Below the pieces are notes generated by a model that saw only the letters and a program-made list of their open reading frames with translations, was not told the DNA's origin and ran no database searches. DNA of 64,000 nt, from positions 1 through 64,000 of the forward strand of contig JALQPE010000356.1 of the NCBI GenBank assembly GCA_030407315.1, written 5' to 3'. Below, in pieces: positions 1-64,000 of this stretch. A program made the translations under genes and the position numbers. This stretch comes from Asparagopsis taxiformis. Lineage: Eukaryota; Rhodophyta; Florideophyceae; Bonnemaisoniales; Bonnemaisoniaceae. The first letter of the stretch is position 1; each line of letters opens with the position of its first letter.

Positions 1-114
1 ACTACGGAACTGTTGTGTACTCTGATATGAGCAAGGAGTCGATGAGGTTTCGCGTACGGAGAGGGCACATGGCGATACGAAGGAAACATTCTTGATGTAT
101 GCCCATCAAGCTGT

Positions 115-417
115 ATGCAACAGCAGAGGACGACGAAAACATCGAGCATCCACATTTGGATTGTTCCGGCTCCGTTCTGTTCGGCGCAGTTCATCAACGA
201 CCGCGGTATTTGCGAGGTGAGGACACTCCGGCGGAAGACACCAGCGGATGGCCAACGTCGAGTTTGTCGAGAACTACAGCAGCGGTTTCGACGGGAAGAA
301 GCTTCAGGCGAAGGACCTAGAAATCCGAAGATCATCGTAGTACGTGCAATCCGCGATATCTGTCCGGGGCAGGAGCTCTACGTTCATTATGGGACAGCGT
401 TTAGAGCATGGAATTAG
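115..417 (+). pseudogene. SET-domain (histone methyltransferase-like) C-terminal relic
   Basis: Three pieces look like successive parts of a SET domain, the lysine methyltransferase fold. FINDRG at about 187-205 is in frame 1, NVEFVEN at about 254-274 is in frame 2, and IRDICPGQELYVHYG at about 346-390 is back in frame 1. In SET proteins the order is the FINH-type motif, then N-x-x-F, then the RDI-x-x-GEEL-x-x-x-YG motif, so the order and spacing fit. The frame changes twice and a stop (tag, 338-340) follows the middle piece, so as it stands the region cannot encode one protein unless an intron is present. No N-terminal part is visible inside the window. It is best read as a decayed gene or domain fragment; no methylation target can be proposed. 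Confidence 0.5.
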
Positions 418-1076
418 GGTCACGAAAGATGTTTTCATTTCGACTACAAATAAAGCTACGTTCCAGAGTTGAAGTATATCATATAATGCAGCATGTCCAG
501 CCACCATTAGTCCAGGGTGAAACCTATTGAGCAGTACTCGCCTGTCAAAAACAATCGTTCACACTCTAGGTGCACTTCGTCCGAGCAGTGAACCTGACTG
601 CTTGGTTGCTGTTATGCGTGCAGATGCAAAATACAAGACCAAGTTGAAATGGACGCCCGGTGGATGTCCAGCTCAGTTGCATTGCTGGCCAGCCCAGAAA
701 TTCTACAATTCAGGGCAGAAAAAAATATTGCAAAAAACATCGATTTCAGCGGGTCGATTGTGCCGTACGGCACACCCCCATCTCAAAAACATGTTCACAT
801 GTGCATGTTTTTGAGAATAGCCCAAATTTTAAATTCAATCAGGACGTCTTCCGGACATAGGGGTGCTCGCGGCCTAGCTCGACAGCTGTAATTGTACCTC
901 ATTAAATACTGTTGATGACTGCCTACCGTATACAATCTGGGCTGTTGGCGTATTCTCCGGTACTTGACCTGACCTGAACGTTCATCGCAGACCGTTGTGG
1001 TTACCGACACTATACAGCAATCTTTTTTGTATCTCGTGCAACTCAATCCTTCCATCGCTTCCGGGAAGGCTTCATT
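418..1076. other. Intergenic stretch with palindromes, no gene seen
   Basis: No coding signal on either strand. It contains the perfect 14-bp palindrome gtgccgtacggcac (762-775 approximately) and, just after it, a strong hairpin listed separately. Confidence 0.6.
781..816. repeat. Perfect 13-bp inverted repeat (hairpin)
   Basis: The arms tctcaaaaacatg (781-793) and catgtttttgaga (804-816) are exact reverse complements around a 10-nt loop that itself contains cacatgtg. It may be a small transposon end, a cruciform or an RNA 3' hairpin. Nothing nearby decides between these. Confidence 0.7.
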
Positions 1077-3104
1077 ATGCCGCCGCGTATTGCGAAGAAA
1101 GCTCCAAAGCCTCCGGGCCTCCAGAAAAACCGGTCAGCAGCTGCTGTATCGAGTGCCCGACAATCCCGTGCGAAGAAGCGGTCTGGCCTACCGGCAGCAT
1201 TGAACCGCGGTCCGGTAGTCGCAAGACGGACCGGCGCAGAACTGGGGATCCGCAGCGAGAAAGTGAGGAAGGAGGAACGGCGCGGAGAGAGATGGGGCTT
1301 GACCGAGGCAAGCGTGCTCGCAGGGACAGTGAACATCATGATGATGACATGATAGTGGCTCAAACATGTTGGAATTGCGGCAGAGTGCTATGGCAAAGGT
1401 AGTTCCTCCCGGGTTGGCAGATGCGGAGGTGCTGCAGACGGAGTCCCAGCCGGGGGTTCGCGAGACACTGGAGGCTGTGACCCCCACTGCGCCAACTATG
1501 CCGAGTACATCAGCCCCAGCAGGTAATGCAGTCAGGGACCCGAGGATAGCGGCAAGGGATGTTGTTTCTGAGCAACGTTCACAGGATGCCAACTATCATC
1601 GGCGGTCAGGTGGTACTGAGGGGAGAGAGCAGCCGGAGTGCGGGCCTCGTCACAACAGACTGTCATTGGTGCCAAATATGCGCGTAACGCCCCCGCGACG
1701 TCAGGCTATTGCCGATGAGGACATCATAATCCCGATAGCGTGGGAGATGGGGGGACGGTGAGGGCAGAGAGGTTGCATCCGCCGGAATCCATCGATTTAA
1801 TGGCGAGTCGCATCAATGCGCAGAAGAAGAAGATCGCGGAGCTGGAAAAAAAGTGTTTAGCCAGGACATAGCAAACAAGGCGCTCACCACGGAGATAGTT
1901 GCGTTGGAGGCTAAGGTGAAACTCTGCAGGCGGAAAATGCCAGCCTTACTGCAATTGCGAGAACAGGTAGAATCAGTGATCACGGTGGCGGTAAGTCGAA
2001 AATACAGAAAGCCTTCCTGTGAAATACCTTGGAGTTCTTAGGGCGGTTGAGGAAAACCTGACAAAGTGGTGCAAGAACGAGACTATGGAGCTGGACCCTA
2101 TAGCGGAACAAACGCAGAGACGTTGGACTGGACGTACCATCGAGGTAGAGCCGGTAGAAGGGACACTTTGGAGCGAAAACGGTGTAGGATATATTGCTAC
2201 CCCTCCGGGCTACATCATCAAGAATCTGCAGTGGTATACACCTTCGTACAGAGACGAGAGTGATCTGCTGAATGACTTGGTGCGACACGTACTGCGTCAA
2301 AGTCCGTGGTGTGATGTGTTTTTTCCGATGAGGAGCAGCGTGTGTGCTGTCAAGAGGCTGTGGCGGGGAGCAAGGAATTGAAAGTGAAGGTGACGCAGAA
2401 ACTGTCCGACGTGATGAGTGCACGGAAGCGTAATGCGAGGGACAGATTGTTCGGTTCGCTGGGGTACACGAAATTAATGTCTAGATGCACGATGCTGACG
2501 ACGCGAGCTGAGATGGACGAGCGAGAGGATCAAAAGCGCGAAGCGTCTGAGAAGCTTTTGAAACGGGAAAGCAACGGTGATTTGGATATGGGGAGGTGGC
2601 GAACGGCACCGTTCTCAGAGCTGCGATACAGCAAAGGCATGGTTCCTGACAGCTTCGAAATGGAAGTGAATGGTGATGCATGGTTTCAACCGAGTAGCTG
2701 TGAATGTGCTGGACATCTTCAGGGGTTATTCGATACGACCAGAACAAGTAATGGACATAGAGACGAGCATACTAACGCTGGCGCGCCTGGATGCTTGGCT
2801 AGTGACTACTGTGGAGTGTTTGGATGAACCGAAGGGGAAAGGAGGTGCACGGCAGAAGGAGTTTACAAGGCGGTACAGTCAATATGTGGGGGTAGCTTTT
2901 CAGCAATTAGTTGGTATGGTGGTGTACTGCATGTCTTGTCTCCAAGGCTCGCAAGCAAGGGAAGAAACGGACGTTGTCGAGAGCGAACAGCGGACTAGTG
3001 CACAGTCACGGCATGTGTTTGCAAGCCGTACTGTGACGAGAGAGGCTGTTGAAGTGTGGCAAAGCGAGAGGGGTCTGGAATTGTTCATGTCGTTGATGAT
3101 GTAA
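1077..3104 (+). pseudogene. Unknown basic/coiled-coil protein gene broken into several frames
   Basis: A run of coding-like segments occurs on the + strand in changing frames: 1077-1352 (basic, K/R-rich start MPPRIAKKAPKPP), 1366-1761 (P/T/S-rich), 1800-1868 then 1853-2041 (coiled-coil-like, AQKKKIAELEKK; the switch falls on an A-run at about 1847-1853), 2019-2381, 2342-2827 (KVTQKLSDVMSARKRNARDRL) and 2670-3104 (ends LELFMSLMM). The overlaps and order suggest one ancestral protein of about 650 residues damaged by several indels, although unrecognised short introns are possible. I do not recognise the family. It converges with the transposase relic at 3433-6469, so it could be the second gene of that transposon, but this is inference only. 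Confidence 0.45.
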
Positions 3105-3432
3105 ACCGCTGCTCATCACTTGTTCTAGTGTCCGAGGATTGGATTCAATCGCATATTACGTCAAACCTCGGTGCTGTAATGGATTGTGTGATTGCGCAAG
3201 GACTAATTGGCGCAGAACTTCTCGTCGTTGACCCATATGCTGGACACCTGACTGCAAACCTGAATGTCGAAATCAATGCCCCACAGTATGGGGGCATGGA
3301 GCGGCGCCATGCAGCCACTGCTGATAACGGTTTTGGCGTAATGGAGGATGGTTGAAATTAGTGCAGTAAATGTGACGTTGGCTAGAAGGCTTATCATGTA
3401 GTACATTATCAATAGAGTGCTGCGATTTAGAT
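3105..3432. other. Intergenic gap between convergent genes
   Basis: About 330 bp between the 3' end of the unknown + strand gene and the 3' end of the - strand transposase relic. I see no gene, repeat or RNA here. Confidence 0.5.
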
Positions 3433-6400
3433 TTATTCTTCTTCATTATCATCTGTGAACTGGTAATCAGTGTTGGTGTAGAAGCGGTTGAGATAGAAAC
3501 GGTGGTCCGACCAGTGCATTTGTTTCGTAAATGGCTTGACTGGAAAGTTACTTCGTACGATGTGCACGGTGCCAGATATAGTAGATGCAGGAATGAGGTC
3601 AAACCAAGGACCACCTGCACTGTGGGATGCAGTGTCATTGCTGTCAACGGATCCGTTGTCCGGGTCCCATGTGGACCACTTTAAACAAATGCACCCAAGT
3701 GATTTTTCCACAGCGGTTTTTGGGGCAAAGCAGGTCATATACTGAACGAAAGCGAGTTCTACAGGTTGAAACAGGTTTGGAGACTGCAGGCGTACCAGTG
3801 CCAGGACGCGCCCTACCCATATGGTTCTGTAGTCATCGGCAGTTCCGGAGATGACGACAAAGGAGTACTGCGATCTCTTTGCGGGGCCGAATGATGAAGT
3901 TGCAAAGACGCGCTGCTGCTTGTGCCTCGACACGTTTGTGGGGCGAAGCATGCCACTGTGCGGGTCAAAGTCGTCGGCATCTGGGACGTACCCTCCCATG
4001 ACGTAGGCGGACTTTACCGCGGTGACGGAAATGTCCATGTCATGTATTGGAGGGCCTTCTGCCGTGGCGCGCAGTCTAGCGAGGGTGAGGAACGCTTGTG
4101 CAGCTGTGTCACCGAGTTGCTGGAATAGCGTTATGGTGCCAGACGGGAACGAGGAGTTGTGCAGAGGCAAAAGAGTGGCAGGATCGGGCTGTCCGTCGAT
4201 ATCTGCAACGAGGAGGGTTGCATCGGGCAGCAGGGAGGCAAAGTCGTGCAGTGCAACGGTGAATCCGTCGCGAACGAGTACTGCACCGTCTGTGGGCGAT
4301 ATCATGCGTGCGTTTCCCAATGTGTTCGATGGGGGTATGACCAGTTGGAGTGGCCAAGGAGAATTCCATGTGGCGAATAGTCTCTTCCATGGCTGTGGAG
4401 CGCCTTCGAGAGGTTTTCCTATAACTCTGTTTGAACAGAAGATGCGAGTGTTCGTAGGGGCCTGCATCAATGTGTTCCAGGGCGCCATATCTCTGCAAGT
4501 CACCGGGAAGATGGTCTAGAAGATGGAACTTGAAAGTTTTGAGACCTGTGGTGTGGAATGGGCCGAGGGTGGAGAGCATTGATTGTTTGAAATAGGAAAT
4601 GGAGTTCTGGAGGCTTTCTAGTTCGGCGGCAGTCCAGTGCTTGATGCGACCGCGTTTCATGACCCATGCGACGAGGTCAGAGTATTGCGTGCAGATGGAA
4701 GTGAGGGGGGCTGTATCTACTTCGTCACAGCATGTGTCAATGAATGCTGCGATGAAAGGGAACACCATGTCGACATGGTGATAGTCTTTGGCTGCGAGCA
4801 TGCCGCGTATGCCGTCCTCCGTGAAGAGGCCGTTCAAATTGGTGCCCTTCTCACCCTTGGAGAAGTCGACATGAAGACCGGTGATGTAGTAGTCGCGTTC
4901 GATAGCGGACAGAATGCTGTTTGAGCCGGCGAGGATGGATTTTTTCACCTTCTTGAAGGTGCGAGGTGTCCCGGAATGGGAGGCAGTGGTGGTGAGGTCT
5001 GGGGAGCTGAGGCGGTGGACAATGCACTGTTTGATGAGCTTTGAGATGCCGAGGTGGAGATTGTGCAGAGGCTCGAAGGAGAAAATGTTGTAGGGGTCTA
5101 GCGGACTGTTGGTGGGTAAAAGAGCGGTCGATTCGAGGACAGAGTGTTGTTCGAGGAGGGAGAGAGCTTCGAGCGGAGCAGTTGTATGCTCCTGAGCGCT
5201 CTCTTGGCGTGCAGAGCGTGTATCATCGAGGGAGCGGGGCTGGTGTGGCGCGCTGGATTCAAGTTGAGTGGCGGGGATGTAGCAGCGGTGGCAGGGATGT
5301 GTGGTGGTAGTGCTGTTGCGAGTGCATGACAGCTCTTTGGCCTCTGGAAAGTCGCAGCAATAATTGGCTAGGATGGGAAAGCATTGGCGGGCAGTTGCAG
5401 TGGAGTCTGTGCAGGGGAACCCGGAAGAGAACGCGGTGGATAGGGACGAAAACACTTTTTCGAGTGCTTTATGAAGAATATCAATTTTGCGAGCGCGACT
5501 AGCAGAACTAGAGGTTGTCGGCATTTCATCACCGAACAAGGCGTTGGACGAAGGGTTAACAATGTACGGAAGATACCCGACGATGGTGAGGCCGGTACGG
5601 ATGCAGTGGCGACGGAGGGGGCGGAGAAGTTGAGCAGTGTGACGTGTATGGGGTATGCGACGATTGCGGAGCTCTTGAGGCTTGTGCTGCTCTTGTCGGA
5701 GTACACTTGGAGGAGGCCGGCAAAGGAGGAAGGTGTGGGATCATTTTCCTCTGCCCATACGACCTGTGGATCTTCCGAGAGCTGCACGCGCTGTCTAGTA
5801 ACCTGGTGCAGCGTTTTCGCGAATTCTGTGTGTAGGGGATGAGAAAATATTGCGGTGCCGTCTGGGGCGGTCTGTGGGAGGGGTGGAAGAGAGTATTTTG
5901 GTCGTTAGCCAGTGCTAACTGCCTGCGGAGCATGTCGACTGGGTCGCGGAGGTACAGCTGTGCCGAGTACTTACCAGTTTTGTCTGGAATGATGTGGCTC
6001 TTGTAACCTTCGGTGCGGAAATGTGTTTCGACCATGGAAGCGGTAACGTGGCGACATTCTTCTACGGTGCGAACGGCGCTGTTGAACTTTTCTAGGGAGA
6101 ATGCGGGGTCTTGTAGGATGGTGATGACTTCGCTCACGCGGCCAGCGCCGGCCTTGTACTCGAGGGTTGTGAGACTGGCGGCGAGGGATTGCACGAGGAG
6201 GTCTGCGCGGGAGGGGGTTGAGGTTGGTGGCAGTGGAGCGTCACAGGGTGAGTCGCTGGAGGAGCACGACCAGATTCTGGGTCTGGGGAGCTGGGTTGCG
6301 GGGAATCATGGTCGCCGTTTCGAGCAGGCTCATGGGTGACGGCAGGGACACGAGCGTTGTTGAAATGTTGGGGAGAGGGGTTGAAACGGTAGCGACACGT

Positions 6401-6469
6401 TCGCTCATGCAGCGCGAGCGCATAAGCATCTACGCAGTAGTAGAAGCACCCTTCATACTTGCATTCCAT
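3433..6469 (-). pseudogene. Plavaka-like (CACTA/EnSpm superfamily) transposase, frameshifted
   Basis: Reading leftwards, the segments keep the order of a Plavaka-type DDE transposase. First comes an N-terminal C2HC zinc finger (CKYEGCFYYCVDAYALALHERTC spacing, about 6461-6390). Next is the LYLRDPVDMLRRQL block (about 5990-5900), then the DKSSTSLKSSAIVAYPIHVTLLNF block (about 5700-5630). The CFPILANYCCDFPEAKEL and C-H-x-C block follows at about 5390-5280, then YNIFSFEPLHNLHLGISK (about 5090-5035). The KFHLLDHLPGDLQRYGALEHIDAGPYEHSH block lies at about 4525-4440, and the C-terminal region ends at 3433. The frame changes near 6200, 5860, 5580 and 4340, so it is not translatable without repair or introns. 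Known members cut and paste DNA in the nucleus. Total length near 1,000 codons fits the family. No terminal inverted repeats were found. Confidence 0.75.
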
Positions 6470-7129
6470 GTCGAGTTTTGACGCAAAAGGGAGGATTGCG
6501 AGCTGAACAGGGGAGACTGTGCCGTCCAGATGCGACCAATTTTATTTTTGTGGTGCTTTCGAGACTTGGAATGTAACGTGTTCGTAGTTTTGTGGGTAGT
6601 AGTTTTGTGCTCACTCCAGCTGACATCCCAACGGTGGAATTTAACCGAGAGTTCAATCATTTCCAACTGTTACATCACATTGCGTGCTGGCAACGTGTGC
6701 ATGGAAGGACGAACGACTGCCCTGGGACATGAATTTTCAATTAATTCATTTGTAATAATAAACTTTTTTATTTCCGAACTTCGTGGAATCTGAATGTGCT
6801 TTACAGCGGATATGCCACGGATCATGTAAGGAAAGCAAATGGATTCTCATATATATGATTATATGTTTATATTCGTTGTTCTCGATCCGGATCTCATTGT
6901 TCGGGGATTCAGAGACCATGGCTTGGGCCATACTCAATCTCACTGCCGGCGATGATTTCGAGTATGCACAGCAAGACTTAAGCGGACGCTGAAAGCTGTC
7001 CGGTCGACGCCGCAGGCTCCACTCCGCCCTCATCACCGACTGAGATTCTTTGACCGCCTTTGCTTTGTACGTGTGCGAATCTTGATCAAGATTCGCGCAC
7101 GTACCTTCGTTCCATCCTCTACCCTCGAG
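6470..7129. other. Upstream region of the transposase relic, no gene seen
   Basis: No convincing coding sequence. The direct inverted pair tgcgcgaatcttgatcaagattcgcgca-like sequence around 7072-7100 (gtgcgaatcttgat/atcaagattcgcgc) forms a near-perfect palindrome; otherwise nothing stands out. Confidence 0.5.
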
Positions 7130-7810
7130 GGTATGCATTGAGGTAAGCGTGGGTTTTGAGTTTGACTATTTCCGTTGATGCGATATTTTTCATTGGAAGC
7201 CTGTTGACTCATGGTGTGTATTGAGCGGAGGATGGAAGAGAGGTACGTGAAGTTTTGAAAGTGTGCTGCGAGGGAAGGTTGGTTTTGAGTCTGACTGTTG
7301 TAGTTGATTCCGATGTTGTGTAGATGATGCAGGAATGTTGATGACGGAAGGTAAGTTTCATTGAGTGCCAAGATGTGGTTTGCGAAGGTATGGACTGCTG
7401 ACTATGATTATTATTCATTGCAAGGTTTTTGGATCATGGTTTGTATTGTGTGTAGGATGGATGAGAGGTACATTTGCGAGTTCTCAGGGTATGTAGCGAG
7501 GGAAACGTTGGTTTTCAATCTGACTGTTGCGATTGATTCCGATGTTGCGTAGGTGATGGAGGAATAGTGATGACGGAAGGTAAGTTTCACTGAGCACCAA
7601 GACTTGTTTTGCGAAGATATGGACTGCTGACTTTGATTATTCATTGCAAGGTTTTTGGATCATGGTTTGTATTTTGTGTAGGATGGATGATTCACTCATC
7701 CTCTCGGAGAGGTAAGTAAGGGAGTTTCTAGGATATCTGTCGTGGTAAGCGTTGCTTTTGAATCTGACTGTTGGGGTTGATGTTTTGTATGTGATGCAGG
7801 AGTGGTGAAG
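7130..7810. repeat. Diverged tandem repeat, about 227-bp unit
   Basis: Recurring landmarks ggatgg-a/t-agagaggta at 7229, 7456 and 7681, followed each time by ggttttgaatctgactgttg, tgatgcaggaatg and aggtttttggatcatggtttgta-like blocks, give a unit of about 227 bp with roughly three copies plus partial ends. Short open frames here are by-products of the repeat. Confidence 0.75.
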
Positions 7811-8160
7811 CAGGAACGGCAGGACTGAAGGAGAGTGAAGAAGGGATGTAGGAAGATGGGGAATGAAGCTGTGAGGTGTTTCTGGTATGTGTATATTTTC
7901 GGGCATACGATAGAAGTGAGAGTGGTTTCAAGTGGTGTAAGATTTTGCTGACCATGTTCGTGTTTCATGTCTTGATGATTTAATGGGCTGGGGTGGTGTC
8001 GAGGAAAGCGGGGATGGAATTGGGAAGGAGCGGATTTTTTGTAATCTAGGTCGTGAGGGTTCTTGAAGTATGTGCGGATGGTGGTGCATGGCGTTCGGAT
8101 GGTAGGGAGAACGCGATATTGAGGGAGATGGGTGATCGACGATATGCTGACAGGTATTTT

Positions 8161-8290
8161 GTATTCTGGCTGGATACGTATTTCGTATTCTGGCTGGATA
8201 CATATTCCGTATTCTGGCTGGATACGTATTTCCTATTCTAACCGGGTATTTATTTCCTATTCTGACCAGATATGTATTCCCTATTCTAGA
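8161..8290. repeat. 24-bp minisatellite, about 5 copies
   Basis: The unit is gtattctggctggatacgta plus tttc, exact or near exact at 8161, 8185 and 8209 and then increasingly diverged to about 8290. Nothing indicates coding. Confidence 0.8.
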
Positions 8291-8412
8291 GAGACGTATT
8301 GTATACGAGCAGTTTCCTAAATGAGAGAATAAAATACGGTCCGATATGGGCCCTGAATTTACCATCCGCTGTAATTTCTTCCCTCCCGGTTTTCGCTGAT
8401 ATATTGTATACT

Positions 8413-8584
8413 GGATGTCGGGTCCTAGTATTCCGCCATATGTACTAGAGAAAGTGGATGTCGGGTCCTAGTATTCCGCCATATGTACTAGAGAAAGTGG
8501 ATGTCGGGTCCTAGTATTCCGCCATATGTACTAGAGAAAGTGGACGTCGGGCCCTAGTATTCCGCCATATGTACTAGAGAAAGT
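8413..8584. repeat. 43-bp tandem repeat, 4 copies
   Basis: Four consecutive 43-bp units begin with ggatgtcgggtcc and end with tactagagaaagt. The first three are essentially identical and the last differs at a few positions (ggacgtcgggccc). Each unit holds ctagta and tactag, which are inverted copies of one another. Confidence 0.9.
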
Positions 8585-8706
8585 GGACGTCCGCATCCAA
8601 AATTTTTTTATTTTTTTTGGACGCGGACGTTCATTTGTTCTAGTAAATCTCGGGGCCGACTAGGACCCGTACTAGAGAGACTGGACGTCCGCGTCCACTT
8701 CCGAAA
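8585..8706. repeat. Hairpin-forming repeat end bordering truncated gypsy E
   Basis: Arms at 8585-8602 (ggacgtccgcatccaaaa) and 8615-8632 pair at 16 of 18 positions around a T-rich loop. A second ggacgtccgcgtccac lies at 8691-8706, just where homology of the adjacent RT fragment ends. With the 43-bp repeats this could be the subterminal part and right end of a DNA transposon that cut into element E. Confidence 0.5.
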
Positions 8707-8712
8707 ACACAG

Positions 8713-10240
8713 ACGTTCCTCTGCTTATCTCCCCATTTCTTATCCCAATCAATGATGTTATGGGAATTATTCCTCCATCGTTTCTTCCTATTACACCCGG
8801 AGTCCTTCAAAACGTCATACAGAGGCTTGGCTCTATTTGTGAAGTTAGGCAGAAAGGTTGCAAAGTAATTCACCAAACCTAGGAATCTTAGTAATTCTGT
8901 CAGCGTCTGTGGTTCCTTCAGGTTCCTAATTGCCGCAATATGAGTTTCAGATGGCTTCAGGCCATTGGCGGTTACTCTATGACCCAGAACTTCCACGTCC
9001 CGCACTCCAAAACGACACTTACTGATCTTGAGACGCATTCCTGCATTCCACATGCACGTGAGAATCTTATCCAGCTCCTCCAAATGTGACTCCTCGTCTA
9101 TCGTACCAATATTACCATCATCCATAAAGGCCCATACGCTCCTTCCTTGTATTTTCCCAGTACTAAATTCACCAATCGCTGAAACACTGCAGGGCTGTTC
9201 TTTAGCCCTTGGGGCAATCTCGTGTACTGCAGCAATCCTTTGACAGTTCGTACTGCCGTGTACGGCTTAGAAGATTCATCAAGCTGTACTTGGAAATACC
9301 CATCCTTCAGATCGAAAGCATGAATACTTTCTTGCTAGCCAACCAATCCAACGTTTCTCTAACAGATTCCATGGGTACTGATCGCTGACAGTCCTGCTGT
9401 TCAATGCTCTGAAATCTGTTGTACATCTCATGCTACCGTCCCGCTTTGGTACAAAGACATTGTTGGTTGCCCACTCCGATTCAGAGTGTTCCACAATACC
9501 CTTTTGTAATAGTTTGTCCATCATTTTCTCTTCGACAGCTTGTTCGGCCGGTGAGCGTCTTCTGATTGTACAACCACCGGTTCTGCACCCTTCACCAATT
9601 TTATCTCATGTTTGTACCCTTTGATACAACCAACTTCCTTGAATATCATACGATGTTTCCAAATGGCGTCACGCAATCTCTCCTGCATCTCCGTGGTGCT
9701 GTGGAATTGTGTCAAGTCCATTCCTCTTATCTCTGCATCCACGTCAGCATCTTCAATTACAGCCCTTATTTCCTCATCTTCGATGTATCCCCTTCTTAAA
9801 TTCCCTTCATATCTTGTGCTACCAACCATAATACATCCTTTCATTGTTTCCAGATCCATCTTAAACATATACCGCATCCAGAACCTTCTACCGAATAGCA
9901 GACCACTTGCTAGTTTCCTCATCACCCTAATTGGTTCTTGGCTCATCTTGCAGCCCCATATTGAAAAGTCAATATAGCCTTTCCCAGCGATGTCTAGCTT
10001 CTTTCCATCTGCGCCAAATGCAGCACAGCCATCTTCAATTAACATTCCATTCAATGACTTAAACATGGTTTTATCCATCCATATAGAGAATGCGCCTGTA
10101 TCCACCACCGCAACCTTTCTCACTTCTGTTCCATTCACATCAAATCGCACTTCTATAACAATGTCAGACATCTCTTCCACTGTATCGTCGTATATCATCT
10201 CAGGGAATTCATTAATTGTGGTGTCCTGACAATGACACAA
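8713..10240 (-). pseudogene. Gypsy E protease and partial reverse transcriptase
   Basis: The protease core VAVVDTGAFSIWMD (catalytic D-T-G, about 10113-10072) is followed by a linker and then RT. RT blocks include KGIVEHSESEWATNNVFVPKRDGSMR and DFRALN (9500-9410), FDLKDGYFQVQLD (about 9325-9290), LPQGLKNSPAVFQRL (about 9215-9170), the active-site box FMDDGNIGT (about 9129-9105, FMDD for the usual YxDD), and the thumb LGHRV...LRFLGLVNYF. The frame changes near 9567, 9330 and 9130, and the sequence stops before RNase H at the repeat boundary near 8713. It is a dead copy. The protein would have processed Gag-Pol and copied element RNA in virus-like particles. Confidence 0.8.
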
Positions 10241-10247
10241 TGTCTCG

Positions 10248-10264
10248 CACTAGGAGGGCATGAA
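10248..10264 (+). repeat. Left terminal inverted repeat of the CACTA element
   Basis: CACTAGGAGGGCATGAA, matched in inverse orientation at 21023-21039 with two differences. Confidence 0.8.
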
Positions 10265-10620
10265 GGTTCCAGAACAGTAAAAATAGTGTTTCAGAACAGT
10301 ATTTCTAGTGTTCTTCAGAAGAAACAGTACCAACATCGTCTCAGGACAGTGTGCAGTGCGCCATGAACAGTGAATGTACTATTCTTCCTCGAAATACACA
10401 GATTTGAGAGCGGTGTATATTGTTCTGGAGATTCGAATGTACTGCTCTACGAAAGAACAGTAAATAGTGTCCTGAAAAACGGTGAAAACAGTATTCATTG
10501 AACACAGAACGGTAAATGTGGTAACCGAGATGGTGAACTGCTCTCATACGGAACATTGTAAACTGTTCCAAAGATTTAAATCAGTGTTGTTTCGGGTCAA
10601 TGTTACTACGAATTGATCTG
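10265..10620. repeat. Left subterminal GAACAGT repeats
   Basis: Many diverged copies of GAACAGT / ACTGTTC and AGTGTTC spaced 20-60 bp apart, as at 10270, 10292, 10358 and 10459. Subterminal repeats of this sort are typical binding arrays for CACTA-encoded proteins; that role is inferred. Confidence 0.65.
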
Positions 10621-11319
10621 TTTAAACCGAACTCGGTCTAAAGCACGAACTGAAATTTCCGGATAAAGTTCTGGTCACTGGCGTGGCAACCAGAGGAGAG
10701 TAGTCGAAGAGATAGTAGATTCGATTGTAGAGGCAAAGAAGAGGGCGGACAGCGAAGGAGGAACTGGGCTTAGCGGTGCGAAGGTGTAAGATATGGGGTA
10801 GAAGACAGTAGAGGAGGTAAAGCAGTGCTGAAGATTTGAGTATCACATGGCCAAGAACAAACATGACCCCTTTTAATCGATCTCAGTTTCCTTTATTACC
10901 GGGACACAGCGGCATGGTGGGATACTCATTGTAGATGTGGCGCTTCGCCAGTGAGAGTGTACCAAAGTTAGATGCGATGATGCAGAAGAGCTAAATCTGG
11001 AAACGGTGCGCTGAAATGCCAACTGTGAAAAACGCCGAATGGTTGTCCGACTGGGCAGTTGATAAGTATCATTCATGGGCGTGAGGTGCTTCTGTTGGAA
11101 CAGATCACAGGCAGCGCTTGCTGTCGTTGTAATATTGCGCACAGGATTGGTACTACCACCTGCAGTACAAATCGCAGCGTCGATTGATCTCTCGTACATG
11201 CCATTCCTCGCTCCACATGTCCTAGGACAGAACCATGCTATTGCATAAGAAATGGAGAATAAGAGGAACTAATCCGTCTCTCCATTCCCCACCTACCCTC
11301 CTCCCTCGTCTGTCCCAAC
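10621..11319. other. CACTA interior upstream of unknown gene, nothing identified
   Basis: About 700 bp without convincing coding sequence or repeats. The last 100 bp are pyrimidine-rich (ccccacctaccctcctccctcg) just before the ATG at 11320. Confidence 0.4.
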
Positions 11320-12801
11320 ATGGCAGCCGCAGTTGTCTCGTCCTGCACCCGCGCCCAAGCTCGCCCCACCCGAACCGCCCATGACTTACATTCGAATTCA
11401 GCTTCGTCTGCAAGCTCTATCCGGTCCTCAACTGCGCCCCGCACCCACGACCTACTCGGCAGCCTGGGAGCGCCCCTTCGCACCGACCAGCGCCCCGATG
11501 ATACTTTGCAATCGCCTGGGTTTCTCTCCGATTTTGTAAGCAGCGCCTACGTTCTCATGTGCGACCTTGTGTGGTTCGCAGATGATGACTTGATGGACGA
11601 AGAGCTTGCTATAATTAACGACATTTGGACCACATATTCAGAGAGGCACAATTGCTTGGCTGGAGTGTTTCCGGTACTGCTTTCCGCCACCTCTGGTGAG
11701 AACCACGAAATCATAGAGCTACTAAACAGCACATGCAGCCTGATGTTTCTGGAAGCATGCGTGAGGGTCAGCTTAATTTGTGGATCAGATGAGGTGAATG
11801 CTGTGGAGACGGCATTGGAATTCTCGAAAGCCATCGACAAGTTGCGATGCATACGCGAAGTTTCCGAAAACGAAACAAATCGTGTCTACACGGCAGATGA
11901 TTTGATGATTTTGCCAGGCATCACAAATACGGATTACTTCTTAATGCGTCTACATGAAACGTTGAACGCAGTCAGCTACGATTATATGACGATGAATTCA
12001 ACCATGCACCCCACCGCAACAATGACACTATCCGAATAAGCGGTTTCTATAGACCAAGAGCTGGAGGGATTGATATTCGCAGCACGAATTACTAGCAGGC
12101 CGGAGACGTCTCGCTACGAAATGAAGACTGGCAAGACGGTGGTAGGCAAGTAATACGTGACGTATACGGCGGTGATGGGTGGCAGTGAATTGCGCTGCAC
12201 GATAAAAAGTCAATTCTCAAGCGGAGAGCGCAGAAGCTACCGCATACTGGAAACGAGGTCAGCGGCTAGTGTTCCTTTGCATGAAAGCGCCGAACAAGAT
12301 GAAGATTGTAAAGAAGTAATCAATTCATTTCTGTCGGGCGAGTGTGGACAAGAGGCGGCGAGATGGGCTCTTGACCGAATTGTTGAGGGACAGATTAAGG
12401 TGAGCGAGAACTCATCTTGCAGTATCAAGCATTGCGTTGAAACATATGCAGACGGTCCGGGAGTTTTGCGCATTGATCGTTGCATCTCTGCTTTGACAAT
12501 ACAGGAGCGTCTAGTGCTGTATCACAGCGGGAAAAACGTTGGATGTCTAGTGCTTCACGAGGACCTTGAAGCCCAGATAGTGGAAATGCGAAACGGGCGA
12601 TACTTGATCACGCAGAAGGAGACGGGAGTAGAGTTGGACTCGTCCGGTTGGAAGCAGTGTGCGCTGAAGTACGTAATGCAGCTGGCAAAGCCGCATGAAG
12701 TTATAGAAAAATTTGATGAAATTGTTCACATGCTGAACAGTATATTATTGGCTGTATCCCGATGCGATAGAAATGTCAAACTCTCAACCCAGAACGAATG
12801 A
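11320..12801 (+). pseudogene. Unknown protein, one frame with two in-frame TAA codons
   Basis: An ATG at 11320 opens 239 codons ending in TAA at 12037-12039. The same frame continues as coding-like sequence (SIDQELEGLIFAARITSRPE) to a second TAA at 12151-12153, then runs open to 12801, with an ATG at 12175. The absence of any frameshift over 1.48 kb and the balanced composition between the stops suggest one protein of about 493 codons with two nonsense changes, or two adjacent short genes. The N-terminus is S/A/R-rich. The middle is acidic and helix-forming (DDDLMDEELAIINDIWTTY) and the last third has regular hydrophobic spacing. I recognise no family. It lies inside the CACTA element and converges on the NB-ARC relic. 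Confidence 0.5.
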
Positions 12802-12911
12802 AAACCATTTGAGCACACGTCCTGTGTGACCAACGTAAATGCGAAAGGAATCAGAGATTTATCGAATGAGGCATTGAATCAAGCGGTGCAGATGCGCATC
12901 ACAAACTAGAA

Positions 12912-14123
12912 CTATGTTTGCTTTTGTACAATGCAAAATGAGTGAAACATGTCTTGCACTGTGAGGTGATCAGCGAGCTTTTCTGGCGCTTTCGTCGACT
13001 CCCATCCATCCTCGACAAATTTTATGCTCGTCTCCAAGATAGATGTCATGCCTAGATGTTTTTCTACACCCTCTGCCCCTGCAGGAGACCGGGTCCTCGA
13101 TGCCAGTCCCCCCCAATACCGACCGATCGCACTCTGATCACATTGATCTACGCTAGGGTACATAAGCTGCCTGACGGTAGATCCAGCCATTCTCAATGGG
13201 AGCGGAAGTCCTTGGCATATTTCCAGAACGTGGTCCAGGGCGTCTCGGTTCTAATCGGAGAGTAAAGAAACATCTGACATCTCCAAGGCTGCGTAGTGAC
13301 AAAATATTCGAAGGCTTCTTTCAGCGTCAGAGTTTCCAGGGTCGATCTCTGCACAAAGGTTGTGACTAAATACATCGGAAACAACTCTGCTGCTTGTGGA
13401 TGTCAGAATCTTCAATGATGTACAGTTGTTCCCTTGCACGGCTTGACACGTAGCACAGGCCAATCTGTACTCATCTGCATTGACATCGCTAACGTCATCG
13501 AATAGAAGCAGGAAGTGCTTCATGGACAAAGGATGGTTGATCATCATGCAGTGCGTATCTTCTGAAGCAGCGAGCTACTTGAAATCTGCTACAAAATCTG
13601 GACATGCGGATTTGACAAGCAACTCGAGTTGGCGGATGAAGGAGGAGAGTGTTATGTCATGACCAAGTCTGAAAAACCACAAGCCATCGCGGTATTTGTC
13701 GCTGATCTCCTCGTCATTACCGAGAGCACAGAGGATAGTAGTCTTCCCTGCGCCACCAATACCAACAAGCACGACGGAATTAACGCCTGGGTCTTCAGAC
13801 AGAAGGGCGTACTTCACAGCGCTTTCTGGAGTCGTGGAGGATGGCGATAAATCCAGTACCGGGGGCAGAATGATTGGAACGTAGAAAGGTCTCCTGAGGA
13901 ATTGCGGCTGGGGGATGAGACGTGCAGATGGATCTGATGAATTTGGAGCGGGGGAACATGGAGACGTGGAGGATGTCAGAGTTGCAGACGAGATGGCTGA
14001 TGCGCTGGAATGGGCGGCGGATGCGATGGTTCGGTGAGACGTCGGTTGATTTGCGCGGTTAAAACGAAAAGTTGGGTTAGGTGAGCTTAGATTGGAGCGG
14101 TTTGATGGCGGAGCAAAGCGCAA
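12912..14123 (-). pseudogene. NB-ARC (STAND NTPase) domain gene with two in-frame TAG codons
   Basis: One - strand frame holds the ordered motifs of an NB-ARC domain. These are the P-loop VVLVGIGGAGKTT (about 13770-13735), RNBS-A-like LWFFRLG, kinase-2/Walker B HFLLLFDDVSDV (about 13520-13485), an RNBS-B-like LKILTSTSSRVV, and the GLPL box ICQGLPLPLRMAG (about 13225-13185). The frame is interrupted only by TAG at 13575-13577 and 13251-13253; no frameshift is needed. NB-ARC proteins are nucleotide switches used in plant immune receptors and in other STAND signalling proteins. The N-terminal 90 residues are S/P/T-rich and have no clear ATG, and no repeat-type sensor domain is visible downstream. 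It is cargo of the CACTA element and looks like a recent pseudogene. Confidence 0.75.
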
Positions 14124-14694
14124 TTGCCCATTATGGACGAGAGAATGTTGTTTCCTGTGGAGAAGACCGGGAGACTAACAGGACGGTAAGACCAAAAGCT
14201 GTGGATGTCGCATGAGCGGGTTGCCATCGACAAGACGGCGTGTGACGACCTATTCAGGCTGATTTTGGGCGTCTTGTATGTCTGAAAATTGTAAGCTAAT
14301 ACAAGACAGCCTGTCATACGCACTGTCGTCGAGACCAGGATATGATCAGATACATAGTAAACTTGGACGGAAGCCGACCAGAGTTCTAAAGCAACATGGG
14401 ACTTCCACTCACGCCATTCAACGAGGCATAATTCTATATCCGGGAATGGCAGGAACCAATCAGAGGAACTCGTCCAATCACTCGCTTCCGATATTTTCGA
14501 TTTCCTTTTCGTCTCTATCACATGTTGTCCACCTAGATTACACTGTTTTCCCGGCCACAAATTAGTAGTCGCCGTACTTGCGAGAAATATGATGACAAGT
14601 ACAGCTCTCAAAGTGGGCAAGGCACCTATGGGTTTATGCTTCAGCGTCTTTGCGTCTAGTAATGTATCTCTGGCGCAGTGCGGCTGTAGTGTAC
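14124..14694. other. CACTA interior, no gene assigned
   Basis: A - strand open frame (14087-14770) lacks family motifs and I do not support it as a gene. It could contain an upstream exon of the NB-ARC relic, but no splice pair is convincing. Confidence 0.35.
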
Positions 14695-14810
14695 GCGATT
14701 CAAATGGAGATCCCAAATTGGGGTGTACTGAAGGTCGTGCAGGCGATGAACACACGTGTAGCCAGGACACATTATGCTACACGTGTTATGGTCAGCGTTT
14801 GCACGAGTGT
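14695..14810. repeat. Isolated copy of the acacgtgt tandem unit plus 25-bp shared sequence
   Basis: 14695-14719 (gcgattcaaatggagatccc and the next five bases, aaatt) is an exact inverse match to 25836-25860 near the 3' end of element D. It is followed by aaggtcgtgcaggcgatgaac, then acacgtgtagc and ctacacgtgttatggtcagc, which is one diverged unit of the array at 16446-17165. Confidence 0.7.
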
Positions 14811-14825
14811 ATTTGTGCAGATGGC

Positions 14826-15262
14826 TTGTGGGTGGTCGTGAACCGGTGACGAAGTCGACACGTGCGTAGCTGCGCAAATAGCTCGTCGGTGGTCGTGAAA
14901 CCGGTGACAAGGTCGACAGCTGTCCCTCTCTGAAGCCGGGTTGAGCCAGAATTCACTAGACGCGTTCCCACCTTTGCTAGTTGCCGGGTCGAGATGGATA
15001 AGATTCCAGGGTTACCTTTCGTCCTCGGTCGTGCGAGTAGTGACAACATCGACACGTGTGTAGCTGTGCAAATGGCTTGTCGGTGGTAGTGAAACCGGTG
15101 ACGAGGTTCACACGTGTGTGGGCGTGCAGCTGGCTCCAGGGTAGTTGTGAAGCCGGTGACGAGGTGCACACGTGTGTAGCTGTGAGAATGGCTTGTCGGT
15201 GGTCGTGAAACTGGTGACGATGTCGAAATGTGTGTAGTTCGTGCGCAGTCGTGAAGCCGGTG
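14826..15262. repeat. Diverged tandem repeat, about 62-66 bp, GTGAAACCGGTGAC core
   Basis: Copies of gtgaaaccggtgacgaggt followed by cacacgtgtgtagctgtg and ggcttgtcggtggt recur at about 14838, 14895, 15090, 15150 and 15205, with a break of about 100 bp near 14930-15020. Confidence 0.7.
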
Positions 15263-15854
15263 AGCGCCATGTGTTGGTTGCAGTACATGGGCGCATTAGT
15301 GGCTGTATCAGTTGGTGGTATCTGAGTCAGGGAGAATGCAGGATGGAATTCTGATGCTGGACAGGTAGAACACACAGATCTCACAATTATTTCAAGCTCC
15401 TGAATTGTGCTGTCGGGGCTGACGGATATGAGACCTGTGCTAAGTGTGTCAATACCAAGATCAGAGTCCGGATTTCTCCCCTAGGTAATGGCTGTTCCCG
15501 GTGCTATGCTATTTTACGTCTCAAATAACCAAATATGCGATGCAGAACTGCATCGGAATCATGGACACGAGCAGTTCCACTGTAAAAACCATGGTAGAAG
15601 ACACATGTTCGCTCCATGTGTTGAAGACTGACATGGAAGTGAGAAACTTTTCCAACCAGTGTGGACTACACGGGACTGCAAGAACCTTCGTCCAGAACTG
15701 AGGAAGTAATGCTGTATTCATATACGCTGTGTGTCATAAGTGATTGGCATCTTGAAAGGCATTCACAGAGTCTACAAAGTAGATGAGTACAGCGCGCTAG
15801 AAAAGGATCCCGCAGAGCAGAGGGAGTTTCTTCCATGAGCAAATGCCAAGACAA
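15263..15854. other. CACTA interior, nothing identified
   Basis: About 590 bp with no repeat structure or coding signal that I can support. Confidence 0.4.
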
Positions 15855-16215
15855 GCCATGTCACTGGTTGTGCAACCTGTGCTGGGTGCAACCCTAAATG
15901 ACAATTTGCTCCGAAATTTCGGCTCGTACCAAGCATAGCTTCTCCTGGTGGGTCCAAAAGCCATGACGAACCATGTCACTGGTTGTGCGACCAGTGATGA
16001 GTGTAACCGTAAATGAAATTTGGTCTGAAATTGGTGTTGCAAGGGTGGGAGGTACTCCTTTTGGTTCCGAAAGCCATGACGATCCATGTCACTGGTTGTG
16101 CGACTAGTGCTGTGTGTAACCCTAAATGAAAATTTGCTGCGAAATTTTGGCTGGTAGCATGGCCTCTCCTGTTTGATCCAATAGCCATTGTAAGCCATGT
16201 TACTGGTTTTGCAAC
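15855..16215. repeat. Diverged tandem repeat, about 110-123 bp, GTCACTGGTT core
   Basis: The block ccatgtcactggttgtgc followed by gtaaccctaaatgaaaattt and gccatgacg recurs at about 15855, 15979, 16086 and, partially, 16194. Its core is the reverse complement of the core in the 16446-17165 array. Confidence 0.75.
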
Positions 16216-16445
16216 ACACCCGACAGATACCGAGTTGGCCGCGACACGGTGCATGGCAAACAATATCAATAATTTCAATTTCACCAAACATCATCTGTGT
16301 TTGCATTGCTGCCATCGCCCGCGCAGCTGAGCTGAGCCATGCCGTGCCGACTGGTTGGTGAACCGAAACAATTGATACGGTACAGAGCAGCGCCAAGTCG
16401 AGCCCAATCCGTTGATTTCGATCCAACTTTCCCCATTGTGAACCA

Positions 16446-17165
16446 GAGGTCGTGCGGCCGATGACTACACGTGTAGCAAGGACACATTATGATACACGTG
16501 TTATGGTCAGCGGTAGTGAAACCAGTGACATGGATGGTCTCACTGAGGAACCAAAATGTGGGTGTGCGCCAGAGGTCGTGCAGCCGATGACCACACGTGT
16601 AGCCTGGATACATTATGATACACGTGTTATGGTCAGCGGTAGTGAAACCAGTGACATGGATGGTCTCACTGAACACCAGAAATGGGGCGGTGTGTACCGG
16701 AGGTCGTGCGGCCGATGACTACACGTGTAGCAAGGACATATTATGATACACGTGTTATGGTCAGCGGTAGTGAAACCAGTGACATGGATGGTCTCACTGA
16801 ACACCAGAAATGGGGCGGTGTGTACCGGAGGTCGTGCGGCCGATGACTACACGTGTAGCAAGGACATATTATGATACACGTGTTATGGTCAGCGGTTGTG
16901 AAACCAGTGACACGATTGGCTCACTGAGGAACCAAAATGTGGGTGTGCGCCAGAGGTCGTGCGGCCGATGACCACACGTGTAGCAAGGACACATCATGGT
17001 ACACGTGTTATGGTCAGCGGTAGTGAAACCAGTGACACGAATGGCTCACTGATCAGCTGGAGGAGGGGGTGTACCGAAGGTCGTGTGGTCGATGACCACA
17101 AGTCTAGCCTGGATACATTACACTACACGTGTTCTGGTCAGCGGTAGTGAAACCAGTGACACAAA
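16446..17165. repeat. Tandem array, about 126-bp unit, about 6 copies, paired ACACGTGT palindromes
   Basis: The unit start gaggtcgtgcggccgatga recurs at 16446, 16572, 16700, 16828, 16953 and about 17077, giving spacings of 126, 128, 128, 125 and 124. Each unit has two ACACGTGT palindromes about 30 bp apart, tatggtcagcgg, and gtgaaaccagtgac. Two subtypes alternate at the unit end (gaggaaccaaaatgtgggtg versus gaacaccagaaatggggcgg). Confidence 0.9.
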
Positions 17166-17575
17166 CGCACTCATTGACTGTACAATGTGGTCTGGAACAC
17201 TTATGAGGGGTAGCGAAATCAGTGACGAGTATGTTCACAACGTTATTGAAACGTGAGTCCTAGAAGCAGTGATATCGTTGACCCCCACCAATGCTAATGG
17301 AAATGTTGACTGTTTTGTTTTCGTCCGTGGCAGAGAAGCAAGTGAAACGCACATGCACGATACTGTCATCGTTGTATCAACGACGGTCCTGACTCTGCGG
17401 ATAGGTAACATATCTCAATTGCACCGTAACCTCCGGTGTGCTTAATGGGCCATTTTTTATCTCTAGATAGGTGATAAATAAAAGTACACCGGGGATCTCA
17501 AATCTCGCTTAGTTCTATTTCCGAGGTCAACGGATTCGTACTCTGCTCTTCGCAATTCATTGTACCACTGGTCGT
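17166..17575. other. CACTA interior, nothing identified
   Basis: No coding or repeat signal. A single gtagcgaaatcagtgac at about 17210 is a diverged copy of the array core. Confidence 0.4.
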
Positions 17576-18108
17576 GTGGTATCGTGGTATTCATCTCATT
17601 CGTTGGCAACCAGCCTGGAAATGGTTCGGCGCAGACTTATACGTTCTGGACCGCATTGCAGGCTGCGGAAAAATCGATTCAGATCTTGGACAACTCCTGG
17701 AAACGCAACTGCAATAGCATGTGTTCCACCTACGAGGGAAAGTCTTCCCAGCCGGGCTAGCTTTACAGACAGTGTTCTGGATAAAGATGCTGATGCTGTA
17801 ATCGACAGGATACTCAGCAACCCCGATGAGGAAGACGAGTCTGATACCGAAAACGGCGAGGAATACTCTTTCCACTTTACATGGCAATCTTTGATAGCTG
17901 TTATGTCCGTGACTGGATCAGTGCGTTTTTCAGTCGATCAGAACACATTTTTTGTTACCTGTGTGAACTGCCTCACTTCTTCCGTGATTCGAGTTGCAGC
18001 TATACATGCATGATCCACAGAACACAAATGTTCTGCAAACACTACCCTCCACCAGGTCAGCCACTCATCAGCACTCCTGGATGGCGGTTCACATTACGTC
18101 GTAGATAG
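17576..18108 (+). other. Weak coding region, acidic segment then Cys-rich segment, unidentified
   Basis: Frame 2 from 17576 has a basic start (MVRRRLIRSGPHCRLRKNRF) then a strongly acidic stretch (DEEDESDTENGEE, about 17826-17865). Near 17935 coding-like sequence switches to frame 1 with several Cys/His (CYLCELPHFF, CSYTCMIHR). The acid-then-Cys-rich plan resembles some DNA transposases, but no catalytic motif is visible and two frames are needed. I would not call a function. Confidence 0.25.
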
Positions 18109-18181
18109 ATCCCTGGGTTACCCTCCTAGAACGGCATAAACTGTACTGATCCACAACCCGAAATATACAATTCGTTTCGGC

Positions 18182-18304
18182 AGTCACCGGTTTCAAAACC
18201 TGTTTCTGCTTCAGTGTCACCGGTTTCAAAACCTGTTTCTGCTTCAGTGTCACCGGTTTCAAAACCTGTTTCTGCTTATGTGTGTTCGTCACTGGTTTCG
18301 AAAC
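18182..18304. repeat. 33-34-bp tandem repeat with CACCGGTTTCAAAACC core
   Basis: Three close copies and one diverged copy of gtcaccggtttcaaaacctg plus tttctgcttcagt. The core is the same GTCAC-Y-GGTT-N4-AACC motif found in the other arrays of this element. Confidence 0.85.
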
Positions 18305-19739
18305 AACTGCCATTGTTCTATTACGATAAATTGGTTACATTAGGCAGCCCTTGCATATTTTTCCGCTCTTCTATTCTCGCGTGAAAGGTGCAGCTTTCTT
18401 TCTTTCTTGCATTTCATGAAATGCAAGTGCACTTGAGAAGGAAATCCTCCGACGTCTGAGGCTTTCCTTCTCCAGTTAAACTACATTTGCGCTAAACCGC
18501 TGCCCTCAGCTGTCAGTGGTTGTGCAACCCATGGTCTCTTCAACAACTGCAGCCCTCCATCTCATGTTTCACTACTGTGCATACCCATCAATATGCAGAC
18601 AAACACACATGCTTGTCAGAGGTTCTCCAGCCGATGACATCCTCCGTCATGGGTTTTCACAAAGTACCTATTACGGGCAACATCACACACATCCCAAGGC
18701 GTATCTCTAGCCGTCATCACAAACTTCTATATCACTTGGCATTAATGTTCCCAGACTGTGCCAGGTCATTCCTTCAACAGGGCGTGAGAGTGGTTATTTC
18801 CTCCTTTCTACGATGATTCTATTTTTAATATTCAACCATGATTGTATTGCCAGGCCAGTCTACTCAAATAAATTGACAGATGATTGAGTTCCACTGTTCA
18901 CAGCTGTGACTTGGCAAGCGATACAAACCGTTGGCAGGTAGTACGTCCCAATTCACATTGTGTCTTCCGGGCCAATGACCAACAAGTTTGCCAAATCACT
19001 CAGCCCGCGAACCTAGGTTTTTCTCTACTCCTGACACCTGCCGCAAGTTCCCAATTCTGCCCCTAGACGATCCTCCACTCCTTCTTGCCTCATATAAATT
19101 GAGAGAGAACTCAATAACCTCTCTCCAGGAAAATTTCGCTCATGCAATTTCCTCACACTATCGTTCCGAACACCTTCTACCTGTTGCACGCTTCTTGGCA
19201 GGTTCATTTTCCTCATCAATCAACTACTTCACATATCATCTTCATCATTGCATGGTTTTGCCGACTCACATTTATCCCAACTCCGAATGGCCTCCTTGGA
19301 CAATGGATTGAATCGATCCAATGGAGACAGCACTACTTTCAAACTATTTTGCTCCCTTCAAGTAACAATATTTCGTTGGTACTCGACTACTTGTTCATGG
19401 CATGGGATTGTGCCGGTCCGTGGATTTGTACTCACCATTCCCAGACGCTCAAAACCCGCCAGTGGTTGTGCAACCTGTGTTTCCTGATATCACTCTCCAC
19501 TATCATTACCCAGGCTGACCAATTGTTTTTCTTCACTTGTACATTTCTTCATTCTCTTCACAGTCTGTACATCAACCACACTCCATCCATCTCAAATTCA
19601 AATACCAAGAGCCGGATACTGTTTTGGTGATGCATCTATTACTCTTCATTATCGTTAATATAGCTATGGTGATCTTTCCTTCCCAATAAATATTGCTTCA
19701 GAGCGTCTGTTGCCTATACAACTACACTTCTTTACCATA
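18305..19739. other. CACTA interior, long AT-richer stretch without genes
   Basis: 1.4 kb with only chance open frames. Isolated copies of the core motif occur at about 18514 (cagtggttgtgcaaccc) and 19461 (cagtggttgtgcaacctg). Confidence 0.45.
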
Positions 19740-21022
19740 TCTGTCTTCAAACATCCCGAAATCTAGTGTTCCCAGAGCACATTGTGGCATTTCTGGTTTG
19801 AAAATTAGGTTTCAATTTACACCGTTATGGTATTTCTGGTTCCGTAATTTAGAGCTCTTAGAACGGTGCACAGCATCCATGTCTTTTAGTGATAGTGGTC
19901 CCAGAGCAATTTATGACGTTCCTGTTCTCAAATAGCATTGTTCCTAGAACGATATATACTGTTCATGACTTCAACTTGCATTAATCACAGAACGCTCTCT
20001 ACTGTTCACCATTTCGATGTTCACTGTTCTCAGAACTTCTCAGGCTCTTCTAGGTACGGTCCGTGATGTTCCAGGTTCAGACTTTCTTACTTCGCAGAAC
20101 AGTCTACACCGCTCTCGGCTCCTCAAAACAGCGTTCTGGGAATTGTCCGCGGGTTTCCTGAATACACTTCTTAGTATTCCTCTGCCGGTATGTGCTGTTC
20201 CTGGCTATATACTTCTTCATCTCCGGGAACAGTCTCTACTGAACCTCTCTACACTTATCACTGTTCATGGAACATCACTCATCGTCTCTATGTTGCTCCT
20301 TTGGTATTCGAAGAACAGTCTGTGATGATCCATGCCGTCTTTTCTGCTCTTCCGAGGACAGTATATGGTGTCCTTGTTAGTTGGATTCATTGTTCCCAGG
20401 CCTTTCAACAGTGTTCCTGGTTTCTATGCATACTGGCTCCGGATCAATCTTCGGTGATCCCAGTTTCCATCTATACCACTTCAGGGACTGTCTTTGCTGT
20501 TTTGTTGCGTTCCATGTCTGCATTCGTATAACAATCGTTGTCGTTCCTGTTTCCAAGTTCACTGTTCCACGAACGCTATGTTCCGTTTTGCTCCTCTCAA
20601 TACATTGCTCCACAGAACGGTTGTTATTGTTCGCAGTTTCGATATTACGTCAGACTACACCGTTCATGTGGTGTCGTTTGTATAGTTCCTGGAGTATTCG
20701 AAGCTGTTCCGGGTACTCAACCACACTGTTCCCAGAACAATGATTACTGTCCCAGTATGTAAACATAGTGTTCTTAGAACAGTAGGATTACTGTCCCAGG
20801 ATGTAAACATAGTGTTCTTAGAACAGTATGATTGGTTACTGGCTGTCCAATACAGCACTCTCAGGAACGGTCTTCATCGTTTCTCATGTTTGAAATATCG
20901 TTCTGGACATTGTCCGTACTGTTCTCAGTTTTAAATATACTGTTCTCTGAACAGTGCTCTTCTTGTTCCATGAACAGTGTTTGGTGACACAATAAAACAC
21001 TGTTTCACTGTTCTCAGCGCAT
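19740..21022. repeat. Right subterminal GTTC/GAAC repeats
   Basis: About 1.3 kb of diverged units, each with ACTGTTC or TGTTCC and a nearby GAACAGT or GAACGGT. Two adjacent copies, 20768-20830, are nearly identical (catagtgttcttagaacagta). The motif agtgttcttagaacagt is an imperfect palindrome. The array is longer than its left counterpart. Confidence 0.75.
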
Positions 21023-21039
21023 TTCGTGCCTTCCTAGTG
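21023..21039 (-). repeat. Right terminal inverted repeat of the CACTA element
   Basis: Reverse complement reads CACTAGGAAGGCACGAA, the partner of 10248-10264. Confidence 0.8.
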
Positions 21040-21057
21040 CGATGTTGACTTCGGGAG

Positions 21058-22137
21058 CTAATCCCGCATACTTTGCTGTGGACCTCTCCCATTCCAGTTT
21101 CCCGACAACTGTCCATTGTTCATATGTCCACTTTTGGTTAGCCTACTTGTATATGCCTTACACTTGTCCTTTTCCCATGACATATGCCCAATCTCATTAC
21201 ATCTGAAGCATCTGTATGTCAATGTCTTAGATTGTTGATGGCTGATGTCACTCTTGACAGCACTACCCATACTTTTTTCGACAACTTCCCTCACAGCCTC
21301 TGAACGCGTCTGGTTCGCTGATATATGTGTCATTGCTGCTACCAACTCGTCAAATCCTCCTTGGATAGTATATGCATATGACTGCAACCTGTTCGGTAGA
21401 CCCTTAATAAAAGTAGCCTGAATCATGTCCTTGTCTAGTCCCAATGAAGTTCCTAGCACATTAACTCTCTCGCCAAACTGACTCGTCAATTCTCGTTTCT
21501 CGTCCCGCTTCATATTGAGGAAAGCCGTATTTTTAGACTTCTTTTGTGTTTCATTGAACAACTTGTCTTCCAGTATATTCCACAGTTCCGAACATGTGAT
21601 AGATGGGAATTCTCTTGACGTGGCATTGGCTATTTTCAGTGCAGCTTTGTCAAATGACAAAAGTGACATTTCGCGCTCAATGTCATCTGTGAGCGGAAAC
21701 TTCTCATGCAGCCTGTGAAAATCCTGCCTTGCAGAAGGGAAGTTGTAGTCTCCTGCAGCTGACACTTTGTTCTGTGTCATTTTTCGCTCCCATATCTTCA
21801 TCTTGTCAGATATGGACAGCCTTCCAGCCTCGTCCTTCTTTACTTTGGAGGGTGTTTCGGGTGTTTCCTGTGATGGCAACTCTTTCTCTTCCTTCACAAC
21901 TGTTGCACGAATTCCAGGTTGAGCATTCTCTGCTGTTCCCTGCCTCCTTAGAATACTCATCAATTCGTTATGATTCGCGTTCATGCCTTTTTCAATATCC
22001 GCAATACAATTCTCTATCTTCAGCACGCGGCCCTCCATGCCTTCCATTCCATTCACTAATGCTTCGACAGTATTGTCGAGTACATTGAGTCTATGTTCCA
22101 CACCATTAATTCTTTCCGTATTAGTCGGATTTACCAT
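21058..22137 (-). CDS. Gypsy E Gag
   Basis: The first ATG is at 22137; the frame is open a little further upstream. The protein has about 359 residues: an N-terminal heptad-like region (VLDNTVEALVNGMEGMEGRVLKIENCIADIEK), a basic linker, a helical capsid-like middle (ISDKMKIWERKMTQNK to about residue 290) and a C-terminal zinc knuckle, C-F-R-C-N-E-I-G-H followed by a Cys eight positions on, longer than the canonical CX2CX4HX4C. Gag packages element RNA. It ends in TAG at 21058-21060. Once the CACTA element is removed, protease continues in the -1 frame (LAPEVNIETLCHCQ), which implies -1 frameshifting for Pol. Unlike pol of E, gag shows no obvious lesion. Confidence 0.8.
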   Translation of the reverse strand: MVNPTNTERINGVEHRLNVLDNTVEALVNGMEGMEGRVLKIENCIADIEKGMNANHNELMSILRRQGTAENAQPGIRATVVKEEKELPSQETPETPSKVKKDEAGRLSISDKMKIWERKMTQNKVSAAGDYNFPSARQDFHRLHEKFPLTDDIEREMSLLSFDKAALKIANATSREFPSITCSELWNILEDKLFNETQKKSKNTAFLNMKRDEKRELTSQFGERVNVLGTSLGLDKDMIQATFIKGLPNRLQSYAYTIQGGFDELVAAMTHISANQTRSEAVREVVEKSMGSAVKSDISHQQSKTLTYRCFRCNEIGHMSWEKDKCKAYTSRLTKSGHMNNGQLSGNWNGRGPQQSMRD

Positions 22138-22186
22138 CGTGTTATCCAACTTGTTTCACTGGATGTTATTGACGCCCTCACTTACG

Positions 22187-22200
22187 CTTCCCACTTGCCA
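22187..22200 (-). promoter_or_regulatory. Primer binding site of gypsy E
   Basis: On the - strand TGGCAAGTGGGAAG begins 2 nt after the LTR end (TAACA). It should pair with a tRNA 3' end; the tRNA species is not identified. Confidence 0.6.
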
Positions 22201-22202
22201 AT

Positions 22203-22656
22203 TGTTATCGCCTCTCAATATTGATCACTGAGAGTCAACCTATTAGTGCACACGGTCTTCTCAACAAATACAATGACTTTCAACCACCGCAGACCTGTTC
22301 ACAAGCACAAAAAGTTTAAACTTATTGTTAGATACCGGTATGAAAGTAAAACTCCCTCTCCTTTATTCTTTCATTGCTCTCTTCCTCCGTTCTCCATTCC
22401 ATGATCTCCTATTTCTACTCTTCATTGCTACCTATTTATACTGTCAGTGGTTCCAGTGTTGATAATTACTTTCTCCCATACTCTCCTGAAATCTTTGGTT
22501 TGTCTCCTTTGCATTCTGTAAATTATTTCCACATGATGGCACTGCATTGCATGTCAACGCAATACGCTGCACTGCGGTGCAATACACTATCAACTGATGT
22601 TAAGTGTCGGCTTTTTGGTTACCTGGCTTGGTACCATTCTCTGCTCCCACGTAACA
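22203..22656 (-). repeat. 5' LTR of gypsy E (454 bp)
   Basis: The LTR begins TGTTACGTGG and ends GATAACA on the - strand, giving TGTTA/TAACA terminal inversions. It contains a TATA box, TATAAATAGG, at about 22432-22441, suited to driving gag. No second copy lies in the window because the 3' half of E is lost. Confidence 0.75.
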
Positions 22657-22847
22657 CTAGTGTCCGGTGGTTGAGAAGAAGAAGCTGGAACGCCAGCAGC
22701 GGAAGCGGAAGGGTTAGTTGTCGGCGTCGCCGGGGTTGGAGTCGAAGGTGCGCGCGACGCCTGATGGCGGGTGGTTTGACGGCGGGAAGCCGCCCGCGTA
22801 GAACGTGTTGGCATGTTGCCTGTCGGGCTGTTAATGCGATCGACCAT
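22657..22847 (-). pseudogene. Antisense gene of C, N-terminal fragment
   Basis: From an ATG at 22847 or the conserved ATG at 22814 the frame reads NMPTRSTRAASRRQTTRHQAS, close to NMPPRSTRASSRRPTTRHQAS of element B. It stays alignable through NPSASAAGVPASSSQPP and stops at the E insertion (22656). It confirms that the antisense gene belongs to the family rather than to one copy. The region is disordered and rich in A, S, T, P and R. Confidence 0.8.
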
Positions 22848-22863
22848 GCTGAGTAACAGCAGT

Positions 22864-22872
22864 CCTTAAATA
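22864..22872 (-). promoter_or_regulatory. TATA box of C's antisense gene
   Basis: TATTTAAGG on the - strand, preceded by CTCCAGTGGAG as in B, about 50 nt upstream of the conserved Met codon at 22814. Confidence 0.55.
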
Positions 22873-23314
22873 CTCCACTGGAGTCAGAAGCAACGCAACA
22901 GACAAGTCGTACGGTCGCCACAGGCGTGAGGTCTTTCTTGAATCCCGAAGGGACGCCGCGGAAGAACGCAAGGCGGGTATTACCCTTAACGCAAGAAAAA
23001 AATCGCGTATCACGCGCGCAAACCTCAGCGAGGCACAAGACTTGAATCGCCAGGCGAGATCGCTTCGCAAACCGGCAGGACCGGAGGTAGAACAAGGTTG
23101 GACAACACGGCAACGCCGGTGAAAGGACGCAAACCTGAAAGGTCGTTACTCAGATGATGAGCGTCGCTCGGGAATGGAACCGTGTGCACGGGTAAATATC
23201 AGCCAAATTTTGGCGGTCAAAATTTTTATCCGGTTGGCCGGCCACGGCGGTGGAAATTATTTTTGAAATTTAAAATCAGTAGATTTTTGGAATTGTCGGG
23301 ACGACAATTGGCTT

Positions 23315-23326
23315 AGGAGGGGGCGA
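23315..23326 (+). promoter_or_regulatory. Polypurine tract of C
   Basis: AGGAGGGGGCGA directly abuts the 3' LTR. It is identical to the tract of B and one base different from that of A. Confidence 0.85.
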
Positions 23327-23985
23327 TGTCATACCACGCGGTGGTCTGCCCTGGTGGGGTCGTGTCAACATCCTATTGGATGACCCCGGGTCGGGACTGA
23401 CCAATAGAAACAGCCTTGCTGTATCTCGCCCAAGTCAAGGGAATGGACCCACTGGGACAATTAGAGACCCCACAAGGGGCAAATTTTCACTAAGCTGACT
23501 CAGCTAACTTTACACTGTAACACTAACAGTTGGTGATCTCGCGGGCTCCCGCAGTCGCCATAATCAGGGATCTGATTGGTGCACATGAGGATATTTATTC
23601 CTAACTGTCTACCTACCCTAACTGTTTACAGTAACTTAGACTAGTATAAAACGCCTCTGGATTAGCCAGAGTGCTTAACCTTTTAGAGGTAACGTAAACT
23701 CACGTGGAATTTACGACTCCACTGAACAGTGTTTGCATTGCTCTATTCCATCCTTCCAGGACGAATTAGCTTTAGCTATACAGCTCGACGGGTTACGTCT
23801 TTCGCTTCATCAATACGCACTTCGTGCGTGAGCACCCCCAACCTTCACCCGGCATTACCGGAAGGCCTTTCGTGGTATACACGCCATTGGCGGTTGACGC
23901 AAGATTCGCTTGCTCTACCACGCTACCGAAGCTCGGGACACCTGTAGGGTGGTTTTGCCGCTTTGCGGATTTTCTACCTACTACA
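23327..23985 (+). repeat. 3' LTR of chromovirus C (659 bp)
   Basis: TGTCATACCACG at the start and CTACTACA at the end. It is the reverse complement of, and closely similar to, the 660-bp LTRs of B at 43485-44144 and 54913-55572. Confidence 0.85.
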
Positions 23986-24000
23986 GTCTTGACAAGATGA

Positions 24001-24141
24001 TTTGGTTTTGATGATGAGGAGCCAGGATGGGAACCATTTTCTATCATGCAAGAGAATGTACCAGATCTACTCACCCATTTTTTAACGCAGTATCCAGATC
24101 AAAATGTAATCCGCGCAGCTACAAGTGAGGTTCGCCTCTAA
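24001..24141 (+). pseudogene. Gypsy D2 chromodomain end (remnant)
   Basis: The frame from 24001 reads FGFDDEEPGWEPFSIM, then NVPDLLTHFL and VIRAAT, ending in TAA at 24139-24141. It aligns with the C-terminus of element D's pol (RGFDHEEPTWEPMDIM, IPVLLDRFL, VRAARN). Its upstream part is replaced by the LTR of C, so C inserted into the chromodomain of D2. A purine-rich aaaatagggga follows the stop, as expected of a polypurine tract. Confidence 0.7.
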
Positions 24142-25275
24142 AATAGGGGACTACTGCACCAGCAATGTCTGCTGTGCATAATGGGGTTGTTATTGGTCCT
24201 ATTGGATGATCCATTTATACAGCCTATTTCTATTTCGCGCGACAGTAATTACTGTTTATCGGACGCTATCGGGTATCCGAATATTGACTCTAATGCCCAT
24301 TTCATCATCCTCATTCCAGCATATTTGGCTAAGCTATACGTATCTATAGAGGCTACTAGTAGTAGTGAGGCAGTGAGAGTAAAAGAGGTAAGCGTGTCAC
24401 TACTATTTCTTACCCGAACGTAAACCGGCGAAGCAGGAGAAAGCAAGAATAAGCTAGAAACAGAAAAGCAAAAGTAAAGATCCCGGTAAGGGAGTTCAAC
24501 ACACTCACAGACGGTGGCTTTTCGCCGTCGAAAAGACAATGAAAAGTTTCAGAGGTTTCAGATTCGTGTCACTCGCCCGATGTCACGCCATCGAAACCTT
24601 CGTTTTTCGGCTTCTGGGATGTATCCTTTACAGGCACTTTTTCCATATTTATTGTCCATGTAATGTTCACAGCCAATCAGAGCTGCTGAAAACCTCTACG
24701 ATTTGACCTGATTGGTCTGCTTAGACACGGGGTACGAGTTGATCTGATTGGTCGAAAACCATGGACGAGTTGCTCGCGTCCACTCTCATTTATACCGACC
24801 GTACTGGCCGGCGGTGGATTGTTCACTCCCCGTTAAACTTGAAGTCCAGGCTGGCGAATGTCGATAATTTAGGGTTGGGTTAATTACTTTGACATTTGAC
24901 ATGCGGAGCAAACACACGGTGACATAATTTGCTGTAAACTTGGAGGGGATCATAGCGAGGATACGGCTCCCCGCCGGGCACCTGGATGCAAGCGATACAG
25001 AGACCTTACTGTGAGAAAAAACGGCCTTTGTGGTGTCTGTAGACCGGCTCGGTCATTATTCACCCGTTTCTGTAATCTACGATGGATGGCCCATCGCCAC
25101 CACGTATCCAGCCGATGTGCGTGGCGATCAGACAGCTCCTCCTGGACTCCGCGGAGCCCTTGTATCCATCTCCAAGCGTGCCATACCGATACTGATGCAA
25201 CCGAGTCTGCCCGTCTTCCAGAACACCAGCAAGGCACGATCTGCTGTTTTTGTGCACATCGCGCCGTCCACGAGA
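24142..25275. other. Region right of D2, probably its 3' LTR then host DNA, no gene
   Basis: No gene that I can support. A 3' LTR of D2 should begin shortly after 24150, but with no second copy its limits cannot be set. A tttata TATA-like element lies at about 24790. Confidence 0.4.
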
Positions 25276-25284
25276 CTACATAAA
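25276..25284 (+). promoter_or_regulatory. TATA-like element of the small secreted-protein gene
   Basis: tacataaac lies about 70 bp before the ATG at 25349. A start site near 25305 would give a 5' leader of about 45 nt, rich in CA and AAG. Confidence 0.4.
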
Positions 25285-25348
25285 CTCCAGCTGCATCTTC
25301 GCGCACTCCACAGTCCATCACAGCAAAGCAAAGCACAAAGACACAAAC

Positions 25349-25561
25349 ATGTTCAAGCCAATTCTCATCCTTCTCCTTCTGACCCTAGTGGCTCTCAGCC
25401 ACGCGCAGTCCTGCCCAAATGTCTGCGTACCGCGTAACAGACGTCGCACAATGGCGCTTCGCAGGCGCTGTAACCGACTACCCGGTTGTATCTTCCGTGG
25501 ATGTCGCATCCGTAATGGTAATGCCATTAGGCCTGGCATTATCTGTCGTAATTGTAGTTAA
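25349..25561 (+). CDS. Small secreted cysteine-rich protein (70 aa)
   Basis: From the ATG at 25349, in a good context (acaaacATG), the protein has a classic signal peptide. This is Met-Phe-Lys, a 12-residue Leu/Ile/Val core (PILILLLLTLVALS) and a likely cleavage after SHA at residue 19. The mature part has about 51 residues, is strongly basic (runs RNRRR and RRRC) and has seven cysteines in the order CPNVC, C-x5-C, C, CRNC. It would be exported and probably disulphide-bonded. The size, charge and Cys content resemble antimicrobial or cell-wall-associated peptides, but the Cys pattern matches no family I know. An odd cysteine number suggests dimer formation or a free thiol. It sits alone between mobile elements with its own leader and no lesions. 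Confidence 0.7.
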   Translation: MFKPILILLLLTLVALSHAQSCPNVCVPRNRRRTMALRRRCNRLPGCIFRGCRIRNGNAIRPGIICRNCS

Positions 25562-25880
25562 TCGTGGTTTGAGTTTTTGTTGAGGTGGTTTTTCCTGCCT
25601 CCTTTACTTCTACTCTCTGCTACCTGCGTTTAAATACACTCGATATCTCCCTAGCTATGTTTTCTGTTTCATTGACTATGTCCAATTCCCAGCGATAAAC
25701 AGCTTGCACCGCCAAAGTTTCCTAGTTAGCCAGTCAAAAAGAAAAGGTCTTCCATTAATTGGGTAGCATTTGGCTGCGCCAAACGGAGTCTTGAGAGGAA
25801 ATACAGGAAAGATGATAATGGGCATAATAGAACCGAATTTGGGATCTCCATTTGAATCGCATTATTTGGAATGCGTGACA
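25562..25880 (-). repeat. Probable 3' LTR of gypsy D (left limit unknown)
   Basis: Directly after the polypurine tract the - strand reads TGTCACGCATTCC, a normal LTR start. I found no matching copy at the 5' side of D (60761-61700), so the LTR cannot be delimited and may be incomplete or replaced at one end. Confidence 0.45.
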
Positions 25881-25894
25881 GCCCCTTCTTTTTG
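25881..25894 (-). promoter_or_regulatory. Polypurine tract of gypsy D
   Basis: CAAAAAGAAGGGGC on the - strand, 8 nt after the pol stop codon, immediately before the presumed 3' LTR. Confidence 0.65.
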
Positions 25895-25902
25895 AAGAGC
25901 CA

Positions 25903-28900
25903 CTAAGCATTTCGAGCAGCTCTGACCAGATCTTGGTCTGAATAGCTGTCTAGAAACCTGTCCAGCAACACTGGAATATCCTCGCGCATGATGTCCATTG
26001 GCTCCCATGTAGGCTCCTCGTGGTCAAATCCACGCCACTTGCAGCAAACTTCATAGCGTCCAATTGCTTCGTTGAAGCGTAATCCTAGTATCTTAGTGAC
26101 GGTTTCGTAGTACGGGCTATTGTGGTCAATAGAATCCAATAAATCTTGAGTGACGTCCAGCGATGAATCAGCATAGAACTTGAGTCTATTGCAATGAATT
26201 GTGTGTAGTTTCTTTGATATCATATCTTCCACCTCGTAGGTGTAATCTGATAATGCCCTTGTGATTCTCTGCGGCCCTGTCCATTTGACTCGCAACTTAT
26301 CTCCATGTTGAGATACAACCTTAGCTACCAATACGAAATCCCCGACATCAAAGTTGACATCTTGTACATTAGTTTTTTCGTTGTGAGCTTTGATTGAACG
26401 TTCCCTATTTCTTGTTCTGCTTGCTGCAACACTTTTGTGAAACTCCTCCAATGATTGTTGGAGTGACTGCACATTGCATATCTTCTGTGCTTTGACGAAA
26501 GATATGCTCTTGGTTTTTGTAGCACGTGGCTTGAGCATCGTTCGCAATGGATTGTCTGCAGGAAGCTGTGTCATTATTGTTATCGGCGCAAGGTTAGCTA
26601 GTCCAGTGCGAGGTGTGTGGTTAATTATGCTTTGAACAAGTGTTAGCACAGATGGCCAATCCTTTTCGCGCATGCGAAACTCAGAAAGAAGAGCTCTCGT
26701 TTCTCTTAAGACTTGTTTGCACATAGCCTCAACTGTTCCATTGGCTTGTGGAGTGTATGGGGTTGTAAAATGATGCTGCGCATGTAATGAACGGTTGAGT
26801 GCATTCATCAATGTATTTTAAAATGCGGAACGCGATCTGAGTTCCATGATAGGACGACACCGAATGTTGTAAACCACTTGAGCAATGTTTGACATGTTGT
26901 CAGCGCATCAGCATTCTTGCAAGGTTCAAGCCAGCTGTACATGGAAGCGTCATCCATGACTATTAGCACGTAGCTGTAACCATCTTTGCTGTCCCCCATG
27001 TATAAAAAATCAAAATGAATAAGCTCGTTCGGTTTGTCTGCATGTAGTGCATGCCCCATTGGCCTTGCTACCTTCTCTCCGCCAATCGTGGATAAGCAAT
27101 GCAAGCAAGAATTGCAGAACGCCTTGATGTCCGCCTCAATTGTATTCCATACACAGTAAGACTTGATTGTAAATGTAGTTGCAGCGACTCCGCGATGACC
27201 TCAACGACCGCAATGACCCACAATGCATATGCGCATCTGCAATTGGATGGAATTAGAAGGTATCCAGATTGTCCCAGATTCAGAACGTATCAATCCATCT
27301 TGAAGACATCCCATGGGTTCCTCCCCTTTGTCTAATGCCGCACGCTGCGCGGTGTAAATTTCCTCGTCACTGGGCCAGGTAAAATCAGGATCTAAGTCAG
27401 GCGCGACTGGTCCGCGAAATAATGCAGAAAGTTGCACGGATTTACCTTCATGCAGGGGCTTACTGCCCCAGCGCGAGAGGAGGTCTGCCCAAACATTATC
27501 ATCTCCAGCAACATGAGAAATAGTGTAGCGAAAAGCAGAAAGTTTCAAAGCCCAACGCTCAACCTTATTGGCTACATGCTTAGTGATGCCTGGTTTCGTC
27601 GAGTAGGGATCGAAAATAAATGTGAGGTTCTTGTGATCTGTGAATATGTTGAATCCTCTTGGTCGCATGAGAAGGTAGTCTAGGCGTGAGACAGAAGACA
27701 CAATGGCATATGCTTCTTTCTCAATTGTAGACCATCGGCTACTAGCACCTCTGAATGAGCCAGATAGAAACGCAAGAGGCTCATGATGCTGTTCAGCAAA
27801 TTGTATATCCACCTCATTGGTTGACACTTGTGTTAAAATCCCTGCCCAATGCTCTTCAGATGCATCTGTAAGCAACTGGAAAGCCTTAGAATCATCTGGA
27901 TGTGCTAGCATCACGGAATTTGCTAGTGCATTGCGCACAGCCCCAAACGTTTCCTGGTGTTCATCTGTCCACAACTGTGAATGCAGTTGGAATTGGGATG
28001 CTGCTCTCCGGGTACGAGCTCCGACGGCTTCATAGACCTTTTCCAATACGCGAACAAGAGGAGCAACAAGCTGTGTGAATTGTGGAATGACACTGCGCAT
28101 CCAATTGGCTGCACAGAGGAACTGCTGTAAATCAGCTCCAGTCACAGGCGTTTGTAATTGAAGTAGACTTTGAAGTCTGCTGGGATCCATTGTTATGCCA
28201 CCACTGGATATAATTCGTCCACACCATTTAACCTCCGAAAGGAATAAGCGACACTTAGTAGCATGAAGCTTGATTCGTTTTTTCCTGCATATTGTAAACA
28301 GTAATCGAAGCTTTAGAATGAGTAAGTGTGCAGACTTTGCGTACAATAGTAAATCATCCAGCCATTGTATGATGTCATTCTTCATCACTCCTAGAAGCTG
28401 CTGTAGCGTACTCTGAGAGAAGGCTGCAGCATTTGTTTGGCCCTGCAACACTCTGGTTGGAGTGTAAACACCATCACAAGTGATAAAGCTTTGGCATTCC
28501 TGTGAATCCTTATCAAGAGCAAGCTGAAAGTAGCCATGACATAGATCAATTATAGCATAGCATTTCGTACCAGCTAATTGGGCCGTTGCTGATTCAATGT
28601 TCGGCATCGGCCAACAGTGTGGGACAGTCTGCATGTTAACGGGACGAAGGTCGACAGTAAAACGAAATCCTTCTGGACCAGACTTGGGGACAATGAGTGG
28701 AGCGCAAGCCCATGCACTCTCATTATTAGATTTGACGATACCGAGCCGTATGAATTCATCAATCTTGCTACGCATAAATTCCTGTTGTTGCGGGGTATAC
28801 CGACGTACTTTGACACGAACTGGCTTTGCATCATCTTTCAAACGGATCTTCATAGGGGGAGCTCTGATTGGCGGATCCCTTCCCAGCTTTGTTCGGAATA

Positions 28901-30724
28901 TGTCTGCAAATTCGAACAATAGAGTGCTGAATTCTTGAACATAGTCCTGTGGTAATCCTTCCCTTACAGCATTGTCAATCATGGCTTGTATATTCGCTTG
29001 AACTTCTTCAACACTCTCTTCACCAATAATATCTTCTAGCGTTTCGAGTGCAATGCCATCGTCATATAAAGCGTCTGCGGTAATTGCAGTGTGCATACTT
29101 TCCGTACTGTTATCACCTTGCAAATCTTTGGGTCCAATAGTGTGTTCGTCTGCATCTAGGTGCAGTGGCATCTCTGTGACATTTGCCTCATTTGGATATG
29201 TCTGTCCGAGAATCATTGCCAAGTTAGTTGTATGGGGCGGAGCATGACTGTCTGTACGTCTCTGGGAACGACATTCAAAGCCGACATCCGAGAAGTCTGT
29301 GTTGTGGTATATACTACGTACGGACACAATGTGGGCGTCCAGGTTGAATCCTAGTGACTGCAGTACAGGGCGTGATATGAGAACTTCAGGCATGTTATGA
29401 TCAAAGACTAGGAATTCCAAATTGCGTAGTCGAAACAGGCCCTCAGATGTCATGAGTGTTGTTGACAGTCTTGCCTTTTTGTGTGCATATATCCTTGTGG
29501 TGTCACCAGATGTGTCAATAGCCAATGATACCGGTACTGGATTGGACAATGGGAGCACAGATACAAATACTCCCTGCTCCGCGCATTTGTCAAGGTGATT
29601 CTGGCTTAATGCAGAGTGATCTGCTCCATAATCACCGTTTACGATTACACTCACAGTGTCAGCCAGTTTTGCAAAGTACCTACCAGTTCCCTGTAATGCT
29701 TCACGAGCTTCGGAATCATGATTATGTGACAAAGAGTTGAGTCTTCCGGATTTAGATCGCTCCGCATAATATTCCTTCAGAAACTTTTCCTTCTCCTTGC
29801 TGCTAGTTCTAGGACAATCCCTTATCATATGCCTTCCATTGCACTTTTCCTTATTGAGGCATAAAGGTAACTGCTTCTTGGATGCATCCTGGCTCTTATC
29901 TTCACCTGCGGCAGCTGCGATATTCTTACTACTAGCCGTGCTTACCGTATTTGAACGTTTTGGTAGCGAACAGGGAGATGCAGATAGTGTTGGGGTGTTA
30001 CGATTAGTTCTAGCTGGAATGCAAGCGGCTGAGCTATGAAATGATGTATTTTTCAAGGCCTCAGATGTATTCGCAATCTCTCCAGCTAGTATTTCACCTC
30101 TCTGTTGATCCACTGATGCGGATCGGACAGGGATGAAGGGGTTACATTGTACAGCTTGCTCAACCACATACTGGTAGAACGAAAGCCAATCAGTTTTCAA
30201 TGCAGTCTTACACAGGCTCAGATCTGCCAGTATCTTACCCTGCAACTCTGCATGCTTCAGGAGAGCGCATATGTGTGTAGTAGCCACCTGTGGGTTGATT
30301 GTTATTAGTGTATCCCAGTGCCTGCTTCTGAGAAACTTTTTGTATTCCATGAACAGGTTCTTTATACGAAGCTCTGGGTCATCCTCGTATATATTGATTT
30401 GCACGTTCGCTATGACAGCCTGTTCCAAATCATGGGGTGTGATGGAGTCGAGAGAGATGGCAGTCTTCTCTTCCAACCATTTCTTTAGAACGTCCTCATT
30501 AAGCTCTTCCACTGTATTGACGTCTTTGAATTCCTTGAACTCAACGAGAGACAGCAGCAGGTCGGGGTCGAATGAAGATTTGAGTGAGATAGCAGTAGCT
30601 ACTCCACCTTGCGCATCAATGTCGCTAATGCGCTGTAGGTACCGTTGACGTGCTTTCACGAATTCGTCAATGGCTTTGCGACCAAGCTGTCGCAACTCCG
30701 GGTGTGTGATAGGGGTGAAAAGTT
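25903..30724 (-). pseudogene. Gypsy D Gag-Pol polyprotein, main part
   Basis: Domains in order: Gag; an atypical knuckle C-x5-C-x3-H-x4-C (CLNKEKCNGRHMIRDC, about 29850-29805); aspartic protease core VNGDYGADHSAL (about 29645-29610); RT with LRPVNMQ, LCHGYFQLALD and active site IQWLDDLLLYA (about 28372-28340, Trp where Tyr or Phe is usual); RNase H (LLTDASEEHWAGIL, FTDHKNLTFIF); integrase with HHCC finger, D (HFDFLYMGD), D (SDRVPHF), E (NGTVEA); and a C-terminal chromodomain (CKWRGFDHEEPTWEP). Lesions are TGA at 27201-27203 (probably CGA before) and a one-base loss in an A-run at about 26818-26822 just after SDRVPHF. Repaired, the frame would span about 1,680 codons. The protein copied and integrated the element, with the chromodomain likely steering to modified histones. 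Confidence 0.85.
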
Positions 30725-30844
30725 TGTCGGATGATCACCCAGATCATACACCACATTACAGTAGAATACAAAATAGTATTTATACGTTCACCACCAGACG
30801 CCGCCGACGTAGTAAAGAGTTAAGGGACTACTCCTTCAGCAACA
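30725..30844 (+). repeat. 5' LTR of copia (120 bp)
   Basis: TGTCGGATGATCA at the start and CTTCAGCAACA at the end, identical at all 120 positions to 60419-60538. TATTTATACG at about 30777-30786 is a plausible TATA box. Unusually short for a copia LTR. Confidence 0.95.
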
Positions 30845-30856
30845 GGTTATGGACCC
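30845..30856 (+). promoter_or_regulatory. Copia primer binding site, half-tRNA type
   Basis: GGTTATGGACCC directly follows the LTR. It resembles the complement of the anticodon stem-loop of initiator tRNA-Met (GGTTATGGGCCC), the priming mode of Drosophila copia and Ty5, rather than the 3' end of a tRNA. The gag ATG (30849) lies within it. Confidence 0.6.
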
Positions 30857-32585
30857 AGACTACACCGCGCACCAAAATTTCTCTCCCGAACCCAGCCCAC
30901 ATGCTTGATCGCGGCGACCGCACCATCACCACACATCATTGACAGCCGAACACCGGCCTCACGCGCCGACCGCCGCGCCAAACGCCCAAGCACGCTCACA
31001 GCACCTCGCAAAAACAGAAGAGATACGAAATCTTGCCACTGATCTCTACCAGCAGGCACTGCTCGAACTTGAACAAGACACGACACGCAACATGTCACAT
31101 CCACAACCCACTCCACCTCCTCCACCCTCCGATCCTATCCCGACACTCCTCTCTTCCCCACTACGGATCGATATACCCATGCTCACCTCTTCCAACTTAG
31201 CTCAATGGTGCAATACAATAGAGTGCCATGCCACCCTCAACGATCTAACACCGTACCTCGAGGATCCTCCTCCGCTAACTCCTACTGACCCTTACGCTTT
31301 CCGTATCCATCAGCAGAAAACCGCTCTGGCGCGTCTCCTCATACTCCCAAATATCTCACCTGAGATTCTAAGAACCGTGAGCCCATCTGTCCTCACGAGC
31401 CCCACACCCGTCCTCTACCAACACCTCCAGGATAAACTGAAGGCAGTACACCCACGAAATTCGGAAGCCAACCTACGCAGGCGTGCTCACCAAATCAAGT
31501 ACACCCCAGGCACGACGATACAATCATACATCGACCAGCACACCGAATTGCGAGAACAAATGATACAATCTTCATTCCCGAACATAGCAGATGAACAAAC
31601 CACCGTTCAGTTTCTACTCAGTGGGTTATACGAAGCACCAGACTACGCCTCCCTGCTTCGCGATCTCGCGAACTACCATCATTTCCATGACGGAAAACGC
31701 CCAAGCCTGGACTTAGTGATCACTATGCTGATAGAGCATGAAAATGCTGCAGCGCCAAGCCACAACACGGATAACCATCCAACACACCCGCCATCCCATC
31801 CTCCGTATGGGCACAACACACCTTCTCCAATGTATTGCCACCCTCCACATCCAATACGATATCCACCGTTGCATGCACTGACACATCATGGTACACTGAT
31901 GCCATTAACCCCATCCCCACAGCTGAGACGCAATACACGTTATAACCTTGCCAAACAACGTCAACCACCACGCGACTACAAGGGCCCATGGTGCACACTT
32001 CATGGCAGCAAGAACCACACGACGGAAATGTGTCACACCAGACAACAGTTGCTACTACAGCAGCACAACACACCGTCAACCTCGCCACACGCGAACTACA
32101 TGGTGCAATCTCCTCTCACCTTACCGCCTACCCCTCTGGAACAACCGAGGATGCACCATCCCCCATTCCATTCTCCGCAGCCATCCCATGGCACCCCACC
32201 AACAATGCTGCCGCCATCGCCTGAACAACACAGTTCACTAGCTTCCCCAGCGTACAACCTCGTCGGTGACTCTCCACCACAAGACCAAATAAACTTCCCT
32301 CCTTCTTATTACCTTCTGGACTCAGGCGCTGCTCCCACACACACTCGTGACCCACAACCCCAAATGACACCGACAACGTCGCAAACCACCACAGCAAACG
32401 GACAGAAAGCGACAATCACACACCAGGGACCTCTAACCATACCTCTATCGACCAACAAGTCTTTGAAGATCCCTCGGGCGGTAGCAATGCCGTCCGCACA
32501 ACACAATTTACTGTCAGTGGGACAACTAACCTCCGACAACGACGTCATATTCCAGCGACGAGCGGCTTACATTACAAAGCGATAG
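30849..32585 (+). pseudogene. Copia Gag-protease
   Basis: The only suitable ATG is 30849, five bases after the LTR and inside the primer site. The frame runs 19 codons to TGA (30906-30908, likely from CGA) and then stays open to TAG at 32583-32585. Gag has the UBN2-like region (LRIDIPMLTSSNLAQWCNTIE, LLSGLYEAPDYASLLRDL) and a His/Pro-rich second half with only a partial knuckle (CTLHGSKNHTTEMC). Protease follows with YYLLDSGAAPTH (catalytic Asp-Ser-Gly) and HNLLSVGQLTSDN. After the TAG the same frame continues in copia style (IATAPCRDNLYFLPTSHV), so the TAG too is probably a mutation. The proteins would form virus-like particles and process Gag-Pol. Confidence 0.85.
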
Positions 32586-33189
32586 CCACCGCCTCACCCA
32601 TCCCACATCATAGCCACAGCACCATGCAGGGACAATCTCTATTTCCTTCCCACCTCTCATGTCACCCCGATTTCCCATCACAACCAATGTAATGAGCACG
32701 TTCCCTCCCTCCCCCCTCTTGCGAAAAAAGCCAAAACAATCCTCCACTTCCACCAAAACAACGGCACCCACCGCACCCCCACGCGCATACAAACCCAATG
32801 TAACTAAGCCGCGACCATTTCGTCTTACAGCTCACCATAAGACGAAACAGAACAACTATCGACCGGCCACATCGGTCACAGTACCACCCAAAATACCAAG
32901 AAAGGTCACCTTCTCCAGCCCACTTACATCCACCGCACCAAGCCAAAGCACAGACCCCACTCATCAAACAATCAAGAATTCCCACCCTTCCTCCGTGAAT
33001 AGGCACAAATCCACACGCACAGAAGACACTGAACTCCCTGCGACGCCAACCCCACCACGACGCATACAACACCCAACAAAAATCGTCAGCCCCTTGTCCA
33101 GCACGATACAGGACGCCACTCCCGACAAGAATAAAGAATCTGGCACTAAAGCAACCCCCACACAGCTCACATTACCGCTCCGTCCACAG
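32586..33189 (+). pseudogene. Copia linker between protease and integrase, interrupted by A
   Basis: Frame 3 carries the pre-integrase piece to about 32670. Frame 1 (from 32659) then carries a 177-residue Pro/Thr/Ser/Lys-rich linker without hydrophobic core, to the insertion site of A. The rejoined frame enters the integrase zinc finger directly. The frame change is either a lesion or a programmed +1 shift. A long disordered linker at this place is unusual for copia. Confidence 0.6.
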
Positions 33190-33875
33190 TGTAGCAGGTA
33201 GAAAATCCGCTAGAGCGGCAAACTACCCGACAGGTGTCCCGAGCCTCGGTAGAGGAAGTGGTAGAGCAGATGAACCTTATAGGTACCCAGCGGGTAGTCT
33301 CGTAAGAGAGAAGGTGTCGTTACCCGGAGGGGGTTGTGCAACGAAGGGGTGCTCACGCGAGAGGCGTATGGATAGAGCGAGTGACGTAATCCGTCGAGCT
33401 GTTGGCTAACCCTAAGGTTTTCCCGGAGAGGGGTTGAACAATAGGTATGCGAACACTGTTCCAATGGGTCGTAATTCCACTTGAGTTTACGTTACTCTAG
33501 AAACCGTGCCTACTGGCTATTCCAGTGGCGTATTTATACTAAGTCTACTGTAAGCTAGGGTTAGTGGTTAGGAATAAATATCCAGTTATTGACCAACCAG
33601 AGCCCAGTTAACGGCACTCGCCTACCCGCGAGGTTATTGCCAGTTAGGCTTACATTGTAATGTACAGCTGGTTTGCTTAAGTTAGAAATTTGCCCCTTGT
33701 GGGGTCTTGGCCGGGGCCGATGGGCCCGGATAGGGTTATTTGTCAGCCTTAGCTTGTCCCAAGTATAGGAAACACGCCAGTTGGCTGGTGCCTTGTGATT
33801 GGCACATCCCTTAAGTGGGTACCCAATAGGGAAGCGACACGCCTCGATCGGCGAGGACCGCCAGGCGGTACGACA
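33190..33875 (-). repeat. 3' LTR of chromovirus A (686 bp)
   Basis: Sense start TGTCGTACCG, sense end CTGCTACA. Paired with 57094-57779. Confidence 0.95.
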
Positions 33876-33887
33876 TGGCCCCCTCCT
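33876..33887 (-). promoter_or_regulatory. Polypurine tract of A
   Basis: Sense AGGAGGGGGCCA abutting the 3' LTR; matched in B and C and by an internal copy at 38862-38872. Confidence 0.85.
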
Positions 33888-34367
33888 GAGAGATTTGTCG
33901 TCCCGACAAAATTTGATCAAATAAAAATTACAATTTTTGGCTGTGGCCGTTGCATTGTGCAATTCAAAATTTCCCGCGCGCGGCGCGTGTTCGATAAATT
34001 CGTTTAGTCCATCCGACTCTTCCGGCGGTCCACCGACCGTTTCCCATTGGAATCAACACCTGTTGCAGGTTTCTTATCGATCCCACGCGAAAGAGCGTAC
34101 TCACCCCTTCGGTGTCCACAGTGTACGAGAGTTCGTGTCCCTTCCGTCATCCCTCAAAGGGTTTTGCATCCATCTGCAAGATAGTTTACCGCGCGATCGC
34201 GTGAGCGGTGCCAACTCGAGGCTTTGAATTCATCTCCCGGCCAATCGCCTTGCGAATCCCATTCAGTGTTGCGTACCGCGGCTCCCTCTTGGAGATTTAA
34301 GCCAATAGGCCATTTTGTCTATCCCGCTTCAGGGTTTTTAGCAACGTCCTTCCTCGCCTCTACTGGC
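33888..34367. other. Spacer between A's polypurine tract and antisense gene
   Basis: About 480 bp with no coding sequence of its own, equivalent to 44157-44607 in B and 22873-23314 in C. It would be the upstream region of the antisense gene. Confidence 0.6.
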
Positions 34368-34375
34368 TTTTTAAG
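34368..34375 (+). promoter_or_regulatory. TATA-like box of A's antisense gene
   Basis: tttttaag lies at the same place, relative to the conserved Met at 34430, as tatataag in B and tatttaag in C (51-55 bp upstream). Confidence 0.45.
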
Positions 34376-37300
34376 ATGCCCCCTCGCGCTGCGATTCAAT
34401 TCGAATCCTCCGAAGAGGAAGGGGACAATATGGGTTCACCCAACCGTCCAACCACGCGTTCAAGCGTTCGCCGCCCAACCACTCGCCACCAGGCGTCCTC
34501 TTCCCGCACCGGGGCCACGCCAACGCCGGCCAAGTCCTCTTCGCCTCCCGCGACAAGCGCGCCGATCGCCTCCGCGGCTTCATCGCAAACGCGAACTCGT
34601 TCGACTGCCGCCAAGGCTTCGGCTGAGACAGCCTCGCCTTCCGGCAAAGTCGTCGGGACTCCTACGCGCTCCGAGAAGTCGGTTCCTCCCGCTAGGGCAA
34701 GTGCACAAGGTGGCAACGTCGGTCCAACCGAATCCCCTGCTTCCCCGAAGCCGTCCACACCCGTGGCCACTGCCAAGCCGTTATCGGCCAATCCGCCATC
34801 GCGTGAAGGCGAACCCGTTAAGGCCACCGGGCCGTCTCCAAAAGGAGCTATGTCGGCTGCTGCCGAAGAGGTCGTTGAAGTTATTGCCGAGGGGGGCGCT
34901 ACGCCCAAGCCATTGAGGCAGTCGAATGTTAGGCCTTCGCCAAGCTCCCGGCCGTCGTTGGCTCGTCCCTCCGCTCCTGCGGTTCGTACCTCTTCTGGTC
35001 GTGACGCTTCTGCGAATCCTTACGAGGACTATGGTCGCCGCAATCAGCAGATTTTGGCGGACGCTCGTAAGCGTAGGGAAGAAGAGTTGCGTCGCGAAGC
35101 CGCTCGTGCGGAAGCCGAAAAGGCAGAAGCCGAAAGGGCAGAGGCCGAAAGAGCTAATGCTCAGCTTGTCGAGTCGGCTGTAGACCCGTACGCCTCTTCT
35201 GGCAAAGTTACCCGGAGTGGGGCTGGTCCTGTTCCCGTTAATGCATCAGCAGGCGTGAGGCCGTCGGGCACCGCCCTAGTTGATCCTTACGCTGTTGCGT
35301 CCGCGCCAGCGCCGGCGGTTCCATCGCATGATACCCCTCCTCGGGCGCCTAAGCCAACTGCCAATTGGCGTTCCTCGGGGGAATTTTATCCAGCTAATGC
35401 TGACGAGCTCATGGTGTTTGATTCACAAGCATTGCCGTTTAGGCGTGAGCTGGCTGCTCCCTGGGAACACTACCCATTCGCGCGACTCCCTCGTAGGGAT
35501 TTTACCGACCGCCCGCGAAGCGAATTACGTCGCGATATGCTCTTGATGAGTTCCCTCCGGGGTCAAAGCCACCAGGTGCAAAATGAATGTTGGTCGGCGT
35601 ATGCCCGTCTCCCTTCGAGTCGCCCGATGCGTCACTTCCGTGTTCCTCATACGCTTTGTAGCGACAGGACTTTTCTCCTTCATCCCGGGGATGCTCTTTA
35701 CGTCGAACGTATGAACCGCCGCTTGTTCCAAGAGGAATCGTACCAAGGTACCGTAGAGGACATGCCGATGATTCGGTCCCGCTGGTTTGCGTATCCCCCT
35801 CGTCCCGATACGGGTAACTATGAGCATCATATGCGACTTCACGCTAGGGTGACTTCCCGAATGATGGGGCGTCAAGTGACAGCGAATGACTATCGCGTAT
35901 TCGCGCACCGTAATGGTAGCTCTGTTGAGCCGGTCACTAGACCCATGAGGGTATCGAGGGAAGCGTTAGACCCGTTATGGGATGATCCCATTTGGGAAGG
36001 GCAGTTGGCTCCGCCGATGTGCTTGCCTATCGCCGACCCTCCGTCGTTGGTGTATTTCCACCATTCCGCTCTTCGCGAAGCGCCCGGATGGCGGTTGAAT
36101 AGACTCCGGTCGTACCTCGAGTTGGAGAGGGATATCCTAATAGGAATCGAGTTGGCTCGTATCATCGAAACGCGGGGCTTCGTGCCGGTGATGGCTGAGG
36201 AACTCGTCAACAGAGTAAGTCGTACCTGGTACGGTCTCGCGGAGGTGCCGCTGTCGGACGTGGTTCCCCATAGCAGGAAGTTACCTGGCACAGTAGTGCG
36301 TCGCCTGTTGAAGGTAGCCCTTGGGGGTGATGATTATCCTCAAGAGATGGTCAGTACCAACATCACAGGAGTGGCACCGGAGAAGGTGGTTGTCTATACG
36401 ACGGTGGACCTGCCGATAAGGGCGTTACGTATCAACGTTTTAAACCACCGAGAAGGTTCGACCGTAGAGCTGCCTCCCTATCGTAGGGATGGTGAATTCA
36501 CCGAAGACGGTTATTACGGCTTGGAGCCTGGCCATTATTCTGACGGTGATCCTGAGTCGTACAAGTATCAGCCTATTGGCGAAGCGTTTGTGCCGCGTCC
36601 GTGGTGGAATTCCGAGATGGGAGGCCCGAGCGGTCGCTCTCCTTATGCAGGACGGAGCTTTGCTCCTGTTGCTCCCTTACCACCCAGTGGTTCTGATGAC
36701 TTGTATGAAGGTTCGATCCCCATGGATACCACGCCTACCGCGTCAGCCCCTCAGCCTGTGGCTACTCCGTCATCCCAGATGGGTCCTGCCATGGAGGCGT
36801 TTCTAACGTCCGACAAAGGCTCTGAGCCATCCGTAACCGGTGATGACGGTACTCCGCGTCAGCCTTCCGCTGTGAACATCCTACGTGGGGAATTATCCGG
36901 TCGGGAGTTGATGTCGCTCCCAGAGGTGCGGCGGTTGGCCAATGAGATCGGGGATGGTACGGTCGCTTCCGTTTTCGTCTCGGCCAATGGGCGTTTCCTC
37001 GTGGATTCTGCGTTGGACACGCTTGCGCTTACGTGTGTCACGTTGGCTAATCGCTACAAGCACGGACGCGAGCAGCGTAATGTCGCCCGGGAGCGCCTTC
37101 GCGAAGAGCGAGAACGACGCCGCGTGGCAGATAAGGAGATAGAGGCTGCACGCCTTGAAGCCGCAGAATTGCGTACCCGGATTGGGGAACTGGAGGGCGA
37201 GTTAGGTGACGCCAGGCGTTTGCTGGAGCAAGCGGCTTCAGCCTCGCGCGTTATTCCCGGGGAGGGTGAAGAAGAGGCGGCTCAGCCTGGTTACTCACGT

Positions 37301-37690
37301 CGTCGTGCCAGGTCTCCCGATGAGGGTCTTCCCGATCGCAATGTGCGCACTCGTCTTCATTCCCCTGAGGGTGCCGCTGTTGCTCGTAATCCTTTGCTTG
37401 CGCAATTGGATGCCCGTCTAGGGTCGCCTGAGTCGCCAAATGTTTCTCCGCGTTCCGCGTCCGTCCCTGGAGTTGGGTTACCCGCACCTGCGGTCGCGCC
37501 TTCACATGGCCCTGTGCCTGCCCGTCGTCGGGGTAGCGGTGCTATTCCGCAGCGCGGCTTGCGTCGCAATCCCACCTTCGCTAGGGTTCCACCCCGTCAT
37601 CCTCGTCCATCGACGAACGTGCGTGCATTTGCCCCTACGGCACCCTCCGCATCCCAGCGGCCTCGGCCTTCGAGCCATTATCGTCGCTAG
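34376..37690 (+). CDS. Antisense gene of chromovirus A (unknown protein, about 1,100 aa)
   Basis: A single open frame on the strand opposite gag and pol: 1,104 codons from ATG 34376, or 1,086 from the Met at 34430 that aligns with B and C and is spaced correctly from the TATA-like box. The N-terminal 320 residues are A/S/T/P/R-rich and disordered (RRPTTRHQAS shared in all copies). Residues about 335-720 form a conserved globular core shared with B (ELMVFDS, PWEHYPFARLP, RPMRHFRVPHTL, LHPGDALYVERM, SRWFAYPPRPDTG). Residues about 890-960 form a charged coiled coil, and the tail is basic and Pro-rich, ending RPRPSSHYRR. I recognise no enzyme motif or known family. It converges on pol with a 277-bp gap. 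Its coding state is intact although pol has a stop. Confidence 0.85.
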   Translation: MPPRAAIQFESSEEEGDNMGSPNRPTTRSSVRRPTTRHQASSSRTGATPTPAKSSSPPATSAPIASAASSQTRTRSTAAKASAETASPSGKVVGTPTRSEKSVPPARASAQGGNVGPTESPASPKPSTPVATAKPLSANPPSREGEPVKATGPSPKGAMSAAAEEVVEVIAEGGATPKPLRQSNVRPSPSSRPSLARPSAPAVRTSSGRDASANPYEDYGRRNQQILADARKRREEELRREAARAEAEKAEAERAEAERANAQLVESAVDPYASSGKVTRSGAGPVPVNASAGVRPSGTALVDPYAVASAPAPAVPSHDTPPRAPKPTANWRSSGEFYPANADELMVFDSQALPFRRELAAPWEHYPFARLPRRDFTDRPRSELRRDMLLMSSLRGQSHQVQNECWSAYARLPSSRPMRHFRVPHTLCSDRTFLLHPGDALYVERMNRRLFQEESYQGTVEDMPMIRSRWFAYPPRPDTGNYEHHMRLHARVTSRMMGRQVTANDYRVFAHRNGSSVEPVTRPMRVSREALDPLWDDPIWEGQLAPPMCLPIADPPSLVYFHHSALREAPGWRLNRLRSYLELERDILIGIELARIIETRGFVPVMAEELVNRVSRTWYGLAEVPLSDVVPHSRKLPGTVVRRLLKVALGGDDYPQEMVSTNITGVAPEKVVVYTTVDLPIRALRINVLNHREGSTVELPPYRRDGEFTEDGYYGLEPGHYSDGDPESYKYQPIGEAFVPRPWWNSEMGGPSGRSPYAGRSFAPVAPLPPSGSDDLYEGSIPMDTTPTASAPQPVATPSSQMGPAMEAFLTSDKGSEPSVTGDDGTPRQPSAVNILRGELSGRELMSLPEVRRLANEIGDGTVASVFVSANGRFLVDSALDTLALTCVTLANRYKHGREQRNVARERLREERERRRVADKEIEAARLEAAELRTRIGELEGELGDARRLLEQAASASRVIPGEGEEEAAQPGYSRRRARSPDEGLPDRNVRTRLHSPEGAAVARNPLLAQLDARLGSPESPNVSPRSASVPGVGLPAPAVAPSHGPVPARRRGSGAIPQRGLRRNPTFARVPPRHPRPSTNVRAFAPTAPSASQRPRPSSHYRR

Positions 37691-37967
37691 GGACAGGCAA
37701 TTGCCTCCGCACAAACCTCGAAGGGTAGTTTGAACACGCTTTTGCGTTGCGCCTTTGTTCATCAGGTAGTCCTGAGGCACCTTTGAGGTACATTAAAGAT
37801 ACATCATCACGATGACGTGTGAACTTGTTTGTTGAACCCCTATTGGCCAAATTTCATTTCCGAAAAAAAATCTTAATTTCCACACTGGCTCCGGTTGGCG
37901 GTGATAAAGTGCGCCCTTTCTGGGTTGACCTTCCGAGGCTCGGTAGCTCCACCCGGTGGATGCCTTG
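37691..37967. other. Gap between convergent antisense gene and pol of A
   Basis: 277 bp without a gene; shared 3' flank where the two transcripts of A would meet. Confidence 0.6.
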
Positions 37968-40900
37968 TTAGGTTCTCGTCCCTGAGGGGTTATGCAACTT
38001 CTTCCCACTTCTGGGTGTGCGCGTGCGTGTTCGGCGCGGTGGCCTGTCACCCTTACGGTGTTGCGTACGACGGAAGTACCGTGATGCCCATTCGGGGGGA
38101 ACATTCGCTCGTTGCGTCCATGTTGGTTTGCGGTAGCCATACCACTTCACAAGGAACCATTGTTCCCCATCGTCGTCAGTGACGTAGTCGATGAGGTCAT
38201 CGATAGGATACTCCTCATCCGAGGTTGCGCGTTCGGCGTTGCCACTTCCCTCTGGGGTTTCCTTCGTCCCTTCAGGGAGTGATGCTTGTTCCGAGTTCGG
38301 TCGGGTGCCCGGTGGCGCTTTTTCTTCTTCTCCATTGGGAGTGGTTTCCCATGACCCTATGGGGTTCGCCGTCGCCTTTGAGCGAGTGTTTCGACCCTGT
38401 TTGGGGTTTGCCATCCGGGTGGGTGCTTGTCTTGTTAGGTTCGCGGTGCGCGGTTTCGTTCCCGCTAAAGGGGTTGCCTCTCGTTGAGGAGGGGTCGGCG
38501 TCTGTGGACGTGCATCGCTTAAGCGTCGCTTGTTCGCGTTTCCGCGAGTTGGATGCCTTTGGGCTGAGTCTGTGGCGTCAGTGCGTGCCCCACTCTTGCG
38601 AGTTGTTCGCTTGTGCGATGGGTGAGCCCTATCAGGGTTGCGACTTTGGTCCGCATCTGCCTGGGCAGCGCGTGCTTCTCTACTTCGTAGATTTCTTCGC
38701 AATTGTGTGCGGTCGCGGTCGGTTGGCACCTGGTGCATGGGTGAACGACTTGGGTCGTGTGCGTCGCTCCCAATTGTGGTTGAGTTACCGAAAGGGGTAC
38801 GGCTACTAGGTTCATCCCTAGAGGGAGTTGCAAAATTTTAGCTTACGCGCATAGCGTCTGGGGCCCCCTCCTGAAGGGTGGTTTGTCCCAAACCACTATC
38901 TTCTTCGTTTGTCCTAATTGTAGGTTGCTGCGAAAGCGGTGGATGACCCGTGGTGGGAAGTTCCTGAGTAGGAGTTGGCGGAAGTGACTCGCTTTGTGCG
39001 TGTTGTTGGCCGTTGCCCTGTGGTTGTTGTGTTTGCGTACTCGGCGCGAGGGCGTCTGCACCTGATGGTGATGCTTGTGCGTTGGCGGAATGTGGCCTCG
39101 GTGGCAAGGTGGGTTCCCCGGTTTGACGCGGGGCGAGCGCGACTCTATCGAGACTAACCTTTTCGGTGATACCATCGCGGTCGATGTAAACCGTTCGCCG
39201 TCCTGCACGGATAACCCTGTAGGGACCTTGAGCTACTGGCGTTAGCTTGTTCCGTTCACGGACTTCTGGGTTATCCAGGTAGACATAATCATCAGTCGTG
39301 ATGAGTCGTTTAGACTTCCGGATCGACCGGTCGAAGTTACGCTTGTAGCGTGCTTGCGCGCTGTGAAGGCGTTTACCTGCCATATCAATGGTATCCGTAA
39401 TACGGCGTAGGAAGTCTTGCTTCGTGAACGCGTCTGGCGTTGCCCTCCTTTTCACCGAATGGTGTGTCGCATATGGCGGTGGAGGTCGGCTTAGTATGAG
39501 GTCGAAGGGTGTAGTTCCCGTTGTGCGATGCACGTGCGTGTTGTACGCATAGGTTAACGCTGATGCGTAGACATCCCAGTCGTCCTGGTTATCATTGACG
39601 TAATTACGTAGCATGCTCAATAGAGTACGGTTATACCGTTCGACTTGCCCATTTGTCTGGGGATGGTAAGCCGTCGTGAAGACGTTCTTCGTTCCTAACT
39701 GGAGGCAGACAGCCTGGAAGAACTTCGACGCAAATTGCGGACCGTTATCGGATAGTAATGTCCGTGGAGGACCATACTTAAACACCCAATGTGTACAAAA
39801 GGCTACTGCCACATGGTAAGCCGTAATGCTTCGCAGCGGAACCACCTGGGTTAGCTTGGTAAAGCGACACGAAATCACCAGTAGGTGCACGTTACCTTTC
39901 TTGGTACGAGGTAGAGGACCGAGGAGGTCAATTGCAACGTCATCCAATGGTGTGGTAGCTGGGAACAACTGGAGGGTACTCGCATGTTTGCGCAACCGTA
40001 ATCGGTTTCTCGCACACGCTGAACAGCGTTCAACCGTTCCGGTTACATCCGCAGCCATTGCAGGCCAATAGTACGATAGGCGCATCATGTCGTACATGCG
40101 GTTCTGACCAGGATGTCCTGCCAATATGCCGTGGTGGCACATCGTCAATAGACGTTGCCGTAAGGCTTTAGGTACTACGATTTGGGATGACCCATCCAGT
40201 CTGGACATCCTACAAAGGACACCGTCTTCATCTTCGAAGAAGAGCGAGTCAGACTTCTGAGAGGCTAGAGCCTGTTGACAGAAGTCGTCTGTTCGTTGCT
40301 CTTCGAGCCACTCCTTGCGAGTTATCGGGCTGTAGTTTTCCGTTCGCGGATGAGTTGTTAAGACGGGGGTACCGTTGAGATTGGGCGCCTCCATGGCGTG
40401 GTCTCTTGCTAGAGAAAGGTCGTAGAACCAAACATCAGTGTCATCATCCAAGGATGTTTCACCTTGCGGTGCGTGCGTGGCCAACAGAGTTGGTATTTCA
40501 TCGTCAATAGTGACGGGCGTCTCGCCGTTAGTTTCAACACGCGAAAGGGCGTCTGGCAGTTGGTGAACCCGGCCGGGTCGGTAGACTATTTGATAGTCAA
40601 ATTCCGCAAGTCGGAGGCGCCAGCGGCATAGTCTCCCTGAAGGGTCATTGATATTCATAAGCCAACGCAGTGCGTTATGGTCCGTCCGGACTACAAACTT
40701 TGTTTGCTCCAAGTATGGACGTAGCATAGTGACAGCCCATACGACGGCTAGACATTCACGCTCCGTAGGGGAGTAACCTCTTTCAGGTTTAGTCAAGGTC
40801 CGCGACCAATAGCCAATTGGCTTGAGATCGTTCTCTTCCCCTTGCTGCTGAAGCAGAGCGCATCCTATTTGGTATGCGGAAGCGTCCGTGTCTACGGTGT

Positions 40901-42998
40901 AGGGTTGACCCAACTTGGGTAGAGCCAGTATCGGCGGCTTGGTCATGACCTCTTTGAGAGCGTTGAACGCGCGGCGTTGGTCCTCGGTAGGAGGTTCTTT
41001 CCCGAATTTAGGGAGGCTGTCTTTGGTCAGCATTTCGTTCAAGGGGTGCGCAATTGCGGCATACCCTTTGATGAATCGTCGAAAGACGCCACAGCTTCCG
41101 AGGAAGGATCGCATTTGCGTAGGCGTTTGCGGAAAGATCGCGTCAGCGATAGCCGAAGTGGCGTTCTGTGCAACAGCTAGCTTTCCTGGCATCACGACAT
41201 GTCCCAGGTAATCAACCTTCTTTTCGAAGAAATGACACTTTGTCAACTTCAGGGTGACACCTGCTTCCCGTAGGAGGGAGAGTACTTGGTCCACATGGTG
41301 GAGATGTTCGGCCTCGCCCCGAGAGAATACGATCACATCGTCTAAGTAAATCAGACAGGTCTGCCAGCGAACGCTGCTAAGAATAATGTCGATGGCACGC
41401 TGAAACGTTGCCGGAGCATTCTTTAAGCCAAAAGGCAAAAGCTTGAAGCGATATGTCCCCAAATGGGAGGTGAATGCCGTTTTGTCACGGTCGTCCTGTG
41501 CAACAGGGATCTGCCAATAGCCAGAATTACAATCCAATGTGGTGAATACTTGAGCATCTCCGAGGGAGTCAATACAATCATCCATTCGTGGAAGGGGGTA
41601 CACATCATTGACAGTGATGTCGTTAAGACCCCTATAGTCGACGCAAAAGCGTAATTTACCATCCTTCTTCGGGACAAGAACCACTGGGCTAGCCCATTCG
41701 GAGGTCGACGGTTCGATCACTCCTTTTTCCAGCATGCTGGTTATTTCCTTACGGGCAATCTCTCGACGAGCGGGTCCCATCCGGTAGGGTTGTTGCCGTC
41801 TAGGCTTGCTCCCTTCGACTATGCCGATTCGGTGTTCCGTAGCGCGGATGTCCCCTAGGGATCCATCCCACATAGACTCGTGTCGAGATAGCATGCTAAG
41901 GATGCGTTCCCTCAACGGGATTTGACCAAGGTGGTCCAGAGAGACTTCTTGCTTCCAGCTTGATGGTTGGGTGGCCTCGGCCTCTTGCTCCTGATGGAGA
42001 GTAGTCACCATAGTGGAGGCCTCTTGGGAGGAAGGGGTAGAACGGCTGAGAGCCATGGGGCGCATTGGCTGTTCGGGTGCCCGGAGGGCATAGCCTATAA
42101 TGGTCCCTTTAGGGAGGTACTTGTCGGATGTACCGAAGTTAGTTAATATAGTCAGGAATTCCTGTCGCGGGATGACTTCCGCAACCCCATTCGGGATAGA
42201 GACACGATGTCGTTGAAGGATCCGATCTCTCGGTGTGAGTATATTCAAGCCGCCACCGGCGCATACAACAGCAGTTGTTACTTGACTCCGCGGAGGAACA
42301 TTCACACTTTGTGACAATCGAATGCCATGAGGTTGGCGGTCTAAGTTAATCCCATTAGAGGGTCGCGAGGCATCCACGTAGCATGAAAGGGTGGGGGATG
42401 TTTTACGCGTAGGCGACATCACTAGGATAGCTATCGACCCGCCGTCGTGAATATCAATCCGTTGGGCCCGGCACCTAATTGCGTCTACGTGGGTATTCAT
42501 TGCCCCAGTTCCCAAGATGAGGGGTACGGCCAACTTAGGCGCGACGAAGAATTCTTCCTCAAAGGACTTGTGGCCTAACTGTAAGGACAGTATTATCTTG
42601 CCTTTTATCTGAAGAGGATTGCCGTTAGCATCGGCCAGTTGCGGAACTTTCCCCGTAGGGACTTGGAATTGTTCCCAATTGTGGGGTAAGCTCCTTTCAT
42701 GGATGACCGATGGTCCGGACCCGGTGTCCATCACCATACGCATGGGCGTGAGAATTGACGGATCGAGTCCGATGGAACCCATTACTACGTAATGGGCGGC
42801 CTTAAGCAGGCATGAGGCTTTCGGCCTTGAGGTTCGAGTCCCTGTGGGGGAACCCGAAGGGGTTGGTGTCTGGGAAAGACTTTGGTCCCTAGAGGGAGTT
42901 GCAGCCTTTTCCTGCGGAGGTGGTTGTGGTGAGATGTCCACCGAGTAGCGTAATCGCTCCACCTCCTGACGGGAGTGCGACACCTCACTCCCCGTCAT
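37968..42998 (-). pseudogene. Chromovirus A Pol polyprotein, one in-frame TAA before the chromodomain
   Basis: ATG at 42998 overlaps the gag stop (TAATG). Domains: protease (RMVMDTGSG, Asp at residue 91); RT (FCVDYRGLND, LPFGLKNAPATFQ, active site IYLDD near residue 550); RNase H (DTDASAYQIG, RTDHNALRWL); integrase with HHCC finger (HPGQNRMY, CSACARN), DDE core (DLLGPLP, SDNGPQF, NGQVERYNR) and GPY motif (AQGPYRVI). TAA stands at 38838-38840, after 1,386 codons. The same frame then runs open for a further 290 codons, with a chromodomain at about 38225-38095 (DLIDYVTDDDGEQWFLVKWYGYRKPTW), ending at 37968. B has no stop there, so this is either a single nonsense change or a readthrough site. 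The chromodomain would guide integration to chromatin marks. Confidence 0.9.
38862..38872 (-). promoter_or_regulatory. Internal copy of the polypurine tract in A pol
   Basis: AGGAGGGGGCC, the first 11 bases of the terminal tract, lies at the codons for QEGAP just before the TAA. B has the same at 48736-48746. Confidence 0.45.
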
Positions 42999-43484
42999 TA
43001 GTTTTCCGACGACGTGTCGGAGTCGTCGGAGGTTTCCAAGGCGTCGGCAACGTCTTGAGCCATTACGGAAGATCCGTTACGTTCTAAAACGTCTCGCCTC
43101 AGAGGACCCAATTTGGGAGGATTTTCGTCATCGGCGAACGCAACCATGCGTGTTGGAGGGTTTGACCGTTGGAGCACGGCTTTAGGGTAATCCCTTTTTC
43201 GGTTGAACCGATTGGACTGGCGCTGTTGGCGGCGCATAACCTGCTCCGGTTCTTGCTGGTAAGCGTAGTTCGCAAAGGCGAAGTAAGTTCCCACTGAGGG
43301 TGGTAGGTAAGGACAAGTGTATAACACGTGCCCCGGTTGGCGACAGCCAGAGCATCTCCAAGTAACAGCCCCTTCGGGGATCATACTCTCAGCGAGTTTA
43401 AGATGTTCCCCCGTTAGGGTAGGGGCCTGCATTGGCGCGCCCATTGGGTTCCCGGTAGGGGAAGGTAATGTCGGCGGCGGGGTC
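42998..43484 (-). CDS. Chromovirus A Gag, C-terminal part
   Basis: Continues Gag from 55573 once B is removed (join at gggtc, reading IPRT-PPPTLPSP). It contains the zinc knuckle CSGCRQPGHVLYTC (CX2CX4HX4C, about 43357-43316) that binds element RNA, then a basic segment and an acidic Ser/Glu end, TSSEN. The stop TAA (42998-43000) overlaps the pol ATG in the pentamer TAATG, suggesting stop-restart translation of Pol. Confidence 0.9.
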
Positions 43485-44144
43485 TGTAGTAGGTAGAAAA
43501 TCCGCAAAGCGGCAAAACCACCCTACAGGTGTCCCGAGCCTCGGTAGTGTGGTAGAGCAAGCGAATCTTGCGTCAACCGCCAATAACGAGTATACCCCGA
43601 AAGGTCTGCCGGTAATACCGGGTGAAGGTTGGCGGGGTGCTCACGCACGAAGTGCGTATTGATGGAGCGAAAGACGTAACCCGTCGAGCTGTATAGCTAA
43701 AGCTAATTCATCCTAGAAGGATAGAAAAGAGCGATGCAAACACTGTTCAGTGGAGTCGTAAATTCCACGTGAGTTTACGTTACCTCTAAAGGTTAAGCAC
43801 TCTGGCTAATCCAGAGGCATTTTATACTAAACTAAGTTACTGTAAACAGTTAGGGTAGGTAGACAGTTAGGAATAAATATCCTTATGTGCACCAATCAGA
43901 TCCCTGATTATGGCGACTGCGGGAGCCCGCGAGATCACCGACTGTTAGTGTTACAGTGTAAAGTTAGCTGAGTCAGCTTAGTTAAAATTTGCCCCTTGTG
44001 GGTTTTTTAGTTGTCCCAATGGGTCCCTCTCCCTCACTGGTCTGAGGTACAGCGAGGCTGTTTCCATTGGTTATTCCCGAACCGGGTTCGTCCAATAGGA
44101 TGTCGACACGACCCCACCAGGGCAGACCACTCCGTGGTATGACA
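43485..44144 (-). repeat. 3' LTR of chromovirus B (660 bp)
   Basis: Sense start TGTCATACCA, sense end CTACTACA; near identical to 54913-55572 and similar to the C LTR at 23327-23985. Confidence 0.95.
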
Positions 44145-44156
44145 TCGCCCCCTCCT
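44145..44156 (-). promoter_or_regulatory. Polypurine tract of B
   Basis: Sense AGGAGGGGGCGA abutting the 3' LTR. Confidence 0.85.
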
Positions 44157-44607
44157 AAGCCAATTGTCGTCCCGACAATTAAAATTCCAAAAATCCGTTG
44201 ATTTTAAATTCCCAAATAATTTCCACCGCCGTGGCCGGCCAGCCGGGTAAAAATTTTGCGCGCCAAAAATTGGCTGTTATATTTACCCGTGCACACGGTT
44301 CCACCCCGAGCCTCGCTCATCCATCTGACTCACGACCCTTCGGGTTTTTTCATCCTCTTCACCGGCACTGCCGTGTTTTCCAGCCCGCCGTTCCGGATTG
44401 CGAAGCGATCGCCTGCCTGGCGATTTGAATTCCGTACCTTTCGGTAGCTTGCTTGCGTGATACGCGACCTTTCTTGCGTTAAGGGTAACACCCGCTTTGC
44501 GTATTTTAGGTGTCCCTTCGGGTTTCAAGAAAAAGGCTCACGCCTGCTGCGACCGTACGGCTTGTCCGTTGATTTCTTCTTTGGCGATCACGAACTCCAG
44601 TGGAGTG
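44157..44607. other. Spacer between B's polypurine tract and antisense gene
   Basis: No gene. It aligns with the spacers of A and C and ends in ctccagtggagt and the TATA box. Confidence 0.6.
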
Positions 44608-44615
44608 TATATAAG
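44608..44615 (+). promoter_or_regulatory. TATA box of B's antisense gene
   Basis: tatataag, 51 bp before the conserved Met codon at 44666. Initiation about 30 bp downstream would skip the ATG at 44633 and leave a leader of about 25 nt before 44666. Confidence 0.6.
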
Positions 44616-44632
44616 TGCGGAAGATCATCAGC

Positions 44633-47600
44633 ATGGCTGCACACGGTAACAGCCCACAAGGCAACATGCCTCCTCGTTCAACCCGGGCGTCTTCTCGCCG
44701 ACCAACAACACGCCACCAGGCGTCGCGCGCGAATGCGACTCCGGCTACGCCGTCAACAAACCCTTCGGCATCTGCCGCTGCAGCCCCTGCTTCTTCTGCG
44801 CAGCCGCCGGCTACCGGTTCTCAAGTCCCGCCCTCTTCAGGGAATGTTCAAGCACAGGCTCCGTCGCCGTCATCCACTCGCCGTTCCACGGAACCCTCGC
44901 CGAAGGGGACGCCTCTCAAGGCCAAGTCAAATCATCCGGCTGCGCCGTCGAAGGCAATTGCTTCTGCCAGTGACCCTCGCCCGGAGGTAGAAGAAGTGGA
45001 AGTCCAACGGAACACTCCGCGTTCGCCGCCAATCGACAAGCAGGGTTCTCCCCGTTCGCCTCGCCAGACGCCGGAACCGGAAGAGATTGTTGTTGATGCC
45101 CCTGCTGCTTCGCAGCCTGTTCCGACCCCCGCGACTGCCGTCGCTCCTGCCACCACAGGTCGTACCATCGTTCCCCGACCCTCGGAGTATCCGGATCCAT
45201 ATGCGCGGAAGCCCGCTACGGCTGAGCCGGTCGCGTCCAGGAATCCTTACGAAGACTTGTACAGCCGTAATCGGCAATTTGTTCTTGATGCTCGTAATCG
45301 CCAAGCGACCGAAGAAGTTAACCGCGGGGCTGTGGCCAGCAACTCAACGCTAGCGGCGTATGCTTATGGTGGAAGCGGGACGGCACAGCCGCAAGATACA
45401 AGCTTGGGTAGAGGTCCTCTTGTGGATCCATATCAATCTTCCGTTCCCGTGGGGAGTTCGGCGGCACCGACTTACTCTTCCCCAAAAAGGGTACCGGCTC
45501 CTTCCGCCGACTGGCGTCGCGAGGGCGAATTTTATCCTTCGAATGCTTCGGAACTCATGGTCTTTGACTCACACGAGTTGCCTTTTGCAAGGTATTTGCG
45601 AGCTCCTTGGGAGTATTATCCCTTCGCCCGTCTACCCCTCCGGGAGTTCGTGAACGAGAACCACACCGACTTGCGTCGAGATCTTCGTCTGATGGTAGGC
45701 GTCAAACGCCGTAATCCCCATGCGCTGCCAAACAGCTGGTCAGCTTACGCTCAACTTCCTTCTTGTCGGCCGATGCGGCATTTTCGTGTTCCTCACACTT
45801 TGCAGTGTGACCGCACTTTTCTTCTTCACCCAGGCGATGCCTTGTATGTTGAGCGGATGACCCGTCGGCTGTTCGAGCCTCATTCGAACCAGGGAAGTAT
45901 TCCGGATTTACCTATCACTAGGTCAAGGTGGTTTGCGTATCCACCCCGCCCGGATACCGGTATGTTGGAATGTTATATGCGTGTACACGCTCGATACCTG
46001 ACTCGGTCCACAAGCTTGCAAGTGTCGTCACTTGACTACCGAGTGTTCGGTTATCGCGCGAACCGCAACATCAATAACCGGACGGCGAACTTGGCTGTGC
46101 CGACAGCGGAGTTGAACGCGACACTTGAAGATTCCCGCTGGGAAGGCGAGAACTCGCCGCCCTTATGCTTGCCTATTGGGGATACACCAGCGATGCTGTA
46201 CTTCCACAGTGTGGTCGAAGCCGATCCCCGTCCTTGGGTGAAGTCTCGGTTCCTGGACTACGTCCTTCTGGAGCGTGAACTCCTTATTGGGTTGGAGATG
46301 GCGCGTCTCGTGGAGACGAGGGGATTCATTCCGGTATTAACCAAGCACTTGGCTGCGTCGGCCGCCACTACCTGGAAGGCTTTCCATGAGGTACCGTTAT
46401 CACCGGTTGTACCGAAGACGCGTAGCGTGGATGCGAAGGTCATTGTCGACCTCCTCGAGGCTTCCTACAAGACCACCGAAGGTATCGAGGAGATTTCTTG
46501 TGCGATTGAAGGCGTGTCGCCGGAGAAGATCATTCCGTACTCGCATCCGAGTCTCCCGTTCAAGCCGGCTAAGCTGACAGCGTATTCTACCCGAGACGGG
46601 GTGGTGGTGGAGACGCCTCCCTTCCGTCGCGATGGCGAGTTCGCCGATGACGGTTATTACGCGGAAGAGCCTGCAAGTTACTCCGACGGAGATTTGGAGG
46701 ATTACTTATACAAGCCCGAACGGGAGATGCATGTACCACGCCCTGGGCGTTCTACTCCGGCTGGATATCGACACGCTGATCCCGGCTTCTCGCCTCACCC
46801 GACGGTGCCAGTCGCGCCCGCTCCTTACGAACCTGGGGTTCCACAATCAAGTGTTCATCCGCCAGTCCCGCGGGGCTTGGCACACCCTACCCGTCAGGGC
46901 TCTTCGTCTCCTTCGGAAGCTCCGTTTCTGTCGCCCGATCGTCGATCGGGTCAGTCCGTGGATCGTGACGGCCAGGCCGGTCGTTCTACCGCTCCTGCGG
47001 ATGTACTTGGGTCCCTTTTAACTTCAGCGGAGCTGTTCTCGGTTACGAAGGTGCGTGAATTGGCGGAGACTCTTGGTGATGGCCAACTTTCGTCGGTATT
47101 TCCTCCGCGGGTTAGCGGTTACCCCGTTCGTGGAGCGTTGAATACCTTGGCAATGACGTGTATCACGTTGGGTACCCGGTACAAGGCTAGTCGCGAGCGA
47201 CGAGATGCTGCCGAAACGCGCTATCGTGCAGAACGTGCGGGTCGCCGCTTAGCGGAAGAGAAGAACTCTCGATGGGAGCAAGATGCAGCTGCGAGGCAGA
47301 AGGTGTTTGACGAACTGCAGACACGAGTCCAGGAATTGGAAGAGGAGTTGCGCTTGGCGCGGCGTCGTATACCGCATGAGCGAGGAAGGGATACACCTAG
47401 CGCCCTGGGAACCCCAGCCAGTCTTCAACCTCAAGGAGGGACTTCCGGACGTCGCCGGGATAGGTCACCCTCTGGTCGAGATGATGGTCGAAATGTTCGC
47501 GCTAGGCGCTCCATGCCAGTTGATGTTGATACGCCGCTGCTACAGCTTGTTGATACGCCTGACCCGCCCAGGGCGGATTCACCTTCGGTGTCCGACGATG

Positions 47601-47821
47601 TGGATATTCCATCTCCGATGGCACCGGTTCCCTCAGCTCCAGCTGCGTCTCGACATCGCCCTCCGGCTCGGTTGCCTACTTCCCATAGGGATTCTGGCCG
47701 TGTGCGTCCTCGTGACACTCGCCGGTCCACGGCTCAGCATCCGACCAACCGGTCCTTGAGGCCATCCCCATCCTATCCTTCGCATCAGCGTCCTCGTCCT
47801 TCCGACAACTTCCGTCGTTAA
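44633..47821 (+). CDS. Antisense gene of chromovirus B (unknown protein, about 1,050 aa)
   Basis: Open for 1,062 codons from ATG 44633 (1,051 from the conserved Met at 44666). It is homologous along its length to the antisense protein of A: the disordered N-terminus with RRPTTRHQAS; the core with SELMVFDSHELPFARYL, PWEYYPFARLPLREF, RPMRHFRVPHTL, LHPGDALYVERM and SRWFAYPPRPDTG; ALNTLAMTCITLGTRYK before a charged coiled coil (about residues 850-905); and the basic tail RPRPSDNFRR. The two proteins have diverged widely at the residue level with both frames kept, while pol of B carries two lesions. No known domain is recognised. Possible roles, all inferred, include a structural or envelope-like particle protein, a nuclear import factor or a silencing suppressor. 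Confidence 0.85.
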   Translation: MAAHGNSPQGNMPPRSTRASSRRPTTRHQASRANATPATPSTNPSASAAAAPASSAQPPATGSQVPPSSGNVQAQAPSPSSTRRSTEPSPKGTPLKAKSNHPAAPSKAIASASDPRPEVEEVEVQRNTPRSPPIDKQGSPRSPRQTPEPEEIVVDAPAASQPVPTPATAVAPATTGRTIVPRPSEYPDPYARKPATAEPVASRNPYEDLYSRNRQFVLDARNRQATEEVNRGAVASNSTLAAYAYGGSGTAQPQDTSLGRGPLVDPYQSSVPVGSSAAPTYSSPKRVPAPSADWRREGEFYPSNASELMVFDSHELPFARYLRAPWEYYPFARLPLREFVNENHTDLRRDLRLMVGVKRRNPHALPNSWSAYAQLPSCRPMRHFRVPHTLQCDRTFLLHPGDALYVERMTRRLFEPHSNQGSIPDLPITRSRWFAYPPRPDTGMLECYMRVHARYLTRSTSLQVSSLDYRVFGYRANRNINNRTANLAVPTAELNATLEDSRWEGENSPPLCLPIGDTPAMLYFHSVVEADPRPWVKSRFLDYVLLERELLIGLEMARLVETRGFIPVLTKHLAASAATTWKAFHEVPLSPVVPKTRSVDAKVIVDLLEASYKTTEGIEEISCAIEGVSPEKIIPYSHPSLPFKPAKLTAYSTRDGVVVETPPFRRDGEFADDGYYAEEPASYSDGDLEDYLYKPEREMHVPRPGRSTPAGYRHADPGFSPHPTVPVAPAPYEPGVPQSSVHPPVPRGLAHPTRQGSSSPSEAPFLSPDRRSGQSVDRDGQAGRSTAPADVLGSLLTSAELFSVTKVRELAETLGDGQLSSVFPPRVSGYPVRGALNTLAMTCITLGTRYKASRERRDAAETRYRAERAGRRLAEEKNSRWEQDAAARQKVFDELQTRVQELEEELRLARRRIPHERGRDTPSALGTPASLQPQGGTSGRRRDRSPSGRDDGRNVRARRSMPVDVDTPLLQLVDTPDPPRADSPSVSDDVDIPSPMAPVPSAPAASRHRPPARLPTSHRDSGRVRPRDTRRSTAQHPTNRSLRPSPSYPSHQRPRPSDNFRR

Positions 47822-48153
47822 CGTCTTCCTTCCCTAACCGGGTTATCTTCTTATACGCATTTGCGTCTTGTCTTCAGGTTAGATCGTTCATCCATGCGCC
47901 GTGTGCGGCTTGATCATGTTTACCATTAAAAGGTTGGAATGTTTTTGTTTTTGTGGAATTTTTCTTTGGCCAGTTGGCTTCATACTTCTACCGAGTCCGG
48001 TGTTTGGTGTTTGGCCAACCCACCGGGTGCTTCTCGTGGTACCTTACCACCTCCTCTTCGTGCTCCCCCGCAGTGACGCTGCAACCACTAGCCGTTCTAC
48101 TTGACGCTTCTGCGTACAATCAGCCTAGCTGTGGGGCAACCCTATATTTTCAC
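47822..48153. other. Gap between convergent antisense gene and pol of B
   Basis: 332 bp without a gene; equivalent to 37691-37967 in A. Confidence 0.6.
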
Positions 48154-51100
48154 TTATCGGCGCTTCTTAGCCGTTCGTCTTTTAGACGTTTTCTTAGCCG
48201 CTTGGCGGTTCCGCTTACGGAAGTATCGGGAGATTTGTTCGTCAGGCACGTTGTGCCGTTGCGTCCACGTGGGGTCACGGTACCCGTACCACCTTACGAG
48301 GAACCACTCCTCATTATCGTCGTCGACGACATGGTCGATCAAGTCGTCTATGGCGAATTCCTGTTCTTCAGGTGGTTCCAGGTTCTGGGAGATAGCTCCC
48401 TGTTCGGTTGGAACATCTTGACTCGACGAGCGTCGTCTTCTTCCGGTGTTAGCCGTGTCACCCGTAGGGTTAAGCGGCTCAGCCGAAGTGGCTTCTTGGG
48501 ATATTTCCATGCCGTGTGGTCGGCTTCTTCTTGTTTGTCGTCGAGAGCGACTATTCTTCTTCGGGCTTGTTCCGGTTGGTTCCTTCTGGGTTGATCGGCG
48601 CAGCCGGGAGAACGTCTTGTTGGCGTCTTGGGAAGCAGGTTCCTGCATTGTGTCAAGAGTTTCATCCTCGGGGAGGTCAAGTTGAGTGGACATCGGCTGT
48701 GAAGCAGCATTATCCTGACGATGAATATCGGCCTGGGCCCCCTCCTTAAAGACGGTTCGTCTCGGACCGATACTCGGTATGTCGGTTAAAGGTTCACCCT
48801 CAACCGCGGAGCGGGATGACAAAGGCTTGGTTACAGGGTGACCTGGGGGTTGCTCGGTTGGAAGAGGTACGCGCTGCGGGCTTGATGCATCACGATGTAG
48901 GCACTCTTCCGCCATACTCGGCACCGTGTTGGCGGTTTGGTCGTCGGTTCCCACCGCAGGTGCGGATGCTCCGTTAGAAGTTAACCGTGAGTGTGGTGTT
49001 TCCTGTTCAGGTTGTGGCGCATACGTCACGCGGTCGTGGCTAACTTGTTCGACAAGTCCATCCCGTTCTATGTGAACGGTTCGCCTACCGGCTTTCACGA
49101 CCTTGAAAGGTCCTTGCGCTAGTGGCGTTAACTTGTTTCGTTCCCGTACCTCGGGGTTGTCAAGGTAGACGTAGTCGCCCTCCTGGAGGAGTCGTTTGGT
49201 CTTCCGGACTCCCCGGTCAAAGTCTCGCTTATAACGCGCTTGCGTGGCGTGTAGCCTTTGACCGGCCTTCTCAATTGCTTGAGCAATCCGTTGCAGGAAG
49301 TCCTGTTTCAAGAAAGCGTCCGGTTTTTGCCGTGTTCTTGTCGAGTGATGAAGGGAATAAGGGGGTGGTGGTCTACTTAGGATAAGGTCAAAGGGTGTCG
49401 TCCCTGTCGTGCGATGCACGTGCGTATTGTACGCGTACGTCAACGCTGGTGCGTACACGTCCCAGTCATTCTGGTTTTCGTTTACGTAGTTGCGTAACAT
49501 GTTCAACAACGTACGGTTATACCGTTCCACCTGACCGTTGGTCTGTGGGTGGTAGGTCGTTGTGAACAAGTTCTTTGTTCCAAGTTGCAGGCAAACAGCC
49601 TGAAAAAGTTTGGAAGCAAACTGAGGTCCGTTATCGGAGAGCAACGTCCTAGGGGGACCGTACTTGAAAATCCAGTGGGTGCAGAAGGCGACAGCCACAT
49701 GGTAAGCAGTGATACTGCGTAATGGTACAACCTGTGTAAGCTTCGTGAAGCGACAGGTAATTACTAAAGGTGAAGGTTACCCTTCTTTGTTTTAGGCAGA
49801 GGGCCTAGTAAGTCTATAGAGACTTCTTCCAGCGGTGCTGAAGCTGGGAACAGTTTCAAGGTATTAGCTTGCCTACGCAACTTGAGTCGGTTCCTGGCGC
49901 AAGCCTGACAACGTTCAACCGTAGCGGTGATATCCGCGGCCATGGCCGGCCAGTAGTACGAGAGACGCATGGTCTCATACATACGGTTTTGTCCGGGGTG
50001 ACCCGCGAGTACATCGTGATGACACATCTTCAACAGGCGGGGCCTGAGTGTTCTTGGTACAACCACTTGGTGGGAATTGTCAAGGGTGGATTTACGTCGC
50101 AAGACACCTTTGTCATCTTCGAAGAAGACAGTGTCAGACTTCTGACTTGTCAACACTTGTTGACAAAAGTCATCAGAGCGTTGCTCCTCGATCCACTCGT
50201 TGAGTGTGATTGGTTCGGAACCTTCTGTCTGAGGATGTGTCGTCATGACAGCTTGGTTTTCCTCCATCAGGGGGGTGTCAGCGGAAGTTCGCGCGATGAG
50301 TACATCAAAGAACCACGGGTTCATCTCTTCGGTAACAGGTATTTCCTGGTGAAGGTCATACGCGAAGAGCGTGGGTATTTCGTCATCCACTGGATGGGGG
50401 TCTGCCCCTTCCGTTTCGACACGCGATAACGCGTCTGGTACCTGATGAACCCTGCCAGGACGATAGACTATGGTGTAGTCAAACTCCGACAGACGGAGTC
50501 GCCAACGACACAGGCGCCCTGACGGGTCTGTGATATTCATCAACCAACGCAACGCGTTATGATCGGACCTCACCACGAACTTCGTTTGTTCAAGGTACGG
50601 CCTAAGGGTAGTGACTGCCCATACTACGGCGAGACACTCGCGCTCCGTCGGAGAATATCCCCGTTCTGGTTTGGTCAAGGTCCGCGACCAATATCCTACA
50701 GGACGATAGTCGTCGTCATCCTGCTGTTGCAACAGCGCACACCCTATCTGATACGCAGAGGCGTCTGTATCTACGATGTAGGGTTTACCCACCCTGGGCA
50801 AAGCCAGTATCGGTGGTTGCACCAGAGATTCTTTAAGTTTATCGAACGCGTGGCGTTGTTCCGCCGTTGGAGGACTTGAACCGAAGCTCGGTAGTTTGTC
50901 TTTGGTCAACATCGCGTTGAGGGGGTGGGAGATATCCGCATACCCTTTGACGAAACGGCGGAAGACACCGCAGCTCCCCAGGAAGGAACGCATTTGCGTG
51001 GGGGTGGTTGGAAAAGTTGCTTTCGCGATAGCATCCGTCGCAGTTTGGGCGACCGCCAGCTTACCTGGCATAACAACATGTCCGAGTTAGTCTACCTTTG

Positions 51101-52859
51101 CTTCGAAGAAGTGGCACTTGGCCAGCTTGAGGGTTACCCCTGCCGTCCTCAACAGTGTGAGTACCTGGTCCACTTGGTGGAGGTGGTCTTCCTCACTACG
51201 TGAGAAGACGATGACGTCGTCGAGATAGATAAGACATGTTTGCCAGCGTACGCTGCTTAGGATAATGTCAATCGCTCGTTGGAACGTGGCTGGTGCATTC
51301 TTCAGCCCGAAGGGCAGTCGTTTAAACCGATACGTTCCAAGATGCGACGTGAAAGCCGTCTTATCCCGATCCTCGGAGGCAACGGGTATTTGCCAATAGC
51401 CTGAGTTGCAATCAAGCGTGGTGAACACGCGTGCATCTCCTAAGGAGTCTATGCAATCGTCCATACGGGGTAACGGATAAGCATCCGAGATGGTGATGTC
51501 GTTGAGACGTCGGTAGTCAACGCAGAAGCGTAATTTACCATCCTTCTTGGGTACCAAGACCACGGGGCTAGCCCATTCGGAGTTCGAGGGTTCGATGACT
51601 CCTTTCTCTAGCATGGAGATGATCTCCTTACTTGCTAGCTCCCTTCTCAAGGGTCCCATTCGGTATGGTTGTTGTCGACGTGGTCGACTTCCTTCGATTA
51701 TATCAATCCGATGCTCGGTTGCTTTAATGTCTCCAAGAGACCCGTCCCACATGGACTCATGTTGCGATAGCATCGCTATAATTTTCTCCTTCAACTGTGG
51801 TTGTTGAAGGTGCTCCAAGGATACATCCTCCCGCCATTGCGGATTCTCTTTCTCCTTGGTTCCCGTCATCGGGTTGGTTAGACTGATGATACGGTTTGAG
51901 CCGGAAGAGGATAACTCACTAGGGAGCTTTTGATCGGCTGGGCCGGGTGCTCGACGGGCAATACCGACAACCGTCCCCTTCGGGAGGTATCTTTCGGTCG
52001 AACCAAAATTGGTGAGAATGACAGTGAAGACTGTACGAGGAATGATTTCAGCAATGCCGTTCGGCATTGAGATCCGCTGTCGGTGGAATAGTTTTTCCTT
52101 GGCCTCAAGGAGGCTTAGTCCGCCCCCAGCACAGACAACCGATGCGGTTAATTGACTCATGGGGGGAATTGTGATTTCTCTTGCTAGCCGGATCCGGTTT
52201 GACTGGTGGTCCAGATCAGTACCCTGCGAAGGGTTTGGTTCATGTACATAGCAAGAAGAAGAGTTGTTCAATTTACTCACGTTTTGCATCAGCAGGATGG
52301 CGATCGATCCACCATCGTGTACATCAATGCGCTGAGCGCGGCATCGAATTGCATCTACATGTGAGTTCATGATACTTGTTCCCAGGATAACTGGTACTGC
52401 CAGCTTAGGTGCTACAAAGAATTCTGCGTCCAGAACCTTACGTCCTAGCGGTATTAGCAGCTTGATTCTTCCTGTTATCCTGAGAGGATTACCATTGGCG
52501 TCTGCCAGTTGAGGGATGTTCCCGGTTTGCGCGGCATAGGTCTTCCATCCTTTGGGTAAGGTTGATTCTTGGACGACAGAAGGGCCTGAACCTGTGTCCA
52601 TAACCATACGCATAGGCGTTAGAAGTGTCTCGGATATTCCGATGGAACCTAAAACCACGTAGTGGGCTGCCTTCAAAAGACATGCAGCCTTTGGCTGAGA
52701 GGGGAGGGGATAAGGGATATCCCCGGTTGGTGTCTGGGTAGGACGGTTCAACCGCGTTGGTATCTCCGTTCCACCCTGTGGAGGTGTGGATGGTGAGATG
52801 TCCACCTTACAGCTAAGCTGTTCCACCTCCTGGCGGGAGCGCGACACCTCACTCCCCCC
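48154..52859 (-). pseudogene. Chromovirus B Pol polyprotein with one nonsense and one frameshift
   Basis: Same domain order as A: protease (RMVMDTGSG), RT (FCVDYRRLND, IYLDD), RNase H (DTDASAYQIG, RSDHNALRWL), integrase (HHCC, D-D-E with SDNGPQF and NGQVERYN), GPY (AQGPFKVV) and a C-terminal chromodomain (DLIDHVVDDDNEEWFLVRWYGYRDPTW, about 48350-48270), ending in TAA. TAA at 51087-51089 replaces the Tyr codon of KVDYLGHVV in RT. One base is lost near 49767 after GNLHL. The pol start also lacks the ATG seen in A: the sequence after the gag stop is TAACC instead of TAATG. B is therefore probably not autonomous, although its LTRs are nearly identical. Confidence 0.9.
48736..48746 (-). promoter_or_regulatory. 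Internal copy of the polypurine tract in B pol
   Basis: AGGAGGGGGCC at the codons for KEGAQ, matching the copy in A. Confidence 0.45.
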
Positions 52860-52861
52860 GG

Positions 52862-54796
52862 TTAGTTTTCCGACGAAGTGTCGGATGATTCATCTGAAGA
52901 TGCCAGGGCATCAACTGCGGTTTCCGCCGAGAGAGACGAACCTATACTCCGTTGAAGTCCGGAAACCGGATTGGCTTGGTCAGCGACGGGGTCGTCCTCG
53001 GCAAACGCGACCATGCGTGGAAACGGTTTCTGCCGTTGGATAATCGTCTTTGCAGGGACCTGCTTCTTCTTGAACTTGTCAAATTGCCGTTGCTGTCGGC
53101 GCATGACTTGTTCCGGTTCTTGCTGGTATGCATAGTTCGCGAAAGCAAAATACATTCCTACGGAACGGGAGAGGTACGGGCATGTGTACAGCACGTGACC
53201 GGGTTGCCGGCATCCGGAGCAACGCCAATTGACCGCACCCTTCGGGATCATGGACTCGGCAAGATTCACATGATCCTCGGTGAGGGGTGGTACTTCCATC
53301 GGCGGTGCCTCCGCGTTCGGACCCACAGTCAGTGGTTGTAACGTCTGCGACGTAGTTGCTTCTCTCCTCGTTCCGAGGTCTTCTCTAGCCATGGTGGCTA
53401 GTAACGCTTTGCGTTTTCGTTCGGCGAGCTCCCTACTAGGGTACATCTTGGGCTTAGCCGTGTCAGCGGTGGTGGCTCTTAGGGAATCCCCGAGTCCTTT
53501 TGCCAGATTGCGTACCGCAAGGAAATCTTCGCCGTCTCGGCCAACGGTGACCTTCACGGTGTCTTTTACCCCCGGGCGTAGCCCTTTGAGGTAGTAGTTT
53601 ACCAAGTCTCTCTCAGAGAAAACATTGGCACACAACAGTGCGGCCTCTTGCAGTCTGTCAGCGTATTCTGCCTCATCTTCGTGAGGTTCTTGTTTAATAC
53701 GCGTGACCGCGTCGTAGGCGTCAGCCAAAACTGTATCCGTTGCATAACGAGAAAGTAAAGCATGGACGGCCTGTGGCCACGTTATCTGCTGGTGCAGTTG
53801 ATTTAGCAACTTCCTTTTCCGAGATTCGGACGCGATGAATCGTTGCGCATCTCCTTCAAGGAAATAACGTAGCAACTTTGTTGCTATTCCTTCTGATACT
53901 CCGCAGGAGTCACAAGCATCTTGGTACTCGGCGAGGAATCGAAGTATATCGATGGGTTGCGTTCCATCGAACGGCGTCAAGGACGCATTGAAGTTCCGAA
54001 TCTTTTCCGTTATCTTGTAGAGACTTCTACTCTTTCCGTTCGGAGCTTCTGTCGATGACGACTTGTCTTGTAACCGGTAATACCGGTAGGATACTACACG
54101 ATCGAACGCGGGTTCGCGGGCTCTTAAAGGAGTTAAGCCTGGTTCCAAGGGTCCTTCTTCTGTTTCGAATGGATTCGAAGGTGTATCACCAAACTCAAAG
54201 ACTGGGTCACCCACGTTGGGATTTCGACTTGTTACCGGACGGGCGAGAGACTCGCTGAGTAAGTCCACTCGATCTGATAAACGTCTGGTGACGTCCACGA
54301 CCTTGTCGAGCTTCTCGGCTTCCACAGCTACGCTGTTCTCGGCAGTGCCGTCTTGTTGGTTCCAAAGCCCTTGGTGCTGATGATCGCCGGAAGAAGAGCT
54401 AGCGTAGCTTCTCCTTTGTAGGTCAGTGACCTTCTTCTCCAGCCGGATAACCCGTTGTAGAAAATCCACACGGATAGACTTCCACGTTCCCGAAAAGACT
54501 TCTACTTCTTTCTCATCTACCACTTCGTGGCAAATGGCTTTCAGCTTGGGTGCAAGCAAATCAATCGTGTTATCCACGAGAGTTGAGACGAGATCGCCGT
54601 GTCGGTCATCGAGGGTGTCCTCAACAGCTTGGCTGATCTCATCACGCATCTCTTTCAATTTATCATTGAGAATCTTGTCTGCACATTCATGCATAAGTCG
54701 GTAGACTCCTTCCTCAGTGACGAATTCTTGGGTTGAACCTCCCCCGATGGGGTCTGACTCGGAGTCAGAATGTTCCGGAGACTTGTCCGATGGCAT
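52862..54796 (-). CDS. Chromovirus B Gag
   Basis: ATG at 54796, 116 nt after the 5' LTR, opens 644 residues. It has an acidic start, helical coiled-coil segments (about residues 30-130), a capsid region (KIRNFNASLTPFDGTQPIDILRFLAEYQDAC, WPQAVHALLSRY, ERDLVNYYLKGLRP), the zinc knuckle CSGCRQPGHVLYTC and a basic RNA-binding stretch, ending in TSSEN and TAA at 52862-52864. It is intact over its length and closely parallels the split Gag of A. It would assemble virus-like particles. Pol lies in the -1 frame immediately after. Confidence 0.95.
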   Translation of the reverse strand: MPSDKSPEHSDSESDPIGGGSTQEFVTEEGVYRLMHECADKILNDKLKEMRDEISQAVEDTLDDRHGDLVSTLVDNTIDLLAPKLKAICHEVVDEKEVEVFSGTWKSIRVDFLQRVIRLEKKVTDLQRRSYASSSSGDHQHQGLWNQQDGTAENSVAVEAEKLDKVVDVTRRLSDRVDLLSESLARPVTSRNPNVGDPVFEFGDTPSNPFETEEGPLEPGLTPLRAREPAFDRVVSYRYYRLQDKSSSTEAPNGKSRSLYKITEKIRNFNASLTPFDGTQPIDILRFLAEYQDACDSCGVSEGIATKLLRYFLEGDAQRFIASESRKRKLLNQLHQQITWPQAVHALLSRYATDTVLADAYDAVTRIKQEPHEDEAEYADRLQEAALLCANVFSERDLVNYYLKGLRPGVKDTVKVTVGRDGEDFLAVRNLAKGLGDSLRATTADTAKPKMYPSRELAERKRKALLATMAREDLGTRREATTSQTLQPLTVGPNAEAPPMEVPPLTEDHVNLAESMIPKGAVNWRCSGCRQPGHVLYTCPYLSRSVGMYFAFANYAYQQEPEQVMRRQQRQFDKFKKKQVPAKTIIQRQKPFPRMVAFAEDDPVADQANPVSGLQRSIGSSLSAETAVDALASSDESSDTSSEN

Positions 54797-54895
54797 CACT
54801 TCTACTCTTGTTCAATGAGCTCACGTCTAACGACGAGTTTACTCTTCTTGAGTGGTTTCGGTGTGTCGCCGGTCGGCTAGGATGTCGGTAAGATT

Positions 54896-54911
54896 CTAGG
54901 TCGGGAGACCA
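54896..54911 (-). promoter_or_regulatory. Primer binding site of B
   Basis: Sense TGGTCTCCCGACCTAG, 1 nt after the 5' LTR. Confidence 0.7.
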
Positions 54912-54912
54912 A

Positions 54913-55572
54913 TGTAGTAGGTAGAAAATCCGCAAAGCGGCAAAACCACCCTACAGGTGTCCCAAGCCTCGGTAGTGTGGTAGAGCAAGCGAATCTTGCG
55001 TCAACCGCCAATAACGAGTATACCCCGAAAGGTCTGCCGGTAATACCGGGTGAAGGTTGGCGGGGTGCTCACGCACGAAGTGCGTATTGATGGAGCGAAA
55101 GACGTAACCCGTCGAGCTGTATAGCTAAAGCTAATTCATCCTAGAAGGATAGAAAAGAGCGATGCAAACACTGTTCAGTGGAGTCGTAAATTCCACGTGA
55201 GTTTACGTTACCTCTAAAGGTTAAGCACTCTGGCTAATCCAGAGGCATTTTATACTAAACTAAGTTACTGTAAACAGTTAGGGTAGGTAGACAGTTAGGA
55301 ATAAATATCCTTATGTGCACCAATCAGATCCCTGATTATGGCGACTGCGGGAGCCCGCGAGATCACCGACTGTTAGTGTTACAGTGTAAAGTTAGCTGAG
55401 TCAGCTTAGTTAAAATTTGCCCCTTGTGGGTTTTTTAGTTGTCCCAATGGGTCCCTCTCCCTCACTGGTCTGAGGTACAGCGAGGCTGTTTCCATTGGTT
55501 ATTCCCGAACCGGGTTCGTCCAATAGGATGTCGACACGACCCCACCAGGGCAGACCACTCCGTGGTATGACA
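54913..55572 (-). repeat. 5' LTR of chromovirus B (660 bp)
   Basis: Pairs with 43485-44144; flanked on its outer side by gggtc. Confidence 0.95.
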
Positions 55573-57016
55573 GGGTCCGCGGTATCACAGCCGGTTCTCC
55601 GGGTACGGTAGCGAGCAACGCTTTGCGTTTACGTTCCGCGATTTCCCGAGTAGGGTAAGCCTTCGGCTTTGCGGGTAGCGAAGCTCTTAGAGAGTCCCCG
55701 AGTCCTTGAGCAAGGTTACGGACAGCGAGAAAATCTTCCCCGCCGGAGCGGCCGATTGTAACCTTGACGGTGTGTTTAACCTCTGGGCGTAGGCCCTTGA
55801 GGTAGTAGTTGACCAAGTCTCTTTCCGAGAAGACGTTCGCACACAGGAGTGCAGCGTCCTGCAGTCTGTCTGCGTATGCAGCTTCATCTTCATCCGGCCC
55901 TTGCCGTATACGCGTTACCGCGTCATAAGCGTCCGCTAGGACGTTGTCTGTTGCGTAGCGAGCCAGAAGGGCGTTAACGGCTTGAGGCCAAGTGATCTGC
56001 TGATGCAGGTGGTTGAGAAGCTTGCGCTTTCGCGCCTCAGCGGCGATAAACCGTTGAGGTTCTCCTTCCAGGAAATACTTGAGTAACTTGGTAGCTTCTC
56101 CCTCCGAGACTCCGCATGAATCACATGCATCTTGAAATTCCGCGAGGAACTGGAGGATATCGATGGGTTCCGTACCATCGAACGGCGTGAATGACGCGTT
56201 GAAATTACGGATCTTCTCCGTTAGCTTATACAAGCTTCTTGATTTACCCATTGGGGTGTCGGTCGTTAGGGACTTGTTCTTGAGTCGGTAGTACCGATAG
56301 GAGACCACTAGGTCGAACGCAGGTTCGCGGGCCTTCAAAGGCACTAAGCCTTCCTCAAGAGGTCCTTCTTCATCGTCCCACGAGGGGTTTTCCGGTGCAG
56401 TTCCGGTGGCACGAGTGTGCTGTCTCGTGCGAGAGATATTCCCTGTTTGGGATAGTGATTCGGCGAGGGCGTCGACACGGTCCGACAGGTGTCGTGTTGC
56501 TTCCGCGACTTGATCCAATCGGGGATCTTCTTCTTCCTCCCTACCGGATGTAGGGTCAGGGAAGTCAGCCGATCGGATGCGGTGAGCAGGAAACTCCTGT
56601 TGTCCTAATGGACTGGCACTAAAGCCGTGAATCGAAAGCTCCTCCAGACGAGTTTCCAAAAGGGATACGCGTTTAGCGAATTCGGCTTTGACCTGATTCC
56701 AGGTTTCCGCTAGGAACTCGGCGTCCCGGTCTTGGGTGGCTTCTCGGCTGGCGGCCATCAGCTTTGGCTCGACCAGTTCCATGACGGTTTCGACCGTAGC
56801 GTCTACGATTTCCGCCCTGCGGTCTTGAACAGTCTTCTCGACGACGGTGCTGAATTCAGCCTTGAACTCTTCCAACCGTTCGTTGAAGATTCGGTCGGCT
56901 CGGTCTTGCAGGGTGTTAATCACCACGCCTTCTTCGGCGATCAGATCCGAATCGGATAAGTCGCTGGCAGGCGCTATGTCCTCACTAGAGGGTCCCGCTG
57001 TAGGGTTACGAGGCAT
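55573..57016 (-). CDS. Chromovirus A Gag, N-terminal part
   Basis: ATG at 57016, 77 nt after the 5' LTR. It has an acidic N-terminus, a long helical and coiled-coil region (about residues 35-130) and a capsid-type domain with KIRNFNASFTPFDGTEPIDILQFLAEFQDAC, WPQAVNALLARY and ERDLVNYYLKGLRP, which are hallmarks of the Ty3 capsid fold. It is broken at 55572 by B. Joined with 42998-43484 (one gggtc removed) it gives about 641 residues, matching Gag of B. Confidence 0.9.
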
Positions 57017-57076
57017 CGTGAAGATGATTGTGAAGGAAAATTTCTCTCAAAGAGACTTACCCGAGGGTACAAGGTT

Positions 57077-57092
57077 CTAGGTCGAGAGACCA
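57077..57092 (-). promoter_or_regulatory. Primer binding site of A
   Basis: Sense TGGTCTCTCGACCTAG, 1 nt after the 5' LTR; B differs by one base (TGGTCTCCCGACCTAG). Should pair with a tRNA ending in GGTCGAGAGACCA or similar; species not identified. Confidence 0.7.
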
Positions 57093-57093
57093 A

Positions 57094-57779
57094 TGTAGCA
57101 GGTAGAAAATCCGCTAGAGCGGCAAACCACCCGACAGGTGTCCCGAGCCTCGGTAGAGGAAGTGGTAGAGCAGATGAACCTTATAGGTACCCAGCGGGTA
57201 GTCTCGTAAGAGAGAAGGTGTCGTTACCCGGAGGGGGTTGTGCGACAAAGGGGTGCTCACGCGAGAGGCGTATGGATAGAGCGAGCGACGTAATCCGTCG
57301 AGCTGTTGGCTAACCCTAAGGTTTTCCCGGAGAGGGGTTGAACAATAGGTATGCGAACACTGTTCCAATGGGTCGTAATTCCACTTGAGTTTACGTTACT
57401 CTAGAAACCGTGCCTACTGGCTATTCCAGTGGCGTATTTATACTAAGTCTACTGTAAGCTAGGGTTAGTGGTTAGGAATAAATATCCAGTTATTGACCAA
57501 CCAGAGCCCAGTTAACGGCACTCGCCTACCCGCGAGGTTATTGCCAGTTAGGCTTACATTGTAATGTACAGCTGGTTAGCTTAAGTTAGAAATTTGCCCC
57601 TTGTGGGGTCTTGGCCGGGGCCGATGGGCCCGGATAGGGTTATTTGTCAGCCTTAGCTTGTCCCAAGTATAGGAAACACGCCAGTTGGCTGGTGCCTTGT
57701 GATTGGCACATCCCTTAAGTGGGTACCCAATAGGGAAGCGACACGCCTCGATCGGCGAGGACCGCCAAGCGGTACGACA
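57094..57779 (-). repeat. 5' LTR of chromovirus A (686 bp)
   Basis: About six substitutions from 33190-33875 by eye (for example near 57128, 57244-57247, 57287, 57577 and 57768). Confidence 0.95.
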
Positions 57780-57784
57780 CACAG

Positions 57785-60352
57785 CCGACAACCACGCCAT
57801 CACAAATCATACAAGATTATCATGAATGGCACATCCGACTTGGACATCTTCACCCCGCCCGCATACAACAATTAGCCGTCCGAAGGCTCGTCACAGGCCT
57901 CCCCAACACGCTCAAATCACCACCACCCAAACTGACGTGCACCGGATGTGCTCTCGGCAAACAGACATCAGCTCCATTTCGACCACGAGCGCGCACGGCA
58001 CCCCTTTGTGCACACATACATACTGATGTCTGCGGCCCGTTCAACCCCCCATCCATCCACAAGAACCGCTACTTTGCCACCTTCCTCGACGAACATAGCC
58101 GCTTCTTACATGTTCATCTAGCCCCTCAGAAAAACAAAGCTGCGGCACACATACAACAATATATCGATCGCATCCACACACTAACTCCTCTACGCGTCAC
58201 TGACGTTACCATGGATAACGCAAAAGAGTACTTCAGTCATTCCCTCCAACAATATTTCCACTCGCAGCATATCACAACACACGCCACTATACCGCACAGC
58301 CCCCAAGAGAACGCGCTCGCGGAACGCATCAATCGCAGTCTCATGGACACAACACGCTCCCTCCTGATTACATCAGGACTCCCATTCATACTATGGGACT
58401 ATGCCCTGCACGCAGCCGTTGACCACCATAATCATTCACCCCATGCGGCTCATGGTAAAACCCCTATATCATTATGGACTGGCCAGACGCCTGACGTCAC
58501 CACCTTCCTCAAGTTTGGTCAACTTGGCCATGTTCACGACCGCAAACCACGAACAAAACTTGAGCCTCGCGCACAACTCCTACATTACGTAGGCCGTCTC
58601 GACTCTCACCATTATCATCTCTATGACCCTAAAACGGGCAAAATTAGCCGCTGTCGCATAGCAGACTTCAAAAGGTATGATCCCAATACAGATCCATACG
58701 TCACATACCACACTACCCAAGCTGCACCTGCCCCCGCACCTACTACAACCCACACCCTACCCCCAACTACCTCGTTCAGCCATCCCAAAACGCTGTCAGA
58801 GGCCAGAAAGGCACCGGACGCAGATGAATGGGCCATCTCCTGGAACGCGGAATTGGACTCACTAGAACGCCGCGGCACGCTTACATACATTCCACATACA
58901 CAACTGCCACCTAACACAAAACTTTTACCGGTCAAAATGGTTCTTAAAACCAAAGTGGACGGCAACGGTATCCCCATCTCCCGCAAAACCAAGTGTAACC
59001 TTCGCGGCGACTTACAGAAACCTCACGAGCACTATGATCCGGACACAATCACATCCCCAGTTGCAGACAGAGATGCAATCCGACTTGCACTCGCCATTTC
59101 CGCTGCACAAAATTATGAGGTACACCATTGGGACATAGAATCAGCCTTTTTACACGAGACGTTTGGAACCGACAAGCCACTTTACATACACCAGCCACAA
59201 CGCTTTGACGGCACCTACAAGTATCCCGGTCACATCTGCAAAGTGACTGGCAACATGTACGGTGCCAAACAAGCGTGCAGCACATTCACACGTGGATTAT
59301 CACAGCACCTGGAAATGCACAACTTTACACGCTTATCCAGTGAAAGCTGCACATTCCTCCTGAGATCCAAAACACACCCAGACAACTTTGTTTTTTTTGT
59401 TATCACAATTGATGACTTTCTAGTGGTATCCAATTGCTCTCGGCTGCGTGAAACAGCCAAGCAACAACTAGAGTCCAAATACGTCATCAAAGACCTCGGA
59501 CCTGTCAAACACATCCTCGGATGGAAAGTTAATCGCGACAATACCGGCATTCACGTCAGCCAACCCGCATACATTGCAACGCTGCTCCAAAACTTTGGAC
59601 TCACAGGTGCAAAACCAGCAAGTTCTCCTGTCGCCTCCGATATACTCAATACCACAAAACACTTGAGCGAACCACTCGACACAAGCAAGTTTAACTACAC
59701 GTCACTCGTAGGTAGTCTTCGCTATCTGGCCGATTCCACACGTCCAGACATCTCCTATATCACGGGATTCCTCGGCCGCTATAGCCACAACCCGACCAAA
59801 CTCCACTGGCAAGCGGGACTCCGAGTCCTCAGACACCTCAAGGACACGCCTAATAAAGGCCTCCACTACCGAACACAATTCCAAAGCTCGCTTAAGGCAT
59901 TCTCCGACAGCGACTTTGCCACTAGTGAATCTACTCGACGATCAACGTCCGGCACGGTAATTATGTACAACGACGTCCCCATTGCATGGCAGTCAAAAAG
60001 GCAGAAATTCGTAGCACCAAGCACTTGGGCTGCGGAATACGTCGCGGGCTATCACACCGCCCAGCACGTCATATGTATTCGCCATCTACTCGCCGATCTA
60101 CAACACCCAGAACAAAAACCTACTCCGCTCTTCATGGATAACGCCGGAGCAGTCATAACAGCCAACACGCCACATCCCACGCCCAAATCCAAACATATTG
60201 ATGTGAAGTACCATTACCTCAAAGAACAAATAGCACGCAGCCGCATCGACTTGCAACACATACCATCTACCAACAACGCTGCAGACGTTCTGACAAAGGC
60301 CTTGAAGCCGGCACAATACCGTCAACAAGTCAAATTACTACGGCTTACTTAA
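57785..60352 (+). CDS. Copia integrase - reverse transcriptase - RNase H (3' part of pol)
   Basis: The frame is open from the insertion site for 855 codons. The HHCC finger is WHIRLGHLHP...CTGCALGKQ. The integrase core has D (HTDVCGPF), D (TMDNAKEYF, about 58211) and E (PQENALAERINR). RT has DEWAISWNAELDSLERRGT, DIESAFLHETFGTDKPLYI, KQACSTFTRGL and the active site ITIDDFLVV (Ile-Asp-Asp where most copia RTs have Val-Asp-Asp). RNase H has DSDFATSESTRRSTSG, WAAEYVAG, KYHYLKEQI and ADVLTKAL. It ends in TAA at 60350-60352. No lesion is seen here, unlike gag. These enzymes copy and insert the element; expression would need the upstream stops and frame change to be bypassed. Confidence 0.9.
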   Translation, partial: PTTTPSQIIQDYHEWHIRLGHLHPARIQQLAVRRLVTGLPNTLKSPPPKLTCTGCALGKQTSAPFRPRARTAPLCAHIHTDVCGPFNPPSIHKNRYFATFLDEHSRFLHVHLAPQKNKAAAHIQQYIDRIHTLTPLRVTDVTMDNAKEYFSHSLQQYFHSQHITTHATIPHSPQENALAERINRSLMDTTRSLLITSGLPFILWDYALHAAVDHHNHSPHAAHGKTPISLWTGQTPDVTTFLKFGQLGHVHDRKPRTKLEPRAQLLHYVGRLDSHHYHLYDPKTGKISRCRIADFKRYDPNTDPYVTYHTTQAAPAPAPTTTHTLPPTTSFSHPKTLSEARKAPDADEWAISWNAELDSLERRGTLTYIPHTQLPPNTKLLPVKMVLKTKVDGNGIPISRKTKCNLRGDLQKPHEHYDPDTITSPVADRDAIRLALAISAAQNYEVHHWDIESAFLHETFGTDKPLYIHQPQRFDGTYKYPGHICKVTGNMYGAKQACSTFTRGLSQHLEMHNFTRLSSESCTFLLRSKTHPDNFVFFVITIDDFLVVSNCSRLRETAKQQLESKYVIKDLGPVKHILGWKVNRDNTGIHVSQPAYIATLLQNFGLTGAKPASSPVASDILNTTKHLSEPLDTSKFNYTSLVGSLRYLADSTRPDISYITGFLGRYSHNPTKLHWQAGLRVLRHLKDTPNKGLHYRTQFQSSLKAFSDSDFATSESTRRSTSGTVIMYNDVPIAWQSKRQKFVAPSTWAAEYVAGYHTAQHVICIRHLLADLQHPEQKPTPLFMDNAGAVITANTPHPTPKSKHIDVKYHYLKEQIARSRIDLQHIPSTNNAADVLTKALKPAQYRQQVKLLRLT

Positions 60353-60418
60353 TCATGACGCGCGGCGACTGTCGGATGATCAATCCATCTTTTCGCGTCA
60401 AGCTACCGTAATCCTTCG
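60353..60418 (+). other. Copia 3' untranslated end with internal LTR-terminus copy
   Basis: The 66 bp before the 3' LTR contain TGTCGGATGATCA at 60370-60382, an exact copy of the first 13 bases of the LTR. No purine tract precedes either this copy or the LTR at 60419. Confidence 0.7.
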
Positions 60419-60538
60419 TGTCGGATGATCACCCAGATCATACACCACATTACAGTAGAATACAAAATAGTATTTATACGTTCACCACCAGACGCCGCCG
60501 ACGTAGTAAAGAGTTAAGGGACTACTCCTTCAGCAACA
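60419..60538 (+). repeat. 3' LTR of copia (120 bp)
   Basis: Identical to 30725-30844; followed by the target duplication aagtt (60539-60543). Confidence 0.95.
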
Positions 60539-60543
60539 AAGTT

Positions 60544-60760
60544 GTTGCCCTGTGTGGGGGAGCGAACAATTTACCCACGGTGGAACGGGTATACTGTAGG
60601 CCTCTCTCAATCTTTCACCCCTCTTTGTCAGCCAATCACCTTCCTTCGCCCCCCAAAAATGCCTCGGCCAATAGTTTTGCTTCGTCCCCCATTTGACAGA
60701 GCTTGTCGCACTCTTATTTGTTGTTCCCAAAATATGTCGAAAAAACTGCTCAGGTGCCAT
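60544..60760 (-). pseudogene. Gypsy D Gag N-terminus, separated by the copia insertion
   Basis: From the ATG at 60760 the frame reads MAPEQFFRHIL... to ...PHTGQQL at the copia target site, then continues at 30724 as FTPITHPELRQLG in the same frame once 30725-60543 is removed (29,819 bp, with one aagtt). The frame is also open upstream of the ATG to about 60928 without another Met (reads ...EKEREPNGAEAHETRLFER). So either coding starts earlier by a spliced or non-AUG start, or the leader is fortuitously open. CATGGCACCTGAGC at the ATG also resembles an LTR end plus primer site, but this is not supported by a second LTR. Confidence 0.7.
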
Positions 60761-61308
60761 GCGCTCAAATAGCCTCGTTTCGTGGGCCTCCGCTCCGTTA
60801 GGCTCCCGCTCTTTTTCCGTGACAGCTCTCCGTGACCAACCTCCATTTTCCGCCTCACCCTTTTCCCAAAAACTGAAAACCCATTTTCTACTTTCTCCCC
60901 TCCGAAACTTTCCAGTTTTTCACCATCTCAAAAACTGTGGAAAACATTCACCGCCGCTATGCTCTGACAGATCATCACATCCACGCGGTCCGTATTCCGT
61001 GGACCCGCCACGCCTGCGGGTCACATTACCAGCGCGGCACACCCAACTGGTGTCGTCATCACCCCTTTCTCCAAATTCCATCAAGCACCCATGACGTTAG
61101 TGTCTACCACACTGACACACACTGCATTTTCTCCCGACGCACCGTTCGATTTTCAAACAGATCTCCCGGTTCAGACGCACGAAAGCACGTTTATATCTTC
61201 ACAGCCGTATACCGTCGATCCATTTTGGCGCTTCACGAAGCTGTCACCACTTTCCGCGCGGCACTGAAACATCTGCAGATAACGGAGTGATCCTCCGACC
61301 ACCCGCTC
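60761..61308. other. 5' region of gypsy D, LTR not resolved
   Basis: The D reading frame stays open on the - strand to about 60928. Beyond that I see no LTR that matches the 3' side of D and no gene. On the - strand TATAAAAG lies at about 61350-61357 and could serve D. Confidence 0.35.
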
Positions 61309-61316
61309 TATAAATA
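61309..61316 (+). promoter_or_regulatory. TATA box, candidate promoter of the ULP1-like gene
   Basis: tataaata lies about 470 bp before the ATG at 61781. Candidate donors follow (cag/gtgagg at about 61415, aaa/gtaagt at 61500) and an acceptor (attcag) at 61706, so a 5' intron is possible. Confidence 0.35.
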
Positions 61317-61696
61317 CTCCATTTATCTTTTCTCCCGATACATTCCTAGCTTTTATACTACTGACGCTTTTGCACAGCGAAGCTACTATCAGGAAGCTAC
61401 TATCAGAGTCAAACAGGTGAGGCGGAAATCTATGAAAATTAATTCCAACGCGCGCACTGGAAGAGAAACAGGGAGCCCCGCAAATAGCATTCAGGAAAAG
61501 TAAGTGACCTGAACGTTCTTCTTCAATACGATGACAAACATGCGAAATAGAACAAACATCATGAACTGACAGAAGCTGATTTTGGGCCGAGAAACAGAAG
61601 AACTTCGTACAGCATCTCACTGTAATCTCCGCGCGAAAAAGAAAGAAGGTAACTGTTAACCGTGGAAAGCTATCAGCTGACTACTTCTCTCATTAA

Positions 61697-64000
61697 GCAA
61701 ATTCAGGATTGTGCTTCTTGAAGACAAAAAGCACTGGAGGTCGATTAATTCCGAATTTTGTGGAACAGGGACCAGGAAGAATGGAGGCAAAAGTTGAAAA
61801 TGGACTAGACCCATCCATAACGATTTTCGAGAAAAGGTTGCAGCGATTGGGAATTAATTTCAATCCAGATGAAAGAAAGGCGCTTCGTGAATACTTGAAG
61901 AACACAATTGATAGTTGGAATAGTACTGATGCAGCAAAGCCATGGTTTGAATATTCCTACCCTGGGCGCTTGATGGACGATCATCTTCTACTAGCCGGGC
62001 TGGTCGAGTTCGAGTTCAACGATAACACTATTGTTTTTGGTTGCAACACCTCTCAATACTTTATAGCTGGAGCCAAAAACTATGACGGAATCAATGAAAG
62101 AAACAATATCAACGATACAGGCAGCATATTTTGGTTGATACGCAATAGAGTACTTCGTGCATGGAAAGACATTGGACAAGCCATTTCACTCATCATTCCC
62201 GTCAATATGGAACAAAATCATTGGGGAGCTGTGTTTTGTCTTGAAGATTCTACTGGAGAAAACAGTGGACTTGTGTTGTGGGGGGATAGCCTAGGGTACA
62301 GACCACCACCCTTTATCTTAGAATTCGTCTTTGATTTCTTATGCAGGCTTCCGCGTAGCACAAGATGGCGAATAGGAGATCAGAACTTCATACTGGACGT
62401 ATTGTCTTTTGAGAAACAAAAAGACGGATACAGCTGTGGTTTTTACGTCCTGTCCTCTCTCTCATTTTTCGCCAAATCGAATGGTAGAATGCCACCTGGC
62501 ACGTACAAAACCTATACACCGACACGGACCGAAGCTATTCGGATGATTTGCACAAGGCGCTACATTGAAGGGTTCCTGGACATGCACAAAAGGCATATGG
62601 AAACTGGAAAAATTGGGTGTGAAGGAGTTACAGACCTGAAAGTTTATGATAGTTTATGCATTCTATTACCGGGACACGATTCTGGTACTCTTGCTGAAGA
62701 AGGCAATACGTTTGTTATATCTATCGAAGATGAGGTCGAGCAGAAACAGCAAGAATCTAAATCACATAGAAGAATTGTTATTGGCACTTCTGACTCTGAA
62801 TCCATTTCTGGTTATGACTCCTCGTCCAAACTGCCAACAAGAGCTGAAAGCGGAGACCGTTATGAAAACGATTTGAAGTTCAATTTCGGCGATATTGGCA
62901 ATGAAGTCACTCAGAACAGAGGAGGAGAAATTCTAGACGCGAATGGACCTGTACGCATCGGTGGAAAGGAATATGATGCAAAATTGAAAGATAGGAAAAC
63001 TCCGATGGAAACATTTGTTGACATACTTCGGGCCCCGAAAGTTATATCTGCTTTACCAGCGGTGTCTCCGCAAAAGGTTGTGGGAAACAAGAGTGGAAAT
63101 CAAATGGAGAAAGGAATCCTGTGCTTCGATGATACCCACGGTAGAAACAGCGGCCTCGAGGGTAGGGGTACAACCTCATTTTCTACGGATGACCAGCCCG
63201 GAGAGGGCACTGCAGAGAGCACAAAAAACTTACGTTTAGATCGGGCCACGGCTCTCGACTTGCCCGGGAAGCTACTCGATGAGGCTAAAGTACGGGAAAG
63301 ATATGAAAATATTGAAGAATTTATTAATCTTCCTGATACCGCCTCGGGGAAGCATAGAGTGGAACAATATGTAGATTCCTCTCACCAAGACGGAAGAGAA
63401 GATGACTCAAGTGAAGATTTTAATGCATCAGAGTTTCCCACTATTGAAATTGTAATACCGGGTTTCAGGAATGCGGGTGACTGCCAGGAACCACCTCTCG
63501 AAAGTGACTATGCTACAAGAACAGAAGAAAACTGTACAAAACGAACCAAGGATATTTCTGACACCGCTGATGAGATATACGAGACCTCCGGAAACAATTC
63601 ACAATGTATAAAGGCTGGATCCAGGTATGACGATGTCAAAGATTTTGACGACCAATATAGCTCCCCCATGGAACAGGACTCTAGACTACAAGATCACAGC
63701 GCTTCTTGTAACATGAAAGATCTGCAGTTTAGCATTCCGATGGAGAACGAAATATTATGCACACATGACAATTTCAAAAGACTTAGTAGACAAGATCGTA
63801 CGTTTGAAAAGCGTGCGGATAGAAATTGTGAAGTACTTCCCCAACTAGGAACTAGTCAAGTTCCAGAACCCCATGGAGAAAGTTCGAAACAATTGATGCC
63901 TTGGTCTACTCTGAAGTTATCACAAATTCAGCAAGGGACGAAGAAAATGCGGTCTCCAGAATCGCAGAGCTCTCAAGAATGTGAAACAAAGGAAGATTTT
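61697..64000 (+). CDS. ULP1/SENP-like (C48) cysteine protease protein, 3' end outside window
   Basis: The frame is open from 61697 to the window edge; the first ATG is 61781, giving at least 740 codons. Counting from there, residues about 100-235 form a Ulp1-type protease. His147 is in NHWGAVF, Asp169 in LWGDSLG, the oxyanion Gln213 and nucleophile Cys219 in QKDGYSCGFYVLSSL. The catalytic set is complete. Ulp1 proteases cut SUMO or related modifiers from proteins, usually in the nucleus. The rest is a long acidic, Ser/Asp/Glu-rich and probably disordered tail. Ulp1 domains also occur as extra proteins of some Mutator- and CACTA-type transposons, so this may be a host gene or element cargo. 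Lack of stops over 2.2 kb supports a functional gene. The start is uncertain because a spliced upstream exon is possible. Confidence 0.8.

Follow-up and report, generated by a model that had tools for sequence, protein, structure and literature searches.

Two LTR retrotransposons in a 64,000-nucleotide stretch of Asparagopsis taxiformis DNA (the window) each carry a long open reading frame on the strand opposite gag and pol. An earlier note on the window proposed that these frames are a conserved gene with its own promoter. Is the frame a gene, from where might it be transcribed, and what kind of protein would it encode?

Element structure

The window contains two Ty3/Gypsy chromoviruses, A and B, with B nested within A (Table 1). 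Both have LTRs, a TSD and a PPT, as Ty3/Gypsy chromoviruses do, and the insertion of B splits the gag of A in two. The 5' LTR is followed by a PBS-like TTGG..., without a tRNA match. Pfam domains in the pol of A occur in the order RVP (below cutoff), RVT_1, RT_RNaseH, Integrase_H2C2 and rve; B has the same order spread over three ORFs, with RVP and rve below cutoff. The chromodomain of B matches Chromo under the Pfam cutoff (E 0.0016), and the pol tail of A aligns to it (71% over 51 residues). Window positions 43203–43437, in A, are a 71% match to the gag region of B. The earlier note remarked that pol has stops. In B, pol is split by a single in-frame stop and by a single frame change. In A, 1,386 open codons are followed by one stop ahead of the chromodomain; this stop is absent from all five relatives read there (L003, L012, L014, L020, L027).

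Table 1. Positions of element features in the window
Feature	Positions	Strand	Remarks
Fragment C	22659..23985	-	Inverted; LTR 23327-23985, and a B-like antisense gene cut to roughly its first 65 codons
Element A TSD, CACAG	33185-33189 and 57780-57784		Read at both termini
Element A 3' LTR	33190..33875	-	33187-33875 matches 57091-57779, 99.0% over 689 nt
Conserved upstream block around TTAAGCCAATA	34291..34307	+	Putative promoter element
TATA-like box of A, tttttaag	34368..34375	+	Abuts first ATG
Antisense gene of A	34376..37690	+	1,104 aa, ATG start
A pol (PR-RT-RH-INT), chromodomain tail and gag 3' part	37968..43484	-	Pfam, ORF list, tail reading
Element B TSD, GGGTC	43480-43484 and 55573-55577		Read at both sites
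Element B 3' LTR	43485..44144	-	99.85% to 54913-55572
TATA-like box of B, tatataag	44608..44615	+	Similar box in L032, L031 and C
Antisense gene of B	44633..47821	+	1,062 aa from first ATG; open frame from 44615
B pol with chromodomain	48154..52847	-	
B gag	52862..54799	-	Retrotrans_gag, E 5e-06
Element B 5' LTR	54913..55572	-	LTR self-match
A gag 5' part	55499..57016	-	Retrotrans_gag, E 6.7e-07
Element A 5' LTR	57094..57779	-	LTR self-match, termini read

Homologous antisense proteins of about 1,050–1,100 residues had been claimed for A and B, and both ORFs were found, with 39% identity over 1,123 columns. Their location was also borne out by ORFs, LTRs and domain reading: the genes sit between the end of pol and its chromodomain and the polypurine tract, on the strand opposite gag-pol. 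They overlap neither gag nor pol; the gaps measure about 280 and 330 bp. This position and orientation fit an antisense aORF between pol and 3' LTR (aORF-3R). A third fragment is indeed present in C. However, C is what is left of a B-like element after truncation (84.7% to B over 1,360 columns); it is inverted and reads on the minus strand, from LTR (23985 to 23327) into the start of the antisense gene (22856 to 22659).

Copies and selection

A core motif of the antisense protein has 349 matches in the genome. All 30 A-type loci fetched have an LTR on the 5' side of the gene, and 29 of them have a chromodomain on the 3' side. Of 42 scored A-type matches, 37 are free of in-frame stops, as are 35 of the 46 match rows of B type; these counts come from best matches only, so they are biased to intact copies, and leave frameshifts uncounted.

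Between intact subfamilies, dN/dS is 0.16–0.27 at dS 0.17–0.87. The A gene gives 0.16–0.19 against L012, L013, L014, L020 and L033 (0.17 for L012, 0.18 for L020, 0.16 for L033), B against L031 gives 0.21, and the highest value belongs to L014/L020. The lowest 100-codon window reaches 0.02 (A versus L020, codons 301–400). Differences are in excess at third codon positions (p = 2e-48 for A versus L020, 2e-42 for B versus L031) and indels in the gene between intact subfamilies are multiples of 3 only, which excludes chance as the cause of the open frame. Indels in the 500 bp upstream of the gene are mostly 1–2 nt. In the broken copy L032, dN/dS relative to B is 0.63, three indels of 1 nt occur, and third positions show no excess (p = 0.095).

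The frames are thus kept open although the proteins have diverged, as the earlier note held, with low dN/dS and multiple-of-3 indels at 39% A/B identity. The check that it proposed gave a dN/dS that is not near 1 and a frame that is intact in most best-scoring copies. At the level of sequence, these comparisons show that the antisense gene is protein-coding, that it predates the individual copies and is subject to purifying selection, and that it is linked to the element. That the gene is real and selected we regard as virtually certain.

Upstream region

The earlier note placed TATA-like boxes 51–55 bp before a shared Met codon and took this as a sign that the gene is apparently transcribed from its own promoter. 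Such 8-mers are present (tatttaag in C), ending 55 (A), 51 (B) and about 51 nt (C) before the second in-frame Met, but the first in-frame ATG is much nearer: directly behind the box in A and 18 nt past its end in B. Among A-type loci, TWTWTAAG occurs in 12 of 29 and is absent from 17; the box is shortened in the A93 group and altered in L033 and the A83 group. A TATA-like box is retained in B, L032, C and L031. Codons 1–18, which the TATA reading would make 5' UTR, evolve as coding sequence, though with few sites. A promoter at the box is therefore not upheld.

The CCAAT-bearing TTAAGCCAATA at -79 is better kept than the TATA-like box, being invariant in all four A-group subfamilies aligned. 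We nevertheless reject upstream conservation as promoter evidence. The LTR and upstream DNA are less diverged between subfamilies than the genes are, a pattern that looks like exchange and hence is no sign of constraint.

Predicted protein

The core, coiled coil and basic tail described earlier were all recovered. In residue numbers of A, the protein has a Pro/Ser/Ala-rich N-terminus (about 1–300), a conserved core (about 330–740), a second conserved stretch (about 850–900) and a predicted coiled coil (about 905–955), along with the basic tail. The basic motif RRRxRSPx(5-12)RNVRxR is common to the A and B proteins. The coiled-coil score, a simple heptad score devised for this analysis, stands above shuffles in both (0 of 2,000 shuffles in the case of A, P = 0.0035 in that of B).

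The earlier note knew of no family for this protein, and our searches agree. No Pfam family came within E 1 of either protein; across Pfam, PHROG and NCBIfam profiles there were weak coiled-coil matches only (best E 0.023). PDB sequences gave no significant match, the best being C/EBP-beta at chance level in the coiled coil (E 0.16), and a search of viral contigs gave none. Protein searches found homologues in P0003, P0006 and P0007 only, short ENA entries near this genome's own copies (99% to B, 96% to L020 and 97% to L031, respectively). Judged by these matches, conservation of the antisense protein is seen within this or a very near genome.

Several specific identities were rejected. A bZIP transcription factor has no Pfam bZIP match and only the C/EBP-beta match above. 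A gag-derived protein is not indicated by hhalign, which gave a probability of 0.2 against the element's own gag with shallow profiles. An env-like aORF would be sense, not antisense, and would have a membrane-spanning segment; no hydrophobic stretch fit for a membrane was found in either protein (maximum 19-residue Kyte-Doolittle mean 1.3 for A and 1.05 for B).

Relation to known systems and possible roles

The earlier note compared the gene with antisense ORFs of plant Tat/Retand-type elements. Such ORFs do exist in plant elements, but elements outside Tat/Retand are also described as carrying an antisense gene between pol and the 3' LTR, among them the chromodomain-bearing fungal element Boty with brtn (PMC7264820, PMC4227169, PMC8365987), so the novelty is less than was implied. 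A review lists antisense accessory genes in several plant LTR-retrotransposon families and Boty, and in its account they have no established function and their proteins no clear similarity to other proteins (PMC7264820).

Boty-like elements (Botrytis cinerea; Zhao et al. 2011) are described as having gag, PR, RT, IN and a chromodomain plus an additional antisense gene (PMC7264820, PMC8365987, PMC4227169), which the review places between pol and the 3' LTR, as in A and B (PMC7264820). Unlike A and B, they have an ascomycete host, and the likeness considered here is one of position and gene content. The review gives the same location for gene23 of maize Grande and its relatives RIRE2, Wallabi and Gran3, all plant elements, and reports an own promoter and a nuclear product for Grande gene23 (PMC7264820). 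Retand ORF4, or TRP28 (PMC11963269), belongs to a non-chromovirus lineage, and we reject it as a match since the A/B protein lacks Transposase_28 (PF04195) in Pfam.

We consider it probable that A and B carry a third, independently transcribed antisense gene for a brtn/gene23-type accessory factor. For a nucleic-acid-associated role, which would fit the protein's sequence, we see the case as evenly balanced. Transcription would start from a promoter within the 500 bp that separate the ATG from the polypurine tract, giving an mRNA complementary to the genomic RNA over its 3' part. The protein would dimerise through its coiled coil, its basic region could serve nuclear entry or nucleic-acid binding, and it might act in trans on element RNA or DNA, in expression, anti-silencing or particle steps. 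The family's high copy number, intact copies, several subfamilies and measurable selection, in a genome that has the look of a fungal one (probably a mushroom), make domain mapping and functional tests direct.

A possible though doubtful alternative is an anti-silencing protein of the VANC type that coevolves with its element, the gene being swapped as a cassette between backbones. VANDAL elements, which encode VANC, are DNA transposons. VANC is described as an element-encoded accessory protein that also diverges with its element (PMC5735166), but in a different kind of element, and the likeness is analogy, with no homology seen. Some comparisons suggest a cassette, with more divergence in the aORF than around it: B versus L031 gives an aORF dS of 0.72, a pol-tail dS of 0.26 and a JC of 0.09 for the LTR part, A versus L020 an aORF dS of 0.58 and an LTR JC of 0.05, and A versus L027 a pol-tail dS of 0.37. 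In the mosaic L014, the gene has a 5' part of A83 type inside a largely A98-like element. However, A versus L012 shows no contrast (aORF dS 0.20, pol-tail dS 0.23), and mosaics also arise by ordinary recombination.

A structural or particle protein, that is, an extra capsid-like or envelope-like component, would suit a long, abundant family with a conserved core, and env-like genes are described at this position (PMC7264820). We think it unlikely given the antisense orientation, the lack of a membrane-spanning stretch or Pfam match, and the lack of likeness to the element's own gag in a comparison of shallow profiles. Less probable still is that the antisense RNA is active instead of the protein, pairing with genomic RNA and setting copy number via RNAi, with the frame as a by-product. 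The position and orientation do make the aORF mRNA complementary to genomic RNA, and roles of this kind have been discussed for antisense aORFs of plants (PMC7264820), but purifying selection on codons, indels in multiples of 3 and frames that stay open from subfamily to subfamily show that it is the protein that is kept; the two roles could coexist. LTR elements are described as capturing genes (PMC7264820), yet recent transduction of a host gene is highly improbable for a gene common to A and B whose proteins are just 39% identical, which has an LTR beside it in every A-type locus fetched and no homologue besides the three ENA entries in a library apparently poor in fungi.

Mini-hairpin tiling

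A and B are tiled with perfect 4-bp mini-hairpins with 3–5 nt loops (1,037 versus 307 expected), about one per 32 nt, with stems mostly of 2–3 G-C pairs. They run through the LTR and the leader and also through the coding regions, namely gag, pol and the antisense gene. The tiling was not seen in the window's three unrelated control elements (D gypsy pol, copia pol and Plavaka), which do not speak for all other elements of the genome. In stems of at least 4 bp the leading loop size is 4 in A and 3 in B, but in stems of at least 5 bp loop 3 is ahead in A as well (57 versus 37), so we dropped loop size from the case for the hairpin proposal below and rate that proposal slightly lower. Host-side flanks of ten loci, some of which contain other copies, have 1.46-fold hairpins (58 versus 39.6).

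On subfamily branches, substitutions destroy hairpins at 0.4 times and create them at 2 times the chance rate, while private variants within the antisense gene are near random. Several other results speak against the hairpin reading. Over whole loci of the A98 group, variants derived in exactly one copy gave 42 losses versus 39.0 at random and 21 gains versus 12.8; those in at least two copies gave 18 losses versus 18.6 and 11 gains versus 5.8. Singletons polarised by majority alone gave 45 gains versus 32.7 and 85 losses versus 106. Compensatory retention was only slightly above control (60/1,334 versus 24/854). The broken copy L011 kept 106 hairpins, more than random placement (mean 94.5, maximum 105); L032 (118; mean 107, maximum 121) and L003 (112; mean 106.2, maximum 113) were not above it.

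Two simple causes were rejected. Plain RNA structure would not explain the absence of a G.U preference, and the folding-energy excess over codon shuffles is 0.7–2.2% in the aORF and 5.5–14.7% in four gag/pol segments, versus 0.6–6.9% in the three controls. As for simple fold-back template switching, arms stop at 4–5 bp and multiple changes per arm are not in excess (104/1,334 versus 99/854 in control repeats).

Somewhat short of an even chance, we tentatively propose that this chromovirus lineage has a hairpin-tiled genome, kept and renewed along amplifying lineages. The hairpins may be dispersed sites at which an element protein docks or that serve in packaging, the protein being either Gag or the antisense protein with its coiled coil and basic region; or they may be a trace left by some fold-back property of the RT. 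If the tiling holds elsewhere, it would be a second information layer over every gene of a retrotransposon, with consequences for the way in which element RNA or cDNA is recognized, packaged, copied or hidden. Sequence data of any LTR element would allow a check.

The GORS of some RNA viruses is a structure signal across the whole coding genome. The A/B hairpins resemble it in their spread; unlike it, they are strictly Watson-Crick and show no preference for G.U, and in the aORF the excess in folding energy is slight or absent. Coding palindromes in Nematomorpha mitochondria are likewise perfect inverted repeats in protein genes, gained and lost over time, with imperfect ones not in excess (PMC6649704). 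Those palindromes reach 284 bp (PMC6649704), whereas A and B have a uniform 4-bp stem and a 3–5 nt loop in all parts of the retrotransposon.

Elements and layout

A and B are related Ty3/Gypsy chromoviruses, each with gag, PR-RT-RH-INT and a chromodomain, part of the matches lying under the Pfam cutoff. The insertion of B splits the gag of A, and A itself sits within a copia element. Together with a Plavaka transposase, the kinds of element present may point to a basidiomycete. The earlier note placed a third fragment of the antisense gene, the long ORF opposite gag-pol, in C; a B-related piece does exist there, but inverted, truncated and on the minus strand. No antisense ORF of at least 150 aa adjoins the chromodomain of a further, different Gypsy element. 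The stem-loop just inside the polypurine tract of A, B and C shares a GTCG/CGAC core, has different outer pairs in A and B, and gives weak folding z-scores (0.17, -1.88 and -1.40, respectively).

Coordinates of features in the window
Feature	Position	Strand	Remarks
Plavaka transposase remnant	4109-5539	minus	E 4.5e-15
Tandem repeat	16407-17168		Unit about 126 bp, six copies
Fragment C	22659-23985	minus	Relative of B, about 85% identity to B
Tiled stretch, C	22664-23985
Further Gypsy element	25903-30695	minus	Has a chromodomain and an Integrase_p58_C match; 23% identity to A in the RT region
Copia element	30725-60538		Encloses A, which encloses B; 120-nt matches 30725-30844 and 60419-60538 100% identical
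LTRs of A	33190-33875, 57094-57779	minus	About 99.0% identical to each other; TSD CACAG
Tiled stretches, A and B	33190-43479, 43485-55572, 55578-57779
Stem-loop of A	33890-33915
Antisense ORF of A	34376-37690	plus	1,104 aa; between pol end and polypurine tract
LTRs of B	43485-44144, 54913-55572	minus	99.85% identical to each other; TSD GGGTC
Stem-loop of B	44155-44180
Antisense ORF of B	44633-47821	plus	1,062 aa; between pol end and polypurine tract

Hairpin tiling

Among the features of A and B, a tiling by short hairpins is more surprising than the antisense gene. Inverted repeats, first met when the leader was examined for them, abound throughout A, B and C, and the tiled stretches take in all genes and LTRs. 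Mini-hairpins (perfect 4-bp stems with 3–5 nt loops) number 1,037 in A and B, where a second-order Markov model predicts 307 (3.4-fold). The rest of the window, comprising other elements and flanks, has no such excess (433 versus 464 expected). Hairpins cover about 40% of A and B, compared to 9–12% of shuffles, with 308 (A-left), 72 (A-right) and 378 (B) non-overlapping units, or one per 31–33 nt. Synonymous-codon shuffling within each gene abolishes the excess: all eight A/B coding segments have 2.4–3.4 times the shuffled mean, above all 60 shuffles. The same ratio is 0.55, 1.08 and 0.89 for the control genes of D gypsy, copia and Plavaka.

The unit is narrowly defined. Enrichment is 3.80, 3.65 and 3.11 for loops of 3, 4 and 5 nt; no comparable excess was found for inverted repeats with loops of at least 8 nt (0.81–1.17-fold), direct repeats (0.86–1.81) or mirror repeats (0.88–1.35). 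A fifth stem pair occurs at chance (0.270 versus 0.258), one-mismatch stems stand at 1.12–1.19-fold and show no G.U preference, and stems tend to have two or three G-C pairs (835 of 1,037; 69% expected). Among stems of at least 4 bp, the commonest loop is 4 nt in A and in L012, L020 and L033, other loci of the genome, and 3 nt in B, C and the B-type locus L031; with at least 5 bp, 3 nt leads in A too.

Tiling is maintained while hairpin positions turn over. As a null, we redistributed the observed substitutions at random over matched sites. Random placement lowers hairpins from 110 to 61 for A to L020 (real 127), from 110 to 55 for A to L033 (92), from 117 to 52 for B to L031 (137) and from 70 to 18 for RH-INT of A to B (65). 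Within the antisense gene, substitutions fixed along subfamily branches made 33 and 17 gains (13.4 and 11.6 expected) and 19 and 14 losses (48.4 and 35.3 expected). Single-copy private variants in the gene were near random, with 6 and 2 gains (expected 6.4 and 2.0) and 22 and 6 losses (22.1 and 8.9). Control loops of 8–10 nt stayed near expectation, as did those of 12–14 nt save in one case (17 losses versus 10.2). Over whole loci, fixed differences of the A-type group A83 from three outgroups gave 38 gains versus 15.5 expected and 21 losses versus 56.4. Among polymorphic variants of the A98 group, losses were at random and gains moderately in excess (private 21 versus 12.8, shared 11 versus 5.8). 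Losses are thus suppressed in fixed differences between amplified lineages, but not among still-polymorphic variants.

Two explanations fit these data: the tiling could be kept by selection acting on numerous weak sites, or by restoration of hairpins during copying. Plain RNA structure is disfavoured by the lack of G.U preference and the small folding-energy excess in the antisense ORF. Arms show no extension and same-arm clusters no excess, which speaks against simple template switching. In a limited literature search, the nearest parallel was provided by palindromes within coding sequence of Nematomorpha mitochondria, whose authors, in the portions consulted, likewise remark that imperfect repeats are lacking and propose conversion (PMC6649704); a yeast template-switching study, also consulted in part, considered arms from 7 bp upward (PMC8604942).

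Selection on the antisense gene

Comparison of copies indicates a real antisense gene that is under selection and bound to the element. An 11-residue core motif, back-translated and allowing up to 3 mismatches, has 349 matches in the genome (141.5 Mb, 3,156 contigs) and none when reversed. Among the best candidates, to which scoring was confined, 42 matches were of A type and 46 match entries of B type. The gene belongs to the element, since an LTR lies 5' of it in 30 of 30 fetched A-type loci and a chromodomain 3' in 29.

As the earlier note held, A and B encode homologous proteins of about 1,050–1,100 residues; their identity is 39%, lower than in gag (58%), PR-RT (67%), RH-INT (73%) or the integrase end (64%). 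Its proposed dN/dS check gave 0.16–0.27 between intact subfamilies, not near 1. For A the values are 0.17 with L012 (dS 0.20), 0.19 with L013 (0.19), 0.18 with L014 (0.35) and 0.18 with L020 (0.58); others are 0.17 for L012/L020 (0.62), 0.27 for L014/L020 (0.17) and 0.21 for B/L031 (0.72). L033 gives 0.16, 0.16 and 0.22 against A, L012 and L020 (dS 0.72–0.87). Values scatter more for very close pairs (A/L003 0.51, dS 0.016; L020/L027 0.05, dS 0.009), and A/B gives 0.30 with dS saturated at 2.0. L011, with three stops, has 0.31 against A, and the broken copy L032 has 0.63 against B. Substitutions at codon positions 1/2/3 number 142/78/355 (A/L020) and 174/126/407 (B/L031). Indels in the gene are 3, 15, 21 and 15 nt (A/L020) and 6, 18, 3, 9 and 3 nt (B/L031); those in the upstream 500 bp are mostly 1–2 nt, and L032 has three of 1 nt.

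Start codon and promoter

The earlier note read a TATA-like box 51–55 bp before a conserved Met as the gene's own promoter, which holds only in part. B, L032, C and L031 keep a TATA-like box, which ends 17–18 nt ahead of the first ATG. In the A group the box runs straight into the first ATG; TWTWTAAG stands in 12 of 29 A-type loci (start located in 29 of 30), the remaining 17 have it shortened or altered, and L033 lacks it. Synonymous/non-synonymous changes in codons 1–18, few sites in all, are 8/3 (L033/L012), 7/6 (L033/A), 5/4 (A/L012) and 3/2 (A/L020). These codons evolve as coding sequence, so Met1 is likely the start used in the A group. The group's best-conserved block near the gene is TTAAGCCAATA at 34297 (-79), invariant in four of four aligned subfamilies. 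The gene thus probably has a promoter of its own, which in A would be something other than the TATA box.

Antisense protein

The conserved core, coiled coil and lack of a known family described earlier all recur here. Per 50 residues, A/B identity peaks at 80% (401–450) and is low in the N-terminal 300 residues (12–38%), at 751–850 (24–30%) and, in full windows, past 950 (26–38%). A coiled coil near 905–955 scores above shuffles, and a basic motif, RRRxRSP...RNVRxR, is conserved between A and B; we infer function from such sequence features. Neither protein has a membrane stretch. No match was found among Pfam, PHROG and NCBIfam families or PDB structures, and profile comparison showed no tie to the element's own gag. 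Protein searches, in a library that appears poor in fungi, returned only the short ENA entries P0003 (99% to B), P0006 (96% to L020) and P0007 (97% to L031).

Brtn of Boty and gene23 of Grande reportedly go back to Zhao et al. 2011 and Gomez-Orte et al. 2013. Boty brtn, Grande gene23 and Retand have the same kind of arrangement, in the portions consulted (PMC7264820, PMC8365987, PMC4227169, PMC11963269; further background in parts of PMC2864245, PMC3248453, PMC5987419, PMC5735166). The antisense gene thus encodes a protein unmatched in the searched families within an already known kind of arrangement. We recognised no basidiomycete case in the literature searched, which lay outside subscription journals.

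Modular history

Two comparisons, but not a third, show greater divergence in the gene than around it. For B/L031 its dS is 0.72, versus 0.26 for the pol tail and a JC distance of 0.09 for the LTR part; for A/L020 it is 0.58, versus an LTR JC distance of 0.05 (A/L027 pol-tail dS 0.37). A/L012 shows no excess (0.20, pol tail 0.23). L014 is a mosaic, mostly A98-like but with a 5' part of the gene of A83 type. About 34.35–36.46 kb (34340–36460 of the window) is A83-like (0.000–0.020 per 300-nt window, versus 0.117–0.257 to A). A98-like sequence takes up the upstream region, the gene's 3' third and the integrase end; neither type is matched by the first LTR window or the pol linker. Together, these patterns indicate that element backbones exchange differing versions of the gene.

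A short insert reading PIRKGICTPDML, perhaps a small mobile element, interrupts both the chromodomain linker of pol in L003 and the antisense gene of P0007, the latter at its end.
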